From a virus: a stretch of DNA of 46,539 bases. The stretch is taken from positions 1-46,539 of the IMG/VR virus record IMGVR_UViG_3300032116_000359; one strand, given 5' to 3'. Of this stretch, positions 1-46,539 are shown piece after piece (the stretch's first letter is position 1; each line of letters starts with the position of its first letter). The notes below the pieces were generated by a model, which did not search any database, was not told the origin of the DNA, and saw nothing but the letters and a program-made list of their open reading frames with translations. Both the position numbers and the translations under genes were made by a program.

Positions 1-2943
1 TACATAGTAGTCTGTAGCATCTTTAGACTGTAAGGCACCGAGTTGTCTATAAAGATTAGACAGCTCTATCTGAGTGGCTTTATCAACCCCAAACTCTGCT
101 TTACGTTCAGTGAGTTCATTAAGTCTAAAACGTTGTTCAGGAGTGAGTTTTTGTCCTGATTTGATTGTATCAAACAACAATCCCATCTCCTCAAACTCAT
201 CTTTAGTCAGTCCACTAAAACCTGCATAGTTATCTTTCTTATCCTGAATTTCCTGCTGTAGTTTTTTAATACGTTCCTTAGCCTTTTCAGATATATCAGA
301 ACCAATAATCTGACCATCATTATCTCTAAAGCCTACAGTGGCATCAATAATCTCTTCTATCTCTGCAGTGGAATCCACCTTAAGACGTATATTATCAGGA
401 AGACGATTTAAAATCTCTTTAATCTCTGTAAAAATTCTAGCTCTTTCTTTATAGAACTCATCTGTAAACTTAACCACAGTGTTTTCAGAAATCCAACTTT
501 CCCTTTTATCTCTAAACTCATCACTATCTTTAGCAATACCTGAGTCAATTAAGTTTTGTTCAAACTGATCTAAGGCAAATTGAAAAGCACCATTTATAGG
601 AACAAATTCAAAAAACTTCTTAGACTCTTTTCTATACTTACGTTCAATAGCAGCAGTGAGATATTCTTGTCCTTCTTTTAAATTACCATTTGTATTGGTT
701 AAAGAAGCAAGTTGGGAATACTCCTTCCATAGAGCTTTCTTTTGCTGAGCTATATCATCAAAGTTATCAGGATCAAAGTTTGCTCCATCTAATTCTTCTA
801 TAGCATTAAGAATAAGATGTTTTCTTCTATAAGCATCTTTAGATGCACGATCGTACATTTCTACAGCAGCCTGCTTATCAGCAGCCGTAGCTTTAGATTT
901 AGTAACACCAAGAGCCTTATAAGTAGCATCTAGTAAATCAGGATTCTTATCTAAAGAGTCATAGATATCTTCTCTTTGATAGAATTCATCAGTGTATTCT
1001 TGGTGAAAGTAATCTCTTTTGTGTTGCCTCATCTGTTTAAGAATACTATCAGCCTCAGCCTCCTCACCTTTATCTATAGCATCTTCATAATCAAACTTAA
1101 GTTGCTTTAGTTTGGTTCCAGTATCTTTAAAGGGATTTAAGAATGTGATATATTCTTTAGTTTCTACTTTTCCAGTTTCAGAGTTTCTAACTACTACTTT
1201 ATCTCTAAAAGAAAGTTGCTGCATCAACTCTGTAAAGTTAGTCATACTGTAACCAGCCTTTCTTAAAAGAGGAGCCATATCTCTTAAAAAAGAGTTTACA
1301 TTACGCTGGGTTTCAGCATCTACCTCGTTGTATCCATTTTTAAGAAGAACAGCAAAACCACCAACAATAGGGTCTGGGCTATTAGTGTATGATTCAGCCC
1401 AAGCAGAAAAGTAATTAGTATCTCCAGCTTTTCCTAAAAGTAACTCACCCACTCTTTCTTTAGTGAGCTTTACTTTTTCATACTCAGCTATCATATCCTC
1501 CTCACGTTTCTTGCTACCAGCTTTTTTAGCTTTATCAATAGCCTCTGTATAAAATTTATCAATACCCTCTCTTAATCCAGATAAACTATCATATAGTGTA
1601 TCAATTATTCCTGGAGCATAAGCCTTTTGAATTCTACGTTGAATACTCTCAATTCTAGTTTGTGTAGTAGATAGATTTCTTCCTAGAGGACTTGCGGGGT
1701 CCATACCACCATCTATCAAACGCTCGTTTGTTTCCTGAATAAACTTAGACCAGTTTCTAACAAGAGAGTCATAATAAAAAATATTATTCAACATCTCCTT
1801 AGTATCAGGATTCTTAACCACCTCTTTTAACTGCTCACTTACCTTCTGTGTAAGAATGTCAAATCTTAATAAAGCATTCACTAAGTTCTTAGCATTCTTT
1901 TCTCTAGTTTCTAAAGATCCAAGAAGATCTTTAAGCTTTTCATTAATCTCAGGAGTTGCTTCAAGAGTTTTCTTAATCTCACGTAGTAAACCTCCACCTG
2001 TTTCTTCATCTACAAGAATCTTTCTAGCCTCAGCGTAGTTCTTATTCTTAAACACCTGATTAATTTGTAACTTAATCAAGTCATAATAACGAGACACTGT
2101 AGTAGAGATATCTAAGTTTTCTACATCCTCTAGAGATTTAAAAAACTCAGCGTAGTCTTTTGCATACTCAACATAGTCTTTATCTGATATTGTCTCAACA
2201 TCAAATACAAAGTTTTCTGTTGTAAGCATTTTACCTAGTTCAGCCAAAGTGGTATCAGTAGAAAGCTTTTCAATCTTTACACTAGTCCCAAAAGCTTTTC
2301 TAAGTACCTGCTTTATTGCAAACAGTATACGTTTAATAGCATCTTTAAAACTGTTAGATGTGGGAACATTATCAATATTGTTCTGGGCTTCTTTAGCTAA
2401 AGCTCTAACTACAATCTCTTTTTGAATATCCAATGGGTCCTCTGACTGATACCCAAGCTGTTCTACTTCAGCTTTTATTGCCTGACCTTCGGCTGTAGCT
2501 AAAACATCATTATAAATCTTATCAAATAACTCTTTGTTAGATGCAGCTATTGCACTAACTAAAGGGTGGGAATACTCGTGTAAGACATTATTTAAATTAA
2601 ATCCACCTTCTACAAAATACACTTTACCGTTATAAAAAAATGCAGACTCCCCATTCCAAGGATTCTTAGCAGCAGCTGTAATTTCTCTAGCTTGTTCCCT
2701 TGTAACACTCTCTCCTCGTATACCAGTAGTTTCAGCAAGTCTATTAGCCATAGCATAAACAGCCCCTTCTCCCAACTCCTGCATCTGTTGAGCTTCTGTA
2801 GGAACATAAGGAGTTGCTTTTTCCTCTATAGCTGGAATAGTTCCATCTCCACGCTGAATATAGAGTCTAAAAGCTTCATACTCACCAACTTGCTCAACCA
2901 GTAATTTCCAATTTGTATTATTCTTGTTAGGACATGCTAGCAT
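1..2943 (-). CDS. giant virion-type protein with N-terminal zincin motif (partial, runs off window start)
   Basis: The reading frame is open from an ATG at 2943 to base 1 (981 codons, no stop), so only the N-terminal part is visible. It begins MLACPNKNNTNW. At residues 122-126 is HEYSH, preceded by a segment reading FFYNGKVYFVEGGFNLNNVL and followed by PLVSAI, which fits a zincin-type zinc metallopeptidase (HExxH). The third zinc ligand cannot be assigned by eye. The remainder is Lys/Glu-rich, mostly helical and probably coiled coil, without a recognisable enzyme motif. It follows the RNA polymerase gene after 15 bases and has no Shine-Dalgarno, as is usual in Bacteroidota phages. By position it is probably another large protein carried in the virion and ejected with DNA. 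Protease activity and target are unproven. The existence of the gene is very secure; the function is tentative. Confidence 0.85.
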   Translation of the reverse strand, partial: MLACPNKNNTNWKLLVEQVGEYEAFRLYIQRGDGTIPAIEEKATPYVPTEAQQMQELGEGAVYAMANRLAETTGIRGESVTREQAREITAAAKNPWNGESAFFYNGKVYFVEGGFNLNNVLHEYSHPLVSAIAASNKELFDKIYNDVLATAEGQAIKAEVEQLGYQSEDPLDIQKEIVVRALAKEAQNNIDNVPTSNSFKDAIKRILFAIKQVLRKAFGTSVKIEKLSTDTTLAELGKMLTTENFVFDVETISDKDYVEYAKDYAEFFKSLEDVENLDISTTVSRYYDLIKLQINQVFKNKNYAEARKILVDEETGGGLLREIKKTLEATPEINEKLKDLLGSLETREKNAKNLVNALLRFDILTQKVSEQLKEVVKNPDTKEMLNNIFYYDSLVRNWSKFIQETNERLIDGGMDPASPLGRNLSTTQTRIESIQRRIQKAYAPGIIDTLYDSLSGLREGIDKFYTEAIDKAKKAGSKKREEDMIAEYEKVKLTKERVGELLLGKAGDTNYFSAWAESYTNSPDPIVGGFAVLLKNGYNEVDAETQRNVNSFLRDMAPLLRKAGYSMTNFTELMQQLSFRDKVVVRNSETGKVETKEYITFLNPFKDTGTKLKQLKFDYEDAIDKGEEAEADSILKQMRQHKRDYFHQEYTDEFYQREDIYDSLDKNPDLLDATYKALGVTKSKATAADKQAAVEMYDRASKDAYRRKHLILNAIEELDGANFDPDNFDDIAQQKKALWKEYSQLASLTNTNGNLKEGQEYLTAAIERKYRKESKKFFEFVPINGAFQFALDQFEQNLIDSGIAKDSDEFRDKRESWISENTVVKFTDEFYKERARIFTEIKEILNRLPDNIRLKVDSTAEIEEIIDATVGFRDNDGQIIGSDISEKAKERIKKLQQEIQDKKDNYAGFSGLTKDEFEEMGLLFDTIKSGQKLTPEQRFRLNELTERKAEFGVDKATQIELSNLYRQLGALQSKDATDYYV

Positions 2944-2958
2944 GATATACTGTGTTTA

Positions 2959-5900
2959 TTATTCTCCAAAACATTTTTTCATGAATTCATCAACCTGTTC
3001 ATCTGTAATAGGTTGGTCTGCCTGAAACTCCTTACGGAAACCAAGCATCTTCTCAGCTTCAGGATGAACATATTTAAATCTCTTATACAACTCTGTTGCA
3101 AGATAGTCAAAAGTTCTGGGAGCTTGAGATCTCATTATATCCTTAGCTCCATCTTTAGCATCTATATAAGTGGTGAGGCCCTCAGCCGGGAACACTACAT
3201 TAGAACCACTATCAATCTGATCTTGTATAGTATTTAGAGCTTCGTTTATCTGTTTGATATTCTCATCATAAGTGGCGTCTGTCCAAGCTTTATCTCTAGA
3301 TCCAGCTTTTACAGGTATAGGTAAGGAGTTACCAGCATCTTTATACTTCTTACTCATCTCTTCTATTGTACCAGCTGAATTAACTGGATACACAAACATA
3401 TAAGAAGGATTCTGTGATAACAAGTTAATTACACTTTTTTGTGATGTAGGGGCAGTGAACACCAAAGCTCCTGTTTTTGACTCAGTAATTGGTCCTGGAG
3501 TAGATTCATCTGCAACCTTCTCATTAGAAACCTCTAGACCTTTTGGTTTAAGATAGTTTCTAAGTCTGTTTCTTGTGGACTTCTTAGAAAGGTTCCAGTT
3601 TGAACGGAACATTTCGTAGTAGTTATTAAGAAACTCTCTAGACTGAATAACACCAGACTCTGTTAAATCTTTAACAGGCTGCTCTAAAAGTCTAGATATA
3701 GTTTCTGTAGGAAGAATTGGAGCTAAGCTATCAGAGGTTTTTGTAATACCAGCTCTCATAAACTCAGCTAAAATTAATCTACGGAAAAATCTTGAGATTT
3801 CTAAATTCTTTCTAGCATCTCCCACCTTAATTGTACCGGGATCAGCTAAACGAATCAAGTTTTCATGAAGAACATTCTTCATGTCTCTATCTAACTTAGA
3901 AGACTTAAGCTTCAAAGTTTTTAATCCTTTCTGACCTTTTGTACCTACAGCAGAAACCTGATCAAAAATCATATACTCATCAGCAAGAGTTTTGTTATCA
4001 GTAGTTTTTTCAAGAGCAATTTCTTGGAACTTACTAGCAACATTATCTTTAGACTTAAACAGAGTGTGGAAGTTAAATGTAGTTTCTAAAGCTCTATTAG
4101 CAATTCTTTCCTCATACTTTTCTCTGCTCTCACCCTTCTCGACAGGGATTACAGATCTTTGATATTCTCTTTCTAATACAAAACGAGCATACTCTTGAAA
4201 GCCAGACTCAACGTTTCCAGGTGTATTAAACGTTTCAGCATCTAATACATGAAGACCTCTTTTCTTATAAGTGTCTTTAGCAAAAGCTTTAGAGTTATAG
4301 TCTAACTGAATCTGTTCAGGGTCAACATACATCACACCATCTTTTACAAAAGCCCCGTATTTAAGCTGCACCTTTTCCGTAGGAATTCCTTTGGTTACTA
4401 ACAAGCTATTATACTCCTTAATACTAGAAAGGTCTACACCTTTCATAGCATTCTGTAAAATATATAGAGTGATGTCATTTGAGAAGGCAGCTGTAAAAGA
4501 TTGAGGATCTGGGAACATGCTTTCATAACTTCTATCAGCAACCTTTTCAGAAATATAATCATTGATTGCTTTGTTAATCCTTGTCTTCATTACTGGTGCA
4601 AACAAGTTTAACTGGAAGTCTTGAACAAAGAAAGATGATATAGGTGTTTCATTTTTGATCTTATCAAACATGCTTATATCTACAATGTCTGTTTCATTTA
4701 GAGCATCAATCTTAGCCTTTCTCATATGAGCATCTGCAAAAGACTTAGAAGGAGCAGTATCTACGTTCATTGTAAGCTTAATCTTTGTAAGCTCTCTCAT
4801 CATATCCTCAAGCTCAAAGAAGTGTAACAAAGTCTGTTTAGAAATAGTAGAGTTTTTGGCCTTACTTTTAATATTAGCTAAAAGTTGTTCAGGAGTAAAT
4901 GTAAGACTAGTTGAAACTTGTTTACCAATATAGTCATCATAAAGAATTTGAGCACTAAACTTCTCTACTTCTTGACCCTGTTTATTTATGTATGTTTCAA
5001 TAGGCTCAACATATTCACTCACCATATCCTTACGGATATTATACTTATTAAGTCCTCTACCCTTATTTAATCCTTCACCAGATGCATCGTAGAAAGGACT
5101 ATCTGCACGATAACGTTGTTTAACGTAATCAATAATAAGAGGCTGAGATATAAAATAAGCAGCTGTTTTAAAATCTACACCGGCTTCTAAAAGGAACAGC
5201 ATTACAGGACCAGCTACACTATTACCATTAATATTAAAGATCCAAGCATCTTTTTCTACATCCACCCATCCGTTCATTAGCTGACCAATCAAGTCTGAAA
5301 TCTTTTCTTTTGTTTTTGTATCAATATCAGAAAGAGAAATAACAGACTTACCATCAACTGTAACACTATTATGATCCATTGCAATTCTAGCTCTTCTAGT
5401 ATGAGATTTACCACTAGCTGTCGTATAAGTGTAGTTCTGATTTAAATATAAACCGATACGTTTTAGAATTGCAGAATACTTGTTGTCCACTGCACCAATA
5501 CCTAAGGTTTTCTTACCAATATTGTTTGCAGCGTGTTTATCATAGTTATATCTAGGCTCCAGTCCTCTGGTAGGACTAATTAACTTTGTACTTTTTCCAT
5601 TCTTTGTTTTAGTGATAACACCCTGACTTTTATTGTTATACTTATCATAACCCTGAATGTTCTCACCTTCAAGTTGATCAGCCACTCCTTTTACAAGATC
5701 TACATCATTAGGACGAATAAGATCAGCAAAGTTATCTGGGTGCTCCAAAATCTCACGAATGCTTTCAATTATTTTATTCTCTGTACCTTTTACATTATCT
5801 CCTTTAGAGTAGGTTGCAAAAGGTTTGCTAGATGAATAGTTAGGTTGGAATATAGTCAGCTTGTCAATATCAAAGTCAGAACCAGCCTTAGCTACAATCT

Positions 5901-8900
5901 CTGAAGGAGGAATAAGAATGTTTCCTGCTTCTTCTGGTAAGAACTCATACACTTCCATAAACTCCATAGAGTTGTATCCTTGTACAGGAATACGTACACC
6001 CACCATAGTAATTAGCTTACGGTTGTCTCCGTCATTTAACCAGTTTTCATTTTTCAGCAGCTCATTAAGAGCTTGTAAAGCAGGGATTTTATATTTAGTA
6101 GCATACTCTTTTACACTATTAAGTTCTAAGAGTTTGTAATAGTCTCCCTTCATTGCCATCTTAACCTTCATAGCCGTAGTAGCACCATTCTTACCGGCTC
6201 CAGGCATATATGTAGGAAGATCATTTGTACCCTTATACTTAAGCATCTCTTCTTCAGAGGCTTTTCTGAACTTGGATCTAGACTCAAAACCAGCACCACT
6301 CACTTGAATAAGCTGCTCACCGTTTAATTTCTGACGAACCAAACGTTTTACAACGATAGCATTTAAAAGCTTCTCTATCTTTTCAGCATTCAAGCTAAAG
6401 CTAAGGTCATTCTTAACTGCATTACCTGATTCATTAACATCAATAAACTCAATGTCATGATCAGCTAAGTCTTGACGAGTGAGCTGATTTCTTACAAAAC
6501 TTACAAGTTTAGTAACATCACCTTTAGGCTCCCCGTTCTTATCAGTTGTCCAACCAATTTCATCAAGAAGTTCTTGTTTCTTATACTTCTGTAAAGTGTT
6601 GAGCAGTCCTTCTAACTCAGTTACAAGTTTATTAAATCCTTGATTTAAAGGAATTCCATTCTTGTACAAGTTGTTAATAATCAATACTCTGAGCTGCGTA
6701 GAGAAGATAGTTTTATTTTTCCACTCATCATTAATATCTACTTGGCTCTTTAAGTATTGAATGAAGACGGGGTTCTTTTTGTATTCAGGATCACCTTCCT
6801 TCCAAGCCTTAACTGTTCTCTCATCATAGTTGTCATTCTCATAGAACTGGTCAGCTTTACCATCTGTTGTAAGAGTGGCTAGTTTAGAACCACTTTCAAA
6901 CAATGCATAATCCACACCTTGTCTTACAAGATTGTCATGAATTGTTTCAAGCTCTGTACCTTTAATTACAGAAGGAATCAAGGGAGCTAATGAGAACTTA
7001 TGGAAAGCAGGAATATGTAATTTGGATGTCTGTAAAGGACCAGAGTATTGGAACTTTCTAGGAGGGAAGAACTGAGCAATTTCTACAGGATCAACTTCCT
7101 CACCTTTAATAATCTTATTATATAAGTTATTCTGTTGAGCACTCCATTCGTTCTGTAAAAGAGACAGGATTCTATATGTATCAAAGGTGAGCCATCCTTG
7201 AGCATCCCCTTCTTTCATTTCTGTATAAGGCTTGAGAGTTTTTTCAGCCTCTTGCTTAGACATTCCTGATTTTACAAGAGCCTTTACGTATGTATCAAAA
7301 TACTTTGATTTGAGTTGAACATCTCTAAATACAACTGTATTTAATACACTATCAAACTTTCTCTCTGGTGCACCAATCTTGTTTGCGTAAGCTCTACCTA
7401 AGTTACTAATAAAGGCAAAGTCAGACTCATCAGCTGAGAATACACGACCTGTAGATGTTACATAAGAAGATCTTTTAGAGTATTCTTCTTTATCGTGATT
7501 AAACGTAGCGTAGTCTCCATCAAATAAAGAAATAATCTCTAGGTTATGGAAGAAGGCATTAAACGTAAATGATCTTAAAGCAATCTCCTCAACTTCAGAA
7601 TTCTTTAGATTTTTTTTGTTAGCATCTTTTTCAGCAAGTCTTCTAATCTTAGTCTTCATTTGATCAGAAAGAAAAGCCATTTCATCATATATCTCTTTAT
7701 TTTCTAAATAAAGCTTCTCTAAGTAGTTTGAAATACCTTCTGAAATTCTTTCTGAAAACTTAGGACTATTTACAATAGAATAAGAGTCATCTGCATTAGC
7801 TGCTTCAATAAGTTCTTTCTTTAATTCTGGAGACAGAATATCATCAAATATCTGAAATGTTTTAGCTCTTTCAGTGAAGTTGATAATATTATTAAACTCA
7901 GGATCTGATTTTACAATAGCAATACGTTCCATTTCAGCAGCCAGCTTTTCTTTTAAAAGTTGAACAGCTGCATTCTTGCCTTTTACTGGATCTGCAAAAA
8001 GCCCAGTACTAACGTATAGAGTCTTATCGTTTGCATTAAACTCAGTATTTATATCAGAAACATGTGCACCAAAAGCAGAAGATTTAGAACCTCTTCTTGT
8101 AAGTTCCATAACACCTGCTTCTAACAGCATGTGGAGATCCATTAACATTTTACTATTAGGATCAAGACTAAGAGTTTTAATACCACCCTCATTACTTTGC
8201 ACATTAGAAGTTGCCTCTGAAACAATATTTTTAATACCGTTTAGATTCTCAATCTCTATGGTGACATTTTCACCATTGACCTTTCTTCTAAATCCTTTAT
8301 TGCTTACATCAACTTGTTTGTATGTAATAGGAAGATCAAACAAACTATTGAGAAGAACAGAATACTTAGCTGAAGGGTTTCTTGTAGTATCTAAATGAGC
8401 CATATGAGGCTGCTTTATTACCTCACTATACTGAGTCTTTCTAGCATCATTCAGTTCTTTTGCAACCTGTGTAATACCATTATTTAAAGAAAGGTCATAC
8501 TCTGTATTACCATCTACGTTTGTTATAGCATTATTGTTATATCTGGTAGAATACTGACCCTCAATAGTTAAGATTTTCTTTCTGTTTCCACTTTCAGCTT
8601 CAAGAGCTGCCATTGGGTTTGTAACAGAAACTTTATCCTTTTGCATTTTCATAATAGCACTATGGATAAAGTCAATAGATCTTCTTGTTTTTAGTAAGTT
8701 CTCTTTTACTAAAGCATTGTCTGTCATGTAGAAGCCAATAGCTCGTAAGAACCTAAAATAGTTATCTCCTTGAAATAATGTATTTTTTGGAAAATCTCTT
8801 ACAATATTATCTAGATCCAATTCATTCTCACCAGTGGTAGATGTTTTGACATATTTACCTTTGGGAGCTGTTTGAAAGTAGTTTGTAAAGTTTTTCTCTA

Positions 8901-11900
8901 CTTGTTGGAATACAGGTTCACTTTCTACAAACCTAACTTGGAACTTTCCAGTGTTTGTACGATTGATTCCTGTACCATTAACTTCTTTGATTACTTGAAC
9001 CTCTTTGATTGGAATCTTATATACACTAAAGTCTCTATAGAAAGCAGTCCACATTCTATAAAAGACATCATCTGTTTCGTTATTTACCTTATCTGTGGGT
9101 CTAGGTAAACGAGCCACTTGAGTTTGCCCACCTATTGTAACATCTTGTACAAGAGGCTTTAACTCTGGAAACGTACTAGAAGCTTTTAATAGTTTATAGT
9201 ACATGTCTGATTTATCAATAGACCCTGCTACGGAATTAATCAAAATACCCCAGGTTTTATTAAAGTCAACAAGCTTTGGTACGCCAAGGATATTTAATTG
9301 AGGATTACCCTTTCTATCAAGAGCTGGTAAGCTCTTAACCATATATACCGTTTCTCCACTAGCAATTGCTAATATAGAGTTTTCATTACCCTTTCTTTCA
9401 AAAGCATTGGTTCCAAACTGCTCAGCTAGCTCAGCATCAGACTTAGCTAATTTGTTATCTTCATCTTTACCAAGCTCTTCTATACCTTGAGTATCTTCTT
9501 TCTCGTCTATTGTTGCGTCATCAAACTTCTCATCAAAAGACAGATATGCAGAACGTAGTTTATGGAAAGCAATTACACCATTCTTTTCTTCACCAGAAAC
9601 AATCTTGTTATAATCACCCCAGTTCTCAATTCCAAAATCTAAAATCTTTTGAGCTGCAGGATCTTCTGTTTTACTTCTAAGTTCTTGAAGTCTAGTCTTT
9701 ACAGCAGCGTAGACGTAGCCCATAACTTCTGGATGAGTGACCATCACCCCTACATTCATACCCTGCTCAGAGAGTATACTAGAAATTAAAGAGTCAACTG
9801 ATTCATTTAAAATCATTGACTCCTGATAGGTAAGTCCTTTGTTCTCACTAGGTTTAGCATCTAGTGTTTGTATACCCTTATTTAGAAGATTAAACTGAAC
9901 ATTAAACAAAGATGGAGAGTATTCATTAACATCTCCAATCCAGAGTTTGTCGTAAAGTTCTTTTACCTTTCCTACAGCTTCTTGGTCAGCCAAATAGGAC
10001 TGAATACTTTGTCCAGTGAATAAAGCCTTTAAGAAGTTATATATTTTGCTAAATATATTATTACGAGTGCTTCTGTTTTCAATAATCTTGGTTCCATCAG
10101 AAAGCACATACTTTCTAAAATCCTCAGCCAGAAACTCTTCAAGCTGTACATCTAGTGCTTTACTAAATCCTATAGTGCGTCCATCAGCTGTTTTAAAGCT
10201 ACCCTTGAGTTTTCTAGCTTCATTATATAAAGCCTTCTTTTGCTGTTTAGTTAGGAAGATCTGACTAAATACGTGCCATCCCTCGTGGTATAAATCTGTA
10301 TAGTTAGATCCCTGAAAGAGTGTAATACCAGCTAGTGTGAACTCAGCTCTTGCATTAGAGTTTACAATATTAAATAAAGCTTCAAACTCTATATGGTTAC
10401 GCAAAGGACTATTCTCATACCATCTTCTAGCAGCTGTAATCTGCTGATCCGTAGCTTCACTATCTAATAAAGCAGCTTTCTTCAACCCCCCTAGATTCTT
10501 TAACTTGTTCTTTAAAGCTTCAATAGATTGGTCTGTAGGAGTTTCCTGCTGTACATCAAATCCTTTTGTCTCCTCCTTTGGAGCTTCAGTGGGATAGAGT
10601 TTTTCTTGAGAAGTTTTGTTAAGCTGAAATACATTGTAAGCATTAAGCTTTACAATTTTGTTCTCAGCATTTAGCTCAAGGTTTGTATAGAAGTTATTAG
10701 CTAAGAAGTTACTATACTTATCTTTTTTAAGTTCATACGCTGTTCCCTGTTGGTTCATTACAGGAAGCATAACTGAACCACTCAGTAAGTCTTTATTAAT
10801 GTTTACAACCTGCTTCCCAATATTGTCAATAAAAGCTTGTTTATCCTGGGGGTTAGTTGTATCCAAAAGCTGTTCATCTTGCTTGATAAACAACTTGTTA
10901 TCTCTAACAACAACAGACGTCTGCTTACTATAAGCAAACTGTTGTAGCAGATCAGCCTTCTCTTTATTAGAAAGTGTATCACCAAACAGAAGCTCTCCAA
11001 GACTGGTATTCAAACCAATTTCACCAAACGTAGGACGTTTGAGAAGTACGGGAAAGTCATAATCTTTTACAGTGAAGTATACACCACCTTTTTTATAAGG
11101 ACCATTGTCAATAGGAGAATAGGTGGGAGAAAAGCCTTCTTCTAAAGCTATATCAGCAATCTTATTCTTTTTAGAGAAGTTCTCTTTTACATACCCATTT
11201 CTACCAGAGGTGATAGATAACAGTAAGGGACTATCAGGATTCTTTACAGTGTAGTCTCTGATTCTTTTAAGAGTTTCAATCTCTTGACCACGTTCTGCAG
11301 CAATATCTTCTACAGGAGCAGCCCCGGGTTTTTGAGAAAGCTCAGTGATACTCTGCACTGTACTTAAATACGGCTGACCCTTTTCATTGGTATAAACTCT
11401 TCTGATAGCAGCATAGGGTAGAAAACCTACACCATCCTTATTCAGACGTCCGTTTTCATCTACATACAGCTGATTTCCTTTAGAGTCAGTGTACACCATA
11501 AGGATATCATTACCCTCTTCTCTAGCTTTCATCTTCTGCTCCTTGGTCATAGCCCTAGGACCAGCCTCATCATCTGTATTAAGATACTCTTGAGTACTTT
11601 CATAAAGCTCCTCAAAAGGAACCTGACTAGCTCTAACAGGCATCAAAAAGATACCTGTAAAACCATCCACCTTTAAGTTGTCTGCATTAAGAGCACCACT
11701 TTCAGAGATAAGAGTATTAAGTCTTCTTGTCAAGGCAAAGTAGGCCTGCTTCTTAGGATCTTTGTCAACAACATTATCTGACTCTTTTAAGCCACCATAT
11801 GTCTGGGCCTCTTGGTTTACCAAAGAGTAACCGGTAGAAGGTTTAGCCTTAAAGTCTTTTTTTAAATCTTCATCCTGCTTTTCAACAGTTTCATACTCCT

Positions 11901-12300
11901 CAGGGCTAGCAAACTTCTGTTCACTTAAATTCTCTTCAACAATCTCCTTAGCTGTTTCAAGCTCTAAGTTTTGATTAAGATTTAGAAAGCTAATGATGTT
12001 GTTTACATCGTTAAAGCTTCTTCTCATCCTATCAATCTTGCCCAGGTCTAAACCACTATCTTGTAAAAAGTCAGCAATGATATCATTACTATTACTAGCT
12101 GTAATAAGTAATGTAGGCATATGTTGTACGTAGTCTAAAGCATTAGCCTGATCCTTAGTTTTGTTAAAGATTAGGTCATACACTTGCTTCATGTGCTGCT
12201 CTGGATTATACTTATCACCTCTATTTTTAGAGGCAATAATCTCTCCATACACCACCTTATACAATCCCTCAATCTGCTTTGCTGATAGTTTACAAGCCAT
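2959..12300 (-). CDS. giant zincin + crAss-like virion RNA polymerase fusion (3113 aa)
   Basis: Probable virion-packaged DNA-dependent RNA polymerase that would transcribe early phage genes after ejection. The key motif is DFDID at residues 2142-2146, preceded by RIPVQGYNSM at 2103-2112. This matches the DxDxD metal-binding loop of the double-psi beta-barrel core in crAss-like phage polymerases, which are related to QDE-1/YonO-type enzymes. HEGWH at 672-676 is a zincin metallopeptidase motif; crAss-like phages are known to place such a domain ahead of the polymerase. Known crAss-like vRNAPs are near 2200 aa, so this is an extended fusion. Residues about 2930-3113 form an extra C-terminal domain that I cannot name. 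The start is placed at ATG 12300 (MACKLSAKQIEG); a TTG at 12309 abuts the previous stop but is less likely. There are no stops in 9.3 kb. The polymerase call is good; peptidase activity is inferred. Confidence 0.85.
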   Translation of the reverse strand: MACKLSAKQIEGLYKVVYGEIIASKNRGDKYNPEQHMKQVYDLIFNKTKDQANALDYVQHMPTLLITASNSNDIIADFLQDSGLDLGKIDRMRRSFNDVNNIISFLNLNQNLELETAKEIVEENLSEQKFASPEEYETVEKQDEDLKKDFKAKPSTGYSLVNQEAQTYGGLKESDNVVDKDPKKQAYFALTRRLNTLISESGALNADNLKVDGFTGIFLMPVRASQVPFEELYESTQEYLNTDDEAGPRAMTKEQKMKAREEGNDILMVYTDSKGNQLYVDENGRLNKDGVGFLPYAAIRRVYTNEKGQPYLSTVQSITELSQKPGAAPVEDIAAERGQEIETLKRIRDYTVKNPDSPLLLSITSGRNGYVKENFSKKNKIADIALEEGFSPTYSPIDNGPYKKGGVYFTVKDYDFPVLLKRPTFGEIGLNTSLGELLFGDTLSNKEKADLLQQFAYSKQTSVVVRDNKLFIKQDEQLLDTTNPQDKQAFIDNIGKQVVNINKDLLSGSVMLPVMNQQGTAYELKKDKYSNFLANNFYTNLELNAENKIVKLNAYNVFQLNKTSQEKLYPTEAPKEETKGFDVQQETPTDQSIEALKNKLKNLGGLKKAALLDSEATDQQITAARRWYENSPLRNHIEFEALFNIVNSNARAEFTLAGITLFQGSNYTDLYHEGWHVFSQIFLTKQQKKALYNEARKLKGSFKTADGRTIGFSKALDVQLEEFLAEDFRKYVLSDGTKIIENRSTRNNIFSKIYNFLKALFTGQSIQSYLADQEAVGKVKELYDKLWIGDVNEYSPSLFNVQFNLLNKGIQTLDAKPSENKGLTYQESMILNESVDSLISSILSEQGMNVGVMVTHPEVMGYVYAAVKTRLQELRSKTEDPAAQKILDFGIENWGDYNKIVSGEEKNGVIAFHKLRSAYLSFDEKFDDATIDEKEDTQGIEELGKDEDNKLAKSDAELAEQFGTNAFERKGNENSILAIASGETVYMVKSLPALDRKGNPQLNILGVPKLVDFNKTWGILINSVAGSIDKSDMYYKLLKASSTFPELKPLVQDVTIGGQTQVARLPRPTDKVNNETDDVFYRMWTAFYRDFSVYKIPIKEVQVIKEVNGTGINRTNTGKFQVRFVESEPVFQQVEKNFTNYFQTAPKGKYVKTSTTGENELDLDNIVRDFPKNTLFQGDNYFRFLRAIGFYMTDNALVKENLLKTRRSIDFIHSAIMKMQKDKVSVTNPMAALEAESGNRKKILTIEGQYSTRYNNNAITNVDGNTEYDLSLNNGITQVAKELNDARKTQYSEVIKQPHMAHLDTTRNPSAKYSVLLNSLFDLPITYKQVDVSNKGFRRKVNGENVTIEIENLNGIKNIVSEATSNVQSNEGGIKTLSLDPNSKMLMDLHMLLEAGVMELTRRGSKSSAFGAHVSDINTEFNANDKTLYVSTGLFADPVKGKNAAVQLLKEKLAAEMERIAIVKSDPEFNNIINFTERAKTFQIFDDILSPELKKELIEAANADDSYSIVNSPKFSERISEGISNYLEKLYLENKEIYDEMAFLSDQMKTKIRRLAEKDANKKNLKNSEVEEIALRSFTFNAFFHNLEIISLFDGDYATFNHDKEEYSKRSSYVTSTGRVFSADESDFAFISNLGRAYANKIGAPERKFDSVLNTVVFRDVQLKSKYFDTYVKALVKSGMSKQEAEKTLKPYTEMKEGDAQGWLTFDTYRILSLLQNEWSAQQNNLYNKIIKGEEVDPVEIAQFFPPRKFQYSGPLQTSKLHIPAFHKFSLAPLIPSVIKGTELETIHDNLVRQGVDYALFESGSKLATLTTDGKADQFYENDNYDERTVKAWKEGDPEYKKNPVFIQYLKSQVDINDEWKNKTIFSTQLRVLIINNLYKNGIPLNQGFNKLVTELEGLLNTLQKYKKQELLDEIGWTTDKNGEPKGDVTKLVSFVRNQLTRQDLADHDIEFIDVNESGNAVKNDLSFSLNAEKIEKLLNAIVVKRLVRQKLNGEQLIQVSGAGFESRSKFRKASEEEMLKYKGTNDLPTYMPGAGKNGATTAMKVKMAMKGDYYKLLELNSVKEYATKYKIPALQALNELLKNENWLNDGDNRKLITMVGVRIPVQGYNSMEFMEVYEFLPEEAGNILIPPSEIVAKAGSDFDIDKLTIFQPNYSSSKPFATYSKGDNVKGTENKIIESIREILEHPDNFADLIRPNDVDLVKGVADQLEGENIQGYDKYNNKSQGVITKTKNGKSTKLISPTRGLEPRYNYDKHAANNIGKKTLGIGAVDNKYSAILKRIGLYLNQNYTYTTASGKSHTRRARIAMDHNSVTVDGKSVISLSDIDTKTKEKISDLIGQLMNGWVDVEKDAWIFNINGNSVAGPVMLFLLEAGVDFKTAAYFISQPLIIDYVKQRYRADSPFYDASGEGLNKGRGLNKYNIRKDMVSEYVEPIETYINKQGQEVEKFSAQILYDDYIGKQVSTSLTFTPEQLLANIKSKAKNSTISKQTLLHFFELEDMMRELTKIKLTMNVDTAPSKSFADAHMRKAKIDALNETDIVDISMFDKIKNETPISSFFVQDFQLNLFAPVMKTRINKAINDYISEKVADRSYESMFPDPQSFTAAFSNDITLYILQNAMKGVDLSSIKEYNSLLVTKGIPTEKVQLKYGAFVKDGVMYVDPEQIQLDYNSKAFAKDTYKKRGLHVLDAETFNTPGNVESGFQEYARFVLEREYQRSVIPVEKGESREKYEERIANRALETTFNFHTLFKSKDNVASKFQEIALEKTTDNKTLADEYMIFDQVSAVGTKGQKGLKTLKLKSSKLDRDMKNVLHENLIRLADPGTIKVGDARKNLEISRFFRRLILAEFMRAGITKTSDSLAPILPTETISRLLEQPVKDLTESGVIQSREFLNNYYEMFRSNWNLSKKSTRNRLRNYLKPKGLEVSNEKVADESTPGPITESKTGALVFTAPTSQKSVINLLSQNPSYMFVYPVNSAGTIEEMSKKYKDAGNSLPIPVKAGSRDKAWTDATYDENIKQINEALNTIQDQIDSGSNVVFPAEGLTTYIDAKDGAKDIMRSQAPRTFDYLATELYKRFKYVHPEAEKMLGFRKEFQADQPITDEQVDEFMKKCFGE

Positions 12301-12309
12301 AGTTATCAA

Positions 12310-15300
12310 TTAAATATCACAACCAAGTAAGTCTAACAAATCATTATTATTATCACTATTGTCCGTCTTCTTAGAATCTAACATTTCTTTTTCAATATCC
12401 TTTATTTTAGAAGCATTATTTTTAAAATCTTCTAAACTATCACGGGACTCTTTGATAGTCTCCTGGTCTGCTTTAGAAACTGTCACCTCTTCAGAAACTG
12501 GTTCCACCTTAACAATCTTCTTTTTCTCCACGGTAGTTAGATTTTTTCTAAGATTTTCGGCATCAATAGTTTCTACAACACCTTTTGGAGATCCCACCAT
12601 CTTTACATTGACGGTATTTTTCTTTGCATTAGTGCTTGTAACCCAACCCTTTCTGCCGTCAGTAAAGGTAACATAATCTCCTTTAACTAAATCAGTTGGG
12701 TTCATATTTCCAAGCATCTCATTACGACGTTGTTCCACTAATGCTAATACATCTCTAGAAGATATCTTACCGTCTGCAACAAGTTCTAATAGATTAGCTG
12801 TAGCTGTAGTGTTATCATTAAGTTTAGTGTTAGGCATCTCTCTTAATGAAGACACAGAGTCTAAAATAGATTTTGCTTTTTCTGTTCCAGATGTTTCTTC
12901 TACAACCACCTCAACAGGCTGAGCTTCTTCTAAACTAGCTAATTCTTCTTTTAATTCTTTAAGCTCTTGCTTATATAACTCAATATCCTTTTGAGATCGA
13001 ACAATAGCAGCATTACTATCTGTATTGTTCATAAAACGATAGGTAGTCTGAATTTGATCTTCAAGACGAGAAATGTTTTTCTGTATTTCTGCTTTACGAT
13101 CTATAGCAACAGGTTCAGCTTTTTCTAAAGTAAATAAATCATCTACACTTGCAAGAGCAGGTGGAGGAGTTATTTTACCTTCTTTTATAATAAAATCTGT
13201 AACTAGATTATAACGTTCTAAAACCTGATCTGCAAGTTGTTTATATTCTGCGTCTGTAATATCACGTTCACCAAGTACAGCTACTCTAGCACCCATTAAA
13301 TCTTTGCTTCCTAATATATTAATTTTTTTACCTCTATTTGAAATTGGTACATAAAGTATGTTATTAACAGGGACATAATTAATAAGAACAGCACCAGCTG
13401 CGTACTCCATTTTAACCCTAGGGTCTTTAGTTGTATGACCACTTTTTAAAGTTTCATTATCAATTTCTAGTATTAACTTCCATCCGTTAATAGCTTTTGT
13501 AGACTGATTAAATTCTTTAATGATTTTAAGAGCCTCCGCTTTATAGTTTGGTTGGTCTATTATATCTGTAATTTTTCTTTCAACGTCGTTTAATCCTTTA
13601 AGAAACGGAGTTATTTTAGCAAAAGATTCTTCTTTTGAAGAAGTAGAAAACTCTGGAATTACAAGTTCAATAGGACCAGTAGGTGTAGGGGTTGCAGTAG
13701 GCTCAGCAGGTTTAGCTCCTTCTAAAGCAGTTAGTTCTGCATCATATTTAGCATTAATCTGGTTAAAAAGATTAGCTTTTTCTGCTACCTCCCCATTTCT
13801 ATCAAAATTAAAATAAGGTTGTCTTTTTGCTACTGGATCATTCGGACTAGCATATCCACTATCTTTGTAATAACTTAATTGTTCCTTACTGAAGTTTTGA
13901 TCTAACTCTTCTTTTCTTCTTCTTTCTATATCAGCTCTAGCATCTGTAGAAACACTAACGGGTTTATACTCTGTTATATCTTCTTTCTTAATATCTTCTA
14001 GCATCTGTGGATAAGATGCAGCATGCCTATCTATTGTTTCATCAGATACATTTGCCCTGTTAACTCCTGCTGCAATATCCGCTTTTATTCTTTGTTTAGC
14101 CAATTCAACATTTAAAGGCATTAGCTTATACTGAATATTAGCACCAGGTATTGCTTTTTTAATAGCCTCTATAAATGGTCTTCTTTTTTCTTTAGTTAAA
14201 TTGGTGGTATCAAAGACTACCTGTTTACCATTCTTTACAGCTTCTATTGCTCTTTTAGCAGCTTCAATATAAATTTCCTTATCTTTAGATTTATCATTTA
14301 TATCTCCTGTAAACTCAATTCTCATGTCATCAGGAGAAATGATTACTAAATTTTCTTGAGGTAAACTTTTTATAAAAGTAGATTTTCCACTTCCAGAAGT
14401 TCCTATGGGTAAAATAACATTAGCTTTAGCACCATCTGTAGAAACAGGAGCTGTTGGTGTGGGAGCAGGTGTTGGAGTAGGTTCTGCTGGTTTAATAGCA
14501 GGAGCAGGTGTAACAGCAGCAGCACCCTTCTTCTGCTCAGCTTCATACTGAGCTTTAATATTAGCAGCCTTAGCTGATGTCTCTACATACTCATCATATG
14601 TAATATCAGCCTCAGGATTATTATCTATGTATTCATTATAAGCAGCCTCAAGTCTAGAAGCTAAATCTGCAGGTACTACTTCTTTCTTCTTAGCTTTTTT
14701 CTCCTCAGGTTTTTCTTCTTCAGGCTGAATCTGTTGCTCAGCTATTTTTTTCTTCTCTTCTTCATCCTGTTGAGCTTGTTCTTGAGCTTCTTGTTCAGCT
14801 AACTTATCCTGTCTAAGTTTAACAAATATCTCAATAGCATCTTTAGCCTTCTCCACTCTAGGATCTGTTTCACTCAAAGGTTCTCCGCTCACTAAATCTA
14901 AAAACTGTGTAGGAGAAGCTCCTTCAAAAACCATTGCTTGAAGTTCCTCATCTGTCAACTTTACTCCAAGTTGAGCAATATACTCTGTGAGCTTATTAAA
15001 TTCATTAATAGAAAGAAATTCATCAAAAGCATTAGCCATTAACTTTTCTCTCTGCTCATACATGTTTCTGTATGTCTCATTTATAATTGTAGCATGTCTA
15101 GCAAACATTTCAGGATTGGTCAGTCCATTTACATTCTGTAAATAATTCTGAGCATCCTTACCTAAACTATAAATGTCTAATATTTTTTTGAAAGAGTCAT
15201 CTATCTTACCTTCAAAAACATATGCATCATTGTTAATGTTAGCAATTGCTTTTAGGTATTCTTTATAAGCATCACGTAACGGTGCTATAGCTTCCTCATT

Positions 15301-18021
15301 AAAAGGAATTTCAAACTGTCCGTTTTCATTTACGTTAGTCTGACTCTTTAATCCAGCTTGATATCTCTCTAATGCATTAGAGTATTTAACTAAAGCTTCT
15401 AGCTTAGTTCTTTTTTTAGCAGCAAGTTCTTTTTGTTTAGGGTCATCAGACTGCTCTAACATTTTTATTTCATCACCAAGAATCTTGATCTCATTATTCA
15501 TAAGATCATTATTTTGTAATACTGTGATGTCTGTAGCAGAAGCAGATGCAACTGGTCTATTTGTAGACAAGTCTGACATCAAACCTTGTAATCTCTGTGT
15601 AGCTCTGTTAAATCCAAACTGTGAAGCAATGATTAACTTCTTAGCATCTTCATAAGCCTTATAAGCTAACACCTCATTTACATACTTGTCCCCGTTTGTC
15701 TTTTTATATTTCTTAGGGTTAAAAGGATTAGAGAATTGAGAATTTACTTTTCCATATACATCCTTAATCTCGTTAGCCCTAGTTATATATTCGTTTAGTT
15801 TATCTTTAGCTTTAGTACCATCTTGTAAGTTAAAGGCTGAGGCAAGCTCTACATCAGAAAGCTTACCCATATCTTCTAATGCATTAATAACTAAATCAAA
15901 GGTCTTAGTATCTAATGCTGTAAAAATGTGATCAAACGTTTTCTCATCTTTAGAGTCATAGAAAGTTTTATCATCATCATTTAACTCAGCCTCAGACATG
16001 TTTAAGTTTGCTCTGTACTGATTAACCACACTTTCTTTTCTACGTGAAAAGAACTTTTCAGGGTCAGCCATAATTCCATTTATTGCATTTATGGCATCTG
16101 TCTTTAAAGTGGCTTTCTGTTTAAGATATGCATCATATCTTTCTTTTCTAAACTTCTGGTTGTACATCCTACCTAATCCATTCACAGTACCAAAAATAGT
16201 ATTCTGTACAAGTTTTGTACCTCCTCCCATCAAGAAACCATTTAAGAAAATCTCAGCTCCTTGTGGAGACCAGATGTTTTCTTTAGCAGCACCCCACACC
16301 ATACTTCTTGCATAGTCTTCCCCACCTAATGCAGGGTTCTTATATACATTATTGTAGTAGTTTGCAATAGATGCTCCTGCAGTTTCTTGTAAACTTTCCT
16401 GTACACCTTCTGCAAAATTTGCTTTAGTGTAGTTAATAAAGTTTCCTAAGTATGCTTTTGGAGTTTTAATTAATCCTTTAGCTCTTGAAGCAAAACCTTG
16501 AACGGATTCTGAGAAAGTTCTGCTAGCAGCGTCATAAGATATTTGTTTAGCTACTGATTTTCTAGTTGCTTGTTCTGCAGCATCTAATGCATTATCTAAC
16601 GCTCTAAACTTAAACAGCCCATCAAATACCAATCTGTTAGAAAGATAAATGATAGGTACATTTACAAGAGTGTCTAGCTTACCTGCTTTTTCAGCATTCT
16701 GATAGATTGTAGCCCATCCGTTTTGATCAGGTAATTGACCATTATGAGTCTTCATATAGTAGTCAAGCTGCTCGTCAAGCACTTGATTGTACACTCCACC
16801 ACCTTCTAACTGAGCTTCACTAACAGCAAATAATCCTTCTCTTATATCTCTATAGAAGCTACCAAAAGCACTAGATGCTTTAGCAAAGTTACTTAAATTA
16901 GCATATGTACCTGTCCCTTGTCCAATCTCGGATAGAGTTTTTGTAGTTCCTCTAAAAGGATTTACAATATTAACTGCACCTTTTCCAAGAAGTAAACCTC
17001 CGGTTTTTACACCTGTATAAAATTTTCTAGCGTTGTTTATATCCTTAAAAGACTTAAGAATACCAAACCCACCCTTAAGTACTTGTGCACCACCACCAAG
17101 AGAGGTTTGTCTAAGACCAGCTTTAGCAACTTCTGTTGCTCTACGTAAAGCACTTAAACGTTCTCCAGCTCTTGCTATGTTTGTTCCAGTACGTGCAGCT
17201 GCTGCACCACCTGCACCACCACCTGTAGCAGTTGTTATTAAACCTAAAGCAAATTCTTCAGCTAAGACGTTTGCAACAATACCAATTGAATAAGCCATGT
17301 TTAGAGAAAAGTTAGATATTTTCCCCATGGCTGTTTCTTTTGAAGACATGCCAAGGCTCATGGCCTTTTCATACTGTTGAGCAGCTTCTCGATCAGGATC
17401 AAAAAGTCCTGATTCTCCTGTAAAGTAATTACTAATTGTTCTATAGTTACTTACAAAAGCTGATCCAAATAAACTTCCCCATTGACCAGTCATTCTTTTA
17501 AAATCCTGCCACCCAGTAGTGTTCTCATTAAATCTTTCTTCGTTATTTTCTAATGGGTTGAAACCAATCTTATTAAATGTACTTTGTCCATATCCTCTAT
17601 ATCTGTCTACATTACTAGTGTATTGATCAAATGTATAAGCTCCATAAGCAAGCATTGGATCTCTATAACTTTCAACTTTAGCGGGGGCAGTTTCACTAAA
17701 ATTTTTTAAACTTTGTCTTTGTTTATTTGACAAGTTTACAAGATCATTCATTGTCATTTTAGGCTTCTGTGCAGGGACAGGATCACCAGGTCCCCCACCT
17801 TGATTACTAATAGACGTTCCTGTATTATTTTCAGGAGTTTTTTTAATGTTGTCTACATTAAAACCAGCCAAATCTCCAAAAGGATCTTCAGCAGTGCTAA
17901 AGTCAAGCTCTGCACCATTTACTTGACTATTCTCAACTTCTGAAGCCACCATTTGATTAGCAGCTTCAAAGTCATTAGAAACAGTCTGATCGTTTAAACC
18001 AAATGTATTCTCTAAAGCCAT
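12310..18021 (-). CDS. giant ejection/internal virion protein with embedded P-loop polynucleotide-kinase-like domain (1903 aa)
   Basis: Not recognised as a whole. Residues about 235-276 are a hydrophobic, then Gly/Ala-rich stretch (LITTATGGGAGGAAAA) that could interact with a membrane. Residues about 600-1130 are long and helical, ending in a highly charged Glu/Lys/Gln run, then Pro/Thr linkers. At 1207-1215 is a perfect Walker A, GTSGSGKST, followed by SPDDMR, DTTNLTKEKR and a helical lid-like segment. This resembles the kinase domain of T4 polynucleotide kinase or other AAA_33/zeta-toxin P-loop kinases. Near the C-terminus (about residues 1770-1825) DLVKGDYVTFTDGRKGWV resembles an SH3/KOW-like barrel. 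The start ATG overlaps the upstream TAA (TAATG), implying translational coupling. It sits between other large virion-type proteins and the virion polymerase, so it is probably packaged. The kinase substrate (RNA/DNA end, nucleotide or UDP-sugar) is unknown. Confidence 0.75.
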   Translation of the reverse strand: MALENTFGLNDQTVSNDFEAANQMVASEVENSQVNGAELDFSTAEDPFGDLAGFNVDNIKKTPENNTGTSISNQGGGPGDPVPAQKPKMTMNDLVNLSNKQRQSLKNFSETAPAKVESYRDPMLAYGAYTFDQYTSNVDRYRGYGQSTFNKIGFNPLENNEERFNENTTGWQDFKRMTGQWGSLFGSAFVSNYRTISNYFTGESGLFDPDREAAQQYEKAMSLGMSSKETAMGKISNFSLNMAYSIGIVANVLAEEFALGLITTATGGGAGGAAAARTGTNIARAGERLSALRRATEVAKAGLRQTSLGGGAQVLKGGFGILKSFKDINNARKFYTGVKTGGLLLGKGAVNIVNPFRGTTKTLSEIGQGTGTYANLSNFAKASSAFGSFYRDIREGLFAVSEAQLEGGGVYNQVLDEQLDYYMKTHNGQLPDQNGWATIYQNAEKAGKLDTLVNVPIIYLSNRLVFDGLFKFRALDNALDAAEQATRKSVAKQISYDAASRTFSESVQGFASRAKGLIKTPKAYLGNFINYTKANFAEGVQESLQETAGASIANYYNNVYKNPALGGEDYARSMVWGAAKENIWSPQGAEIFLNGFLMGGGTKLVQNTIFGTVNGLGRMYNQKFRKERYDAYLKQKATLKTDAINAINGIMADPEKFFSRRKESVVNQYRANLNMSEAELNDDDKTFYDSKDEKTFDHIFTALDTKTFDLVINALEDMGKLSDVELASAFNLQDGTKAKDKLNEYITRANEIKDVYGKVNSQFSNPFNPKKYKKTNGDKYVNEVLAYKAYEDAKKLIIASQFGFNRATQRLQGLMSDLSTNRPVASASATDITVLQNNDLMNNEIKILGDEIKMLEQSDDPKQKELAAKKRTKLEALVKYSNALERYQAGLKSQTNVNENGQFEIPFNEEAIAPLRDAYKEYLKAIANINNDAYVFEGKIDDSFKKILDIYSLGKDAQNYLQNVNGLTNPEMFARHATIINETYRNMYEQREKLMANAFDEFLSINEFNKLTEYIAQLGVKLTDEELQAMVFEGASPTQFLDLVSGEPLSETDPRVEKAKDAIEIFVKLRQDKLAEQEAQEQAQQDEEEKKKIAEQQIQPEEEKPEEKKAKKKEVVPADLASRLEAAYNEYIDNNPEADITYDEYVETSAKAANIKAQYEAEQKKGAAAVTPAPAIKPAEPTPTPAPTPTAPVSTDGAKANVILPIGTSGSGKSTFIKSLPQENLVIISPDDMRIEFTGDINDKSKDKEIYIEAAKRAIEAVKNGKQVVFDTTNLTKEKRRPFIEAIKKAIPGANIQYKLMPLNVELAKQRIKADIAAGVNRANVSDETIDRHAASYPQMLEDIKKEDITEYKPVSVSTDARADIERRRKEELDQNFSKEQLSYYKDSGYASPNDPVAKRQPYFNFDRNGEVAEKANLFNQINAKYDAELTALEGAKPAEPTATPTPTGPIELVIPEFSTSSKEESFAKITPFLKGLNDVERKITDIIDQPNYKAEALKIIKEFNQSTKAINGWKLILEIDNETLKSGHTTKDPRVKMEYAAGAVLINYVPVNNILYVPISNRGKKINILGSKDLMGARVAVLGERDITDAEYKQLADQVLERYNLVTDFIIKEGKITPPPALASVDDLFTLEKAEPVAIDRKAEIQKNISRLEDQIQTTYRFMNNTDSNAAIVRSQKDIELYKQELKELKEELASLEEAQPVEVVVEETSGTEKAKSILDSVSSLREMPNTKLNDNTTATANLLELVADGKISSRDVLALVEQRRNEMLGNMNPTDLVKGDYVTFTDGRKGWVTSTNAKKNTVNVKMVGSPKGVVETIDAENLRKNLTTVEKKKIVKVEPVSEEVTVSKADQETIKESRDSLEDFKNNASKIKDIEKEMLDSKKTDNSDNNNDLLDLLGCDI

Positions 18022-20051
18022 TACTCTTGGGGTTGTTGTAATTTAGCAGGATCTTTAACAGCTCTCATTGCATCAACAGCTTCTTTTAGCTGTTTGTTTA
18101 AAATATAATTTTGCTGTAGTACTGGTAAGATTTGTTCTCTAAGATAACCGTCAATATCTGTAGCTCTGTCATATTTAAATACTTTTGGCTTTAGACTAAT
18201 AGTATCAAAGTTATAAGTATCAGGTCTAAAGTTAACTACATAACCTGCCACTCTAACACTATCATCTGCTTGCTTAGTAAGTTCAATATTACCTGCTCCT
18301 TTAAAAGGTAGGGTGACATCTGAGTTCATATTTAAAAGAGATTCAACACCAGATACGGTTGTTGACTCTTTAAATTTAATTCCTAAGTTAGTTTTCTTAG
18401 AACTAAGATTTGCAGGAATATATATTGTAAACCCATCTGTTGCAATCTCTGGATTTTCTTTAACAATTTTACCATCCTCACCTTTAGTACCGCCACTATA
18501 TTTACTTTGATTAAAGTAGTCATTAGTAATTTTTATATGGAAAGCATGGTATTTTTGTTCTCCACCGACAATTCCCTGAAAAGATACACTACCAGCAAAC
18601 TTATGTGACTTATGTCTTTTTTGAGCATCTGTATACTTTTCACCAGGTATTTGTATATCTTCTAAAACAAGTTTCATCACTTCAGCTATAGCTTCTTTTT
18701 CACTATCAGAATCAGGAACATCTCCCCCAACTTTTCCAAAGCTAGCTGTTGCACCACTCTCAGGATCAGTCATTAAGGATGCAAGTGTTATAAACTCTCT
18801 AATCTGAGGTTTAAAAACAATGTTACCACTTCTGTCTTTCCACTTCATATCAGAAAAGTTAAAATCAAAAGCTCCTGTAGGACTTTGTTTATCACCACCT
18901 TTCTGACTAGTTAACATTCCCTCTTCATCTGCACCAATATAAATACTTTTAGTTTTTTCTTCATTATAATACTTCTTTAAATTACCTAGCACACTTTCGT
19001 ATGAATTAGATTTAACTGCTTTGTCAAGTTTCTTTTGTTTATTAAGAAGAGATTGATATTCTTCAAAATCTTCTCTAGTGTTAAGAGACCAAACAGGTCT
19101 ATTATCATTACCACCTGCATAACCTTGCCTTATTCCTTTAGTGGTTTGTCCGTAAAATCGATTGTAAAGACTGTTTGAATCTAACAAAGGATTACCCTGA
19201 GCAAGCTGTCTGTTTATTTCACGTTGATCAGCCTGCAATTCAGTTTCATCTACAAATCTTCTTTGTGACGGAAGATATACACGAGTGTTTCTTAACTTGG
19301 TTAAATCACTTAAAAAACCTTTTGTTCTTATATCCTCATATTTCTGTTTAATAACTTTATCAAACTGTTCTTTTGTTCTTAAGTTACCTTTTTCATCAAA
19401 TAAAGCTTGATGAAAATTAAACTCATAATCATATGGATTTTCTGTATTAGCATCAGCTCCAACAGCCATTTCTCTAAAGTTATTATCAAATTTATTTTTT
19501 TGAACATTATACTTTGCAGATAGTTCTAATGAATTATAATTATTCATTTTTAAGTTCCAACTTGTTTCTGCATCAAGATTTGGATCGTCTTCAAATTGAG
19601 CAGCCTGTTCTAATAGTTGTTTAGCCTGCTTTTTATCTTCTTTAAATATTTTAGAAAATTCTGATAGAGGGATTTGCCTTCCATTTATAGATGGGAGCTT
19701 ACCTAATGTTTGAAATATAGTAGTGGCATATTCAGTATTTAACTGAGTAACCTGATCTTGAATTTTAGTTAAATAATTAGTATTTAAATCAAACATGTCC
19801 TCCTTTCTATACTCTTGCTTTTCTTGCCCACCAGCAACAGCTCCTTCAAAACTTCCTTTATATCCTGGAATTGTAGGAGGAAGAGGTTGTGGAGGAGCGG
19901 TTGTTGTTGTATCAACAGTATTAGCTGTAACGACAGGAGCTTGGTTGTTTTGTTCAAACTCAAGACCTTGTGGTTGAGCAGTAGTTTGATCCTGTGGACT
20001 AGGCATAGGATCAAACATATCTTGTAAAAAGTTTTCAGAGATTAGTGCCAT
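18021..20051 (-). CDS. uncharacterised virion-internal/structural protein (676 aa)
   Basis: I do not recognise the family. The protein starts MALISENFLQDMFDP, has a Gln/Pro/Thr-rich low-complexity stretch in the first 70 residues, then a helical, Lys/Asp/Asn-rich region with frequent NxxYN patterns, and from about residue 370 a beta-richer part (for example GSVSFQGIVGGEQKYHAF). It ends in Gln/Pro-rich PAKLQQPQE. There are no signal peptide, membrane segments or enzyme motifs. It lies 10 bases after the 473-aa gene and overlaps the next start by one base (TAATG), so it is co-translated with the 1903-aa protein. The position between tail genes and giant proteins is where crAss-like phages keep internal cargo proteins; that role is inferred from context only. 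Confidence 0.7.
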   Translation of the reverse strand: MALISENFLQDMFDPMPSPQDQTTAQPQGLEFEQNNQAPVVTANTVDTTTTAPPQPLPPTIPGYKGSFEGAVAGGQEKQEYRKEDMFDLNTNYLTKIQDQVTQLNTEYATTIFQTLGKLPSINGRQIPLSEFSKIFKEDKKQAKQLLEQAAQFEDDPNLDAETSWNLKMNNYNSLELSAKYNVQKNKFDNNFREMAVGADANTENPYDYEFNFHQALFDEKGNLRTKEQFDKVIKQKYEDIRTKGFLSDLTKLRNTRVYLPSQRRFVDETELQADQREINRQLAQGNPLLDSNSLYNRFYGQTTKGIRQGYAGGNDNRPVWSLNTREDFEEYQSLLNKQKKLDKAVKSNSYESVLGNLKKYYNEEKTKSIYIGADEEGMLTSQKGGDKQSPTGAFDFNFSDMKWKDRSGNIVFKPQIREFITLASLMTDPESGATASFGKVGGDVPDSDSEKEAIAEVMKLVLEDIQIPGEKYTDAQKRHKSHKFAGSVSFQGIVGGEQKYHAFHIKITNDYFNQSKYSGGTKGEDGKIVKENPEIATDGFTIYIPANLSSKKTNLGIKFKESTTVSGVESLLNMNSDVTLPFKGAGNIELTKQADDSVRVAGYVVNFRPDTYNFDTISLKPKVFKYDRATDIDGYLREQILPVLQQNYILNKQLKEAVDAMRAVKDPAKLQQPQE

Positions 20052-20061
20052 AATTTAAAAA

Positions 20062-21483
20062 TTAACCCTTTCCTCTAGCTTTATTTATAACGTCATTTAA
20101 ATTTTCTTCCTTAAAAAAAGGAGTCTTCTTACTAGGAGCATTAGTATTTGGTGTTGGAATTTCCCCAGGTTTAGGTGGTTCTGCATCTTCTTTCTCATTA
20201 TCATCTTTACCTGTAAGACCAAGTTCTTTTCTTTTTTCTAATGCTTTAATTCTATTTGATTGTCTAATACTTTCCATTTTACTTTGTACTCCAAACTGAA
20301 GCTGAGAACGAAGTTCAGCAAGAGATAAAGGATTCACCTTAACAGTTTCCTCAGCATTTTTATATGCTAAAGTTTTAGCAACTGCATTAGATATAAGATT
20401 ATAGTTAGACAGTGTTACATATCTATCTGCTGCAGCTCTCATATCTTCAATGTTGTCATACTGAATATCTTTAAGAGGAATAATATTATCTCTTAATGCT
20501 TTTGAAGCTTCCTCAGCTTGTTGAAGATTACTAACATCTTGTAAATACTGAACATAGTCAGGATTGTTCATACTAGGAACAATTCCTTTAGTTCTAATAA
20601 GCTTATCCCAAGACTCAACTTTTTGTCTTAGAGTGCTGATAGATGCATCAAACTGATCTACTTGCTTCTGAGAATCCTGTCCAAGTTTTCTAATAGCAGT
20701 GGTAAGATAGACAGCTTCAGCCTTATCTTCCCCTCCGTAAACACCAGCATTTTGTTTTATAAAATCTTTTCTTTCTACATATGCTTGAGTTCTAAGCATT
20801 TGTTGAACAGCTGGATCTTGATTAAGCAAATTATTTACAAAGGCTTGAGATATTGGAAAAGCAAGTTCACCATTTTTTTGGGTCCAGATATAACTACCAT
20901 CCATTTTATCTTGCTTTACACTAATACCAGCATCTTTATATAACTTATTAGCAAGTGTAAAAACATCTACATTAGGAGTATACTTAGGAGCTGACATGCT
21001 TAAGGCAGTTTCAGCATCAGCATTTCTAAACTCTTGGGCTTGATAGTCTAATGCTTTTCTACCAACATCCCAATACATCTTTCTTGTCTTCTCATCTAAA
21101 GAAGTTCTAAGCTTTTCAGCTCTGCCAACTTCAGACATGTAGTTTTTAGTGTAAGCAATATCTTTTACAATAGTTTTATCCGTTGTAATAGGATCAAACA
21201 AACTAGTCGCAATCTGTTGATTCTGAGGCATTGAGAAGTCTAAAGCACTAATTGAGTTTAGACTTTCTGTAATAGTTTTAAGATAGGCATCTCTCTTCTC
21301 AATATTATCATCTCTCATCATAGCAGAAGAAAATATAGAGTCATACAAAGACTTTACTTTCTTTGCACCCTGCTGATACATAGACTCCCTTAGTTTGAGC
21401 ATTCGTTCAATCCTGTTAAAGTCAGGATCAAACTGCCCAGACGAAGGGAACACATCAGTCATTCCAGGTATAAATGTTGCCAT
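20062..21483 (-). CDS. uncharacterised helical virion protein (473 aa)
   Basis: Begins MATFIPGMTDVFPSSGQFDPDF and is then almost entirely alpha-helical and charged, with coiled-coil potential around residues 30-80 and 260-420. The C-terminus is Pro/Asn-rich and basic (PKPGEIPTPNTN, then FKEENLNDVINKARGKG). There are no catalytic motifs, membrane segments or Cys clusters. It is the first gene after a 58-base gap that holds a perfect 10-bp palindrome, so it may head a transcription or processing unit with the 676-, 1903- and 3113-aa genes. The role as an internal or scaffold-like virion protein is inferred from neighbours; I cannot name a family. Confidence 0.7.
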   Translation of the reverse strand: MATFIPGMTDVFPSSGQFDPDFNRIERMLKLRESMYQQGAKKVKSLYDSIFSSAMMRDDNIEKRDAYLKTITESLNSISALDFSMPQNQQIATSLFDPITTDKTIVKDIAYTKNYMSEVGRAEKLRTSLDEKTRKMYWDVGRKALDYQAQEFRNADAETALSMSAPKYTPNVDVFTLANKLYKDAGISVKQDKMDGSYIWTQKNGELAFPISQAFVNNLLNQDPAVQQMLRTQAYVERKDFIKQNAGVYGGEDKAEAVYLTTAIRKLGQDSQKQVDQFDASISTLRQKVESWDKLIRTKGIVPSMNNPDYVQYLQDVSNLQQAEEASKALRDNIIPLKDIQYDNIEDMRAAADRYVTLSNYNLISNAVAKTLAYKNAEETVKVNPLSLAELRSQLQFGVQSKMESIRQSNRIKALEKRKELGLTGKDDNEKEDAEPPKPGEIPTPNTNAPSKKTPFFKEENLNDVINKARGKG

Positions 21484-21513
21484 AGCTTACAATAATAATA
21501 TAGTCTAAAATTT

Positions 21514-21537
21514 TTAAAGTTTAAAACTAAACTTTAA
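21514..21537. repeat. perfect 10-bp inverted repeat between genes
   Basis: TTAAAGTTTA at 21514-21523 and TAAACTTTAA at 21528-21537 are exact reverse complements with a 4-base loop. They lie in the 58-base gap between the stop of the 942-aa gene's upstream neighbour and that gene's own stop. It is all A/T except two G-C pairs and lacks a clean U-tract, so it is a weak terminator candidate at best. It could be an operator or an RNA-processing site. A related palindrome is at 37790-37810. Confidence 0.6.
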
Positions 21538-21541
21538 GAGT

Positions 21542-24370
21542 TTAATCACCATCTAAATCAAAACTGGTACTAGAACCTCCTACAGGATTACCATACTTAT
21601 CTGTTCTCTGAGTTTCTCTACCCGATCTAATTGCCAACATAGCTAAGTCAGATGCTCTCTCTTTTTTCTTTTCATCTGACAAATCTGTTCCAGCTAAAGA
21701 TTCTAAGTAAGTGTTATAGTATGAGTTAAAAGCAGATCCTAATGCAGCTAAATCAGATCCTGTAGAGTTACTACTACCATATCCAAGACCAGCAAATCCT
21801 GCGGTATTTGGTTTAAAGATTTGTCTACCCGTCCAAGGATCTTTAAAGAAATGTGTGTTTGTAGCATTAATATCTCCAAACTTCTGTCTGTTATTCCAAG
21901 CTCTATCAAATGCTTTACTAGTATCCTTAAGCATTCCTCTAATAGCATTGTCATACTGCTGTAAAGCTACAGCATTGCCTGCCCAAAGTTCTTTCATTGC
22001 TGCAGCACGTTGAGCTCTGATAGCATCTCTTCTTCTAACTTCTTGAGACTCATAAGCATTACCTCTGTTAATATTATTACCAACAACGTTAGCAATATCT
22101 TGAACAGCTCCTTCAGCCACCTGACCAGCTGCATTAGATAAGTTAGCAGATAACCCTTGTGGTGCAGTGTATGCTCCAAGAATATTAGCCTGAGTGTTAA
22201 AGAGACCTTGTCTAGAAGCCACTCTTGCTCTAGGATCTTCTAAATATAAAGGTGCCTTTTCATACTCTGGAGTTGGAACAAAAGGCATGATTAATCTAGG
22301 AAACACTGCACTAGATGCAAACATATTGTAAGCATCAGGAGCTGTATATCCAAATGGAGTTTCACTAGACCCTCTATTACAGAAAGCCATTGCTTCTTCT
22401 GCTGTTCTAAATCCACCAGCTCCTGCAGAAACACTCACAGGTTTAGCAATATACTTTCCTTTATTAGCAGGATCAGGAGCACATACGTATCTAGTTTCTG
22501 TATTAACACCAGGCCCAGGAGGTTTTCCAGGAGGCATTTGAATATTTGGAGGAGCAGGTTGCTTGGGTTTACCAGCAAGTTTAATTAATTGACCTATATC
22601 TGTATTACCTCTCCAATCATCAGCTTTAGTAATTCTTCTTGTAGGTTCTTTTGAATATCCACTACCCTTAGGTTCAGGCACACCTTTATACTCAATAGCA
22701 AATAGAGATCCATATTTTTTAGAAAAATCAGGATCAGAAGAAAGAAGATCATACATATCAAGAAAAGCCTGCTGACTTCTTCTAATATCTTGTCCTGATT
22801 GAGGAGTCAGTCCTAACTTCTTTGCAATCTTATTGTAGTAAGTATTAGCACCCCCCTTGTCCCATTCTTCAGTAATAAGCTCAGGAGTACCAGCAAGTTT
22901 TTCATTAATAACATATTTTTGACGCTGGCCTTCTAAAAGACTATTGATATATTGCTCTTCTGTAACAGAATCACTTTTACCTCTTTCAGATTTATATTTT
23001 TGATAAAGAGCCGTTCTTAAGTCAGCTGTTTCAGGGGCGGTGAATAAAGTTTTAAATTCTTCAAAGTCTTTGCTCCAAGTTGCTTCACCTGCTTTTTGAA
23101 ATTTAGGAAGAGGACCCCCACCCTTAGCTTTGCCCATAAGTTTCTGTTGAGCAAACATTGGAAGCTGACCGCCCTTCATTGACTCTTGAACAGCAGCAAG
23201 CTTTGCAAGCATACCTTCATTTTTGTCAAGCATCATCTGAGCAGTAGACTTCTGTAAAGGATCACTATTTATATCCTTAATAATAGCATTGTATTCATTA
23301 AGCTTAAACTTCTTAGAAATTTTAGCCGGTGTAACACCCTTCTTCCATAAAGCTTTTGGAACATTAAACATTTCAAGGATTGCAGGATCTTTAATTTTAA
23401 GAGCCTTTGTATCACTAAACATAAATGAAGGTGTCTTAGGATCAGCAGATTCAATCTGTTCTGCTGTTAAAAGAAGACCACCATCTGTATGTCGTTTACC
23501 CTCAAGCTCAAAGAAACTGTTGCTTCCATCAGCCTCAGGTCTAATAAATGTTTCACCACCTTCTGCTTCAATTACAGGCTCAGCTGCATCGTCACTCTTA
23601 TCTTCAGACATAGTATTTGTATAATGATCAGCAGTAGTTTTACTCATATCTGTATAAAACTTCTTCCAACCAAGATCTAAACTATATCCAGATTGACCTC
23701 CGTATTTCATTTCTTGAGGCCCTCCTACAATACGAATCTTAATTTTGTCTGTATCTTTTGCCATAAGGTTTCCTCCAAATTGTGTTATAAACATCCCTTC
23801 ATTTATGGGAGTTAACATGTTAGGAAATTGAACACCTGTATTAGTTTCTACATTGCCTAAATTACGACCCTGCTCAACTACAGGATTAAAATTAGCTTCT
23901 CTAAATGCTCTATCAAACTCTCTTTTAACTCTTCTGTTTTCTTTAAACTTGGCTGCAGCACTAAGTGCATTAGCAGCACCCATTAAACTAGCATTTAATT
24001 TAAATACATCTTGTGTCCATTTGGGAGCTTTGCTATCTCCGGCAGTATTAGCAGCAGGATTAACACCTGTACCAGGTCCTGTCTTTGGAGTTCCTCCAGA
24101 AAGTTTTGCATTTGTATTAAACTTCTGAGGCTCCACTTGTTCATTTGGAACACATTTCTGATCTCCAACACTCCATGTCTCTTTTCCTATTACACAGCCA
24201 TATAAGTCATACTGCTCAGCAGCAGGTGCTGCTGATTGTTGAACTGTATTAGACCCTTTATAGTTAATATCAGGGACACACTGTTGTAACACAGGATCAA
24301 AAATTTCTCCATAAGGACATTCACCTGCAAATTGCATTTGAGGAAGCCCTGTAATTTTAATCTTAGGCAT
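21542..24370 (-). CDS. probable virion-internal protein with repeated LPxxQ and Cys motifs (942 aa)
   Basis: Not assignable to a named function. The N-terminus carries LPQMQFAG (residues 9-16), CPYGEIF...CVP (18-33) and a second Cys pair ending CVP (58-75). Further LPxxQ-like copies are LPMFAQ (about 403) and LPKFQKAG (about 421). A central segment, EAEGGETFIRP to HTDGGLLL (268-300), then FMFSD, has the look of a conserved phage module; I only recall it as widespread in uncharacterised phage proteins. Residues 540-600 contain DPDFSKKYGSLFAIEYKG and GNTDIGQLIKLAG. A Pro-rich linker is at 603-622. The C-terminal third is Asn/Ala-rich and helical. It lies 2 bases after the 249-aa gene, so it is tightly coupled. 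A packaged structural or cargo protein is the best guess. Confidence 0.7.
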   Translation of the reverse strand: MPKIKITGLPQMQFAGECPYGEIFDPVLQQCVPDINYKGSNTVQQSAAPAAEQYDLYGCVIGKETWSVGDQKCVPNEQVEPQKFNTNAKLSGGTPKTGPGTGVNPAANTAGDSKAPKWTQDVFKLNASLMGAANALSAAAKFKENRRVKREFDRAFREANFNPVVEQGRNLGNVETNTGVQFPNMLTPINEGMFITQFGGNLMAKDTDKIKIRIVGGPQEMKYGGQSGYSLDLGWKKFYTDMSKTTADHYTNTMSEDKSDDAAEPVIEAEGGETFIRPEADGSNSFFELEGKRHTDGGLLLTAEQIESADPKTPSFMFSDTKALKIKDPAILEMFNVPKALWKKGVTPAKISKKFKLNEYNAIIKDINSDPLQKSTAQMMLDKNEGMLAKLAAVQESMKGGQLPMFAQQKLMGKAKGGGPLPKFQKAGEATWSKDFEEFKTLFTAPETADLRTALYQKYKSERGKSDSVTEEQYINSLLEGQRQKYVINEKLAGTPELITEEWDKGGANTYYNKIAKKLGLTPQSGQDIRRSQQAFLDMYDLLSSDPDFSKKYGSLFAIEYKGVPEPKGSGYSKEPTRRITKADDWRGNTDIGQLIKLAGKPKQPAPPNIQMPPGKPPGPGVNTETRYVCAPDPANKGKYIAKPVSVSAGAGGFRTAEEAMAFCNRGSSETPFGYTAPDAYNMFASSAVFPRLIMPFVPTPEYEKAPLYLEDPRARVASRQGLFNTQANILGAYTAPQGLSANLSNAAGQVAEGAVQDIANVVGNNINRGNAYESQEVRRRDAIRAQRAAAMKELWAGNAVALQQYDNAIRGMLKDTSKAFDRAWNNRQKFGDINATNTHFFKDPWTGRQIFKPNTAGFAGLGYGSSNSTGSDLAALGSAFNSYYNTYLESLAGTDLSDEKKKERASDLAMLAIRSGRETQRTDKYGNPVGGSSTSFDLDGD

Positions 24371-24372
24371 GA

Positions 24373-25122
24373 TTAAAGGTATTGAATTTTATAACCTTTT
24401 TTCTTTAACTTTTTAATTTCTTCTTCACTCATTTCATACTCACCACCCACTTTCAAATCTCCACCTACCATTTTTTTACTAGAAGACATAATCTTCTGTT
24501 GTACAAATTCAGGGAGAGCTCTAAAACCAGGGTTGTCAAAAGAACCGCCAGCTTCAAACATTACTGCTGGATTGTATGCAGAGTCTGCATAAAGAGGTAC
24601 ATAACCACCACTAGCATATGATACTCCAGCTGAATAGGTAGAGTTATTTTTAGTGGGTCCACCATAAGCCATTTTACCTCCACAACCATAACAAGGCTTT
24701 CCACCCATTCTCATCATAGGTTGTTGTCCTTGTTGAGGCTGAGCCATCATCTGTTGCATTTGTTCTGCAACAGCCTGAATCAACTGTGTTCCTTGATCCT
24801 GAGGGATACCAGCTTCTACAAGTTGCTGTAAGATTTCTTGAGGATCTGCTCCTTGTTGTAAAGCTTGAGCAATAAACTGAATAATCTGTTCTTCTTGACC
24901 TCCACCACCTTGCTGTGGAGCAGGTTGCTGCATCATTTGACCAGCCATCTGCATAGTAGGAATAGAGGTATCCCCACCATACATATAAGCACCCCCATAC
25001 ATAGCCATCTCCAACATTTCTGCATCAGGGTGAGCTTTAAAGAAAGATTGTTTAGTAGGGTACTTTTTATAAAAGTCTTTTTCAGTTTTAACCCCTGCAA
25101 TTTTTAAGAATTGTTTTACCAT
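24373..25122 (-). CDS. uncharacterised Gln/Gly/Met-rich protein (249 aa), LPxxQ-motif family member
   Basis: The N-terminal 35 residues (FLKIAGVKTEKDFYKKYPTK) form a small basic helical module that resembles short modules I recall from other phage proteins. Then come Gly/Met repeats (MYGGAYMYGG), IPTMQMAGQM (a copy of the LPxxQ-type motif), a Gln-rich helical segment (residues 75-125), and a Cys-rich patch MGGKPCYGCGGKMAYGG that could bind a metal ion. The C-terminus is EIKKLKKKGYKIQYL. There are no membrane segments or enzyme signatures. It lies 18 bases after the 575-aa gene and 2 bases before the 942-aa gene. It shares its linear motif with its three neighbours, which suggests a common location in the particle. 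Function unknown. Confidence 0.65.
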   Translation of the reverse strand: MVKQFLKIAGVKTEKDFYKKYPTKQSFFKAHPDAEMLEMAMYGGAYMYGGDTSIPTMQMAGQMMQQPAPQQGGGGQEEQIIQFIAQALQQGADPQEILQQLVEAGIPQDQGTQLIQAVAEQMQQMMAQPQQGQQPMMRMGGKPCYGCGGKMAYGGPTKNNSTYSAGVSYASGGYVPLYADSAYNPAVMFEAGGSFDNPGFRALPEFVQQKIMSSSKKMVGGDLKVGGEYEMSEEEIKKLKKKGYKIQYL

Positions 25123-25140
25123 TTTATTTTTTATTAAAGA

Positions 25141-26868
25141 TTATTTGTATTCATTTAACCAACCACCTCTTTGCATTGCTCTTTTACCATAAGAACCACT
25201 TATTTTTAAATTACCCTGTTTTCTCATAGGAATATTTAAGCCAGCCTCTATATTATAATTTAATGCTTTTTGAGGAGGTAATAGTCTTTCCATCCTACTC
25301 ATTTCAGAAAGTTCTGGATCTCCAAAGAATTTATCTACAGAAGCATTTAATGTAAGTCTAGGAGCTCTCTCTGCATCACGTTTACCAAATCTAAAATCAG
25401 AATCTAAATTTGCTGCCCAGCTTTGTCCAGGAACATAATTGCCAGAAAGATTTAATGAACCTCTTTTACGAAAAACTTCTGGAAGAGAAAATCTCATATC
25501 GTGAGTTTTTCTTCCAAATGGATCTGTAGAGTAGTTATACCCTAAACTAAACTTAGGATAGCTAAGTTCAATACCAGTTCTTGTATTTCCTCTTGTAGGA
25601 GCTACCTCAGGACCAAACATATCCATAGGTACACAATCTCCTACTTCTTCCAAAAATACAAAACCTTCTGGACATTGTCCTCCACCTTGCATTTGGGGAA
25701 GGTTTGGAGAGTATTCATTTACAACGTCTCCTCCATCTTGATACTGGTCACCATAAGTCATATAATCTGATACAGCATCTGCATAGTGATCCATTACAGC
25801 AAGCTTAGAACTAATCCAAGGTTCTAAATCTGAATTAGGCTTAATAAACTTACGTAGCTTTCCAAGCTTATCCATTACAGCACTCATCTGTTGCAAAGCC
25901 ATTCCTCCGTCAGCTTCACCACCTTTTTGCATCATACCTGCCATGCTCCCCATACTTCCAGCACCGGGTGCTATTAGATTAAGAAGTTGTGGATTATCCT
26001 TTATAGTTTCCTTTGCTTTATTAACTCTATTCATCATACCAGGAAGTAACAACATTCCAAATGCAGCTTTAGGAAGATTATTATTAGATTCACCACCATT
26101 TTTTAAAAATCTATTTCCTTGTTTTGCAAACTGACCCACCTCTACAGCATCACCAGAGTTTGGGTCTATTATATAATTTTTACCATCAGACCATGTTTGA
26201 ATATCAGCTCCAGGAGGAGGTATAAATCCTTTTAAAGAACCAGAAGCAGTTCTTCTAGAACTAGGTATACCTTCACGATTCATAAGTCCCATATCTATTC
26301 TACTAATCTCCCTACCTGACTCATCAACAATTCTTTCAATTAAAGGAACAAACTTCTGCTTAGATGTAAAAGATCCAAACCAACCATCTTCAGCAGAAAG
26401 ATTATCAAACTGATCTTTTCTTTTTATACCTCTTTCATCTTTAAACTTTTGATTATTTTTCTGAAACTCTAAAAACTCTCTCTGAGCTCTTGGAACAATA
26501 TCATAGTTTATGACTGTATCTGGATACATTTGTCTATATTCATCAAATAAACCTCTTCCTAGGTTCTTTGATCTATTGTCTAATGTTCTACTTCCAGATA
26601 AACCTTTCTGAGATGCAAAGTCTATAAGACGGTTCCACTCCTCCATTTCTCTTGGAGTTAAGCCAGGAGTTTCTCCAGGAAAACCTGTCTCAGCTTTATA
26701 TAAAGGCATTTCCATACCATACTCAGCTTTACGCCAAGTACCACCTTTACCTTTATACCATTTAGCAGCCCAGCCGTTTGCATATGCAGATGGGTATACA
26801 TCAAATTTTTGTCTAGCTAAAGACTTAGCTTTAGACCACAGTGAGGGATTGTTAGGTTTGTTTGCCAT
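25141..26868 (-). CDS. internal virion protein with YPSAYANGW domain and C-terminal beta-barrel-like region (575 aa)
   Basis: Residues 10-48 contain KFDVYPSAYANGWAAKWYKG, a basic module found in many phage and giant-virus proteins (I believe of the DUF5872 type). The middle is Gly/Met-rich with MQKGGEADGG (313-322), NNNLPKAAFG (262-271) and the composite LPQMQGGG + CPEG...CVP (390-414), which matches the start of the 942-aa protein. Residues 430-565 alternate polar and apolar residues in short strands (GIELSYPKFSLGYNYS, GSLNLSGNYV, LTLNASVDKFF, YNIEAGLNIP, NLKISGSYG), as in an outer-membrane-type beta-barrel. The last residues are GGWLNEYK, repeated inside the neighbouring 1262-aa protein. 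There is no signal peptide. Role inferred: packaged protein that might act at the host envelope; unproven. Confidence 0.7.
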   Translation of the reverse strand: MANKPNNPSLWSKAKSLARQKFDVYPSAYANGWAAKWYKGKGGTWRKAEYGMEMPLYKAETGFPGETPGLTPREMEEWNRLIDFASQKGLSGSRTLDNRSKNLGRGLFDEYRQMYPDTVINYDIVPRAQREFLEFQKNNQKFKDERGIKRKDQFDNLSAEDGWFGSFTSKQKFVPLIERIVDESGREISRIDMGLMNREGIPSSRRTASGSLKGFIPPPGADIQTWSDGKNYIIDPNSGDAVEVGQFAKQGNRFLKNGGESNNNLPKAAFGMLLLPGMMNRVNKAKETIKDNPQLLNLIAPGAGSMGSMAGMMQKGGEADGGMALQQMSAVMDKLGKLRKFIKPNSDLEPWISSKLAVMDHYADAVSDYMTYGDQYQDGGDVVNEYSPNLPQMQGGGQCPEGFVFLEEVGDCVPMDMFGPEVAPTRGNTRTGIELSYPKFSLGYNYSTDPFGRKTHDMRFSLPEVFRKRGSLNLSGNYVPGQSWAANLDSDFRFGKRDAERAPRLTLNASVDKFFGDPELSEMSRMERLLPPQKALNYNIEAGLNIPMRKQGNLKISGSYGKRAMQRGGWLNEYK

Positions 26869-26873
26869 ACAAA

Positions 26874-29800
26874 TTATTTTCTTCTATTGTGAGAATAAGG
26901 TATTCTTTGACTACTTGTTTTAGATGATTTAAATTTAGATCTTTCTTCTGAGCTTAACTCTGATGAGGTTTTAGGTGTTTTAGAAGATACTCTTTTAGAA
27001 GGTCTACAAGCAGGATATGCTCTACTCTCTCCTTCTTGTCTACCACATGGTTTACCACTTTTAATATCCACCCACTTTTCTGCAAACCATCTGTCCAATC
27101 CACCGTGTTGTCCACCTTGTTTCTTTTTAGGAATAAACTTTGGATTATTTGGATTAAATGGTTGGTAATCATTGGTATTCCAAATACGACCATACCAAGT
27201 ATCATAATAATTACTACTAGGAACTCCTGGAGCTGGATTATTAATATTTCTATAATACCAATCTCTTCCTTTATTCATCAGTATTCTTCTCTCGTTTTCT
27301 GGGAGCTTTCCTATTGTAGCATTATATTCTTGATCAAATGAATATGCTGCATTTTTTCTACCAGGCCACTTTCCTTCTGTATCTAGTTTTGAAGGATCAT
27401 ACTTTTTATAATATTCCTGTAAAGCATATGCTCTAGGATCTTTTAGTATTTTACTATTAGCCTGATCCCAACCAGCATTAAAGATAAAATCCATAGCTTC
27501 GCCAGCTTCCATTGCACTAGCGTTAGGTAGTATCTTTTTTACTTCTGGATATATATTTCCCATTAGCATATTCATATACTTAGGGTCACTATAGTATGGT
27601 AAAGGAGTTCCACCTGGACCACCTCTTAGCTGTTCATATTGTAATATTTTATTAGCTTGATGTCTAACACTATCAGCAGAGGATTGAATACCAACTTGTT
27701 GAGTAGTTCCAGCAAATTGCATTTTAGGAACATGTACAGGTTTAGGTTTAGGATTTGTAAGCATCCAACTAGAATTATACGGACCACCTAGCTTAGCTTT
27801 ATAATCATCTAACCAATTATCTGTTTTAAATGTAAGATGATATTCATCTATATAATCAGCATCTTGAAAGGTTATAGAACTTTTATCATAAGGTTGTAAG
27901 ATAGCCTGTTCTCCTGTATTAGCTTTAGCTAAAATAGTTTCACCAGTAGGATTATATACAGTGTCTCCAGTTATTCTCCAATTAGATCCTTTAGGGGGTC
28001 TACCATCTTTGTATCCATTATTATTTACTAACGGACCACCTTGTTTATTTTGCTTTATTGGATTTGTTATATAATTAAGAAATGTATTTATTCTTTCCTG
28101 TGTTGTTATTGGTAAGGTAACAGCTTTACTACGGGTATCTATTAACTCATTAATAGGTTTTTTAAGTTCATTTACTACATAAGGAGTTCTTCTTTCAGAT
28201 TCTAATCCATATAAGGCAAGCTTTTCAGCATCAGAAAGACCAGAAACATATTTTGCAAATTCTTCATCAGATAACTTAGAAAGTTCATCTGTATATCCAC
28301 CTTCTAAATCATAAAATTTATTACCACCTCTTTCTGTATATGGACCTAAGTCATCTACCCCTTTAGTTGAACGAAGTCTTGGTTTAAGATTCCAATTCTG
28401 CTTTATAATTGTTGCAGGGTTTTGACCAATTCTATTTCCTTCAGTAAAAGCTCTAGCAACACCAGATCCAGGAAGTGTGTTTAAATCAATTACAGATACT
28501 CCTCCTGTTTCTGGATTTCTTAAAAAGTTATATCCTTGCCAATCAGGATAGATTCCTTGTTTATTTAGTTGTCTAAGTTTAAGAGCCATTTCAGCTGCAG
28601 CAGTTCTGGAAATTGGTTCAGCAGAACGTTGAGCAAGACCAAAAGTGCTACCCTGCATTCTAGGAGTTAATGTAACATTTTTATTTGCACCAAGTTCCTG
28701 AAGATGAAAAGGAAGTCCAATTTGAGGATCTCTTATAGATTTTCCTGCTTCAAACAAACTACGTGTTGCTCCTTCAAAAGGTTCTTTTGTTGAGTATTTT
28801 AAAACAACATCAGGACTATATTTTAACGGAGATACAAATTCAGAATACGAACCAGCCCCCATCACATCATCAACATTAAATAATTTTCCTAAACCTGTAT
28901 TTTGTAATTTATTACCTATTAGTAATTTTTGTTTAGCTTGATAGTATTGATTATATATTTCAGGAGTATCTCTTTCTGCTTGTGACAAAGCTCTCCAATC
29001 ATCATCAAGTTTATTAAGTTTTTTTACAGCAGACTTAGATACTTGATCACTAAATTTAGATATCCCTGAAAAGTCTATTTTTGTAGGATCACTATAGTCT
29101 TTTGAATATCCTCTTAACCAATTTGGTTTTTCCCCAACCATTGGAATTTTTCCAGAAGCGGGATTTATTTTATAGATGTTTTTTAGAGGAGTTCGTGTTG
29201 TAATACCTGTTGATCCAGGCAGTAAGCTTACTGAACCTACACCAGCAACATCTCCTACTAATCCTAAAGTAGCTAAAGCATTTGATCCAAACCCATCACC
29301 AAAACCATAAGGATTTTGACCAAGTGCTTGCTGAGTAAGTCTTGATGCAGACATAGCAGGTGCTGTAATAGGATTTATATTTATAAATGTCTCAGCACCA
29401 ATTGTCCCTGCACCAGGATTATAACCACCAGGAGTTAATGCTCCAAAGCTTTGAGCCAAAGCAGAATTTTGTATAGCTTGCTGTTTTCTATAATTAGCTG
29501 CAGCTTCTTCACGAAGTCTAACAGCTTCACGACTCATATCCTGAGCTTTAACAGAAGGACCTTCTTTAGTTTTTTTAGGAAGGTTGGAAACAGCTTGTTT
29601 ATATTCTTTTGACTGTTGATACGGTTGTACTTTTATATTTCGATTAGCTTGTTTAGCACCAGTGGATGTCCAATTATATAAATTTTGTCTGTTTCTTTCA
29701 CGTTGATCAATTGCTAAAAAATTTAATAATTCAGATGATGGAAAACCTGTTTGAGCTTTAGGAAGTTCATATTCATTCAACCATCCTCCATCAGCTTTTT

Positions 29801-30662
29801 TCTTTATGGGTGAAAGAGTCCTTTTAATTTCCATTTTTAAAGGAGAACGATCTCTTTCTAAAGGAACAATATTTCCGTCTACATTTTTATAATACACCCT
29901 ATCATAAATTTCATAGGGTCTACCAAAGTTTACAGGAAGATCTACACCGTAATCTTGTAAAGGAGCTATATCCCACAAGTCATAATAAGAAAGATATTTA
30001 CCTTTTTCATCTTCTCCCAAAGATACCTTGTAATTACCCATTACATTATTCAATCTATCAATGAAGGTGCCTTTTCTACGACGATCATATAATCTAAATT
30101 GTCTATCGTTACCTAGACTTGTTAATTCCTCTTTACCGTCAACAACCTTAACCATCTTTAATAGTTGACTTTGGCTATTGGGGTCATTTATTTTATAATA
30201 AACAGCATATGGATTTTCTGATTCAGATGGAGTATATTGTGAAATTGAGAAAGTATTAAATCTTTGAGGATAGCCTTGATACATATTAAAGGCATCCATT
30301 CTATTCATTTTAGCACGATGCCATTTATTTGTTTCTTTTGCATAACCAGTTTTGACATCTTCTTCAAACTCTTGTCTATTTGGATCTTGCAGTCCTAAAA
30401 CAGCAGCAACAGTTCTAATAAAAGGATTACGATATGATACAGGATATAAGTTTTTATTAATGTTACGCTGAAGAATATTTTTATCTTTTTCAGATCCTTG
30501 AAATCTACCCTGTTGAGCAATTCCAGCTAAAAGTCCAAATGCAGGAAGAGGACTAGGAACACGACGTTTCTTCTTTGGATCAGGTTCAATTTCTGAGCCA
30601 ACGTCAAACTTCGGAAGCTTGGACATGTAGTAGTTCTGTAATATGGAATCTCTCCTTTTCAT
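26874..30662 (-). CDS. multidomain internal virion protein: kinase-like region, lysozyme-like region, DUF5872-like tail (1262 aa)
   Basis: Modules in order: basic N-terminus with KLPKF; structured region to about 285; GGWLNEYELPKAQTG (292-306); Ala/Gly-rich linker; residues 598-735 reading like a protein-kinase fold (GAGSYSEFV loop, VVLKYS with K622, D707-W-Q-G-Y-N712, VID726LN); KQGGPLV and NWLDDYKAKLGG (949-960); VPKMQFAG (979-986); residues 990-1140 resembling a T4-type lysozyme (YEQLRGG with E1010, YYSDP, DFIFNAGWDQ, WYYRNIN); and a basic tail with GGLDRWFAEKWVDI (1187-1200), CG...YPAC and a Ser/Lys/Arg-rich end. It overlaps the muzzle-like gene's stop by one base (TAATG). It is probably a packaged protein that could cut peptidoglycan during entry. 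Domain calls are by eye and need structure prediction; gene existence is certain. Confidence 0.72.
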   Translation of the reverse strand: MKRRDSILQNYYMSKLPKFDVGSEIEPDPKKKRRVPSPLPAFGLLAGIAQQGRFQGSEKDKNILQRNINKNLYPVSYRNPFIRTVAAVLGLQDPNRQEFEEDVKTGYAKETNKWHRAKMNRMDAFNMYQGYPQRFNTFSISQYTPSESENPYAVYYKINDPNSQSQLLKMVKVVDGKEELTSLGNDRQFRLYDRRRKGTFIDRLNNVMGNYKVSLGEDEKGKYLSYYDLWDIAPLQDYGVDLPVNFGRPYEIYDRVYYKNVDGNIVPLERDRSPLKMEIKRTLSPIKKKADGGWLNEYELPKAQTGFPSSELLNFLAIDQRERNRQNLYNWTSTGAKQANRNIKVQPYQQSKEYKQAVSNLPKKTKEGPSVKAQDMSREAVRLREEAAANYRKQQAIQNSALAQSFGALTPGGYNPGAGTIGAETFININPITAPAMSASRLTQQALGQNPYGFGDGFGSNALATLGLVGDVAGVGSVSLLPGSTGITTRTPLKNIYKINPASGKIPMVGEKPNWLRGYSKDYSDPTKIDFSGISKFSDQVSKSAVKKLNKLDDDWRALSQAERDTPEIYNQYYQAKQKLLIGNKLQNTGLGKLFNVDDVMGAGSYSEFVSPLKYSPDVVLKYSTKEPFEGATRSLFEAGKSIRDPQIGLPFHLQELGANKNVTLTPRMQGSTFGLAQRSAEPISRTAAAEMALKLRQLNKQGIYPDWQGYNFLRNPETGGVSVIDLNTLPGSGVARAFTEGNRIGQNPATIIKQNWNLKPRLRSTKGVDDLGPYTERGGNKFYDLEGGYTDELSKLSDEEFAKYVSGLSDAEKLALYGLESERRTPYVVNELKKPINELIDTRSKAVTLPITTQERINTFLNYITNPIKQNKQGGPLVNNNGYKDGRPPKGSNWRITGDTVYNPTGETILAKANTGEQAILQPYDKSSITFQDADYIDEYHLTFKTDNWLDDYKAKLGGPYNSSWMLTNPKPKPVHVPKMQFAGTTQQVGIQSSADSVRHQANKILQYEQLRGGPGGTPLPYYSDPKYMNMLMGNIYPEVKKILPNASAMEAGEAMDFIFNAGWDQANSKILKDPRAYALQEYYKKYDPSKLDTEGKWPGRKNAAYSFDQEYNATIGKLPENERRILMNKGRDWYYRNINNPAPGVPSSNYYDTWYGRIWNTNDYQPFNPNNPKFIPKKKQGGQHGGLDRWFAEKWVDIKSGKPCGRQEGESRAYPACRPSKRVSSKTPKTSSELSSEERSKFKSSKTSSQRIPYSHNRRK

Positions 30663-33600
30663 TATCTGTAAGAAGGCTGAATCTTTTTATTAGACAGTTT
30701 AAATAAAAACTTAGTACTTCCACTAACATTCTTTCTCATCCAAACCCTGTTTACATTATGACGAAACTTTTTACGTTGTAAAGCAGCTTTAGAATAACTA
30801 ACAGCAGCAGGGTTTACAGTGTATTGATAACCATTAGGTTGTGTTAAAACTAGAGGAATCTGAGCTCCACTAAATTCACCACGATCTTTTGTAATATCCC
30901 AGAACTGGTTAAATCTATACTTCTGTTCTTCTTTAGAGAAATTAATATCTATTGATGTTGGGTTTATCCTAGGATATGTAAGCATATCTAAAGGATTAGA
31001 CTTAGAAGGTAATACAAGATTTAGTATTCCAGAAATCTGCTCTGAGTTATAAACCATTGCCTCATCAAAGTTTGCATCTAAAATATGAAATCTATCACGG
31101 CAGTCATTAAAGTATTTATAACCCTCTAGTAAGTATTCTACACTTCTAATAGTGTTTACTTGTTGTCCTGTAACAGAATCAATTTCAACTTCCCAAGGAT
31201 AGTTCTGATTATAGTAGTTACAGAACAGATCACATCTTACATTGTGCTTCCAAATACTATTACCGTTTACACTCATAAAGTGAGTTCTACCAGGTAATAA
31301 GAAAGTTGGAATCCAGTCGTGATAGCTAATCCAAGTGTTAGACTTAGTATCAAAACTTATTGTCCAAGATGCAGATTCAAAGTAGTTAGTATTTGTTAAT
31401 GCTACAGGGGTAGATCCTAAAAAGAAATTACCGGATGCATCAAATGTTAAATTGCTAACCTTTGGCTTATAGTCTCTTTTACAAATATAAACTATTTCAT
31501 TTGTATTATCATATATCATATGTACACCCACCCCTTTTACAGGGTTATCGTACAAAGGATAATTAGGATATACTTTAAGAAGTTCAGATGGAAGATACTT
31601 AGCAAACCACCATCTCAAACCAAGAGATGATATATCTTTTAACCCACCCGCATATTGAAAAATCTTACCTTGGTTTTGACTAACCCAAAATACCCCTTTA
31701 GAAGTATTAATTACAGCATATCTGCTTTGACTAGAAGCATACTCATAAGGATCATCTGCGTTTATAACAGACTGTAATTGGTTAGGTCCACTAAATAAAG
31801 CACCGTCCCCAATTGTAACTTTCGTTCCTGTAGCATCTAGCTTTAACTCTTCTACTCCCAAGAATTGAAGAGGGGCCTGTGATTGCATTAAGAATAATGC
31901 ACCTGTTTTATTTACAGGTTTAATTGCTGTAACAGGAGTTAGAAACTCATTATAGTTGTTTGCCAAGAATACTCTCCAGTAATCCTTCTTGCCCTCATCT
32001 TGCTGAGGCAGAGAATAGATTACACGGGTTGGTCTATATGTATAACAAGTAGCTGCTACGTTTGGATCATAGTCTCTTGGTAGTAAGTTACCCCAAGTTA
32101 TCTGGCTGTTTACGAGTTTAGATACACTAAGTGAGTAGTCGTATTTATAAAAATTACCATCCTTAACATAGTCACTTCTAAATAGTAAACTTAAGTTTGT
32201 ATATCTATATGGATCATAGTGCTGCTTAGACCCAATCTCCTCCCAATCTCTATAAGCTAGGTTTACTTCTGACTCTACAAAAAAGTCTCTCACCCCAGAA
32301 TTAAATAAATAAAAGTATCCTCTGTTTACATAAAAAATACTTCCGTTTTGGAATCTGTCCAGATTTCTATAATCGTTTGGAGACTGAGCTAAAATTCCAA
32401 TATACTTTTTATTGTTAATCCAATATCTGGGATAAGGAATATTTGCATACAATGTGTAGTCAAATTGAACATCATCTGGTTCTCCTTGTAAAAATGTATT
32501 AAAGAAAACCATTGAGTTCTTCTCAGTATGTCTATTGATATAAATATCACCTCCAAATGTTACAGAAGATGTAAGTTGTAAACCTTTTACTCCTGGAGTA
32601 GGTTCAACACAATTAGATATTGGAATCTGCTTGATGGACTCAAGTTGTCCATACTGACTACTGATTGGAATCTTTATAGCTCCATAATAAGAAGAAATAT
32701 TTGTAGTAATAGATTGACCAGGAACACCCCCAACATCACCAAGTGTAACTCGGCTATTATCAACACTCACTGGATCAGGAAGTGTTGCACTAGTTTTTAC
32801 ACAGACAAATCTATTTCTGTTAGTGTTATTAACTTGAAATGCTCCTGTAAATTGTTGTACATTTCCTTTTACATAACTAGCATCCGTAATTTCTCTTCTT
32901 CTATTTCCAATAGTTGCAATAGCTCCATTAGTTTTATAGAAACCATGAGAGTTATACTGAGCAGCATACTGTCTAAAAGGAATAAGAGCAAATACGGTAT
33001 CTAACAGTTGTTGTTTTAAAATTCTTGGTTGAATAAATATACCATAATATAAAGCAACACTTTGGTTTAAAATTATTGAAGCTGCTGCAGCAATTGTACC
33101 AACAGTACTTGTTCCAAAAACATTTGCCTCAGCTACCACTGAACCAGTAGTCAAACTAACAGGTGGTAAATCTTTACTAGCTCCTGCTTTTATATCAACT
33201 GTTGCCCCTGCAAACAATGCTGTTGTTAAAATAGTAGTCCAACCAATAATAAATATATCAAACCCAGTATCTACCCCAGCTGTAATTTGTCTAAATCTAG
33301 GATGCTTATATGGAGTCTCAAAAAATCCATCAGTTACTCCTGTAAGTTCTTGATATACCTTAAGTTCATTAGCATTTAAAAATGGAGTAGAAAATGTTGT
33401 CTCAGGACTATGAAAAGAGAATATATCTTTTCTATAACCTGTTAAAGGTGTTGGTGAAAAATTACTAACACTACCTACACCATTTTCTCCATTTTGCTCT
33501 TGAGAAGTTAGATACTTATCTGGTCTTAAATCATTATAAGGATAGTTTTGATAGAGCCCCGTAATTCCAGGTTGTGAGGGATTTACATATTCCCTCATAT

Positions 33601-35215
33601 TATTAACGAGTCCCTTAGCAACAACAGATTTAGCTCCTTCTCTAGATCCTCTTAAAATTTCATATCCTACAACAGAAGTGATAGGATTTCCATTAAGATC
33701 TAGAGGATGTGTAATTCCCTCAAACTGTACACCTAATAAAACAATCTTATCACCGTTATTTCTAAAATGACTTACTATATTATTAACAGTGACATCAGGC
33801 ATTTTATGGTGACGAATAGGTTGACCACAAAGGTTCCCCCAAATATCAGGACGTGTAGCAGAATATAACTCTGTACTTTCCCAGAATCCCATTCTACCTT
33901 TAGCAATAACAACTCCTCCATCAGAAAGAGTTGATGTAGTTAAAGAATCTAAAATACCAGTATTCTGTACTTGCCAAAGTTGTCTGGTGATACCACTAGC
34001 TGTTTCAAAAGCATCTCCTCCTGTCACATTAGCTCTTTCTCCAGGAAGAGGGGCTCTACCAGGAATATGATAAGACTCAGACTTTTCTCCTGTATTATAA
34101 ATCCATCTAATAAAAAAGGCATACTGCTCATCTCTAAGATAACCTGTATTGTTACCACCTTTTACATAATAATCAGCTGGATACTCTACAACCACCCACT
34201 TAGCTTGGATGTTATTTGCTTGAGGCTGATAGTTAAACTTAAACTTACTGTATACACCTGTACGTAGTAAATAGTTATTTACCATGTACATTGCGTCAGA
34301 CTTTTCAATAGGTTCTGTTCTAAGAACTATTTGACTAACTGAAACAGAAGGATACTCAGGGTCCCATCTATCTATATAAATTGTACCCTGGGTTGTGGGA
34401 TAAAAGCCAATTCTTTTACCGGTAGTTTGTCCATTAATATTGCTAAGAATAACAAGCTCAAATTCTTCAAAACTTGTATCAATATTATTTATTGTAAGAA
34501 TCAAAGATGAACTTACGTTCTCATTTTGAAACAGTCCCTGTACTTCAGAGAGTCCAATATAGTCGGTTACCTTTACTTGATTTATAGTGTAAGCTATACA
34601 AGCTTGGTATGATCCATTAGGAAGAGTGCCTGCAATATTTCCCTTAGCAATTGTAATACAAGGGTGTGTAACTAAAGGAGCAATTCTAATCTTTTCACAA
34701 TCTAATTGGTTTGTGTAATTAAATGTAACACAACCATTTATAATTGTTGTTGTAAATTTAAATGGAATATTATCAATATTTAAAACCCTTGTAGGATTCA
34801 ATCCATCATCAAAATATACCATTCTTTCACAGTCAAACTTTTCTCTGTAGGCTCCTGTGATTAGATTAGATCTTTTAAAATTTAAACAGGGTGCATTTAC
34901 CAGCTTTGTATAAGTACATGCTGACTCATCAAACAAACCAATTTCAGAATTGGTATCGTCTGTTGTAAAAATTACCCATTCATCCCCAATAGTATGAATA
35001 GCACCAATAAGTGTATAAGGAAGATTAACGCAAAACAGATTTGCTGGCTCATTACCAATAACACCAACTTGACCGTCGTGTGAGTTATTAACAGCATTTC
35101 TTGCATGGGTATATAAGCCATCTCCTACAAATGTATCATTGTAGTCCTTGACCATTCCCTTGTTAAAGCTATTAGTCACTACACCGCCACCACCTTGTTG
35201 TGAGTTTTCAGCCAT
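30662..35215 (-). CDS. muzzle / tail-stabilisation-like protein of a crAss-like phage (1517 aa)
   Basis: The protein opens with a short Gly/Gln stretch, then NSFNKGMVKDYNDTFVGDGLYTHARNA-type sequence, followed by mostly beta-strand sequence rich in Tyr, Asn and Thr. In crAss-like phages a protein of about this size and character follows the ring genes and is annotated as stabilisation or muzzle protein at the distal end of the tail. Residues about 651-678 and 705-732 are two long apolar segments (for example IIGWTTILTTALFAGATV), unusual for a tail protein and possibly membrane-active. Cys residues are frequent in the first 200 residues. The start ATG lies inside the upstream zincin gene (8-base overlap) and the stop shares one base with the next start. 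The family assignment rests on position, size and recalled similarity, not on a search. Confidence 0.6.
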   Translation of the reverse strand: MAENSQQGGGGVVTNSFNKGMVKDYNDTFVGDGLYTHARNAVNNSHDGQVGVIGNEPANLFCVNLPYTLIGAIHTIGDEWVIFTTDDTNSEIGLFDESACTYTKLVNAPCLNFKRSNLITGAYREKFDCERMVYFDDGLNPTRVLNIDNIPFKFTTTIINGCVTFNYTNQLDCEKIRIAPLVTHPCITIAKGNIAGTLPNGSYQACIAYTINQVKVTDYIGLSEVQGLFQNENVSSSLILTINNIDTSFEEFELVILSNINGQTTGKRIGFYPTTQGTIYIDRWDPEYPSVSVSQIVLRTEPIEKSDAMYMVNNYLLRTGVYSKFKFNYQPQANNIQAKWVVVEYPADYYVKGGNNTGYLRDEQYAFFIRWIYNTGEKSESYHIPGRAPLPGERANVTGGDAFETASGITRQLWQVQNTGILDSLTTSTLSDGGVVIAKGRMGFWESTELYSATRPDIWGNLCGQPIRHHKMPDVTVNNIVSHFRNNGDKIVLLGVQFEGITHPLDLNGNPITSVVGYEILRGSREGAKSVVAKGLVNNMREYVNPSQPGITGLYQNYPYNDLRPDKYLTSQEQNGENGVGSVSNFSPTPLTGYRKDIFSFHSPETTFSTPFLNANELKVYQELTGVTDGFFETPYKHPRFRQITAGVDTGFDIFIIGWTTILTTALFAGATVDIKAGASKDLPPVSLTTGSVVAEANVFGTSTVGTIAAAASIILNQSVALYYGIFIQPRILKQQLLDTVFALIPFRQYAAQYNSHGFYKTNGAIATIGNRRREITDASYVKGNVQQFTGAFQVNNTNRNRFVCVKTSATLPDPVSVDNSRVTLGDVGGVPGQSITTNISSYYGAIKIPISSQYGQLESIKQIPISNCVEPTPGVKGLQLTSSVTFGGDIYINRHTEKNSMVFFNTFLQGEPDDVQFDYTLYANIPYPRYWINNKKYIGILAQSPNDYRNLDRFQNGSIFYVNRGYFYLFNSGVRDFFVESEVNLAYRDWEEIGSKQHYDPYRYTNLSLLFRSDYVKDGNFYKYDYSLSVSKLVNSQITWGNLLPRDYDPNVAATCYTYRPTRVIYSLPQQDEGKKDYWRVFLANNYNEFLTPVTAIKPVNKTGALFLMQSQAPLQFLGVEELKLDATGTKVTIGDGALFSGPNQLQSVINADDPYEYASSQSRYAVINTSKGVFWVSQNQGKIFQYAGGLKDISSLGLRWWFAKYLPSELLKVYPNYPLYDNPVKGVGVHMIYDNTNEIVYICKRDYKPKVSNLTFDASGNFFLGSTPVALTNTNYFESASWTISFDTKSNTWISYHDWIPTFLLPGRTHFMSVNGNSIWKHNVRCDLFCNYYNQNYPWEVEIDSVTGQQVNTIRSVEYLLEGYKYFNDCRDRFHILDANFDEAMVYNSEQISGILNLVLPSKSNPLDMLTYPRINPTSIDINFSKEEQKYRFNQFWDITKDRGEFSGAQIPLVLTQPNGYQYTVNPAAVSYSKAALQRKKFRHNVNRVWMRKNVSGSTKFLFKLSNKKIQPSYR

Positions 35216-35570
35216 GTTTGATTACAAACTTCTTTTTATTCAAAAACTTATATATAACTCTTGACAAATGTCCACAAAGCCAAGCTTGAGCCTCTTCATC
35301 TTTTATACCTCTATCTTTTGTGATTCTACAAGCTGCATGAAATATCTCGTGAGCTATTGTATTATGAGTTAAATACTTTTTATCTATTACTAAATAATAT
35401 TTATCAATGTCTAGTGAAAATAAAACACCCTCTGCCGAATCTATAAATCTATAACTACTCTTGTGTTTTTTATATATCCTATTTACCTGCTCGTTTAAAC
35501 TGTCTGTAATTATACAAGTAAACTGGCAGTCATAAGTAACAAGTTTTATCGTAGTCTGTGTTTTGTACAT
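35208..35570 (-). CDS. small zincin-type metallopeptidase (120 aa)
   Basis: HEIFH at residues 74-78 is a classic HExxH zinc site, preceded by the apolar helix THNTIA and followed by DEEAQAWLCGHL (91-102), where E92 or E93 could be the third zinc ligand, as in SprT/ImmA-like minimal metallopeptidases. No signal peptide is visible. The gene overlaps its upstream neighbour by one base (TAATG) and the muzzle-like gene by eight bases, so it is made together with the tail proteins. It may process a tail or internal protein during assembly, or cut a host protein; the sequence does not tell which. It ends with TGA, which helps show that TGA is a normal stop here. Confidence 0.75.
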   Translation of the reverse strand: MYKTQTTIKLVTYDCQFTCIITDSLNEQVNRIYKKHKSSYRFIDSAEGVLFSLDIDKYYLVIDKKYLTHNTIAHEIFHAACRITKDRGIKDEEAQAWLCGHLSRVIYKFLNKKKFVIKHG

Positions 35571-36475
35571 TACCAGCCAGGGGCAGCTTTAAACATGTCA
35601 TAATATTTACTATACATTGCTTTTCTATTAGTTTTCCAAAGCTGGTACATTTCACTAAAGTTTGGAGTATTAACAATAGTTAAAGCATTGTTTCTTGCAG
35701 CTCTAAGTCTTTGCTCAATAAGCTGCATTCTCTGTGTAACATCTTCACCATTCATATATAGGTTTTCAAGCACCCTTTGCTTAATTGCATACTCATAGTA
35801 TTCATTAATCATTGGATGATCCAAAACCAATAAGTTTCCTTCATTATCTTCTAAGGCACCTTGATAGGACATATAAAGTTTGCCCTTCTCAAAGTTTGTA
35901 TAAAGGAATCCGTTCCTTATATATATCCTAAACCCAGACTCTCTCCAAGGATCTTCATAGATACCTTCTAAAGGAGCAAGTGTATTTAAGGCACTCCACT
36001 TATCTGTGCTTGTAGCAATTTCTACTTTTCTAAAAGAACGATAAACTCTTACCTCTGTTGTTCTTTTTTCTACAACCTGTACAAATATCTTTTCACCATT
36101 CTGACACTCTTGTACATATGTAAATTCACAGTTGCAGTCTGTTTGACAGCATTTTGTACAAGGATTTTCAGGATTGACAATTACATTTTCAGTGTGCCTT
36201 CCAGACATTGCTGGATAGCAGGTTTCCCAATTGATACACAGGTAAGCATAGTTGATGACATAGAAATCATCTGGAAGCTTTACTTTATAGTTCTCTACAT
36301 CTAAAATAACATTCTTAGTTCCATTAATCCTAAGTCCTAAATCATAGTTAACACGTTGAGCAACTTTGATAAGCTGTGAAGGCTCAATCAAGTTCTCATT
36401 GTTATACATGATTAAGTCAGCTCCTACCTCACTTAGAAGCTCATTAAAGGTTCTATATTTAAGTTCAGTATTCAT
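35570..36475 (-). CDS. ring / tail-tubular-like head-tail connector protein (301 aa)
   Basis: The sequence starts NTELKYRTFNELLSEVGADL, a helical N-terminus, followed by a beta region and a C-terminal helical arm with RMQLIEQRLRAARNNALT and MYQLWKTNRKAMYSKYYDMF. This helix-beta-helix plan with a long C-terminal helix fits the ring proteins (P22 gp4/T7 gp11-type tail tubular relatives) that stack below the portal in crAss-like virions. A cluster CTKCCQTDCNCEF near residues 105-117 carries five cysteines and may bind metal or form disulphides, which is unusual for this family. It lies 5 bases after the 224-aa gene and directly before the zincin and muzzle genes, the expected place. Confidence is moderate because it rests on architecture and context. 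Confidence 0.55.
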   Translation of the reverse strand: MNTELKYRTFNELLSEVGADLIMYNNENLIEPSQLIKVAQRVNYDLGLRINGTKNVILDVENYKVKLPDDFYVINYAYLCINWETCYPAMSGRHTENVIVNPENPCTKCCQTDCNCEFTYVQECQNGEKIFVQVVEKRTTEVRVYRSFRKVEIATSTDKWSALNTLAPLEGIYEDPWRESGFRIYIRNGFLYTNFEKGKLYMSYQGALEDNEGNLLVLDHPMINEYYEYAIKQRVLENLYMNGEDVTQRMQLIEQRLRAARNNALTIVNTPNFSEMYQLWKTNRKAMYSKYYDMFKAAPGW

Positions 36476-36480
36476 GGGAT

Positions 36481-37155
36481 TTAACGAGCTGTATTTTGTT
36501 TGTCACTAGTTGGATCAGTAGGAATTTGATAAAGAGCCAAAAAGTCTTTTAATACTTGTGCTTCTAACTCTCCCAATAAATAATCAGGAACATTAAAAGA
36601 CTGATCTTGTCTCACCTTACAACTATCCTCATCACAAGTAAACTCACTGATGTCATCTTCAAAAATTCCTTCAATACGTACTGCATCCCACTCTAGATTA
36701 GGAAAGTATAAGTAATCATTCAGAAACCAGTAGTACTTTGATTTATTATACTTAAAGTTCTTAGAATTTGCTATACCAAGATATGTAGTGGGAAGAGTTG
36801 GCTGAAGTCTTTCTGAACCATCTAAAGATGTAACACTACGGATAAGAGGACCGTGATAACCTTGTAAAAAAACAGGAAGCTTTTTCTCTGTACGTTTAAT
36901 AGTGCAATCAGATCTAATACCTGTACAGCATGCTTCTACTTTATCCACCTCAATAAGTTCTACAAAATCTAGTGTTTGGATTACACTAGTAAAGTTCATG
37001 AGTTTGTTTTTACCATCCTCACGTTTCATTAACCACTTAGCGTGCTTAAGAATAAATGTATATATCGTCCTATCCGTAATAAAAGAATCCTGACGGACAG
37101 CTTTTATTTGGATACGCACTCTAGAAATTACATCACCAATGCTTAGTTTAGACAT
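36481..37155 (-). CDS. ring / tail-tubular-like protein (224 aa)
   Basis: The N-terminal helical segment (SIGDVISRVRIQIKAVRQDS) leads to a beta domain with several Cys residues (ACCTGIRSDCTI, CDEDSC) and a C-terminal helical arm, VPDYLLGELEAQVLKDFLALY, ending in PTDPTSDKQNTAR. The arm and the Asp-Lys-Gln-Asn end are what I recall for crAss-like ring proteins related to P22 gp4. Together with the following 301-aa gene it would form part of the neck between portal and muzzle. It is 1 base from the end of the previous gene and 5 bases from the next start. No enzyme motifs are present. Family is inferred. Confidence 0.55.
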   Translation of the reverse strand: MSKLSIGDVISRVRIQIKAVRQDSFITDRTIYTFILKHAKWLMKREDGKNKLMNFTSVIQTLDFVELIEVDKVEACCTGIRSDCTIKRTEKKLPVFLQGYHGPLIRSVTSLDGSERLQPTLPTTYLGIANSKNFKYNKSKYYWFLNDYLYFPNLEWDAVRIEGIFEDDISEFTCDEDSCKVRQDQSFNVPDYLLGELEAQVLKDFLALYQIPTDPTSDKQNTAR

Positions 37156-37156
37156 T

Positions 37157-37744
37157 TTAATCTAAGTTAAATTCGTCATACTGTTTTAAAAGTTCAGCAG
37201 TTTCTTCTGTTTTAAACTGTTTAAACTTCTGTGTTCTAAATAGACGACTTATCTTAAGCTTATTATCCACTTGAATATACTTCTTCCACTCAACTGGGTA
37301 CACCTTAGCTATTGTTCTTTTAAAATCTCTTACACCGGTAAATCCCCACAACTCGTGGTTCTTAAACCTGTACTTTGTCTCAAAGTTGGTGTAGAATATT
37401 TTAGCTACGTATTGATCTGATTCAAAGTTTTTATTTTGAATCTTTACCCCATAGTATTCACTCTTCTTATAATCAGTGTTTTCACCAATTTTTCTAGGAC
37501 ACGTACCTATAAATAAGTATCCCAGTTGTTCTGGAAGCTGTATCCCATCTCGTTCTTCAACAACCTTTTGCCAGATTTTTCCGTTAAAGGATTTTATAAT
37601 GTCCTTAAACTGATCTAAAGTTATTGTGTCACTTTTGGGATTATCTTCCAAAAACTTATTATAGAATTCTACGTTAGTGAGATTCAGCTTTTTAGGTCTA
37701 AATCTTGGGGCGTTAAGATCTGGTTTTTTATAAGCTTTAGGCAA
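37157..37744 (-). CDS. conserved phage protein of unknown function with TTG start (195 aa)
   Basis: A soluble, basic protein (MPKAYKKPDLNAPRFRPKKL...) with no recognised motif; the central part has short strands (GYLFIGTCP, YYGVKIQNKNF) and the C-terminus is Lys/Glu-rich and helical. The start is TTG at 37744: the frame is closed by TAG three codons upstream and no in-frame ATG appears in the N-terminal half, so TTG initiation is the simplest reading. A TTG start may keep expression low. It lies between the metallophosphoesterase gene, after a 61-base gap with a palindrome, and the ring genes, so a role in tail or neck assembly is possible but not shown. Confidence 0.65.
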   Translation of the reverse strand: MPKAYKKPDLNAPRFRPKKLNLTNVEFYNKFLEDNPKSDTITLDQFKDIIKSFNGKIWQKVVEERDGIQLPEQLGYLFIGTCPRKIGENTDYKKSEYYGVKIQNKNFESDQYVAKIFYTNFETKYRFKNHELWGFTGVRDFKRTIAKVYPVEWKKYIQVDNKLKISRLFRTQKFKQFKTEETAELLKQYDEFNLD

Positions 37745-37789
37745 GACTGTCTACATTAATAATTTACGGAAAATTTATGAAGTTTCCCA

Positions 37790-37810
37790 CTTAAACTTTA
37801 ATAGTTTAAG
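37790..37810. repeat. 8-bp inverted repeat overlapping the metallophosphoesterase stop
   Basis: CTTAAACT (37790-37797) and AGTTTAAG (37803-37810) are exact reverse complements with a 5-base loop. The minus-strand copy contains TTAAAGTTTAA, also found in the palindrome at 21514. It covers the stop codon of the upstream gene and precedes a gap with no further gene. No U-tract follows, so it does not look like a rho-independent terminator; an operator or RNA-processing element is possible. Confidence 0.5.
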
Positions 37811-39017
37811 CAGTATAGATAAGTTCAGAAATCTTACCCTTTTCAAAGTCATGAAGTTCCATAATAGCCTGACGCTTAGACCCTACAAATTTGTTATGGT
37901 AGTGCCAATAGTCAGATTTGGAAAGACTAGGAAGATGTTTCAAAGAGAACCCGTTAAACTCATTTTCACTGATGTATTCAGTGGTCTTCTTAGAATGGAA
38001 GTGTCCTGTATAACAAGTTCTATAAATAGTTGATCCCCACTCTTTTGCAAACTCTGTAGCATAAACAAGAGGGGTATTCTTTTTAGTTACATCCCCGTGC
38101 TCAAAACCAAAGAAGTTATTACCACAAGTAATTACTTTTCTTTCAGAATACTCTACATCAAATATTACTCTTTCGTCCTTTATAGACTTAGAGATAGCAT
38201 GAGCCAAATGGTAGGAGCTTAGTCTATCGTGGTTACCTGGAAGATATATAACATGTAATTCCTGGGTAAATTGAGCTAAGTAGTTAACAGCCCAGTAGAT
38301 GGATTCAAAAGCATCCTTATATGCTTCTTGGGCTCTCATACTATTATCTACAGGAGTTCCACTGGTAGTTGTACCATTAAAGGTATCCATGTTTAAGATA
38401 TCACCACCAAAAACAAATACAATCTTAGACAAACAGTTGGAAGCATATGCTCTATGTACAAGATTAGTTACAGCACTTCTAAAGTCTTGTACCACTGTAT
38501 CATTATCCTCCTTACCAAAATGAAGATCTTGTACAGATAAAATAGCCACTACATCATTAATAAACTTGTCATTAATAATAGGTAGTGGCAAAGGCTGTGT
38601 AAGAGGATTGAAGTTCTTTATAACTTCAGCTAGAGCATTATCAGGAGTATCTTTAATCTGGGTAACCATGGCTGAAACAAGCCAACGGTCATTCTGCTGT
38701 TTATTCCAATAAGAAGATAGTCTCCATTTCTTTGTATCTATCTTAAGGATTTTAATAATGTCTTCAGGACCACAGGGTTCTGATGTAGATATACCCACAA
38801 TCTCAGCTGTACCCTTGTCTAAGTTTTCACTAAACTTGACTACAGAATCGTTAAATTTAGGAGGTGGATTTAGATAGAAATAAGAAGGATCAGGAGAATT
38901 TAAAATTTCTTGTTTTAATTCTCTGTACTTTTCTATAGGAATTCCTAACTTTGCAGAACAATATTCATCAGACTTTTTCCATCTGAGTGTCCCATATACC
39001 CTGTTAATTAGACTCAT
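37806..39017 (-). CDS. calcineurin-like metallophosphoesterase (403 aa)
   Basis: The full metallophosphoesterase motif set is present: D164-L-H166 (DLHFGK), GGD206ILN209, GN262H263D264, H307GD and GH339FH341. These residues form the two-metal site that hydrolyses phosphodiesters or phosphomonoesters. The N-terminal 155 residues form a separate helical/beta module with no match I can name (LGIPIEKYRELKQEIL, then RWLVSAMV). Many phages encode such enzymes, sometimes SbcD-like, for DNA end processing or cyclic-nucleotide cleavage; the substrate here is unknown. It is the first gene after a rho-independent terminator, preceded by about 80 bases of AT-rich DNA, so it probably starts a new transcription unit that continues into the neck and tail genes. 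The catalytic class is secure; the biological role is open. Confidence 0.85.
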   Translation of the reverse strand: MSLINRVYGTLRWKKSDEYCSAKLGIPIEKYRELKQEILNSPDPSYFYLNPPPKFNDSVVKFSENLDKGTAEIVGISTSEPCGPEDIIKILKIDTKKWRLSSYWNKQQNDRWLVSAMVTQIKDTPDNALAEVIKNFNPLTQPLPLPIINDKFINDVVAILSVQDLHFGKEDNDTVVQDFRSAVTNLVHRAYASNCLSKIVFVFGGDILNMDTFNGTTTSGTPVDNSMRAQEAYKDAFESIYWAVNYLAQFTQELHVIYLPGNHDRLSSYHLAHAISKSIKDERVIFDVEYSERKVITCGNNFFGFEHGDVTKKNTPLVYATEFAKEWGSTIYRTCYTGHFHSKKTTEYISENEFNGFSLKHLPSLSKSDYWHYHNKFVGSKRQAIMELHDFEKGKISELIYTA

Positions 39018-39096
39018 AAAAAATTTTATAGGTTAGTATATGGTGTATAAAATTAAAGCAAAAAGTTTTAAATTCTATACACAAGTTATTAACATT
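39018..39096 (-). promoter_or_regulatory. candidate promoter/leader region of the tail-gene operon
   Basis: AT-rich gap between the terminator and the metallophosphoesterase start. An exact 7-base inverted pair, GTGTATA (39043-39049) and TATACAC (39077-39083), brackets the centre. I find no clear Bacteroidota TAnnTTTG element with a properly spaced TTG, so the promoter is inferred from the terminator directly upstream and the inverted pair only. Confidence 0.3.
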
Positions 39097-39132
39097 AAAA
39101 AATAGAGCCCCAACGTGGAAACGTCAGGGCTT
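39097..39132 (-). terminator. rho-independent terminator closing the fibre/glycosyltransferase operon
   Basis: On the minus strand AGCCCTGACGT and ACGTTGGGGCT pair as an 11-bp stem (two G-U pairs) around a 4-base loop, TTCC, followed by CTATTTTTTAA. The stem occupies 39107-39132 and the U-run about 39097-39103. It lies 35 bases after the stop of the glycosyltransferase-methyltransferase gene and before the metallophosphoesterase gene. It is the strongest terminator visible in the window. Confidence 0.85.
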
Positions 39133-39166
39133 TGTTTGTCAGGATGAAACCAACAAAACCTGACTT

Positions 39167-40483
39167 TTATTTTACAGCTATATCAAAAAAGTTACCTCTA
39201 TTTTGAATATTAGCTACATCTATTTTTTTATATAATAAAAAAGGAATAATATCTTTAAAATATTTATCCTTGTCTATTCTCCAACCAGGATGGAATGATA
39301 TATACATTGGTATATTTAAATCCCAAAGTATAGAATGTTCTTTCAACAAGTCTTGTTCATGTCCTTCTATATCAATCTTTATAACAGATATGTCTTCTTG
39401 TTTAAGACTGTATTTTTCTAAAATTTGTTTAACTGTTAAACAGTCAACTGTAATTGCATTATCTATACAAGAATCTCTAGTTATACTCTCACCAAGAACT
39501 CCCGATCCAAGTGTTATTTGACTTTTTGAAGAGACAGCTTTATTTTCTAAACAAATATTCTTAAACTCATTTAACTGTACATTACGAGAAAGTTCTTTAA
39601 ATGCTACAGGATCTGGTTCAAAACAGATACATTGTTTAGAGTATTGACAAGCAACTAGTGATATTGGGCCAATCCAAGTTCCTATATCAATAAATGTTTT
39701 TTCTTTACTTAATCTTGGAACTATAAAATCAAATGTTGAATTTTCCCAACCTGAATAATGATCATCCCAAAACTTAGAATTTAAAGAAGTTTTTATTACA
39801 TCAAAACTCACTCCACTTTTATTCATCTTTTTTATATCATCCATATATAACTTCTTTATTTTATCTCCCCAGGTTGAAAATGAAACAGCTTCTTTTAAGT
39901 AGTACCTCCACTCATCTGTTAAACTATTTTCATCTAAATACCATGGAACATGTTTTATTGTGTAAGGTTCATCCAATCTAAGAGCACTATAAGAAAAACC
40001 AGATTTGGCTTTATATAATGCAAATGTTGTATCTACATCAGCATCCCAACCATACTTAGTTTTATTTACCCAATATTTAGACTCATGTAGTCTTGCTTGT
40101 TTACCTATTTTACTATCTGGTAAATTATCAATTCTTAAAGAAAAACCAACTTTATTTTTACCAGATTTATCTAATGCTTCAAGCATTTTATCTAACCAAT
40201 CAGAAGGAACTCCATCATATATACAATCTGAATCTGCTACTATAAAGGGTTCACTTCCTTTAATCTTATTGTATCTACCGTTCCAGCATGAATTAGGTCC
40301 TTCGTTTTTAGAATAAAATATATTACAAGGATTTGTTTTATAATATTCTAACAAAGGTGGGTAGGTTGATTCTTGATCAAGTACCCATATTTCAACTCTA
40401 TCTTCTTTTTTTAAAAACTCTATTGTGTTTTTTAAAGTGGTTAGAAGATTTCTATTTACGATTAGAGCTTTTATTTTTTCCAT
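39167..40483 (-). CDS. bifunctional glycosyltransferase (GT-A like) + FkbM-type methyltransferase (438 aa)
   Basis: The N-terminal half starts KIKALIVNRNLLTTLKNTIEFL and carries D84-S-D86 (IVADSDCIYDG), the metal/nucleotide-sugar DxD signature of GT-A glycosyltransferases. The C-terminal half is an FkbM-type SAM-dependent methyltransferase: FIDIGTWIG (264-272, SAM-binding loop), CFEPDP (287-292) and IKIDIEGHE (368-376). FkbM-family enzymes methylate sugar or polyketide hydroxyls, so the fusion suggests a sugar is added and then capped by O-methylation. The preferred start is ATG 40483 (a TTG nine bases upstream is also in frame). It overlaps the preceding glycosyltransferase by 32 bases and is the last gene before the terminator. 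The acceptor is unknown; the nearby Thr-rich fibre proteins are the obvious candidates. Confidence 0.85.
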   Translation of the reverse strand: MEKIKALIVNRNLLTTLKNTIEFLKKEDRVEIWVLDQESTYPPLLEYYKTNPCNIFYSKNEGPNSCWNGRYNKIKGSEPFIVADSDCIYDGVPSDWLDKMLEALDKSGKNKVGFSLRIDNLPDSKIGKQARLHESKYWVNKTKYGWDADVDTTFALYKAKSGFSYSALRLDEPYTIKHVPWYLDENSLTDEWRYYLKEAVSFSTWGDKIKKLYMDDIKKMNKSGVSFDVIKTSLNSKFWDDHYSGWENSTFDFIVPRLSKEKTFIDIGTWIGPISLVACQYSKQCICFEPDPVAFKELSRNVQLNEFKNICLENKAVSSKSQITLGSGVLGESITRDSCIDNAITVDCLTVKQILEKYSLKQEDISVIKIDIEGHEQDLLKEHSILWDLNIPMYISFHPGWRIDKDKYFKDIIPFLLYKKIDVANIQNRGNFFDIAVK

Positions 40484-41228
40484 TAAAATCAATTAACTGT
40501 TGTTTATAATCGACTTTCCACTTTGGTTTAAGCTCTATGCGTCCTGTTGGAATTTTACCATTTTTTCTTAAAGACTCTATATGTTCACTATGTCTCACTA
40601 TAACATTTGGTCTTTTATTATCATCTGTTCCTTGTCCACTCATATGATAAGATCTTCCTCCCCACATATAAAACCAACTTACTTCATCATCGGAAGGAGC
40701 AGCAAATACAACATTTTGTGAGTTGTGTCTAATACTCATAACAAATGTCATATCATAACCAGCATTTTCTAAAGGGTGCCCACCAAGCTTTTTCCATATT
40801 CTTTTACTATAAACAATTCCAGAATTACCTAATCCTGTAATTGAAGTAATTTCCTTATTGTTAAAAAATACACCCCTATGCCAATGAAGAAGATCTGTAT
40901 CTTCTTTAAAGTATTTTGCAATATTACTCAAATGATTAGGTAAAGCAACATCATCGTCATCCCAAACAGCAATTATATCACCAGAACATTTACTAATTGC
41001 AAAGTTTTCTTTTTCTCCAATTGTAGAAAAAGTTTCTTTTAGATTATAGATTTTTACATCTGGATGATCAAATACAAGTTCCTGAAGAGGATAATCATTT
41101 ACAATAATTAATTCTTTTTTTCCAGGATAGTCTTGATTAATAAAAGAGTATAAACTTTCTTCAAGCGTATCTACACGCCCATATGTTATACATTTTGCAG
41201 ATATCAAAGGATAACTTATCTCAGACAT
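40452..41228 (-). CDS. family 2-type glycosyltransferase (258 aa)
   Basis: GT-A fold signature: ISAKCITYGRVDTLEESLYSFI at the start, ELIIVND (40-45), and VWDDDDVALPNHL with the DxD around residues 90-93. Later GYDMTFVMSI and DDEVSWFYMWGG fit the acceptor side of GT2 enzymes. There is no membrane segment, so it is a soluble transferase acting in the infected cell. It overlaps the preceding gene by 13 bases and the next by 32. The start ATG (41226-41228) is preceded by AAGGAGGT, an unusually good Shine-Dalgarno for this genome, and by ATTAAAAACCAA. It ends in TAG, showing that TAG is a stop here. It belongs to a three-gene glycosylation cassette; donor and acceptor are unknown. Confidence 0.88.
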   Translation of the reverse strand: MSEISYPLISAKCITYGRVDTLEESLYSFINQDYPGKKELIIVNDYPLQELVFDHPDVKIYNLKETFSTIGEKENFAISKCSGDIIAVWDDDDVALPNHLSNIAKYFKEDTDLLHWHRGVFFNNKEITSITGLGNSGIVYSKRIWKKLGGHPLENAGYDMTFVMSIRHNSQNVVFAAPSDDEVSWFYMWGGRSYHMSGQGTDDNKRPNVIVRHSEHIESLRKNGKIPTGRIELKPKWKVDYKQQLIDFNGKNKSSNRK

Positions 41229-42136
41229 GTTACCTCCTTGGTTTTTAATATTTCTTCTGCATATTTAATAGAACACTTATCTGTCTTAAAGTCTTCTAAC
41301 TTAATATCATAAGGAAGTGCTTGCTGATATTGTCCTTTAAAAAACATACCCTGATTTCCATCTACTACACCAGCATTATGATAGATTAAATGTTTATCCC
41401 ATTCATTGACATGGGAGGTAGCCCAAGCAAATGATAACTTAGTAGACACCTTTACAATTTTGTCAAAGAACCAAAGATTCCATAAAACAGCCCACATATC
41501 TGCACACCAAATTTGTATTGGGTGTTCTGGTTTATCTTCTCTAATTTGATGATTCACTATTCTATAAAGACTTTCAGCATCATAGTAAGCTTTTTTCCAA
41601 AGCTCAGTGGGAACATTTTTTAAAAGATACTGTGCTCCACCACTATCTGCTTGATTTAATCTTATGAATTTTTTATTTACGTTTACTATTCTTGACATAA
41701 GATCAAGATAGTGTTCTCCTTTTGAAGCAATATATTCAGCTCCAATGTAAGAAACTGTGTCACTTACGTAGCAGATCTCGTCATTTAAAAAAACATCAAA
41801 ATCTACAGATTTTGTAAATACAATATCACAGTCATGATAAAAGATGGTTTCTTTTTCCATCTCAGGATACTTTAACCAATGCTGATAAAGAAGGTCTAAT
41901 CTTACACTAGATATATATGAAGGTTTTACACGTTTATCATTATAAAAATGAAACTGTACATTATTATAATGAGCGGCTAACCTTTTCCACTTTTCAGGAA
42001 TAAAGTCATTATTAATTGCTCCTAATATAATAATATCATTAGGATTGACTCCGTTTTTGATAAAGTTATTAATCATTACCTCTACCTGCCAGGTATAATA
42101 ATCTATTGTAGCAGGTTGTGCACAAATAAACTTCAT
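41216..42136 (-). CDS. putative glycosyltransferase with DxD motif (306 aa)
   Basis: The N-terminus KFICAQPATIDYYTWQVEVMI and the motif YHD102CD104IVF resemble GT-A enzymes that act on peptide hydroxyls or hydroxyproline (HPAT/SERGT-like), but this family link is from memory and weak. Later motifs include QADSGGAQYLLK, WCADMWAVLWNLWFF and HNAGVV, typical of the acceptor-binding half of retaining and GT8-like transferases. No membrane anchor or signal peptide is visible. The start is preceded by ATTAAAAACCAA four bases away, a leader shared with two neighbouring genes. It is the first of three overlapping glycosyltransferase genes and directly follows the Thr-rich 96-aa protein. Confidence 0.72.
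   Translation of the reverse strand: MKFICAQPATIDYYTWQVEVMINNFIKNGVNPNDIIILGAINNDFIPEKWKRLAAHYNNVQFHFYNDKRVKPSYISSVRLDLLYQHWLKYPEMEKETIFYHDCDIVFTKSVDFDVFLNDEICYVSDTVSYIGAEYIASKGEHYLDLMSRIVNVNKKFIRLNQADSGGAQYLLKNVPTELWKKAYYDAESLYRIVNHQIREDKPEHPIQIWCADMWAVLWNLWFFDKIVKVSTKLSFAWATSHVNEWDKHLIYHNAGVVDGNQGMFFKGQYQQALPYDIKLEDFKTDKCSIKYAEEILKTKEVTCLR
41238..41249 (-). promoter_or_regulatory. shared leader motif ATTAAAAACCAA before the GT2 gene
   Basis: On the minus strand ATTAAAAACCAA lies 9 bases before the ATG at 41228, within the 3' end of the upstream coding region. Here it is followed directly by GGAGGT. The same 12-mer precedes the 306-aa and 51-aa genes. Confidence 0.5.
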
Positions 42137-42140
42137 TATG

Positions 42141-42152
42141 TTGGTTTTTAAT
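42141..42152 (-). promoter_or_regulatory. shared leader motif ATTAAAAACCAA before the first glycosyltransferase
   Basis: On the minus strand ATTAAAAACCAA ends 4 bases before the ATG at 42136, in the 28-base gap after the 96-aa gene. It is one of three copies; with one extra 5' A it matches the copy at 45341 over 13 bases. There is no Shine-Dalgarno here, so it may be a Bacteroidota-type A-rich initiation element. Confidence 0.5.
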
Positions 42153-42164
42153 TAAAAGCTATTT

Positions 42165-42455
42165 TTAAGGGAGAGTAGTAGTTGTTGTTGTACTACTAGT
42201 CGTAGTAGTAGTTGTTGTTGTACATTGAGGAAGTTGAGCAATTAAAATTTCAATAATCTCTGTCACTGACATACCTGCTATAATACCGTAGCATGCTAAA
42301 TCTGATCCTGTATAAATTACACAATCAGATTGATAAGCAGCATCACAAGGTTCTGCTCCTTCACAGGTGGTAGTAGTTGTTGTAGTACTGGTTGTTATTG
42401 TCTCAGGACAACAGCAAGGTAAACCATACATATAATTATTGCAGCAACAAGACAT
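42165..42455 (-). CDS. small Cys/Thr-rich surface-type protein (96 aa)
   Basis: Starts MSCCCNNYMYGLPCCCPE, then a Thr tract (residues 20-30), a Cys module SDCVIYTGSDLACYGIIAG (43-61) continuing through VTEIIEILIAQLP, and a second Thr tract (79-94) at the very C-terminus. The Cys module is the same as in the next two upstream genes, so this is a short paralogue. It ends in a bare Thr tail, which could be an O-glycosylation target or could be joined to other subunits. It is immediately followed by three glycosyltransferase genes. There is no signal peptide, as expected for an intracellularly assembled virion protein. Exact role unknown. Confidence 0.7.
   Translation of the reverse strand: MSCCCNNYMYGLPCCCPETITTSTTTTTTTCEGAEPCDAAYQSDCVIYTGSDLACYGIIAGMSVTEIIEILIAQLPQCTTTTTTTTSSTTTTTTLP
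42168..42221 (-). repeat. ACN (Thr) codon tract, 96-aa protein C-terminus
   Basis: About 16 Thr/Ser codons in a row (residues 79-94), using a mix of ACT, ACA and ACG rather than one repeated triplet. Similar tracts lie at 43330-43419, 43618-43695 and 43943-44005. Confidence 0.7.
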
Positions 42456-42468
42456 TTTTATAATTTTT

Positions 42469-43929
42469 TTAAAGTCCGCAAGTAGTTGTATTATTTAAAG
42501 TTACATTACCAGAAGTAACTGTATATCCTGTACCGTCAGTACAAATTGTAATAGTTGTTAAGAAACTTACAGTGGTATAAGATCCTCCACATTGAAAGTA
42601 TTCAATAGATGCAAGGCTACCGTCTGTTTGCAACGTATATTCTACACAAGGTGTAGTACACATTGCTTCATTAGCAGATGATGCATTTGTTAAAACTAGT
42701 GAGCCAACAACAATACATCCTGTATCTATGGTAACTCCTTGAGCTACGATACCAGCAATAGGTTCAGCAGTTCCACCACATAATTGTGCTGACCAAGAAC
42801 CACCACCTGTTCCTCCTGTTACATCATATGTTGCACATTCAGCAGGAGCAGAAGTGGTACTAGTAGTTGTTGTAGAAGTTGTTGTTATACAATCACTTGC
42901 ACATAGTTCAGAAGAAACATTTGCTACAGAAAGACCTGTAGCAAGTACAGTTCCCTGTATTGCACAAATATAAAGTGGTAAAGAAACTTCAGGCGTATTT
43001 ACAGTAACTACTCCCTCACCATAGCAGTTTGTATAAGAAAGATAGTTTGTAGCTGATCCCACCCAACCAATTTGATAACAGACACAAGGAGGTTCTGTAG
43101 TGGTAGTACTAGTTGTAGTTGTTCCACAGAAACCTTCATCGATAATTGTTAAGCCTGGAACAGGAATAATAGAAACTGAATTCTGACATGCACAAACTGC
43201 TGTACTTTGACCATTTAATAACGTAATAGGAATAACCGTTCCCGTTACACATTGACGATATGTTCCACTTACAGATCCTCCACTAAGATTAAAGATCTCA
43301 TAGTCTCTACAATTAGAACAAGGATTAACTGTAGTGGTAGTGGTAGTTGTACTAGTGGTTGTAGTACTGGTAGTACTAGTAGTACTAGTGCTAGTAGTTG
43401 TAGAAGTAGTTGTTGTAGTATTACAACCAGTTCCTCCTTGAAATACAATTATAGATTTGCTGTTATAATAAATCTCATTGTTGCAAACACAAATTGTAAT
43501 TTGAGAATTTGCTGGTACAGGAACACCCGATTGAAAAACTCTATTGCAGTTATTATAACCTATATACTGAATATAACCTGTAATATTTTGTACAACATAT
43601 GTATAGCAAACACAAGGAGCTAGTGTCGTAGTTGTAGTGGTAGTAGGAGGTGCAGTAGTTGTTGTACTTGTGGTACTGGTTGTAGTAGTTGTAGTGCAAT
43701 TTTCACCAAAATAAGCTACTACTAAATCATGTAACACCTCACAAAGCTTATCTCCTTTAGTTACTGGTAAACAAGGATTTGTTTCTCCAGAATATAAAAC
43801 ACAGCAAGCGTCAATCTTTTCCTCACAAGGATCTACAGGTTGACATGTAGTAAGCCCTGTAACTCCCGGAGGGGTACAAAACATGCAAGGATCACAAGTC
43901 CTAGAAGCTGTATTACAGTTACAAGACAT
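42469..43929 (-). CDS. modular Cys-domain protein with Thr-rich linkers, probable virion fibre/decoration (486 aa)
   Basis: Plan: Cys-rich start (MSCNCNTASRTCDPC), the shared Cys module CCVLYSGETNPCLPVTKGD (42-60), then five beta-type Cys domains of about 60 residues at roughly 106-169, 204-269, 282-345, 365-424 and 428-486. They follow a pattern of C-x-x-Y near the start, Y-x-x-C-x-G in the middle, ICxC or similar, and a final Gly-x-Cys. Thr-rich linkers separate most of them (78-102, 170-200, 271-278, 349-360). The organisation resembles mucin-like, glycosylated adhesins. No membrane anchor or signal peptide is present, so it probably assembles on the phage particle. It lies 10 bases after the 408-aa gene and just before the 96-aa paralogue and the glycosyltransferases. 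The existence is secure; the virion role and glycosylation are inference. Confidence 0.72.
   Translation of the reverse strand: MSCNCNTASRTCDPCMFCTPPGVTGLTTCQPVDPCEEKIDACCVLYSGETNPCLPVTKGDKLCEVLHDLVVAYFGENCTTTTTTSTTSTTTTAPPTTTTTTTLAPCVCYTYVVQNITGYIQYIGYNNCNRVFQSGVPVPANSQITICVCNNEIYYNSKSIIVFQGGTGCNTTTTTSTTTSTSTTSTTSTTTTSTTTTTTTVNPCSNCRDYEIFNLSGGSVSGTYRQCVTGTVIPITLLNGQSTAVCACQNSVSIIPVPGLTIIDEGFCGTTTTSTTTTEPPCVCYQIGWVGSATNYLSYTNCYGEGVVTVNTPEVSLPLYICAIQGTVLATGLSVANVSSELCASDCITTTSTTTTSTTSAPAECATYDVTGGTGGGSWSAQLCGGTAEPIAGIVAQGVTIDTGCIVVGSLVLTNASSANEAMCTTPCVEYTLQTDGSLASIEYFQCGGSYTTVSFLTTITICTDGTGYTVTSGNVTLNNTTTCGL
43330..43419 (-). repeat. longest Thr/Ser codon tract (about 30 codons)
   Basis: Encodes residues 171-200 of the 486-aa protein, only Thr with some Ser. 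Codons are mixed ACT, ACA, ACC and AGT, so the protein feature rather than a perfect microsatellite appears conserved. Confidence 0.7.
43618..43695 (-). repeat. Thr-rich tract before the first Cys domain
   Basis: Encodes residues 79-104 of the 486-aa protein, Thr/Ser with an internal APP. Same mixed ACN codon use as the other tracts. Confidence 0.65.
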
Positions 43930-43939
43930 TAACTATTGA

Positions 43940-45166
43940 TTAAGGAGGTGTAGTAGTTGTACTGGTAGTGGTGCTAGTAGTTGTCGTAGTAGTTGTGGTA
44001 GTTGGAGCAGCTAACCCACCTGTAGCAGTATTTTGACAAGTGTAACCATCTTTTGTAATACAACCATCTACTGTAATACTATAAGCTGTTGATGTATCAA
44101 ATCCAGCTGTACTAATATCAAATGTAATTCCAGAAGGATCAGTTGCTTCGGTTACAAGATCAAACGTGTTAGAATAAATATGTCCAGCACCATCTGTAAT
44201 TGTTACAGTAGAAAGTAAAGGGCAGTTGCTAAATCCAGAAGGAATAGTTGTAAGAGCATTAAATGTTAATGTAATTAACTGTCTTGTAGGATCTTGTGCT
44301 GCATTAAATCCTAAGATAAACTGAGTACAATCTACAGCACAACAATTCTTTAATTGCTCTACAGCATCTCTAATATCACAAACTGTAATCCAAAGATTTT
44401 GAATAGACTGTCCAAGATTACTTACCGTATTATTCCATCCTGGAAGAGAGGACATTGTACCTGCTGTACTTAAAGAAGCATCTGCTCCTGTAATACATTG
44501 TCTAGCCTGAGCAATTGTTAAATCTGATACAGTACCTAATGCACTGATATAACTACACAATGCATTAGCCACATCTTCTACAACAGTTTGAATATCCTGC
44601 ACAGAACCTGATAAACAACTGTATACAGAAAGTGCAGGAGTTGTTGCATTTTCTAATGCTGTAATTCTAGCTTCATGATTAGCTAATTCAGCAGTGTGAT
44701 CTGTAACAATAGAATTAATTTGACAAAGAACAAAAGCAGCTCTTTGTGCATATTCACTAAGAGAAAGTTCTGTAATAAACCCACCTACGCCATCTGGTAC
44801 ATATAAACACTCTGGTAAAGTAAGAATAGGTTCTGTATAACAACATCCGTCTGGAGTTGGATTATTATTTATAAGGTCAGATAAACAGCACACCTTATCT
44901 ACAAGAAGTTGTAAAATATTAGCTAAAGTAATCTGTGGTTCTGGAGTAGTTTCACATACTGTAAGCAAACATTGAATGTCTACATCAGATAATCCTAGGT
45001 CTGTTTTAAAATTACAAATTTCAACGGCAACCTTGTATACTACATCAGATACGCTATCACCTTTGCAGAGGTGTAAACACGGTAAATCTGGTCCCTGCCA
45101 AACCACACAGTTTGACGAAATAGGAACACAGTTTTCACTGTTACTGCTAGATCTAACAGGATTCAT
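43940..45166 (-). CDS. fibre-like protein with coiled coil, Cys module and Thr-rich tail (408 aa)
   Basis: The N-terminus carries the shared module NCVVWQGPDLPCLHLCKGDS (19-38). A long helical middle includes HTAELANHEARITALENA, a typical trimeric fibre coiled coil, and repeated CxI/DxQ helices with many Cys. From about residue 280 comes a beta-sandwich-like, Ig/FN3-type domain (LITLTFNALTTIPSGFSNC... AYSITVDGC), then a Thr tail (388-406) ending PP. The layout of anchor module, stalk, beta domain and Thr tail fits a tail or head fibre. It starts 12 bases after a 51-aa gene and is followed by the modular 486-aa protein. The Thr tail may be glycosylated by the enzymes downstream. Family not named; fibre role is inferred. 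Confidence 0.7.
   Translation of the reverse strand: MNPVRSSSNSENCVPISSNCVVWQGPDLPCLHLCKGDSVSDVVYKVAVEICNFKTDLGLSDVDIQCLLTVCETTPEPQITLANILQLLVDKVCCLSDLINNNPTPDGCCYTEPILTLPECLYVPDGVGGFITELSLSEYAQRAAFVLCQINSIVTDHTAELANHEARITALENATTPALSVYSCLSGSVQDIQTVVEDVANALCSYISALGTVSDLTIAQARQCITGADASLSTAGTMSSLPGWNNTVSNLGQSIQNLWITVCDIRDAVEQLKNCCAVDCTQFILGFNAAQDPTRQLITLTFNALTTIPSGFSNCPLLSTVTITDGAGHIYSNTFDLVTEATDPSGITFDISTAGFDTSTAYSITVDGCITKDGYTCQNTATGGLAAPTTTTTTTTTSTTTSTTTTPP
43943..44005 (-). repeat. Thr-rich C-terminal tract of the fibre-like protein
   Basis: Encodes residues 388-408 of the 408-aa protein, nearly all Thr/Ser, ending in PP. Fourth large ACN tract within 2 kb. Confidence 0.65.
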
Positions 45167-45178
45167 AATATTATTTAT

Positions 45179-45334
45179 TTATTTATTTTCCTCTGCAATA
45201 ATCTCCTCTTGTTGATTTTGTTCTTTAATTTTTTGATTAATAAAGTTTACAAGAGGTAATCCATACTTTAAAGGAAGTTCTTGGATAAAGTTGTTTAATT
45301 CAGACAAAGCTTTTTGATCAAGTACAATTTGCAT
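45179..45334 (-). CDS. small protein of unknown function (51 aa)
   Basis: An uninterrupted frame from ATG 45334 to TAA at 45179-45181 translates as MQIVLDQKALSELNNFIQEL and ends IIAEENK. It is helical and acidic at the end, with an amphipathic pattern (LSELNNFIQEL, LVNFINQKI) suitable for a small coiled coil or binding helix. It fits exactly between two genes (12 bases before the 408-aa start), is preceded six bases upstream by the ATTAAAAACCAA leader, and is in the same direction. The fit, start context and codon use support a real gene. Function unknown; perhaps a fibre chaperone or assembly factor. Confidence 0.6.
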   Translation of the reverse strand: MQIVLDQKALSELNNFIQELPLKYGLPLVNFINQKIKEQNQQEEIIAEENK

Positions 45335-45340
45335 AACTTA

Positions 45341-45352
45341 TTGGTTTTTAAT
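45341..45352 (-). promoter_or_regulatory. shared leader motif ATTAAAAACCAA before the 51-aa gene
   Basis: ATTAAAAACCAA on the minus strand ends 6 bases before ATG 45334. It lies in a 106-base gap that otherwise holds only AT-rich sequence. It is identical to the copies at 42141 and 41238. Confidence 0.5.
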
Positions 45353-45440
45353 TGATTAGAAATTAGTAGACTTGCACTACCTTACAATATAATATATATA
45401 ATTTCTAAGAAATTTCCAAAATTATATTCTATAGGTAAAC

Positions 45441-45716
45441 TTAGATAATTGTCAGGCTCAACTGAGTTGCACCCCAAGTATAAGCTGCATCATTAGAACC
45501 ATTCCAATCTTGATACTCCTGACCATTCATACTTAAATTACCCTGAGCAACTTGAGTCAGAACTTCATTACCTTCTCCATCTTGACTCGCTGATAAGAGT
45601 TCATAATAGAAGGTAGCTGAATCTTCTAAGTTGTCGAAGATAGAGTTCATATTAAATTTAGTAGCAGATTTTACTTGTCCGTTCTGCCATGCGTTTACAG
45701 GTTGAATTGTTTTCAT
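45441..45716 (-). CDS. small conserved-type phage protein (91 aa)
   Basis: Sequence MKTIQPVNAWQNGQVKSATKFN, then DSATFYYELLSASQDGEGNEV, GNLSMNGQEYQDWNGS and a C-terminus WGATQLSLTII. It reads as a compact beta-strand protein with an amphipathic C-terminal strand. I recall similar short proteins near fibre genes in phages of aquatic Bacteroidota but cannot name the family. No enzyme motif, membrane segment or Cys is present. It follows the homing endonuclease by 10 bases. Probably a minor virion or fibre-associated protein. Confidence 0.6.
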   Translation of the reverse strand: MKTIQPVNAWQNGQVKSATKFNMNSIFDNLEDSATFYYELLSASQDGEGNEVLTQVAQGNLSMNGQEYQDWNGSNDAAYTWGATQLSLTII

Positions 45717-45726
45717 TTGTTTTATT

Positions 45727-46287
45727 TTAGAATTTTACGATTTTAGAAATATGATTTAATAAATTATCAATAGGCTGAGCATACATAAACTTGTAACCTC
45801 TAACATTATATTTACCATTTGATTTACAAGATTTTTGTACTTCTTTTTGTCCAGCATTAATAGCTTTTTCTGCATCACGAATTGTATCATATTTTGCGAG
45901 CATATCCATATTATCTCTGCTAAACATATATACAGGCTTCACCTTCCCTATTAATCTTTGATAATCACTTATCTTTTTATTAAACTCCTTAGTTCTTTTT
46001 ATTCCTTTAGCACTTCTTCCTTCTCTACACATATTGCAACACATAGGATTATCAATATGCTTAAATAAAAGTTCTGATTCTATTTTATTTAATTCTTCTT
46101 TTTTACATTCAATAACAATTTCATAAACAGGATCACCATATTTTTTGTAGCAATTTTGCATCCTACTATTTGTATGAAGTCCTTTCTTTAATTCTCTTTT
46201 ATGTTGAGAAAAACGTCTATTTATATTAATGGCTTGACCATAATAATAATGACCGTTTGAAAATGTTATTTTATATATCCCTATCAT
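45727..46287 (-). CDS. GIY-YIG homing endonuclease with NUMOD1 DNA-binding module (186 aa)
   Basis: The N-terminus MIGIYKITFSNGHYYYGQA contains the GIY (3-5) and YYG (15-17) pair of the GIY-YIG nuclease fold. Downstream candidates for the catalytic residues are R24, H29 and a Glu near 70-72. Residues about 118-170 (KPVYMFSRDNMDMLAKYDTIRDAEKAI and NVRGYKFMYA) match a NUMOD1-type helix-turn DNA-binding module. Such enzymes cut phage genomes that lack them and spread by repair. The start is placed at ATG 46287 because it forms a four-base ATGA overlap with the fibre stop; a start 12 bases upstream is also in frame. Its free-standing position right after a tail-fibre gene, a common target for gene conversion, fits a selfish insertion. 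Confidence 0.88.
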   Translation of the reverse strand: MIGIYKITFSNGHYYYGQAININRRFSQHKRELKKGLHTNSRMQNCYKKYGDPVYEIVIECKKEELNKIESELLFKHIDNPMCCNMCREGRSAKGIKRTKEFNKKISDYQRLIGKVKPVYMFSRDNMDMLAKYDTIRDAEKAINAGQKEVQKSCKSNGKYNVRGYKFMYAQPIDNLLNHISKIVKF

Positions 46288-46539
46288 AATTGAACCCATC
46301 CTGTTGAGGTGTAAATATACAAACCTTCAGTCGCATCCGTTTGATATACAATCAAACCAACCGCAGGGGAAGTTATGGCGGTGCGTTGTGCTTGAGTTTG
46401 TCTCGGAGGTAGGAAACCTTTTGTGGTGCTTGAAATGTTTACTATTGCACTTGCATCGTTAGTTGATGTCCCTATCAAAACATTTCCATCAAATCCACGA
46501 ATACGCATATTCTCAGCAAGTGTATTCGTTGCATTCTTT
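46284..46539 (-). CDS. tail fibre protein, C-terminal part (partial, runs off window end)
   Basis: The frame is open to the window edge (KNATNTLAENMRIRGFDGNVL...), so the true start lies outside. The visible C-terminus contains NVLIGTSTNDASAIVNISST, TKGFLPPRQTQAQRTAI, GLIVYQTDATEGLYIYTS and GWVQL. This is the end of a repetitive beta-helical fibre or host-recognition protein, of a kind common in Bacteroidota phages and prophages. It ends with TGA, overlapping the next gene's ATG. Only about 85 residues are visible, so length and full domain content cannot be judged. Confidence 0.75.
   Translation of the reverse strand, partial: KNATNTLAENMRIRGFDGNVLIGTSTNDASAIVNISSTTKGFLPPRQTQAQRTAITSPAVGLIVYQTDATEGLYIYTSTGWVQL

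Follow-up and report, generated by a model that had tools for sequence, protein, structure and literature searches.

A short motif with the consensus GG-x-L-P-K-[A/Y/F/M]-Q-x-G-G recurs in the modular genes behind the muzzle gene in a large group of crAss-like phages, and the proteins that carry it are probably packed inside the particles. We see about an even chance that it serves crassvirus-type phages as a short linear binding tag by which modular cargo docks within the virion. The window, a viral stretch of 46,539 nucleotides (IMG/VR record IMGVR_UViG_3300032116_000359), derives from a crassvirus-like phage in which ring protein genes are followed by the muzzle gene and then by four modular genes (Table 1).

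A preliminary description of the window had proposed the formula [LVI]P-x-[MFA]-Q-x-x-G for four adjacent proteins, and every copy that it named, loose forms included, was present in the protein indicated. The exact formula matched five times; LPKAQTG is one residue too short for it, so the six matches in the four proteins require a version with one or two residues before the G. Over 3000 shuffles of the four proteins, matches averaged 0.048 and peaked at 2, versus six in the real sequences, and chance or composition was therefore rejected as the source of the motif. No match to the regular expression was found in the 19 other window ORFs examined. The motif was absent, as described, from the 473-, 676-, 1903- and 3116-aa proteins (the last originally given as 3113 aa), where more relaxed patterns, for example [LVI]P.[MFAL][QA], occurred at chance level. 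The proposed companion WL[ND][ED]Y also held up, with WL[ND].Y occurring twice in the 1262-aa protein (0.018 expected) and once at the end of the 575-aa protein. The four proteins are indeed otherwise dissimilar: the sole BLAST match among them below E 0.1 comprised the motif and an adjacent Cys module (942: 9–33 with 575: 390–414, E 1e-4).

The profile used to score copies had been trained with the window excluded (threshold 11.6); its training hits had first included L009, a near-identical contig of the window, whose rows were removed for window scoring after earlier rounds had seen them. The profile recovered GGTWRKAEYGME (575: 45), a form missed by the preliminary description, and VPKMQFAG (1262: 978) matched the regular expression yet fell below the threshold. 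Among the loose forms, only SKLPKFDVGSE (1262: 16) came near the threshold, and homologues likewise have N-terminal copies at residues 15–22. In some relatives, KIRIVGGPQEMKYGGQ of the 942-aa protein is the start of a separate gene.

Table 1 Features of the ring–muzzle–cargo region of the window (protein length and residues in brackets).
Feature	Position	Strand	Evidence or remark
Ring proteins 1 and 2 (two genes)	35570..37155	-	Pfam CrAss_Ring_1 and CrAss_Ring_2
Zincin gene, HEIFH	35208..35570		before muzzle
Muzzle protein homologue	30662..35215	-	PHROG 37948, E 6.9e-59
1262-aa modular protein	26874..30662	-	first gene behind muzzle; motif copies, lysozyme-like module, DUF5872
KLPKFDVG, weak N-terminal copy (1262: 15-22)	30597..30620	-	score 8.9, below threshold 11.6
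WLNEY (1262: 294-298)	29769..29783	-	GG before, next copy after
LPKAQTG (1262: 300-306)	29745..29765	-	score 14.5
WLDDYKAKLGG (1262: 950-960)	27783..27815	-
VPKMQFAG (1262: 978-985)	27708..27731	-	immediately precedes lysozyme-like module
Lysozyme-like module (1262: 994-1159)	27186..27683	-	AlphaFold model; best VIA-align rows lysozyme-superfamily hydrolases, Z up to 7.8
DUF5872 module (1262: 1181-1250)	26913..27122	-	Pfam PF19197, E 2.5e-13
575-aa modular protein	25141..26868	-
GGTWRKAEYGME, variant copy (575: 42-53)	26710..26745	-	behind N-terminal module; score 18.3
LPKAAFG, loose form (575: 265-271)	26056..26076	-
LPQMQGGG (575: 390-397)	25678..25701	-	score 14.9
GGWLNEYK, C-terminal (575: 568-575)	25144..25167	-
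249-aa Gly/Met/Gln-rich protein	24373..25122	-
IPTMQMAG (249: 54-61)	24940..24963	-	score 14.1
942-aa cargo protein 1 (C1) homologue	21542..24370	-
N-terminal leader KIKITG + LPQMQFAG (942: 3-16)	24323..24364	-	score 30.5; pLDDT under 50
KIRIVGGPQEMKYGGQ, second leader-like copy (942: 211-226)	23693..23740	-
C1 compact domain (942: 266-399)	23174..23575	-	hhalign probability 95, E 2.9e-8 vs gp45 family
LPMFAQ, loose form (942: 403-408)	23147..23164	-
LPKFQKAG (942: 421-428)	23087..23110	-	immediately after C1 compact domain; score 26.0; pLDDT under 50

The motif search over related phages that the preliminary description had suggested revealed wide recurrence. Across 52 muzzle-bearing loci, the 174 ORFs behind the muzzle gene held 169 distinct profile copies (identical copies counted once; ~2 expected), and the profile found none in the 542 ORFs before it. 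Among 571 ORFs of four near-complete relatives, 18 of 19 profile matches lay behind the muzzle gene. In 39 further contigs, 58 matches preceded the C1 gene and 50 fell within it, versus 1.6 expected, and 3 followed it; 98 of these 111 matches were outside the training set. The 39 contigs represent 39 of 80 loci; the other 41 were excluded because, going by their table entries, their contig belonged to the first set, they were short fragments or they probably duplicated other loci. Seven near-duplicate loci were dropped from the seam, C1 N-terminus and copy-position analyses and kept in the muzzle-locus counts. The motif is thus conserved in homologues, and our literature search found no description of it.

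We then considered how the copies are conserved and placed. Across 82 contexts without flank similarity, the core was kept (L 0.74, P 0.56, K 0.61, A/F/Y/M 0.94, Q 0.78), with no invariant position. Codon use at the core was close to general usage, so the constraint looks protein-level, and a DNA-level element was rejected. Copies were mostly internal and some were C-terminal; 42 of 166 matches lay within residue 25, compared with 4.9 expected. In the window and in further contigs, GGWL[DN]xY[KN] stands before a stop codon, and GGWL[DN]xY looks like a variant of the motif. Structure prediction, another suggested check, placed the modelled copies (both C1 copies and the one before the lysozyme-like module) in disordered sequence, with pLDDT under 50. 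Since the core is kept in 82 dissimilar contexts, almost solely in cargo genes, these results support a common purpose. Of the three purposes originally envisaged, a packaging tag and a docking site fit best, and a cleavage signal fits worse.

The 942-aa protein would link the motif to the virion interior. It contains the C1 compact domain and occupies the C1 place in the gene order, with rings, muzzle and cargo genes in succession and three genes between muzzle and C1. The family profile of the window C1 finds phi4:1 gp040 and proteins of csAssE-Sib, Fpv1 and DAC15, and Foldseek rows for the 942-aa protein were named Cargo protein 1 compact domain. Comparison of the C-terminal parts between the C1 families gave an hhalign probability of 0.2, without a match. 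A whole-protein homology search of phage records returned no match, Foldseek of the model against the PDB had no row reaching E 0.001, and VIA-align rows covered mostly the long helix. With regard to the host, a C1 profile search of genome contigs yielded 153 pattern stretches, none confirmed as relatives. C1 of phicrAss001 is described as sitting inside the virion, docking to the portal wing and ring proteins (PMC10172136). The four proteins are therefore probably internal, judging from homology, and we infer that the window proteins are present in the virion, where they would meet a binding partner, be packaged and be ejected. Like the 942-aa protein, phicrAss001 gp45 has the compact domain (portal-binding in gp45), a place behind the muzzle and [FM]xxGG stretches; by contrast, LPKAQxGG was not found in the searched stretches of phicrAss001, and the window has three additional modular genes between muzzle and C1. 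The resolved parts of gp45 (214–245 and 425–552) cover neither its N-terminus nor the residues that follow directly on the compact domain, and a 14-residue segment at the phicrAss001 muzzle is unassigned.

Modules are exchanged among the cargo proteins, and motif copies also lie between them. In 13.5% of cases a BLAST alignment ended no more than 20 residues from a copy, versus 7.4% with shifted copies, and looser MxxGG or FxxGG forms are present at many seams. PHROGs, Pfam and NCBIfam searches named few modules. The lysozyme-like module gave structural rows to SagA (Z 7.8, 3.7 Å over 132), GH46 chitosanase (Z 6.9), TtsA, P1 Lyz and T4 lysozyme, without a sequence match; separately, residues 540–800 of the 1262-aa protein appear kinase-like by eye, with relatives found only in the same virus. 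Just upstream of the lysozyme-like module, 11 of 13 distinct contexts had [MFYA]Qx[GA] or AQxG while the sequence further upstream varied, which favours the tag. The clustering of copies at seams suits our main rival explanation, in which the motif is an inert Gly/Pro-rich spacer that spread with modules by duplication and recombination, was kept because seams tolerate shuffling and has no partner that reads it; the copy before the lysozyme-like module, for one, may simply travel along with that module. In a spacer, however, L, K, [AYFM] and Q would not have to persist across the 82 contexts. Moreover, LPKAQ is kept at the C1 N-terminus (0.67–0.83) although GG and the following residues drift, and copies stand at both protein ends. 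We therefore consider an inert spacer unlikely.

Proteolysis offers a second explanation. T4 gp21 and phiKZ gp175 cut internal proteins, and a virion or head protease might similarly cut at the motif during maturation and free the modules. The N-terminal copies resemble short removable propeptides, copies occur between modules, and a zincin gene precedes the muzzle gene both in the window and in 16 of 29 relatives. Nevertheless, motif-rich loci such as L048, L025, L030 and L044 have no HExxH ORF within 3 kb before the muzzle gene, and searches with working controls found Peptidase_S78 in 0 of 29 and ClpP in 0 of 18; S77 and C48 searches (0 of 18) were uninformative because their controls were silent. 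The core has no invariant position, and ORFs before the muzzle gene lack the motif, whereas proteases of this kind usually also act on head proteins. Because C-terminal copies would release nothing and no protease was seen to track with the motif, cleavage is improbable.

Among known systems, the T4 capsid targeting sequence (CTS) is a short N-terminal peptide common to the otherwise different internal proteins IPI–III and Alt, and is described as probably enabling T4-like phages to take on further cargo (PMC9026906). Our motif is likewise short, common to different putative internal proteins and often near the N-terminus; however, the CTS is N-terminal only and is removed by gp21 after L/I-x-E, whereas the motif is mostly internal or, in places, C-terminal, and its core has Q rather than E, with no sign of a matching protease in the searches whose controls worked. 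Ejection proteins of phiKZ and SPN3US are reported to share N-terminal propeptides among packed, ejected proteins (PMC5694885), but several of these exceed 100 residues and run up to a protease site whose last residue is E.

A restriction to four adjacent proteins, which held for the regular expression within the window, is too narrow: WL[ND]xY appears to be a form of the motif, and C1 of other crassviruses has related forms. The exact motif was not found in the searched stretches of phicrAss001, phi14:2, phi4:1, Fpv1 and csAssE-Sib, and is thus not needed for C1 function as such; Lbo-JY46, recorded as a Leptolyngbya boryana phage, has one copy. C1 of such crassviruses has a related [FYM]xxGG series, weak for several and defined by a pattern picked after reading the sequences. 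A phage-wide scan for PKMQxGG gave 114 stretches, 103 with the motif in an ORF of at least 60 aa (88 under a stricter ORF list); 76 were kept once near-identical ones were removed, cut to 900 residues. Unrelated proteins with PKMQxGG were most often tape measure proteins, which weighs against the tag and accords with an inert spacer, and included one DNA ejection protein. Such proteins likewise pass through tails, and C1 ejection is described as expected to run N to C (PMC10172136), so the motif might be a slip or grip point for partly unfolded chains in the tail, or serve gathering at the cell envelope, without sorting cargo. Enzymes unrelated to ejection were among the scan matches too, and we regard such a handle as very improbable. 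A sortase signal, LPxTG near the C-terminus, was rejected, since LPKAQTG has one residue more than that signal and is internal to its protein.

The cargo proteins appear to be strings of small exchangeable modules, among them the lysozyme-like domain, DUF5872 and the C1 compact domain, with the motif placed in flexible stretches near N-termini, between modules and at C-termini. If it is a tag that docks cargo within the virion, each copy would anchor its chain to one common surface there, most likely the inside of the portal, the rings or the muzzle, or else the C1 scaffold, and a new module beside a tag would be packed and ejected in line. More tentatively, and less likely than not, the repeated tag might amount to a general loading code, with each module flanked by tags and registered along the inner face of the portal, the rings and the muzzle so that ejection order is set; the [FYM]xxGG series in C1 of gut crassviruses would then be dialects, and any tagged protein would be delivered.

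Crassvirus cargo amounts to several megadaltons and is largely unresolved in phicrAss001, and the motif may bear on its choice, placement and ejection. Being short, countable and mutable, it may offer a direct handle on protein loading by these phages. As a loading tag, its sequence would suffice to mark cargo across hundreds of uncultured relatives; the tag would name which unknown modules reach hosts and, in laboratory strains, could serve to deliver chosen proteins to bacteria.

A short peptide motif, LPKAQxGG (regular expression [LVI]P-x-[MFA]-Q-x-x-G; profile consensus GG-x-L-P-K-[AYFM]-Q-x-G-G), had been reported in a preliminary description as confined to four adjacent, otherwise dissimilar proteins of 1262, 575, 249 and 942 aa, and every copy named there was found in the sequence. 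With one or two residues allowed before the last G, the expression matched six times in these proteins (shuffled mean 0.048, maximum 2 in 3000) and never in the other 19 ORFs examined. With the rows of the window's near-identical contig taken out of its training set, a profile built from relatives had six matches in the window, all of them in these four proteins. Their dissimilarity also held, as the single BLAST similarity below E 0.1 consisted of the motif and an adjoining Cys module.

Pfam identifies the 301-aa protein as crassvirus ring protein 1 (E 1.4e-13) and the 224-aa protein as ring protein 2 (E 3.5e-22); the 1517-aa protein is homologous to the muzzle (PHROG 37948, E 6.9e-59; also csAssE-Sib muzzle and a Cellulophaga phi4:1 structural protein). 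Behind the muzzle in gene order come the motif-bearing 1262-, 575-, 249- and 942-aa proteins, then motif-free proteins of 473, 676, 1903, 3116 and >981 aa. The 942-aa protein is a homologue of cargo protein 1 (C1), and the window's motif genes therefore belong to the cargo block. Its compact domain matches that of gp45, the C1 of phicrAss001, and of gp45 relatives (hhalign probability 95, E 2.9e-8; 87 when whole lengths were compared), and the compact-domain profile retrieves proteins of phi4:1 (gp040, E 1.4e-6), csAssE-Sib (1.6e-9), Fpv1 (7.3e-7) and DAC15 (5e-4). The best match of its AlphaFold model was a phi4:1 structural protein, with other matches named Cargo protein 1 compact domain. 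The annotation of phi4:1 gp040 records a virion protein from MS/MS. We infer that the window's motif proteins are present in the virion. Passages on phicrAss001 (PMC10172136) place the gp45 compact domain (425-552) on the portal wing and its helix 214-245 along rings R1 and R2, and describe a 14-residue muzzle segment without assignment as probably N-terminal C1.

Features of the 46,539-base virus fragment, whose main genes all lie on the minus strand
Feature	Window position	Protein residues	Observation
1903-aa protein	12310-18021	1202-1337	AAA_33 (E 1.7e-14); a P-loop domain is odd in a cargo block
942-aa protein, flexible stretches		1-17, 415-506	pLDDT <50
942-aa protein, C1 compact domain		266-399	Matches gp45 compact domain
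Motif copy with Cys module CPxGxxxxxxxxxCVP	24272-24346		Module follows the motif copy
Motif copy with Cys module CPxGxxxxxxxxxCVP	25627-25701		Module follows the motif copy
1262-aa protein, internal region	28263-29045	540-800	Kinase- or APH-like by eye; no relatives in viral contigs beyond the same virus
1262-aa protein, lysozyme-like module		994-1159	Directly after VPKMQFAG
120-aa HEIFH zincin-like gene	35208-35570		Lies between the genes for ring protein 1 and muzzle; 16 of 29 related records have a close relative
403-aa protein in structural gene block	37806-39017		PHROG 704 DNA repair exonuclease match (E 2.4e-49)
Three adjacent proteins	42165-45166		Long Thr runs (TTTTTTSTTTTTTLP and similar; translation)
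Possible homing endonuclease	45727-46299		GIY-YIG look, by eye

The motif proved conserved in related phages, recurring by regular expression and profile across muzzle-bearing loci and C1 contigs. A muzzle search yielded 52 loci, with 174 ORFs behind the muzzle (147,381 aa) and 542 before it (140,851 aa); the expression matched 40 times behind (1.9 from shuffles) and 0 times before (0.8). All 169 distinct copies found by an iterated profile, its threshold set at ~2 expected matches, lay behind the muzzle. Among the 571 ORFs of four near-complete relatives, whose loci were excluded from training, there were 19 matches against 0.8 expected, 18 behind the muzzle and one elsewhere. In 39 contigs outside the first set, found via C1, the 97 ORFs preceding C1 had 58 matches (1.4 expected), the 39 C1 ORFs had 50 (0.2 expected) and the 80 ORFs that follow C1 had 3; of these 111 matches, 98 were new sequences, and 36 of the 39 loci had at least one.

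Grouping by flanks (40 residues each side) reduced the 169 copies to 82 contexts, in which, counting one copy each, conservation was L 0.74, P 0.56, K 0.61, A/F/Y/M 0.94, Q 0.78, G 0.61 and G 0.52. Because the core is kept over these contexts, the recurrence is more than common descent. At the C1 N-terminus (24 copies), LPKAQ stood at 0.67-0.83, the second G fell to 0.38 and later positions were at most 0.29; core codons were close to general usage. In GGWLSKYQSGG and GGWLQQYQNAG the WL form lines up in register with the motif, and WL[ND]xY therefore looks like one of its variants.

Copies sit at both protein ends and between modules. Within residue 25 lay 42 of 166 (4.9 expected), and most C1 relatives open with a strand-like, basic leader, either MKxxKVRI or MKIRIT, after which comes the motif or a PxMxYGG form (leader-plus-motif expression, 12/33 against 0.3 expected; 3/10 against 0.1 in C1 of named crassviruses). 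C-terminal copies include GGWLNEYK in the window, and GGWLNKYK and GGWLDNYN ahead of stops in other contigs. Copies also follow the C1 compact domain, at residue 421 of the 942-aa protein and in counterparts in relatives. Of 1907 BLAST alignment ends, 13.5% lay no more than 20 residues from a copy; with shifted copies the share was 7.4%, and none of 1000 shifted rounds reached the observed value. The lysozyme-like module offers the clearest example of a copy between modules. Just upstream of it, [MFYA]Qx[GA] or AQxG occurred in 11 of 13 distinct contexts (17 loci, sorted by eye), while the sequence farther upstream varied. The modelled fold of this module is similar to hydrolases of the lysozyme superfamily (SagA Z 7.8, with 3.7 A over 132 residues; GH46 chitosanase 6.9; TtsA 5.7; P1 Lyz 5.3; T4 lysozyme lower), a likeness that is no more than suggestive, since Z stayed below 8. 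DUF5872, the last module of the 1262-aa protein, recurs elsewhere in different settings. Structure prediction bore out disorder: modelled copies lie in stretches with pLDDT <50, among them the 65-residue stretch that leads into the lysozyme-like module.

The preliminary description had proposed a packaging tag, docking site or cleavage signal. We give about an even chance to docking of cargo inside the virion, because the motif is constrained, is confined to probable cargo and sits in flexible sequence, both at the protein ends and between modules unrelated to one another. An inert seam travelling with modules would account for the placement but leaves the constraint unexplained, and we consider it rather unlikely. 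Less probable still is a cleavage site: copies exist at C-termini, no residue is invariant, some motif-rich loci have no zincin gene, and searches for S78 and ClpP proteases returned 0 matches with both controls working (those for S77 and C48 carried no information).

Beyond this clade, the profile found nothing convincing in the phicrAss001, phi14:2, phi4:1, Fpv1 and csAssE-Sib stretches, its three matches there falling in dsDNA-binding, portal and transposase genes; Leptolyngbya phage Lbo-JY46 has one N-terminal copy (KIRIIGLPKAQIG; profile). A looser pattern picked post hoc from sequences already seen, [FYM]x(1-2)GGx[LIVF], exceeded expectation in C1 of 10/10 named phages (P ≤0.03 in six) and was absent from two gp46-type proteins examined; phi4:1 gp040 has four [FMY]xxGG against 0.62 expected. 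A blind DNA scan of the viral collection for PKMQxGG returned 114 stretches, in six of which the bearing protein was itself a C1 homologue, as well as unrelated enzymes. Among PHROG families matched by at least two of 76 non-redundant PKMQxGG proteins, 10 of 12 were tape measure proteins. Tape measure copies often read PKMQxGG[YFI]VxKGG (29 ORFs), and PKMQxGG is present in one DNA ejection protein. A handle used in ejection only would fit the tape measure matches but finds little support besides, and is very improbable.

No description of the motif was found in open-licence papers on crassvirus cargo or modular internal proteins. As a docking tag, its closest analogue is the T4 capsid targeting sequence; a passage on T4 IPIII (PMC9026906) states that the first ten residues were all that head incorporation required. 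The T4 sequence is N-terminal only, a feature LPKAQxGG lacks, and the motif would therefore work like a capsid targeting sequence and not itself be one, its copies acting as a docking tag that may hold cargo within the virion.

Follow-up and report, generated by a model that had tools for sequence, protein, structure and literature searches.

Why does a phage carry three putative glycosyltransferases directly behind three proteins with long threonine runs, and what do these enzymes modify? The question arises from a locus in the window, i.e. the whole stretch of DNA analysed here, a 46.5 kb viral fragment from IMG/VR (46,539 nucleotides). No equally close relative of this virus is in cultivation; its structural proteins are distant kin of those of Cellulophaga phages phi4:1/phi17:2, csAssE-Sib and a Leptolyngbya phage. 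A preliminary description of the locus proposed a dedicated set of three transferases with which the phage O-glycosylates its own fibres on Thr. All six ORFs of this cassette were found, on the minus strand and where that description had placed them. The features are as follows.

43940-45166, minus strand: 408-aa Cys-rich virion-type protein (ORF)
43949-44002, minus strand: C-terminal Thr/Ser tract of the 408-aa protein, 18 residues (run scan)
42469-43929, minus strand: 486-aa Cys-rich protein (ORF)
43654-43695, 43624-43644, 43330-43419, 43096-43122 and 42850-42885, minus strand: Thr/Ser runs of 14, 7, 30, 9 and 12 residues, between small domains of the 486-aa protein
42165-42455, minus strand: 96-aa Cys-rich protein (ORF)
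42366-42395 and 42174-42221, minus strand: two Thr/Ser runs of the 96-aa protein (run scan)
41216-42136, minus strand: 306-aa core glycosyltransferase, phrog_4417, GT-A/GT8-like; proposed Thr-tract O-glycosyltransferase (phrog_4417 E 4e-73, AlphaFold2, Foldseek)
40452-41228, minus strand: 258-aa GT2-family glycosyltransferase (WDDDD); proposed glycan extender (Pfam PF00535, E 1.1e-14)
39167-40492, minus strand: 441/438-aa GT2-like (DSD) and FkbM methyltransferase fusion; proposed extension/methyl-capping enzyme (Pfam, TIGR01444)
39106-39131, minus strand: terminator-like hairpin, 11-pair stem followed by a T-rich run (consensus match only)

The preliminary description held for the transferases, which it had given as three overlapping genes on one strand with HDCD, WDDDD and DSD plus FkbM signatures. 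All three motifs were verified, the 306-aa and 258-aa genes overlap by 13 nt and the 258-aa and 441-aa genes by 41 nt, and the fusion matches PF05050 (E 2e-9), PF00535 (E 4e-5) and TIGR01444 (E 9e-22); its ORF encodes 441 aa from a TTG start or 438 aa from ATG. The single terminator claimed after the transferases was also recovered, as the terminator-like hairpin located immediately 3′ of the last transferase stop codon. Four long Thr/Ser tracts had been counted in three proteins; the three proteins were confirmed, while the count failed, there being eight runs of 7–30 residues each.

The longest of these runs reaches 30 residues, whereas none exceeded 11 in 2000 composition-preserving shuffles, and Thr codons within the runs are mixed (ACT 48, ACA 33, ACC 15, ACG 3). 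Thus, selection acts on the protein and not on a DNA repeat, and simple microsatellite expansion as the source of the runs is ruled out by the codon mixture. The 96-, 408- and 486-aa proteins share an N-terminal motif, C-V-x-Y/W-x-G...C...G, when aligned. The AlphaFold2 model of the 408-aa protein comprises a helical region, a C-terminal beta-sandwich and a disordered Thr tail; residues 280-390 have pLDDT >90, and the overall pTM is low (0.37). A fold search with this globally poor model gave just weak fibre/FnIII-like matches, and the protein matched no PHROG or NCBIfam family. The label ‘virion-type’ for the three Thr-rich proteins is an inference from gene order and homologues, without proteomic evidence.

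The 306-aa protein is a member of phrog_4417 (E 3.8e-73 with the PHROG profile, residues 1-300 covered), and the profile gave one match per record when six related viral records were tested. It matched no Pfam or NCBIfam family, and a PDB sequence search with the enzyme profile returned no match. AlphaFold2 gave a confident GT-A/GT8-like fold (mean pLDDT 96), for which Foldseek found the catalytic domain of UGGT, glycogenin, XXYLT1 and LARGE1 (E ~1e-6 to 1e-5, TM ~0.4-0.5). The overall fold and the metal-binding DxD are thus like those of GT8/GT24 enzymes, at a TM of only that level. In a viral library the best matches were an uncultured Caudovirales protein (TM 0.94) and Orf49 of Lactobacillus phage LP65 (TM 0.76). 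Residues D102 and D104 of the HDCD motif are invariant in 24 aligned homologues, as are several Trp, Gly and His positions. Members of phrog_4417 include bIL285 Orf45 and phiFL1A gp51, as well as LP65 Orf49 by structure. The 306-aa protein is thus predicted by its model to be a GT-A fold, DxD-bearing, GT8-like glycosyltransferase; that it catalyses transfer from a nucleotide-sugar is inferred. The family was previously of ‘unknown function’, and none of the sources searched had connected it with poly-Thr tags.

To what extent does this enzyme travel with Thr runs? Relatives of the 306-aa enzyme were collected irrespective of Thr content from Bacteroidota-type viruses, Bacillota prophages and isolates, and clustered at 85% identity, resulting in 109 non-redundant loci (70 viral, 31 prophage and 8 isolate clusters). 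The gene immediately before phrog_4417 encodes a Thr/Ser run of at least 8 residues in 52 of 69 viral loci and of at least 6 residues in 26 of 31 prophage loci; genes downstream seldom carry such runs. In a random control of 63 viral loci, a run of at least 8 was present in 1 of 648 genes and the enzyme in none of the loci (0/63). In viral contigs the Thr-tract gene typically ends ~10-80 bases before the start of phrog_4417 on the same strand, and in Bacteroidota loci the proteins contain repeated internal runs, whose number varies. Seven of the 70 viral clusters have no Thr run nearby: some of these lie at contig ends, one has a broken enzyme, and some occur in other contexts. Two bacterial contigs (L214 and L221) also contain phrog_4417 without nearby Thr runs.

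The relation is mainly one-directional. When loci were scanned in reverse, for eight ACN codons, 7 of the 55 loci with such an ORF (T8) contained phrog_4417, 6 of them directly next to it; none of the 25 loci without a T8 ORF contained it. The remaining 48 T8 loci lack phrog_4417, so that it is mainly the enzyme that implies a tract, and not the reverse. Neighbours of the T8 genes in these loci are mostly structural, which rules out a general rule that any Thr tract adjoins a glycosyltransferase. Other glycosyltransferases are not enriched beside them either, and we conclude that Thr tracts also exist for other reasons.

Relatives of the window itself were collected through the neighbouring nuclease gene (37806-39017) and not through phrog_4417. 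Enzyme-positive relatives contain 6-340 Thr/Ser-run residues per locus (mean 158, n=14), and enzyme-negative ones 0-12 (mean 2, n=66). In the latter, the position of the 408-aa protein is occupied by an orthologue that has no Thr tail, and FnIII-like proteins without tags come next. Under an initial loose definition of a tract, 16 enzyme-negative relatives had been scored; almost all of these signals were one 8-residue ATSTTTTP-type stretch in a single orthologue.

In Bacillota the tagged partner is a major tail or capsid protein, and in many cases both. Poly-Thr C-termini are found in isolates on the major tail protein of phiFL1A, the capsid and major structural proteins of Lactococcus phage 1706, the tail protein of bIL285 (ending ...KTTTTTTTTTRHD), the capsid proteins of iLp84 and 4995_1, and others. 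In prophages phrog_4417 is usually preceded by the gene of a ~210-aa tail protein, and the product of the capsid gene six genes upstream is similarly tailed; some prophages encode an additional ~105-aa tagged protein. The last two tag residues of capsid and tail proteins of one phage are identical in 19 of 25 non-redundant phages, compared with 4.1 of 25 expected on shuffling (p about 1e-4). Such matching within a phage, shown here by computation, would follow if all its tags were read by one enzyme. The idea that tag DNA was recently copied between the two genes is unsupported, since most of the matching pairs use different synonymous codons.

The preliminary description had suggested checking whether Thr proteins and transferases are gained and lost together; for the 306-aa enzyme this check was passed in several independent phage groups. 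Among capsid and tail orthologues drawn from genomes picked by taxonomy, the tail was present in 9 of 9 with phrog_4417 nearby and in 0 of 39 without it (Fisher 6e-10), and four more protein families gave the same pattern. Three tailed proteins apparently without the enzyme proved to be an artefact of short fetched flanks: two came from phages already known to carry it, and for the third (G687) the tailed capsid predicted an enzyme that a whole-genome search then found ~2 kb (6 genes) from the capsid gene, outside the fetched flank. Over 38 whole genomes, phrog_4417 was present in 5/5 tailed and 0/33 untailed. Two natural knock-out pairs with similar gene order were observed. L594/G058 lack the enzyme together with all three tags of L217, and L593/G591 lack it together with both tags of L245, the capsid proteins of G591 and L245 being 84% identical. 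On supported tree branches, 10 of 10 contrasts were concordant (2 + 1 + 3 + 2 + 1 + 1). Tagged exemplars served as capsid and tail queries and the tagged side is thereby partly ascertained and inflated; the informative half is the untagged relatives without phrog_4417.

The genes, the predicted fold, the linkage and the joint presence and absence of enzyme and tag are thus shown by computation. We consider it very likely that the cassette of the window is a virion self-glycosylation module with a poly-Thr acceptor tag and a phrog_4417 core enzyme; glycosylation itself, the acceptor and the sugar are inferred, with no mass spectrometry or enzyme assay. The proposal that the phage O-glycosylates its own fibres on Thr is supported by comparison, with the acceptor inferred and not shown. 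In the mechanism we propose, the phrog_4417 enzyme would most likely start the glycan, transferring a sugar from a nucleotide-sugar donor onto hydroxyls of Thr (and Ser) in the poly-Thr tracts of proteins encoded directly upstream. The acceptor would be a low-complexity tag. In Bacillota phages it would form a short tail at the C-terminus of major capsid and tail-tube proteins; in Bacteroidota phages, including that of the window, it would make up linkers within Cys-rich appendage proteins as well as their C-termini. The GT2 enzyme and the GT2-FkbM fusion would probably then lengthen and methylate the glycan, and the result would be a mucin-like coat on particle appendages. This chemistry, the order of the enzymes and incorporation of the products into virions are inferences. 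So is any benefit (shielding, adsorption, evasion of proteases or defence), including the shielding and adsorption effects suggested at the outset.

The rival that survives best, unlikely in our view, is that virion proteins are glycosylated at other residues, with the Thr tail serving for docking or as a flexible spacer and not as the main acceptor. A tail recruiting the enzyme would give identical linkage and joint loss, and the tag end residues common within a phage resemble a recognition motif. However, long runs composed solely of hydroxyl residues (in the window, up to 30) suit a mucin-type acceptor well and a specific docking motif poorly, and the Bacteroidota runs are internal and repeated in variable number. 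Less likely still is that the transferases act on host surface glycans, e.g. against superinfection, the Thr-rich proteins being ordinary fibre linkers. Phages carry host-glycan-modifying enzymes, as in serotype conversion, and the T8 loci without phrog_4417 also speak for this rival. Yet it gives no reason why capsid and tail-tube orthologues should be without their poly-Thr tails where the enzyme is absent, the phrog_4417 gene lies inside structural operons, and no GtrA-type flippase or GtrB partner was matched by Pfam among ten right-end proteins of the window. Glycosylation or hypermodification of phage DNA, known for other phage glycosyltransferases (PMC12619734), is the least likely: the linkage is with Thr-tagged virion proteins, tail loss exactly where the enzyme is missing is not predicted, and PHROG scans of the main ORFs of the window, itself only a fragment, showed no base-hypermodification gene.

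Virion self-glycosylation, the reading we prefer, has its closest known precedent in mycobacteriophages, from which experimental knowledge of phage virion protein glycosylation mainly comes. There, phage glycosyltransferases (Che8 gp110, Corndog gp38) glycosylate capsid and tail-tube subunits (Freeman et al. 2023, via PMC12363180, PMC12619734, PMC11256854); the glycans are reported at subunit C-termini and protect particles from antibodies (same sources). The Thr tags of the Bacillota relatives occupy capsid and tail-tube C-termini, their glycosylation being inferred. In contrast to the Che8 system, a linked GT8-like enzyme and poly-Thr tag recur here in Bacillota and Bacteroidota phages. Che8 glycosyltransferases 108-110, located far from the structural genes, do not match the phrog_4417 profile, so that no homology with the phrog_4417 enzyme was found, and Che8 capsid and tail proteins have no Thr tail. 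The system proposed here would therefore resemble that of Che8 in its working without belonging to it by enzyme family. Mucin-type and bacterial serine-rich-repeat O-glycosylation combine a low-complexity Ser/Thr acceptor, an initiator and variable extenders, often co-encoded. The proposed phage system is alike in acceptor, initiator and extenders and differs in that its substrates would be cytoplasmic phage assembly proteins and not secreted adhesins or mucins. No paper linking a Thr tag to a phage glycosyltransferase was found in the open-licence literature searched.

A bolder reading, which we regard as likely, is that phrog_4417 defines a widespread, mobile ‘tag plus enzyme’ system of particle decoration. 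Any surface protein destined for glycosylation, be it a capsid, tail-tube, small or fibre protein, would receive a short poly-Thr tag matched to the enzyme in each phage, and Bacteroidota phages would have developed this into mucin-like fibres with diversifying glycan assembly lines. If the self-glycosylation reading is right, phages of gut, dairy, soil and aquatic bacteria from two phyla use a separate enzyme family and an acceptor tag recognisable by eye. A family of ‘unknown function’ would acquire a testable role, and glycosylated virions would be predictable from sequence. Natural matched pairs, with tag and enzyme or with neither, would be available for studying glycan effects on adsorption, stability, antibody recognition and bacterial defence.

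The notion of a dedicated set of three held only in part, as one core enzyme with variable accessories. Among 98 genes just downstream of phrog_4417 in viral loci we found matches to GT2 (21), Gly_transf_sug (10) and GT6 (8), several methyltransferases (including FkbM, 5, and Methyltransf_24, 5), radical SAM/SPASM proteins (4), and single cases of GT29, GT25, GT34 and others. Since the second and third enzymes vary, a dedicated trio is less general than a core with extensions. The simplest model, its glycan chemistry inferred, is a conserved initiating enzyme with fast-turnover extenders, so that Bacteroidota-type phages would carry variable glycans; in the window, the GT2 and GT2-FkbM genes would be one such extender set. 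The suggested methylation cap is merely plausible: in some loci, methyltransferase domains of the FkbM or another type occur again downstream. The genes after phrog_4417 in the examined Bacillota prophages are tail or connector genes, not additional transferases.

Thr tracts also occur without the enzyme: when viral loci were searched in reverse for eight ACN codons, whatever their enzyme content, 48 of the 55 with T8 ORFs (among L092-L171) lacked the phrog_4417 enzyme, and the surroundings of these 48 were ordinary structural genes.

At L016, a fetched 9.3-kb fragment in which no Thr tract was seen, the enzyme gene (3586-4545) is apparently broken into two ORFs of 173 and 114 aa; it may be a copy in decay.

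Two homologues of the enzyme lie on bacterial contigs. On a delta-proteobacterial MAG contig (L214), the gene ahead of the phrog_4417 homologue is a 948-aa ORF whose beginning consists of (PDAPAPESSQ)n repeats, and this relative of the enzyme could therefore target a different Ser/Pro repeat, in a cellular setting. The homologue on a Dysgonomonas MAG contig (L221) is longer (483 aa), with no phage genes visible around it; the next gene resembles, as judged by eye, a lanthionine-cyclase-type protein.

Two further ORFs of the window were recorded:

12310-18021, 1903-aa ORF, part of which is a P-loop region resembling polynucleotide kinase (phrog_505)
45727-46299, GIY-YIG endonuclease ORF

The P-loop region lies at about residues 1200-1350, and the adjoining 3116-aa ORF had no PHROG match. 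The endonuclease ORF, flanked by a tail-fibre-like C-terminus and a 91-aa gene, has the appearance of a mobile insertion.
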